Source: an uncultured Gammaproteobacteria bacterium (lineage in GTDB: Bacteria > Pseudomonadota > Gammaproteobacteria > Pseudomonadales > Azotimanducaceae_A). Taken from it: a stretch of DNA of 15,441 nt. Location: the NCBI GenBank assembly GCA_913041025.1, contig CAJWGQ010000054.1, forward strand, positions 1-15,441, given 5' to 3'. Shown piece after piece: positions 1 through 15,441 of this stretch. Under the pieces are notes generated by a model. That model did no database searches. It saw only the letters and a program-made list of their open reading frames with translations, and was not told where the DNA came from. Made by a program: the position numbers and the translations under genes. Numbering within the stretch: position 1 is the first letter of the stretch; each line of letters starts with the position of its first letter.

Positions 1-14
1 ATTCATTCGAAGCT

Positions 15-34
15 AAATATTGCTATCAATATTT
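15..34. repeat. 8-bp perfect inverted repeat, possible operator or hairpin
   Basis: AAATATTG at 15-22 and CAATATTT at 27-34 are exact reverse complements separated by CTAT. A cytosine run follows rather than a T-run, so this is not a standard terminator. It lies about 180 bases before the vgrG start. It could be an operator, the 3' hairpin of an unseen upstream transcript, or chance in AT-rich DNA. Confidence 0.35.
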
Positions 35-133
35 CCCCCGTGAAAATAGGCTGAATCGTTTCAAAAGCATTATATTAGGCCATGTCAAGTTGATGATTGT
101 TGTTTGAAAACGCAGTTGCAACGCTGTTGGGCC

Positions 134-150
134 TAGCTTCGGTCAAGCTA
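134..150. repeat. 6-bp hairpin in the vgrG leader
   Basis: TAGCTT (134-139) and AAGCTA (145-150) can pair around a CGGTC loop. It lies 66 bases before the vgrG ATG in the presumed 5' leader. No T-run follows. The stem is short enough to be chance. I see no confident -35/-10 pair and no sigma-54 GG-N10-GC element in the 216 bases before vgrG. Confidence 0.25.
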
Positions 151-216
151 CCAGAGAAATACCGCAGGCTAGGGTTAACGCCTGACTCTCAACCTCCAAA
201 GAATTAGAAACAACCT

Positions 217-1749
217 ATGTCCGAAATTCGGGTGACCCTTGAAAAAATGTCCTCTTCGGGACCTGAGGCTGAGCCTGGTGTCGAGGTACTTGCTTGGTCC
301 GCAAGAGAGGACTGTTCAAAGAATTTTTATATTGAAACTATCCTTGCCCTTCCTAATGATTCCGATCGAGCTCACTTTATTGATCAGGGAAATGTCGTTA
401 GTGAATCAGCCTGGAGACTAACTGTCACCGCGAGCCCCTTGGTCGATAGCGGTGGTAACGCCGAACCGCGGGAACAGGTTCGTTATTTTCACTGTTTCTT
501 GGAAGAGGTCAGGGAGATCTCCGAGAGGGAGGGTCAGCGGACGCTAAAAGCGGTTTTCGCGCCGGTCACCTATCCCTTAAGCTTTGCCCGGGCAACGCGA
601 TCCTACAGAGAGAAAAGCGTAATCGATCTTTTCGAGGAAGGTATTGAAAAACTTAAATTGCTGACCAGTGGACGGGTCACGATTTCTTTGGAAAAGCATT
701 TAGCCAGGACGGACTATCCAACATGGGAATCTCGAGTTCAGTACCGAGAATCGGACTGGGACTTTCTGAAGCGTACTCTTGAAAGGGACGGGCTCTATTT
801 CTTCTTTGAGCAGAAAGAACTCGAAACGGTAATACACCTGTGTGATTCCTACCAAGAACACGCATCTGTCAATAAGCATACAGAACCGTACGTAAGATCA
901 GATCAGTCTGTATCTCATGTCAGCGCACTCAGCCGCGTTATACCGCGTTACGTTTGTGTCTCTGGATACCATTACCTCGCAGATGGCCTTAACCTTTATA
1001 CCTCGGTTGATACCGGTACATTGACGTATGCCGCTCCCGTTATCTCGCGTGAAAAGACCGATCTATCTGAGCCGCATACGGTTTTTTTGGAGGGCCTTGT
1101 AACGCCTCCCGGTGATGTAATCGAAAATGACGTTGTACTCGCGGACTTAAATTATCTGGTTTTACGGCGCGCGGAGGAGATAGTGTCAGCCGCTCGCTTT
1201 ATTGAGGGCGAAAGCGTAATACCCGGATTAAGTGCTGGTTCTATTATTGAAATAGCAGGGTTTTCCGATATTTGCGAATCTGGAGAGACATTTTTTGTCG
1301 CATCCGTCGACCATGTGACCGCCTACGGCCCGGATAACACACCAGGACTCTCATATAAAAATACGTTTAAAGCCTATCGGATGACTTCTTCAAACGAAGT
1401 TCAGTTTCGTCCTGCGCGGGTTACCGAACGTCCTTCGATCCCCGGCTTTCTCACGGGATTTATTAACGAGTACCGATATCCATCGCTTGAATCTCCCTCA
1501 ATTGCTGACCGAGATGGACTTGGCCGGTTTAACGTGGTGTATCAATTCGAAGCCTTCGACGGTACGGAGGATTCGATGAATGTGTTCCGCATGCGATCGA
1601 TTCGGATGGGAGCAGGGAGTCAAGGGGGAACATATTCGGCTCTTTTCGACGGTGCCGAAGTAGTCGTCGGATTTTATAAAGGTGATCCCGATCAGCCTAT
1701 TGTTGTCGGTTCGGTATTTAATACAATAGATCGCGATCCGACCATTTAG
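217..1749 (+). CDS. vgrG: T6SS spike protein VgrG (TssI), shaftless short form
   Basis: This encodes the trimeric spike base that sits on the Hcp tube and is fired by the T6SS sheath. The N-terminal gp27-like part (about residues 1-380) includes the family hallmark near 174-197: VQYRESDWDFLKRTLERDGL followed by YFFFEQ. The gp5-like OB fold covers about 405-505 and ends in the typical GDPDQPIVVGSVFN. The protein stops eight residues after that, whereas VgrGs usually continue into a long beta-helical needle, often with a DUF2345 or effector extension. The usual length is 600-750 aa or more; this one is 510. No signal peptide is present, as expected for a T6SS part. The ATG at 217 lacks a strong Shine-Dalgarno, but it gives the expected N-terminus. 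It is the first gene of a nine-gene run and is followed 34 bases later by three paralogous unknown genes. The family call is firm; the missing shaft is read directly from the sequence. Confidence 0.93.
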   Translation: MSEIRVTLEKMSSSGPEAEPGVEVLAWSAREDCSKNFYIETILALPNDSDRAHFIDQGNVVSESAWRLTVTASPLVDSGGNAEPREQVRYFHCFLEEVREISEREGQRTLKAVFAPVTYPLSFARATRSYREKSVIDLFEEGIEKLKLLTSGRVTISLEKHLARTDYPTWESRVQYRESDWDFLKRTLERDGLYFFFEQKELETVIHLCDSYQEHASVNKHTEPYVRSDQSVSHVSALSRVIPRYVCVSGYHYLADGLNLYTSVDTGTLTYAAPVISREKTDLSEPHTVFLEGLVTPPGDVIENDVVLADLNYLVLRRAEEIVSAARFIEGESVIPGLSAGSIIEIAGFSDICESGETFFVASVDHVTAYGPDNTPGLSYKNTFKAYRMTSSNEVQFRPARVTERPSIPGFLTGFINEYRYPSLESPSIADRDGLGRFNVVYQFEAFDGTEDSMNVFRMRSIRMGAGSQGGTYSALFDGAEVVVGFYKGDPDQPIVVGSVFNTIDRDPTI

Positions 1750-1783
1750 AGCGGTTCTACAACTAGTTACTGGAACACCATTT

Positions 1784-4249
1784 ATGGCTTTGACTCTACC
1801 CGCAGGAACTACTCAATGGCTCGAGGAGTACTGTCCTTCTGGGTACACTTCCACGGTCGGGAGCAAAATTTGGGATACAACTGACGCGGACGCGCGGGGA
1901 TTCGTGCTTTACTCGGCAAGCAACAATGCAGACCACTACTCGACTTATACGTGGATGCCCTGCGGAAGCTATTTTTTTACTGAGAATACCTCTACCGACA
2001 CCATCAGTGACGCGACGAACGCCCGCATAGGGACAGTAACGAGTGGTGTGTTCAATGACATTGCCTTGGGAGGTTCAAGCCTTACAAAAATCACTAGCGC
2101 TTCTTCTTTGACGGATTCGTCCGAAAACGCTATCAATTTGGGGTCGTTGCGTGTACCACTCGCCAGCAACGGAAAAAGTGACGACTCAAAGTATTCAGAG
2201 GTTATCGACTGCTCGTCAGTCGACCTCCTCAATAGCGCCATCGCAGAGTTCACCATAACAGAAACTTCAAGTACGACCGGGCTTTGGGATCAAGTATTGG
2301 CATCCGCGGGTCAGCCGGTAAGCGGTACTACTTTTTCAAACACGACGTCAGCAGAGGACGCAAATGTCACGCGAATTCTAGGCGATCAAATCAATGTCCG
2401 TTTCGGCAGTAACGGTACACAGGGTAAACGATCAACATCGTCTGGCACCGTTTACGATTATGGTATTGGAGGGGACGGTTCAATTTCGATCGGGCCAATT
2501 CGTTCAGTTCAGTCGATAGACAATACACCGTATTCGGGAACGAGCGGATTTATGCAGGGCACCAGTTTCGTTTGGCCGGGTCAGGACAGTGAGACGTACT
2601 CTGACTATCCGAAGCACATTTCTGAAATAGTCAACGTCGGGGCCACGTTTCTGACTAACGGTACGACAGCGGACGACTCAACCGAAGTGGCGAAAGGATG
2701 TTTTGAGAATCTCATTTACGGCCACACCTTTAATTTTCAACGAGGGATAAACATCGCTGTTGGCCAAAACGATGGAAACGATATAAATCTGGCCACTGGA
2801 TGGTCTTACAGTGATTCGTTCTGGCCGGGGTCAACTGACGAAAGTAGGCCCGATCAAGTCACGCCGCAAGATTCGTCAGGCAATGCTGAATCCGGTTGGA
2901 AGATCCCAAGTCACTTTGATTTTAGTGGACTACCATCTCCTTCGCCGCCCGGGGGCCTAGAGGTTTGGATGCAGATCATCAATTTTTTAAAAAGTTTCGC
3001 GACGCTTCAGATTCCTGATGTTAGTTTTGAAACAATAAAAAATGTCGGAATTGTCTTTGGAACTGGTGCCGCGTTCATATCAGCTCCGGTTGTTTCAACA
3101 GCAGTCATCGCTACAGCGGCGGCAGGCGGATTCGGCGATACTGGCTTGACGGACGAGATCGGAGGTGCGTTTTCGGGTATCGTCACTGATGCTTGGGAAG
3201 ATCTAGGAAGTTACTCATTTGGGCCCCCAACAAACGGGAGCCAGGTGGCTATGATAACAGCGGCGGACTTTCTGGATTGTGCGGATCCAACGACGCTGAC
3301 CCTCAATAGTGGAAACGATATTCAGGCAGCGTTTCTCACTGGAAGCAAGCTGAACATTGAGCGGCATGTGGGGACGCAAGCGTCTTACACTAGAGGAGAC
3401 TCTATTGATATTTGGGAAGATGCTGACGCAAGACAATGGTCACGGGAAGAAATCAGTGGAGATCAGATAATCAGCCGTGAGGTATTGGAAAACTCGGAAA
3501 CTTATGTGCAAGTCGCTCATCAGACCGAGGTAAATATTAACGGTTTTGGCTACAACCTCTCAACTGTAAGCGGTAGCTATGAGACTTCACAAGACAGACA
3601 GATTGACGTGGGTCTGGATGTCGCCCAGACAAAAGTCAGTTTAGCTACGGATGGCTTTGTGGGTACGGTAGGGCGGGCAGCAGGTAGCAAAATTGATGCC
3701 AGCTACGCAGGTTCAACGATCGAAATCGGTATAAAGGGATTGGAAATTAAGAACACGATATCGGGGTTGGCGGTTAAAAATGAAAACACGCCGGTGGACG
3801 AAGAAACGACTATTGGTGCGGCGAAGACTACGTTTTACAATGGGGTGATCTGGGACTGGGGCGTGCATGCAATTAAGACTGGCGTTAACAGTGCCCTTGC
3901 CTATATCAAAGCAGAACTCCTTAAAGCTGCCGCGGGGCTCACGAGAATGTATACAAGAATTATGGAAATGAAGCAACAATTGTTGGCAGCCTCTGTAAGG
4001 GGAGTCCGCCTCTATGCTGCTCCTTTTTCTGTCATGATGGGAGCACTTACGGCTGGGGCGCATCATAGTAGTCATGGCCAAGGCGGTTTAACATCGGGAG
4101 ACCAAATGAAAAAACAATTAATAGAAGACTTCTCTTTGAGTGATATAGCCGATCACGTGGACGAGGATGGAGATGACGCACGTATTCCAGAAGCGCATCA
4201 GGGGGTCGCCACAGACGTGAGAGATTCCGTAAGCGGGAGGACCGGGTAG
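1784..4249 (+). CDS. Spike-associated paralog A (821 aa), unknown family
   Basis: I do not recognise a named family. The protein is Ser/Thr/Gly/Asp-rich, looks beta-rich and has no signal peptide. It shares an ordered motif series with the next two genes: GTSFVW (259), YPKHISEI (275-282), GHTFNFQRGINIAVG (313-327), GTQASYTRG (530) and GLDV (610). The stretch 530-665 has short alternating polar and hydrophobic repeats like VgrG needle shafts. Between the motifs at 313 and 530 it has about 140 extra residues compared with its paralogs: a Pro-rich link (PSPSPPGG, 385-391) and a hydrophobic Ala/Gly/Val segment (421-450) that could enter a membrane. The C-terminus (about 690-770) is probably helical and the last 50 residues are acidic and polar. 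It starts 34 bases after vgrG and ends 25 bases before paralog B. Inferred roles are external spike shaft, spike-borne effector, or both. The gene is certain; its function is not. Confidence 0.85.
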   Translation: MALTLPAGTTQWLEEYCPSGYTSTVGSKIWDTTDADARGFVLYSASNNADHYSTYTWMPCGSYFFTENTSTDTISDATNARIGTVTSGVFNDIALGGSSLTKITSASSLTDSSENAINLGSLRVPLASNGKSDDSKYSEVIDCSSVDLLNSAIAEFTITETSSTTGLWDQVLASAGQPVSGTTFSNTTSAEDANVTRILGDQINVRFGSNGTQGKRSTSSGTVYDYGIGGDGSISIGPIRSVQSIDNTPYSGTSGFMQGTSFVWPGQDSETYSDYPKHISEIVNVGATFLTNGTTADDSTEVAKGCFENLIYGHTFNFQRGINIAVGQNDGNDINLATGWSYSDSFWPGSTDESRPDQVTPQDSSGNAESGWKIPSHFDFSGLPSPSPPGGLEVWMQIINFLKSFATLQIPDVSFETIKNVGIVFGTGAAFISAPVVSTAVIATAAAGGFGDTGLTDEIGGAFSGIVTDAWEDLGSYSFGPPTNGSQVAMITAADFLDCADPTTLTLNSGNDIQAAFLTGSKLNIERHVGTQASYTRGDSIDIWEDADARQWSREEISGDQIISREVLENSETYVQVAHQTEVNINGFGYNLSTVSGSYETSQDRQIDVGLDVAQTKVSLATDGFVGTVGRAAGSKIDASYAGSTIEIGIKGLEIKNTISGLAVKNENTPVDEETTIGAAKTTFYNGVIWDWGVHAIKTGVNSALAYIKAELLKAAAGLTRMYTRIMEMKQQLLAASVRGVRLYAAPFSVMMGALTAGAHHSSHGQGGLTSGDQMKKQLIEDFSLSDIADHVDEDGDDARIPEAHQGVATDVRDSVSGRTG

Positions 4250-4274
4250 ACTGTTTTCTTGTTAAGAAATTTCT

Positions 4275-6299
4275 ATGACAACTACAACAGAAATTACGGG
4301 GTCGGTCACGTATATAGACTCGAGCGGGACATCAGAAACGGGCTCCTATAGCCAGGACAAAGAGGAGGACGGGTCTACCGCTGCGGGGCGACAGCAAGTC
4401 ATATTTAATTCGATTGCCAAATCAGAAATAGAGTCAACCAAGTATTTAGATGCCTCATATGGTGCTGGTTGGTTATCGAGCAGTGCTGCTCTTACAACCA
4501 ATTACTCTACTTGGATAGGAGGGTCCTTTCTACGGGTTAGAGGTCAGTACGATGCCGCTGATCCGTACGGCGATTCATCTTCGATCACGATTTCGACAAC
4601 AGGTCGATCGATTGAGTTTTACGCAATGGGAGGTTGTGCCGGCGTGATCAATAAGCCGCCATCCACCGAATACATACCAACGACTCCCGACGACCCAGAT
4701 GGGATGATACCAACAAATTGGTTTAAGGGCTTACAAGATTACTGGATCGACACTGATTTCAATGACTCGTTAAATGCTGCAGCTTCCATTGCTGTTTGGG
4801 ACGCGACTGGATCAACGGCTGCAGCATCGCCTGCTAGCAAAGGTGTGGCTTCGCCCTCGACAGCCCTGGAGCAGGCGCTAGAGGATGGAAGCCATTACCT
4901 GAATGTCGTCCAGGGGCACAGTATGACCTGGGCAGACGGATATGATCTGAATATTTTCGAAGACTACGTCCAAATCTCACTTGGGAATGATGACTCAGTT
5001 GCTGCGTTAGATGTTAACGCCATGTTTGCCTATGTCAATCAGGCATCGGGGCCTCGTTTCTATGGAGGTAAGTGGCCAGAGATGCGCACTTCAGGCGTGT
5101 TAGCGACAACTACGTTAGGAAGCCATACCCCAACAGGGAGTGATACCACCACACCTGGTAACTATGACAGCGCGCTGAGGGTTGAATTCAATTCCAATTT
5201 CAACACTCTGAACGGGCCGAGTTCTTACAATCCAGACAACAATTTTGCGTCGCGGACATTTGGAACAACGTGGAGCACTGTTACGGGAAATCAGGTGGTG
5301 TACGGAACAGGCTCGGGCGACTTTAATCTTGGACCAACTCTGGAATTTAACTACCCGACGAGAACTGGAAAATACGTTATCGAGATTAGTGACGAGATGA
5401 TTGACGAACTTTATTGGGGGATGGCATATAACAAATCATATTTAGACATTGTCGGGGCTAACAACAAAGAAAAACGAGAGCAGTTGGTTGGTCGAGGAAT
5501 TGCCGAATCGTATACGGTCATTCCTGAAGGTGAAAAAACCTATAACTACTCCAAAGGAAATGTTCATGAGTTACACGTCGAGGACGTCGAAGGCAAGCGT
5601 CGGTCTCAGTCCTCAAAGGCTTTCGGCAGGACGGTAGAAAAAGCGCAGAAAGATTGGGTCAACGCGACAACGATTACTAATCTAAACATCGGCGAACAAA
5701 GAGCGGTCAACATTTTTGAAAAGGATGTTATTGGAGTCAACTTTGGCTTGGATGCCGTTGGCGTGGCTGTGGAAATAGGTAATACTGGCTATACGTGGAA
5801 AGGGCCACTAAAGAGTGCGGCGGGATGGGCAAAATATGCAGATCCGGATAGCTGGGAGGCGCAAGGATTTAGGGCCCAAATCGCCACAGGCCCCTGGCTC
5901 GCTGGGTTCAGCTTCGGTGTCGCTGGGGTCACAATAGATAACGTCATCATGGGAGTTACGCCAGCGATCAACTTGAAAAAGGAATTGGAAGGGTACGTTG
6001 TTTCAAACGAAATAATAGCCAGTGGATTGCGTAACAAAGCCGTAATTTCGGGCAAGGAGGATAGAATCAATTTAGGCGCAACTTTTAGATCTATGCTGGT
6101 TCAGGGCGTGCAAAATTACGTAAAAACTAGCAGAGCAAAAGTGGGCATAGCGGAGTTAGAGGCTAAGTCTGCTCCGACTGCCCAGGCAAGCCTTCAGAAG
6201 GTACGTAACGATGCCCTGAATATCCAGCAAAGCTCAACGCTTAAGGCGACGTTGGGTGCAATTTTTTCCAATATCCACGCTTTTTGCGCAAGGTGTTGA
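4275..6299 (+). CDS. Spike-associated paralog B (674 aa), unknown family
   Basis: No named family is recognised. The motif order matches its neighbours: GHSMTWADGYDLNIF (214-228), YGGKWPEM (263-270), GNQVVYGTGSGDFNLG (338-353), GEKTYNYSKG (419) and GLDA (491). The N-terminus (TTTEITGSVTYIDSSGTSET) resembles that of paralog C. Residues 120-175 form a separate region with Pro, Asp and aromatic residues. The stretch from about 410 to 510 looks like repetitive beta structure. The tail (about 565-674) appears more helical and basic and ends in FCARC, with two cysteines in the last four residues. There is no signal peptide or clear membrane span. The ATG at 4275 is preceded only by a weak A/G-rich stretch (AAGAAA). 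The stop codon lies one base before the start of paralog C, so the two are probably translationally coupled. Inference: a structural partner of A and C in the T6SS spike; a direct enzymatic role is not visible. Confidence 0.85.
   Translation: MTTTTEITGSVTYIDSSGTSETGSYSQDKEEDGSTAAGRQQVIFNSIAKSEIESTKYLDASYGAGWLSSSAALTTNYSTWIGGSFLRVRGQYDAADPYGDSSSITISTTGRSIEFYAMGGCAGVINKPPSTEYIPTTPDDPDGMIPTNWFKGLQDYWIDTDFNDSLNAAASIAVWDATGSTAAASPASKGVASPSTALEQALEDGSHYLNVVQGHSMTWADGYDLNIFEDYVQISLGNDDSVAALDVNAMFAYVNQASGPRFYGGKWPEMRTSGVLATTTLGSHTPTGSDTTTPGNYDSALRVEFNSNFNTLNGPSSYNPDNNFASRTFGTTWSTVTGNQVVYGTGSGDFNLGPTLEFNYPTRTGKYVIEISDEMIDELYWGMAYNKSYLDIVGANNKEKREQLVGRGIAESYTVIPEGEKTYNYSKGNVHELHVEDVEGKRRSQSSKAFGRTVEKAQKDWVNATTITNLNIGEQRAVNIFEKDVIGVNFGLDAVGVAVEIGNTGYTWKGPLKSAAGWAKYADPDSWEAQGFRAQIATGPWLAGFSFGVAGVTIDNVIMGVTPAINLKKELEGYVVSNEIIASGLRNKAVISGKEDRINLGATFRSMLVQGVQNYVKTSRAKVGIAELEAKSAPTAQASLQKVRNDALNIQQSSTLKATLGAIFSNIHAFCARC
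6291..6295 (+). promoter_or_regulatory. Ribosome binding site deciding the start of paralog C
   Basis: AGGTG lies five bases before the ATG at 6301. The frame is also open from an ATG at 6256, but that one lies inside paralog B and has no Shine-Dalgarno. The 6301 start gives an N-terminus (MTDTFKIEST) resembling that of paralog B, so it is preferred. Confidence 0.6.
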
Positions 6300-6300
6300 G

Positions 6301-8421
6301 ATGACTGACACCTTTAAGATCGAAAGCACATACGCAACCGTTCAAAGTCAGGACGCCACTGCTACAGATTCCACCACTAGTAGTAGCGAAGTCATCGCTC
6401 TTGGCACTACCGAAATCCGTTTTGCGGAAGTGTTTAAGTCCAGCGATGACTTCGCCACTACTAATGAAAAATCAAATGCCGGCATTTTAATCAGGTCTGC
6501 CGGCCCTACGCCTAGTCTTGGCGCTCAGAAACGAGCTTCGTTTATTGTGCAGAGAGGTAATGGCCTCACTGATTCTTCCGTTCCAACAAACTCGACAAAA
6601 GTCAATGTTTATCGTGCGTCCTCGGGCTCTGTGGTGGAGTATGCAGGCGTGGAATCGCTTGAGATTAATTTTACAAGGTCGGCGTATCAGAGCTTCCGCA
6701 ACTCTGGGCAAGTCGCGAGAGCTAATGACTCAACCGCCACTAGTGGAATTGGTGACGCCTTGGGTTTTGGACAACCCGATGCCATTGACCCTGAGATGCT
6801 CCTGGCTGGGTTTCAAACCTTTATTAAAGCAGGCGTTGGAAGTGACATCACTACCTACCAAGGCAACAAGGGTGCGGGTTTAGTCGCTACCTCGGGCTCA
6901 GGCACCACTGCAACAACTACATCAACAGATAATATTCATAGCTGGGATTCCACTGCCGCATCAACTGACCCGATCGGATTAAAGAAGGTTGTCGTCGGTA
7001 AAAATTACCTTTACCGAAAAGGGACGGATTTCAATCTTGGGTTTGAAACTGGCGGTAGTACTACTATTGGAACTAGTGACGATGCAAGTTTTGCAACCGA
7101 AGACTTGTTTTCAGCCAACGATGACACCACTGGCGGCCGTGGAAACATGGCGCCACATTATGGCAAGTGGCCGGCTGTCACTACCGATTGGGGTGTTGAT
7201 CCGGATCCTAAAGGCACCAAGCGTTGGCTGCATAATTCTGCGTACGCAAGTCCGGATGATGGGGATAACACTACCAATTTCAGCTCGACCTGCAAAACCG
7301 CGTCGGTCAGTAGGGAGGCGACTGGAGATGGTGAGTCAGCGGAATACGATTCGGCTAACGGACAAGGTCTAGAACTCAAAGGAGAGATTGTTAAAGATGC
7401 CCTCACAGCAGCCGGAGTTGACGAGGAACTTAATAATTTCATGCCCCTTGGGAGCTATGCAAGTATGCACGTGGGCGACAGCGTTACTTATCAATCTGGA
7501 AACAACTTCAATTTTGGCAACCACGCCGACAACATGGAGATAAATATTGGACCCGCTGCTACTTTCAATATCTGGTCGCAAAGCGAGAGCGATTGGAGTC
7601 CTTCAACCGATGACGTGGCTGGCAAATTTGGGGCTCAGGATGAGTTCAGCACTTACAGCCAGGAAGAACAGGACAAGTGTGTGGTTGTGGAGAAGACCCT
7701 AGGTGATACTTATAGTGTCTCCTGGGGCGCTGCGCGTTCGCTCACAAAAGACAGTACGGACACATGGTACCAGCGTGAAGGTGCTGGCTATGACTATTCC
7801 CATATTTTTTCGACCAACTCTGACACGACGATTTCCGGGACCGACCCAGGGTTATATGAGGTAAAAAATGTCGGAACCTCCGTTGGTTTGGATGTTACCG
7901 GCATTAAATTTGACGTTGATAACGCTTTATCGAGAACCGTTAGTTCTCAAGCAGAGTTCGGGGTTATTCTTCAAGCTGAAATCAATTTGGGAGCTTCTGC
8001 AGATTTCTCCATTGTCGGAGCGGAGCTTAAAGGCACCTTTCCCAGACCACCGTCTGGCTTAAATGTGGTTTACAAACTTGACGCGACATATCACGGTGCG
8101 TCCACAGAGGTTGATGCTGCTGGTATAAGAACGGGCCTGGATTTCGCCGTGTACCGGTTGATCGGAAACGCGAAAGGAAGCGATGGGAAGTCAAGTGCAG
8201 AAGGTGCAGACAATAATGCAGAAGTGGTGAGTGAAATAGAGTCTGACACAGCGGTGAACCTCCAGGGTGATACATCTAATTCAGTAAACGCAATTGGTTC
8301 GGAAGCTCAAAACTCACTAGTTGATGTTAACCAGAACACAGGGCCACAACTCAGCTCGAATGGCCCGTCTTCAGGTTTGGGAGCTCTGGGGGTGGAAGCT
8401 GGCGATCGTTTGGCATCCTAA
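6301..8421 (+). CDS. Spike-associated paralog C (706 aa), unknown family
   Basis: No named family is recognised. It carries the same motif series as A and B: GKNYLYRKGTDFNLG (233-247), YGKWPAV (287-293), GDSVTYQSGNNFNFG (392-406), GDTYSVSWG (468-476) and GLDV (529-532). The two 15-residue Gly-bounded motifs are nearly position-for-position alike, which indicates an internal duplication. Residues 195-225 are Thr/Ser low complexity. Residues 460-590 look like repetitive beta structure ending in a hydrophobic, Gly-rich stretch. The tail (about 625-706) is Ser/Asn/Asp/Gly-rich and probably flexible. The start at 6301 is chosen over the upstream in-frame ATG at 6256 because of the Shine-Dalgarno and the paralog N-terminus. 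There is no signal peptide. It follows B by one base and precedes the DUF2169 gene by eight bases. Inference: third member of a spike-shaft or fibre trio. Confidence 0.85.
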   Translation: MTDTFKIESTYATVQSQDATATDSTTSSSEVIALGTTEIRFAEVFKSSDDFATTNEKSNAGILIRSAGPTPSLGAQKRASFIVQRGNGLTDSSVPTNSTKVNVYRASSGSVVEYAGVESLEINFTRSAYQSFRNSGQVARANDSTATSGIGDALGFGQPDAIDPEMLLAGFQTFIKAGVGSDITTYQGNKGAGLVATSGSGTTATTTSTDNIHSWDSTAASTDPIGLKKVVVGKNYLYRKGTDFNLGFETGGSTTIGTSDDASFATEDLFSANDDTTGGRGNMAPHYGKWPAVTTDWGVDPDPKGTKRWLHNSAYASPDDGDNTTNFSSTCKTASVSREATGDGESAEYDSANGQGLELKGEIVKDALTAAGVDEELNNFMPLGSYASMHVGDSVTYQSGNNFNFGNHADNMEINIGPAATFNIWSQSESDWSPSTDDVAGKFGAQDEFSTYSQEEQDKCVVVEKTLGDTYSVSWGAARSLTKDSTDTWYQREGAGYDYSHIFSTNSDTTISGTDPGLYEVKNVGTSVGLDVTGIKFDVDNALSRTVSSQAEFGVILQAEINLGASADFSIVGAELKGTFPRPPSGLNVVYKLDATYHGASTEVDAAGIRTGLDFAVYRLIGNAKGSDGKSSAEGADNNAEVVSEIESDTAVNLQGDTSNSVNAIGSEAQNSLVDVNQNTGPQLSSNGPSSGLGALGVEAGDRLAS

Positions 8422-8429
8422 AAATTAGA

Positions 8430-11400
8430 TTGAAAGTTATTAAGCCCCTCCAAGTTTCGTATTTCCCCCATGTCCAACGGTTTGCTGGTGACTGGTTTCA
8501 GCTTCACACTGCGATCGTAGCTTGGGACCTAGTAACCGGCGATACTCGAACCGAGATAGATTTTTGGAGAGCCGCAGAGCCACTTAATAAAAAACAGATT
8601 CCTGTCGATGAGTTCATTCCGAAACCAGAGAATGAATTTCTCGCGGCGGGCTCCTTCTTCGCACCGCTCGGTAGGGCGGTTAGGGCGGGTTTCGCAGAGA
8701 TCGAAGTTGGATCAATAAGAAAGCGTCTCAGTGTTTTTGGAGAAAGAAGATGGAAAAGCGCCGCTGGGATCACGACGACGTTCACCGATCCCGCTCCCTT
8801 TGTTACGCTTCCGTTAGATTGGGAGAACGCGTACGGTGGTCTCGATTACGAACAGAATCCGTTGGGTATCGGTCGACAGGAGGACCCAGAGACAGGTGAC
8901 CTGATACTCCCGAGAATTGAAACATTTGGAGAAGAGATGGGCGATCCGAAAAACGAGCCCCCGAGCGGCTCGTTTTTGCCGATTTCTGTTACCCATCCAG
9001 ATCGAGCCATATGCCGGGGAAGTTATGATGGTCGATACCTAGAAAAATTTTTCCCTGGTTATCCAGATGACCTTGAGACGCGGTTCTTCAACAGAACCCC
9101 TGAAAATCAATGGATATCAGACGAACTCAATCAAAGTTGTCCTTTCGTTATTCGAAATATGCACCCAAAAAAGGAAGAGATTTCTGGTGTTCTACCAGAT
9201 TTTGATATTCGGGTATTCCAAGTACCAAAAGATAAGGTTGATGGTCAATTCGATGAAGTGTTGATGCGAGCCGACACCGTTTGGTTCTTCCCTGACGCAG
9301 AGCTCGGGGCTTTGATTTTTCACGGTTCTAACCCGACTGAGTTCCACGATTGGGAGCATATCGAATCAATCACCGTGGGTTATGAAAGAAAGTCGCAGCA
9401 GAGGAAGACCGTCTCGCATTATCAAAAAGCGACGCAAACCCGCATGGGTGACCAAATGAAGGAACTGGGATTGATGGTCAATGGTGCTGACCTGATACCC
9501 CTTGGAGAGCGTACGCTGATGGCGATTTTCGAGGAGTCGCCAGACGATACCTTAAAAATGTACGCGGTCGAGCGTGCTGAAGAGGGGACAAAGAAAAAGG
9601 CGCTTGAGTATATTGATGACGAAGAAAAGCAGTTGTTGTCTCGTGAAAAACGTTTAGCGGATATGCCGGAGGATGCCTCCAAAGAGATGCAAAAACAGAT
9701 TGACGAGATGCGAAAAATGTTAAGTGCTCAAAGGAAAAGGATCGAAGGCGATAAGCTCGAAGGATTGAGCCCAGAGGAGCAACGAATGCTGCAAGCTGTG
9801 GAGAAGGTAACTCCACGAAAAGCGGATGGGAGTTTGGACCTTCAAAAATTCGAATTCAGTGCCGTGGAAGACGCTTTTGAGGCGGCGGATGATGTCCTAC
9901 CACCGTCGCCCCCATCTCGACAACAGTTTACCCAGGAAACGCTCAAGCAAATCGACGATCATTTCGAATCAGGCATAAAGAAGCTTAAAGAGACTCCAAA
10001 CCCCAAGGATTACAAAGAACTCAGGGATAGCTTATCTGAAAAACAACTTGCTGTAGTCGATGACATGACGGCTAAAATAGAGAAAGACGCAAGGCAACAA
10101 TATCAGAAGGTCAGGAGTGCGCTCGAAGATGATTCTGAGAGAGTGCCGTTGCCACGGCCTCCTGCTGTCACTGGCCTTCTCGAGGCGATCGCAGCCCTCG
10201 ATATTGAAGGAATGCTGAAAAAGCATGAAGAAATAGCGCTGGACTACATTCGCAAACAAGGTGACGCGCCCGACGGCTTTGCAGAAAAAGTATCAGTCGG
10301 CCTTTCTGAAATTGAGACAATTTCGAATGAAGATCTGAAAGAGTTTATAGATCAAATTCAGAGACAGATCCCAGATGCGGAAGAAGCCGACGAGATCTGG
10401 CACTTGGGTTATGTCGCGGGTTGTCACGAATTTCCTGACGGCTCCGCCCCTCATGGCCTTGAAGCCTCAGAACTTCGCCTGCTACTCACTTCACGATTAG
10501 CGAAGGAGGTGAAACGCCCTCGGATTGATGACTTTGCGGAACTCGAGTTAGCGGATCATACCCTAAACTCCTTAGATCTCTCTAAGGCATATTTTGAACA
10601 GGCAAATTTGAGAGGCGTTGATTGGCTAAATTGCAATCTTTCTGGTGTAGTTCTGGCTCGAAGCAGCCTCGTAAATGTCAATTTTTTCGACTGTAATTTT
10701 GATAACGCCTCATTTGGCGGTGCGGTCTTGACAAACTGCACCTTCAACAGATGCTCTTTTAATCAAACAAATCTGTCGAAAGGAAAGTTTGGAGACTGCA
10801 GGTTTCAGAGGTGTGATTTCCAAGAAAACATTGTTTCGGGAGCCAGTTTTCTAGCAACAACATTCGAAGACTGTGATTTCACGGGAGCAATTTTCCTGGA
10901 ATCTAAATTTATCGACGCGGTTATCAGTTGTTCTTCACTCACCCGCGTGTTTCTTAGTAAATGTCACGTCGATGATATCTCGATCCAGCAGTCAGACCTT
11001 AAGCAGTGTGTCATCGCGGAAGGCAACTTTTCCAATCCATCCCTGATTTCGTGCAGCGTCGAAAGGATATTCTTTGGACAGGAGTTGCAGATTCGGAGAG
11101 CGCTCTTTGAAAATTGCAAATTTAATATGGCAAATTTTCGAGAACTCGACCTCACTGACTCTGTTTTCAGAAATGTCTTTGCAACGTTGAGCGACTTTAG
11201 CGACGCAAAAATAACTAACGTAGTGTGGATTGATAATCAGTTTTTGGATTGTAGATTCCTGAAGACCGACATAACGGGTGCGGTTGTGAATCAGTGTGAT
11301 TTTTCAAATTCCAATATGCAAGAGGCGGATCTTCGTGATGGGAAGTTCTCGGACTCTTCATTTTTCTCAGTTCAATTCTTACACGCCAAGATAGGAGGCG

Positions 11401-11456
11401 CGCATTTTTCTGAGTGTGATTTGAATCGAACATTGCTTGAGGACTGGTCGCCTTGA
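8430..11456 (+). CDS. DUF2169 T6SS adaptor fused to a pentapeptide-repeat helix
   Basis: DUF2169 proteins are T6SS accessory factors thought to load effectors or PAAR-type tips onto VgrG. The N-terminal domain (about 1-320) starts with the family-typical MKVIKPL and contains RRWK (106-109), LPLDWENAYGG (127-137), NPLGIG and the LPDFDIRVF strand (255-263). Residues about 380-690 are highly charged (Lys/Glu/Arg) and probably alpha-helical or coiled coil, with Pro-rich breaks (PPSPPS, 491-496). From about 703 to 1005 runs a right-handed quadrilateral beta-helix of pentapeptide repeats, with Cys often at the inward i-2 position and Phe or Leu at the centre (NCTF, RCSF, DCRF, RCDF, DCDF). The start is TTG at 8430; no early in-frame ATG exists, and the conserved N-terminus supports TTG. 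The last four bases overlap the next gene. DUF2169 joined to pentapeptide repeats suggests an adaptor with its own docking rod; that role is inferred. Confidence 0.9.
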   Translation: MKVIKPLQVSYFPHVQRFAGDWFQLHTAIVAWDLVTGDTRTEIDFWRAAEPLNKKQIPVDEFIPKPENEFLAAGSFFAPLGRAVRAGFAEIEVGSIRKRLSVFGERRWKSAAGITTTFTDPAPFVTLPLDWENAYGGLDYEQNPLGIGRQEDPETGDLILPRIETFGEEMGDPKNEPPSGSFLPISVTHPDRAICRGSYDGRYLEKFFPGYPDDLETRFFNRTPENQWISDELNQSCPFVIRNMHPKKEEISGVLPDFDIRVFQVPKDKVDGQFDEVLMRADTVWFFPDAELGALIFHGSNPTEFHDWEHIESITVGYERKSQQRKTVSHYQKATQTRMGDQMKELGLMVNGADLIPLGERTLMAIFEESPDDTLKMYAVERAEEGTKKKALEYIDDEEKQLLSREKRLADMPEDASKEMQKQIDEMRKMLSAQRKRIEGDKLEGLSPEEQRMLQAVEKVTPRKADGSLDLQKFEFSAVEDAFEAADDVLPPSPPSRQQFTQETLKQIDDHFESGIKKLKETPNPKDYKELRDSLSEKQLAVVDDMTAKIEKDARQQYQKVRSALEDDSERVPLPRPPAVTGLLEAIAALDIEGMLKKHEEIALDYIRKQGDAPDGFAEKVSVGLSEIETISNEDLKEFIDQIQRQIPDAEEADEIWHLGYVAGCHEFPDGSAPHGLEASELRLLLTSRLAKEVKRPRIDDFAELELADHTLNSLDLSKAYFEQANLRGVDWLNCNLSGVVLARSSLVNVNFFDCNFDNASFGGAVLTNCTFNRCSFNQTNLSKGKFGDCRFQRCDFQENIVSGASFLATTFEDCDFTGAIFLESKFIDAVISCSSLTRVFLSKCHVDDISIQQSDLKQCVIAEGNFSNPSLISCSVERIFFGQELQIRRALFENCKFNMANFRELDLTDSVFRNVFATLSDFSDAKITNVVWIDNQFLDCRFLKTDITGAVVNQCDFSNSNMQEADLRDGKFSDSSFFSVQFLHAKIGGAHFSECDLNRTLLEDWSP
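11438..11443 (+). promoter_or_regulatory. Ribosome binding site for the pentapeptide gene at a TTG start
   Basis: TGAGGA lies nine bases upstream of the TTG at 11453. It supports reading the next gene from a TTG that overlaps the TGA of the DUF2169 gene (TTGA), an arrangement that implies translational coupling. Confidence 0.6.
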
Positions 11457-12541
11457 TTGAATTTGAGGAGTCAGACTTATCAGTTTCCGGCCAGTTGGCA
11501 AAGGGTCACGGCGTGATGGGTGCCACGGCCGAGGGTGAGAGTTTTAGGGGAACAGACCTCAAAGGCGTCATATTTATGAATTGCGTCTTTAACTCCTGCC
11601 GTTTTTTGGGCGCGGAGATGCAGGAGGCTCAATTGATGAACTGCAAGTTTGTGGACTGCGAGTTTTTGAACTGCAAAGCTGGGTCAATTTTATTTATGAA
11701 GTGTGAGTTCATTGACTCGCTTTTGCAATCAGTCGTCGGCAACAAGCAAACGTGGATGGAATCGAGTTTTTCTCGGTGCCAGTTTTCTGATTTTTCTTAT
11801 GAATTTGTGCAGGTGGTGAAGTGTACTTTTGAAGAATCGTTTTTTAAAAATGGACGGTTCTTTCGTTTTGCATTTTTGGATTCGGATTTGGACGGGCACG
11901 TATTCGATAACATGCACCTTGAACAGGGGAATATGCTAAAGATCCGGACCAAGGGTGCGACGATAAAGAAAAATTGCCGAATCGATACTGTATTAATCCA
12001 TGAAGCTATCTTTGATGGCCATGATTGGCAAGGAATGCAGCTTCCCAGAGTTCAATTCGTGGAGTGTTCGCATGTGGCGGGATTATTTAACAATGCGGAG
12101 TTATCCTCTGCTGGATTTCAGGAGTGTAATCTTCATGGCATTCAAATGAAAAAAGTGCGGGCGGATAACGCTCGTTTCTCTAAGTCGAACCTAAATCAGG
12201 CTGAGTTCACTGGGTCTAAAATGACATCGTGTCTTTTCACAGAGTCGCAACTGACAGGAGCGAAATTTAATGATGTGGTCATGGATAAGTCTATAATTAT
12301 CAAATGCGATGCCAAGAAGATGCAATTTGATGCGGTAGACCTGTCCGAGGGTACTTTTGAGGATAATGATGTTGCGGGCGCCCAGCTTACGAACATTAAG
12401 CTGAACTTTGCCAAGGTTGACCGACTATTGGAAGACAACGATACGGATTGGACAGGCTCTTTAAAGAAGGTATGCAGGCTGAATGATGAACGGGATAATC
12501 GCGCGAAGGTTGTGAAAAACGTAGGAAGGCCACAGAAATGA
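11453..12541 (+). CDS. Pentapeptide-repeat protein in the T6SS tip cassette
   Basis: Almost the whole 362-aa chain, from about residue 30 to 330, is pentapeptide repeat and should form a right-handed quadrilateral beta-helix. More than ten cysteines precede the central aromatic or aliphatic residue in the form C-x-F (NCVF, SCRF, NCKF, DCEF, KCEF, RCQF, KCTF), giving an expected inner Cys ladder and Phe stack. Met and Gln are unusually common. The last 35 residues are charged and basic and outside the repeats. No catalytic motif is visible. It overlaps the DUF2169 gene by four bases (TTGA) and the DUF3540 gene by four (ATGA), so the three products are likely made in matched amounts. Its repeats resemble the C-terminal half of the preceding protein, pointing to duplication or to a pair that stack end to end. 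Pentapeptide proteins recur beside DUF2169 in T6SS clusters, but their exact job is not settled. Confidence 0.88.
   Translation: MIEFEESDLSVSGQLAKGHGVMGATAEGESFRGTDLKGVIFMNCVFNSCRFLGAEMQEAQLMNCKFVDCEFLNCKAGSILFMKCEFIDSLLQSVVGNKQTWMESSFSRCQFSDFSYEFVQVVKCTFEESFFKNGRFFRFAFLDSDLDGHVFDNMHLEQGNMLKIRTKGATIKKNCRIDTVLIHEAIFDGHDWQGMQLPRVQFVECSHVAGLFNNAELSSAGFQECNLHGIQMKKVRADNARFSKSNLNQAEFTGSKMTSCLFTESQLTGAKFNDVVMDKSIIIKCDAKKMQFDAVDLSEGTFEDNDVAGAQLTNIKLNFAKVDRLLEDNDTDWTGSLKKVCRLNDERDNRAKVVKNVGRPQK
12523..12529 (+). promoter_or_regulatory. Ribosome binding site for the DUF3540 gene
   Basis: AGGAAGG lies eight bases before the ATG at 12538. It favours this start over the in-frame ATGs at 12547 and 12568. 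The ATG overlaps the upstream TGA (ATGA). Confidence 0.6.
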
Positions 12542-13203
12542 AATTGATGGAAAGTGATAATTGGGCGATGCGTAGTCACCCAATCCAAAGTTACCAAGCG
12601 GGTTTAGTTACCAAGGTGGGAGAGGATGGTCAATATGAAGTCCAAATAGGTGACGGTCGTGTGGGAGCAAATGTCGCCTTAAGTTGTCTTGTATTGCCCA
12701 TTGAAGGTGACACGGTCGCGGTTTATTCGGTGGAGGGTGCTGGAGCGTTCATCGGTTTAATTCTGTCGCGAGGTTCAGGTAGGCATGTAGTAGACATTAG
12801 GATCAACGGCGATTTGCACCTTGAGTCGACCGGCAAGCTGACCCTACTGTCGTTGAAAAGTATTTCAATGAGTGCCAGCGATAAGATCGAGATACTGAGT
12901 CAGATTCTTGAAGTTTGGGGCAATGAATTAAGGCTTACAGGAGAGCGCCTGTCCTCAACATTTTCTACAGTTAGGTTAGTAGGCAGTTCGGTCTCCAGTT
13001 ACTTTAAAAAGGTTACTTCATCTGCTGAAACGATCATGCAGACCGCAAATCAACTCTTCAGAAGCACAAAAACGATAGAAAGCGTCCAGTGCGGAGCTCT
13101 CACCCAGAAGGTCTCTGGCGCGATGGTTTCCCAAAGCGAGTATGCCGCCATTTTAGCAAAACAAGATATGCGCATCGATGGTGCGCGAATCCATGTTGGG
13201 TAA
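12538..13203 (+). CDS. DUF3540 T6SS accessory protein
   Basis: This 221-aa protein matches the DUF3540 pattern. A small beta-barrel-like N-terminal part (about 18-78) reads an opening QAGLVTKV strand, GQYEVQIGDGRVGANVALSC, then VLPIEGDTVAVYS. It is followed by a run of short beta strands (about 84-150) with S/T-L-x-L-x-S alternation, and a C-terminal part ending in the family-typical sequence MRIDGARIHVG. The first part resembles the OB-like domain of VgrG and the second a short beta-helix, so it may sit near or on the spike; this is inference. DUF3540 is known from T6SS clusters with DUF2169 and DUF4150, and no enzymatic role is established that I can cite. No signal peptide is present. It is followed 17 bases later by the DUF4150 gene, which fits a tip-assembly role. 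Confidence 0.85.
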   Translation: MKLMESDNWAMRSHPIQSYQAGLVTKVGEDGQYEVQIGDGRVGANVALSCLVLPIEGDTVAVYSVEGAGAFIGLILSRGSGRHVVDIRINGDLHLESTGKLTLLSLKSISMSASDKIEILSQILEVWGNELRLTGERLSSTFSTVRLVGSSVSSYFKKVTSSAETIMQTANQLFRSTKTIESVQCGALTQKVSGAMVSQSEYAAILAKQDMRIDGARIHVG

Positions 13204-13220
13204 TATAAATAGAGATAGTT

Positions 13221-13637
13221 ATGTTCAATAATTGCTACACGATACCCGGGATAAATTTCGCGTTTCCTGATGTCGCATTAACTCCAATCCCCAGCCCCGT
13301 TGGGCCAATTCCTATCCCTATCCCCTATCCGAATACAGGTATAAACGCTACTGCGCTTCCGTTCACAACGGTCGTAAACGTATTTGAGTTCTTCACCCCT
13401 GCCCACAATGTGATTACCACTTTGCCTATGTCTCTTGGGGATCAGCCCGGATTCCTTGGGGGAATTACGTGCGCCCCAATCGACATGGCAACGCAGTCGC
13501 GGGTGACTTGCAGCACCTCAACCCTGATGGGATGTCTCCCAGTGGTGAGGATGATTGATATGACACTCCAAAATTTATGGAATTCAGCGGGCCTGACCTG
13601 CTCCCCAAGCCAGGTCTCAACCTTAATAATGAGATAG
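13221..13637 (+). CDS. DUF4150 PAAR-like spike tip protein, minimal form
   Basis: PAAR-like DUF4150 proteins cap the VgrG spike and often carry a C-terminal toxin. This one has the family landmarks in order: AFPDVALTPIPSPVGPIPIP (14-33), IPYPN (34-38), the TLPMSLGDQPGFLGG turn (67-81) and a final STLMGCLPVVRMIDMTLQN block (100-118) that corresponds to the usual metal-site and strand region. It ends at 138 residues with no toxin extension, so it is a bare cap. Cysteines at 84, 97, 105 and 127 are candidate metal ligands or structural residues; canonical PAAR tips bind zinc, but I cannot assign the ligands here. No signal peptide is present. The ATG at 13221 has only a weak purine stretch upstream. 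It lies between DUF3540 and the 182-aa unknown gene, the usual place for a tip protein in these clusters. Confidence 0.87.
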   Translation: MFNNCYTIPGINFAFPDVALTPIPSPVGPIPIPIPYPNTGINATALPFTTVVNVFEFFTPAHNVITTLPMSLGDQPGFLGGITCAPIDMATQSRVTCSTSTLMGCLPVVRMIDMTLQNLWNSAGLTCSPSQVSTLIMR

Positions 13638-13662
13638 TTTTATTTATTTAGAGGCAGTGAAG

Positions 13663-14211
13663 ATGACAAAAAAGAAGACTACCAAGAAAAAAGCGCGGCG
13701 ATCCCCCGTTAAATCCTCGAGTCCACAGAGCGATGTCAAGTCACGTGAGCCCATATCTCCGATTAGTGCGCACCCCGAGGAGGTAATTGATCAACTCCAG
13801 GAAATGATGAAAGGGGCCGCAATGCTTAAGGATGTTTTGCCGAGCAGTTTGGAATCCTCTGGTAGTGAGACTCAAGCGGTAAAAGAGAACGACAGGCACG
13901 GCGGCGCGTCTGAGAAGGCTCCTGAGATCGAGAAGGAATCTGTCGGTGAAGACGCATCCCAAGAGCAAAAATCAGCAGAGGCGCTAGCAGCGGAAAAAGT
14001 GGCTGAGCAGGAGCGGCAAAGGCTATTCCATCTGTGTAATTCTCTGAACCTTTATCAAAAAGGCCATATCCTTTCTTTTTTGGCGCGGGAAGTTGTGTTG
14101 CATGACGTAAATTCCAACTCAGTGCTTCCCGTGACCGCTTGCGACATTGCCATCGAAGGAGTGTCTATTATTATACGCTTGCCAAAAAAGCAAGATGATG
14201 GTTCGACTTAA
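13663..14211 (+). CDS. Unknown 182-aa protein with basic tail, last gene of the cassette
   Basis: I do not recognise the family. The first 16 residues are rich in Lys, Arg and Thr (MTKKKTTKKKARR) and resemble nucleic-acid-binding or disordered tails. Residues about 20-110 are Ser/Glu/Lys/Gln-rich and likely disordered, apart from a possible short helix (EEVIDQLQEMMKGAAMLKDV). The C-terminal 65 residues look folded: a helix (ERQRLFHLCNSLNLY) followed by strands (ILSFLAREVVLH, then VLPVTACDIAIEGVSIIIRL). ATG at 13663 is preferred over the in-frame GTG at 13657 because GAGG at 13651-13654 is well spaced for the ATG. It follows DUF4150 by 25 bases and is the last gene before the terminator. It could be a small T6SS adaptor, a chaperone or an immunity-like protein; nothing in the sequence decides between these. 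Confidence 0.75.
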   Translation: MTKKKTTKKKARRSPVKSSSPQSDVKSREPISPISAHPEEVIDQLQEMMKGAAMLKDVLPSSLESSGSETQAVKENDRHGGASEKAPEIEKESVGEDASQEQKSAEALAAEKVAEQERQRLFHLCNSLNLYQKGHILSFLAREVVLHDVNSNSVLPVTACDIAIEGVSIIIRLPKKQDDGST

Positions 14212-14302
14212 TGTGTCTTTCCGGGTGATATAGGCGGGGCGTCTAAATTTATTTACAAAGTTCCCGGCCACAGTGGCGCACTTAGACGAACATTTGTTTC
14301 TT

Positions 14303-14366
14303 GCGCAACCATCCGTTTTGAGGGAAAAGTAACCGGCTCAAGCGCAACCATCGGGCAGATTTGAGG
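14303..14366. repeat. Imperfect tandem direct repeat before the terminator
   Basis: GCGCAACCATC occurs at 14303-14313 and again at 14342-14352. Each copy is followed within 3-7 bases by TTTGAGG (14317-14323 and 14360-14366). The second TTTGAGG is part of the terminator stem. This looks like a small local duplication between the last gene and the terminator; no function can be assigned. Confidence 0.6.
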
Positions 14367-14390
14367 CTCTCAGCCTGCAAAAGTTTTTTT
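14360..14390 (+). terminator. Rho-independent terminator closing the T6SS operon
   Basis: TTTG-AGGCT (14360-14368) pairs with AGCCT-CAAA (14372-14381) around a CTC loop, with one bulged G at 14377. AG and seven consecutive T follow (14384-14390). The structure lies about 150 bases after the stop of the 182-aa gene and is on the same strand, so it likely ends the long transcript that begins upstream of vgrG. Confidence 0.75.
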
Positions 14391-15251
14391 ATTCTCTGTA
14401 GTGATCAGTCTTGCAACGGCCGCCGTAAGTTTCGTTTCTTACAATTCAACTGCTCGAAAAAATATCGGCGATCTAACACAAAGCGAAACTCTGAGACCGG
14501 TTTACGTGGTTCGGCCGAGGTGTCTCCTCTCCCTCCTGCCGAAACGGTTCAAGAATCTTTGTGCCAAAAGTTCGTTTCTTTTCCAGATTTAATTTCAGAT
14601 GCTGCGCGTTAGGAGCATGTCTTTTTTCTGTATTGAAAGCAAATCCATCCTGACGCCTGATCGTTTAAAAAATATGACTAGCATCAGAGAAGGAAATACC
14701 TCCAGCCTGCTAATAAGAATCATCGACTTGTCAAGTTGTTTCAATAAGAGTTCACATCTACGCGCGAAGCTCTTTGAGCATAAGAAAAAAAATTCAAGTC
14801 CCTGACCGAAGCGTAGATGCTCAACTTGTATCGGTAATCAGAGATGCAGCGAGTCGTTCCGAAAAACGCGATCATCGTGACCCAATGGGAGGCGTTCTAG
14901 AACTCGGTAAGCTTTGTGGGCAGATCAATCGAGGCAGCGGAGGTGGAATATGGCAGCCCCAGGTGCGGTTGATTTTCACACTGGCAATATTAAATAAAAA
15001 CGTCTGTCACCGTTTAGTCTTCTTATTGTCACCTTATGCGATACAGATTCACGGTCGGCAGCCCGGCGCTGGACGGGTCACCAGCGTTTTGGATCGTGAA
15101 TCTCTGACTCTAGTATTTCATCAGAGGGATCGTGGTTCGTAAGAATGCTTGGTATAGTCGCCGCCCTCAATTAGATCTCGTTCTTGCGTATGAGCTTTAC
15201 GATCGAGTCAAGAGCTCACCCTTTGTTCAGAACCTTTCTTAATATGCGATT
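14391..15251. other. Intergenic region with no credible gene
   Basis: About 860 bases between the operon terminator and the next gene. The open frames here are short, lack good Shine-Dalgarno sequences, overlap one another and have no recognisable protein pattern. A 36-codon frame (GTG 15132 to TAA 15240) just before and in frame with the next gene is possible but unsupported. Apart from the inverted repeat at 15045-15103, I see no tRNA, rRNA, CRISPR array or insertion-sequence ends. It may hold the promoter of the next gene, an unrecognised RNA or decayed coding sequence. Confidence 0.5.
15045..15103. repeat. Nested 59-base inverted repeat, possible structured RNA or cruciform
   Basis: AGATTCACGGTC (15045-15056) pairs with GATCGTGAATCT (15092-15103) over 12 positions with one G-U wobble. 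Inside, CGCTGG (15067-15072) pairs perfectly with CCAGCG (15081-15086). No T-run follows, so it is not a terminator on the + strand. It lies about 150 bases upstream of the next gene's start and could be part of its leader, a small RNA or a protein-binding site. Confidence 0.5.
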
Positions 15252-15441
15252 GTGAATACCAAAGACTTGCTTGAACGGGCTCGTGATGGCCTGAAGATCG
15301 CCCTTGTCTATGCGGGTGATAAGAATGAGCCCGACGCTGTAATCGAGCCACAAATCAACAGTCGAGATTGGAAAAGTTACCGAGTGGTCGCTGAAAATAT
15401 CGCTGAGACGCTCGAAGCAGAGGGGTTCTCCGATGTGGTTG
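15252..15441 (+). CDS. Start of a D-Ala-D-Ala ligase-like ATP-grasp protein (partial)
   Basis: The frame is open for 63 codons to the window edge. It begins MNTKDLLERARDGLKIALVY and continues AGDKNEPDAVI, then SRDWKSYRVVAENIAETLEAEGFSDVVV. A beta strand ending in VYAGDKN, followed by a WKSY-x-V-A-x-x-I-A helix and a GF-x-x-V strand, is the N-terminal fold I associate with D-alanine--D-alanine ligase-like ATP-grasp proteins. Those ligate amino acids or small acids using ATP. The catalytic ATP-grasp domain lies beyond the window, so this rests on a short stretch. GTG at 15252 is chosen because TAA at 15240 closes the frame and no in-frame ATG lies between; no clear Shine-Dalgarno is present. 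It is separated from the T6SS operon by a terminator and about 860 bases, so it is probably unrelated. Confidence 0.6.
   Translation, partial: MNTKDLLERARDGLKIALVYAGDKNEPDAVIEPQINSRDWKSYRVVAENIAETLEAEGFSDVV

Follow-up and report, generated by a model that had tools for sequence, protein, structure and literature searches.

Gene content of the locus

The window, the whole stretch of 15,441 nucleotides that was analysed, carries a vgrG gene, three adjacent genes designated A, B and C, and a downstream set of tvp genes, and all of the features described here are on its forward strand. VgrG is usually seen as a single chain whose homotrimer forms hub and needle together. The vgrG product of the window (217..1749, 510 aa) has both a gp27-like hub, with residues 85-367 matching PF05954 (E 7e-29), and a gp5-like OB domain at residues 440-501 (1534..1719; PF04717, E 2.5e-6). 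A PDB sequence search returned VgrGs with E values down to 2.4e-21, and the NCBIfam VgrG models match as well, though below the model cut-offs. No shaft motif was found in this protein (shuffle p 0.82 for the best motif and 0.695 for the sum), and the C-terminal beta-prism shaft within the same chain by which a VgrG/TssI spike protein is recognised is absent. The sequence bears out the earlier note, which had described a VgrG without a needle, ending eight residues past the OB block, with three genes of the sizes given below directly downstream. VgrGs without a shaft make up 2 of the 16 counted (that of the window and that of locus L073), a count that omits L025_2593 (906 aa), L031 and L032 (886 and 1,083 aa, where the block pattern did not match), L050, L051 and L052 (532, 768 and 546 aa, L050 and L052 being cut by contig ends), and also L069, L070, L071, L072 and L076, which have tvp-like genes and no recognised VgrG in the stretch. 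The ORF listing yields false long frames in GC-rich genomes, and the VgrG starts of L022 and L032 are over-extended.

The three candidate detached shaft chains follow vgrG directly: A (1784..4249, 821 aa), B (4275..6299, 674 aa) and C (6301..8421, 706 aa, with a possible GTG start at 6256). The intergenic gaps are of 25 bases between A and B and 1 base between B and C, too tight for an additional gene. Each of the three is about as long as one entire fused VgrG shaft. B is related to C across nearly the whole length of B, and plain BLASTP among A, B and C gave nothing convincing. A has one hydrophobic stretch, and its conserved, hydrophilic C terminus differs from many VgrG tips. Searches of Pfam, PHROG and NCBIfam gave no match below E 0.1 for A, B or C and no recognised toxin domain.

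A Class III Tvp module of TvpAB, TvpB, TvpC (DUF3540) and a PIPY-type PAAR lies 3' of C at 8430-13637; these tvp genes, above all TvpC/DUF3540, had been missed by the earlier note. TvpAB (8430..11456, 1008 aa) joins in one chain a DUF2169 chaperone domain (PF09937 at 54-298, E 1.6e-57) and pentapeptide repeats from about residue 709, the TvpA with C-terminal pentapeptides that characterises Class III. The other marks of the class are an independent pentapeptide-repeat TvpB (11453..12541, 362 aa; PF13599, E 5e-30), a DUF3540-type TvpC (12538..13203, 221 aa; PF12059, E 6e-32, above the cut-off) and a small DUF4150/PIPY PAAR-like spike tip without an effector domain (13221..13637, 138 aa; PF13665, which we take to be the former DUF4150, E 1.3e-21, with the PIPY motif read in the sequence). 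The long beta-prism of the cognate VgrG, a published trend of Class III rather than a strict definition, is absent from the window VgrG. The name TvpAB is taken from PMC13373197, where TvpC is described as an OB fold plus beta-prism mimic of VgrG. Residues D214 and I218 of TvpC are invariant across 13 sequences and, judging by their spacing, are taken to correspond to residues at the tip of the Serratia protein (PMC13373197). A PDB sequence search with TvpC gave nothing convincing, and tblastn of TvpC in plasmids gave nothing. The last ORF of the run (13657..14211, 184 aa) has a lysine-rich N terminus and no family above the cut-off, and its membership of the module is uncertain.

Resemblance of A, B and C to VgrG shafts

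The C-terminal shafts of full-length VgrGs from the same kind of cluster were used as the comparison set, with shuffled and unrelated controls as nulls. The hhalign scores of A (33.2) and C (36.8) exceed 150 of 150 nulls, whereas that of B (22.7) is reached by 4 of 150; the hhalign probabilities for the shaft matches are low. HMMER with VgrG shaft profiles on its own gave no significant match. B is linked to VgrG shafts only via C.

Two motif regions are found in each protein. The first, which includes a Trp-Pro, was located by motif comparison at residues 313-348 of A (2720..2827), 214-268 of B (4914..5078) and 233-291 of C (6997..7173). The second was aligned by hhalign at residues 518-544 of A (3335..3415) with VgrG shaft positions 429-455, and at residues 421-443 of B (5535..5603) with positions 442-464. 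In C it occupies residues 455-491 (7663..7773) and pairs with positions 428-464, the null-controlled hhalign alignment being longer (414-491 with 384-464). The shaft motif of A and the motif sum of C were each matched by 0 of 1000 shuffles. A PDB sequence search with the C family gave nothing convincing, and a single-chain model of C, which shows no confident globular fold, has a pLDDT of 24.8, too low to inform on the fold. Taken at the level of sequence, these comparisons support the view that A, B and C are diverged shaft-domain relatives, A and C directly and B through C, and the shaft is probably encoded by genes apart from vgrG.

Homologues of A and C came only from a large protein collection (sources 'ena' and 'lgn') queried with both, in which about 8,000 candidates were scored per query, so that the counts are lower bounds: at least five for A (P0016-P0020) and at least P0002-P0013 for C. 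The A homologues and A have the same start position. Both A and C were found again in an independent, diverged lineage, where they have probably been co-retained, and the C homologue P0002 contains a stretch common to phage virion structural proteins. Among genomes, A homologues (A4 profile) were found in none of 20 chosen, and C homologues (A1 profile) in neither of two; in 369 genomes A1 had one weak, stop-containing match (E 0.0095), judged to be chance. No relative appeared when C was compared with genome contigs or when viral contigs were scanned with A1 and A2, and plasmids and phages searched by tblastn had no match to C. The A2 scan of genome contigs led to two loci, L001 and L002. Homologues beside a full-length VgrG or outside T6SS loci, which, if common, would speak against a detached shaft according to the earlier note, did not emerge in this range (20 genomes for A, 2 and 369 for C).

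A candidate divided spike

We read the locus as a T6SS spike module of the Class III Tvp type in which the VgrG chain is probably divided (a probability of roughly 70%), with hub and OB fold encoded by vgrG and the shaft by A, B and C. The vgrG product would provide only hub and OB fold, seated on the Hcp tube, and the needle shaft, which is part of VgrG in fused relatives, would be encoded instead by the adjacent genes. The genes would be co-transcribed. TvpAB and TvpB would act as chaperones that fold the PIPY tip onto TvpC, the placeholder, in line with the published scheme for Serratia. When the spike is physically assembled, TvpC would be replaced by an A/B/C shaft standing on the hub trimer of VgrG rather than by a full-length VgrG. 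The interpretation in the earlier note is in part upheld. Its central idea, that separate proteins supply the shaft, is supported, as A and C, and B via C, resemble fused shafts beyond the nulls; its other suggestion, that the three proteins stack as spike extensions, is less likely because each alone already matches a complete fused shaft in approximate length.

Within this reading, it is a tentative proposal, at less than even odds, that A, B and C combine 1:1:1 into an obligate heterotrimer, which would form the shaft, rise from a homotrimeric VgrG hub and carry the PIPY tip. What bears on one mixed trimer is the compatible lengths and common motifs of the three chains. A rather unlikely arrangement, itself a version of the divided VgrG and overlapping with it in odds, is that A, B and C each trimerise on a common hub, giving interchangeable spikes. 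All three have shaft motifs and are long enough for a full shaft, and known T6SSs employ alternative VgrG-PAAR spikes (the available part of PMC4924876), but the window holds a single PAAR and a single tvp set, A alone may not hold a tip given its C terminus, and redundancy is weakly contradicted by A and C having probably been retained together.

The divided VgrG must also be weighed against readings in which A, B and C are not the shaft. It is improbable that a TvpC trimer, with its published OB fold and beta-prism, is the final shaft above the VgrG hub, capped by the PAAR, and that A, B and C are cargo or surface decorations. TvpC is present and keeps D214 and I218, and the phage virion stretch of P0002 also favours this reading; yet the matches of A and C to VgrG shafts, above all nulls, are left unexplained, and Serratia TvpC gives way to VgrG and has just a 16-residue unstructured tail where the hub domain would be (PMC13373197). 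DUF3540 as the outsourced shaft had been the initial idea, demoted by the published placeholder role of TvpC and by the match of A and C to VgrG. The neighbours of vgrG are often effector genes, and this, together with the lack of database matches for A-C and the hydrophobic stretch in A, favours stand-alone effectors or adhesin-like cargo that are only superficially beta-repetitive. Such a role is quite improbable against the motifs common to A-C and VgrG shafts, the lack of a recognised toxin domain and gaps that leave no space for another gene. Despite the rarity of shaftless VgrGs, a degenerate or mis-assembled locus is very improbable, given open, tightly packed frames, the shared start of the A homologues and the recurrence of A and C in an independent lineage.

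If the chain is divided, hub and shaft would be separable and could evolve independently, perhaps even be exchanged, and the placeholder TvpC would yield to a shaft with no covalent link to VgrG, a point that bears on why a placeholder is needed in Class III Tvp systems, a question still open. Three separate shaft-like genes beside a shaftless VgrG appear to be unusual and possibly denote a spike of three different chains, and with four proteins the question of a heterotrimeric contractile-injection spike becomes directly testable. A 1:1:1 heterotrimer would be a three-fold spike with three genetically different faces, on which three differing loops, hydrophobic segments or phage-derived inserts could be presented.

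Separate and mixed spikes in known systems

Contractile phage tails have hub and spike in separate genes (gp27/gp5 in T4, gpD/gpV in P2), with the OB fold as part of the spike protein and the spike as a homotrimer; in the window, by contrast, hub and OB fold share one chain and there are three candidate shaft genes. Serratia marcescens Db10 has a Class III Tvp system (PMC13373197) with the same TvpAB (DUF2169-PPR), TvpB, TvpC (DUF3540) and DUF4150/PIPY PAAR. Its VgrG1 carries a 186 Å beta-prism within a single chain, whereas the window VgrG lacks a prism and vgrG is separated from tvpAB by three additional genes. The DUF2169 clusters of synteny type C likewise link DUF2169-PPR, DUF3540, VgrG and a PIPY protein, and, unlike the window, separate shaft genes are not described for them in the available part of PMC11883445. 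For Vibrio cholerae a heterotrimeric VgrG has been proposed, and the idea was put to the test in Aeromonas dhakensis, where, according to the accessible portion of PMC8668125, several effectors were concluded to be required rather than the heterotrimer as such. The idea of a spike from differing VgrG chains is the same, but the chains there are complete VgrGs, and in the window only the shaft would be mixed.

The other shaftless VgrG, at L073 (genome G494), has 509 aa, stops 45 residues past the measuring point and is followed by a 206-aa ORF with matches below the cut-off to the PF21930 beta-helical trimerisation domain (E 0.013) and to Gp5_C (E 0.22). The window and L073 share a short VgrG with separate coding sequence after it. 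Unlike the window, L073 has a single short candidate shaft gene, on the strand opposite to the tvp genes and without an established relation to A-C, and its VgrG/ORF pair may be a decayed gene.

Gene run of the window and its Tvp module

The window carries nine open reading frames (ORFs) in one run, all on the + strand and separated by -4 to 34 bases. The vgrG gene (217-1749, +) matches the hub (PF05954) and OB (PF04717) families as well as VgrGs of known structure, and its product stops eight residues past the OB block. Directly downstream are A (1784-4249, +), B (4275-6299, +) and C (6301-8421, +), so the description of a shaftless VgrG followed by three further genes was borne out. The start of C is ambiguous: either GTG at 6256, which gives a 44-base overlap with B, or ATG at 6301 directly after B; the longer form is predicted for its homologue P0003, and the ATG start for the ten other aligned homologues.

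The following genes (8430-13637, +) have the order DUF2169-pentapeptide, pentapeptide, DUF3540 and PAAR-like, and all four Class III Tvp families match there above the Pfam cut-off. Judged by these families, they form the accessory gene set of a Class III Tvp system, which the earlier note had missed. The definition of this class dates from 2026, Serratia marcescens serving as model. In that species TvpAB, made of DUF2169 and pentapeptide repeats, and TvpB are reported to wrap the DUF4150 PAAR on a placeholder, TvpC (DUF3540), an OB and beta-prism trimer later replaced by VgrG, and Class III VgrGs reportedly have longer beta-prisms than VgrGs working without Tvp proteins (PMC13373197). A further paper likewise describes DUF2169 as a chaperone of PIPY (DUF4150) tips (PMC11883445). 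In contrast to the class trend, the window VgrG has no prism, an anomaly that needs explanation. Residues D214 and I218 of the window TvpC are invariant among 13 aligned DUF3540 sequences; by the spacing D-x3-I-x-V they would correspond to D204 and I208 of Serratia TvpC, which are reported to contact TvpB/TvpAB and the PAAR (PMC13373197). The nearest named relative of this TvpC, from Proteobacteria bacterium TMED51, is 58% identical over 94%. The run closes with a small ORF of 184 aa (13657-14211, +), lysine-rich at its N terminus, for which no family scored above cut-off. In the remainder (14212-15441), neither of the two + strand ORFs scanned had a Pfam match, and there was no Rfam match.

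Likeness of A, B and C to fused VgrG shafts

PF12059 (DUF3540) had hits in 12 of 398 genomes from the phylum of comparison genome G002 (10 over cut-off) and in 13 of 369 from the class of G001 (12 over cut-off), two draws that partly overlap. Several of these loci have the order VgrG, DUF2169-pentapeptide, pentapeptide, DUF3540 and PAAR-like. Counting residues past the OB block plus 20, 14 of the 15 VgrGs measured have 260-648 and the VgrG of locus L073 has 45; the window VgrG has 2. This count leaves aside L025_2593, L031, L032, L050, L051, L052 and clusters without a recognised VgrG in the stretch. By this measure the fused shafts of L001, L021, L049 and one L029 VgrG have 628-648 residues. 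Genome G001 (L001/L021) has two Class III clusters in tandem, DUF3540 and PAAR-like of the first being followed by VgrG, DUF2169, pentapeptide, DUF3540 and PAAR.

A profile was built from the aligned shafts of five fused VgrGs (L001, L021, L049, L048 and L002), and the best hhalign sites on it overlap (A 429-455, B 442-464, C 384-464); a further hhalign comparison gave similar sites. Scores were compared with 150 nulls, of which 60 were single ORFs without relation to these proteins and 90 came from block-shuffling the A, B and C profiles. In this comparison A (33.2) and C (36.8) surpass all nulls (maximum 26.3), while the 22.7 of B was matched or beaten by four. The site 428-464 is somewhat attractive by itself, being touched by 3/60 unrelated ORFs and 16/90 shuffles, and the probabilities that hhalign itself assigns are low (C 14.0%, A 5.8%, B 0.7%).

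A 19-residue motif matrix, made from VgrG shafts alone (16 instances picked by eye, 15 unique), ranked A third, C fourth and B eighth among 137 proteins. Summed over its three best hits, the motif score was reached in 1000 shuffles never for A or C and once for B; the best single hit was reached 0, 4 and 49 times for A, C and B, respectively. This matrix did not find the motif in the window VgrG, TvpAB or TvpB. It is present in three of eight other Class III VgrGs (L031, L032 and L029_3444) and absent from five, and is thus no mark of the class as a whole. Trp-Pro follows the first motif by 15-60 residues in A, B, C and three of the five profile VgrGs, and the pair occurs in none of 206 other ORFs, the remaining Class III VgrGs included. 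It arose in 2000 shuffles 10 (A), 13 (B) and 4 (C) times. The pair is conserved in each of the six A rows; of the 12 C rows, it meets the same threshold in the window protein and P0003, lies elsewhere in P0013, and shows up in nine only when the threshold is relaxed. Because Trp-Pro was spotted before testing, it counts as supporting and not independent evidence. The S+T+N+D+G content is 44.0% in A, 40.2% in B and 46.7% in C, closer to the 34-44% of fused shafts than to the level of 196 other ORFs (28.7 +/- 5.1, maximum 55.2).

Proposed assembly of a probable separately encoded shaft

Together, these comparisons suggest that the shaft is encoded separately from VgrG, with a probability of about 0.7. 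With 821, 674 and 706 aa against 628-648 residues in the fused shafts of L001, L021, L049 and one L029 VgrG, A, B and C would each amount to about one complete long shaft chain. One trimeric shaft needs three chains, and a stack of three homotrimers would be about three times the longest shaft measured here; length therefore favours a mixed trimer or alternative homotrimers over the stacked spike extensions that the earlier note had also entertained. A 1:1:1 heterotrimer of A, B and C is a tentative option, somewhat on the doubtful side. The single-chain model of C, from a 12-sequence alignment (mean pLDDT 24.8, pTM 0.16), has no bearing either way on an intertwined trimer. In the most likely mechanism for a separately encoded shaft, the VgrG hub trimer would sit on Hcp, a TvpC-PAAR-TvpAB-TvpB pre-complex would form, and TvpC would be exchanged for the A/B/C shaft, bridging hub and PIPY tip. 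In the literature covered, mostly titles and abstract openings and with few subscription journals, no report was found of a VgrG with a shaft from separate genes.

By eye, the C-terminal ends of many fused VgrGs are hydrophobic, and those of B (...GAIFSNIHAFCARC) and of diverged C homologues (...KVISVFV or ...TVISVFV) resemble them; A has a conserved hydrophilic tail, and the tail of window C is polar. These differing tails lean towards the three chains having unequal roles, and are suggestive only. Hydrophobic stretches (Kyte-Doolittle at least 1.6 across 19 residues) also lie within the shafts of L021, L049, L029_3444, L027, L048 and L074, in window A (421-439) and in its homologue P0016; by this measure they are absent from window B and C, the four diverged A homologues and several other VgrGs. 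Serratia VgrG1 has reportedly been linked to membrane depolarisation, and by analogy these stretches might be membrane-active segments.

Homologues and a possible second divided VgrG

Among the best-matching candidates scored from a genomic and metagenomic protein collection, C has at least 12 homologues besides the window protein and A at least five. A C homologue and an A homologue each come from a contig of 15,689 bases, and a second such pair from contigs of 12,777 bases; from these equal lengths we infer that A and C have stayed linked in a lineage with about 40% identity. The remaining ten C and three A homologues form no such pair. In the alignment, A homologues share their start column with window A, which counts against a sequencing frameshift.

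The VgrG of L073 (genome G494; 1617-3146, +; 509 aa) also ends soon past the OB fold. A gap of 41 bases, which includes a GGGGG stretch, parts it from a separate GTG-started ORF of 206 aa (3188-3808, +) that has below-cut-off matches to the beta-helical trimerisation domain PF21930 (E 0.013) and Gp5_C (E 0.22). This locus may hold a second, simpler divided VgrG, or else a gene in decay.

The C homologue P0002, whose best local alignment covers 52% of C at 99% identity, has at about residues 338-422 an insert absent from window C; this insert matches families of phage virion structural proteins (phrog_701, 708, 460 and 19630; E 4e-10 to 1e-8). The four diverged A homologues have, by eye, a similar-looking Gly/Ser/Tyr-rich insert in another place, and phage-like modules seem to have been gained and lost in shaft loops. 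Between VgrG and the DUF2169 gene, L023 (9496-13438) and L025 (9979-13317) have same-strand arrays of small ORFs (93-132 aa); by eye, several of these are alike and hydrophobic at the N terminus, and each array may be a bank of immunity proteins.
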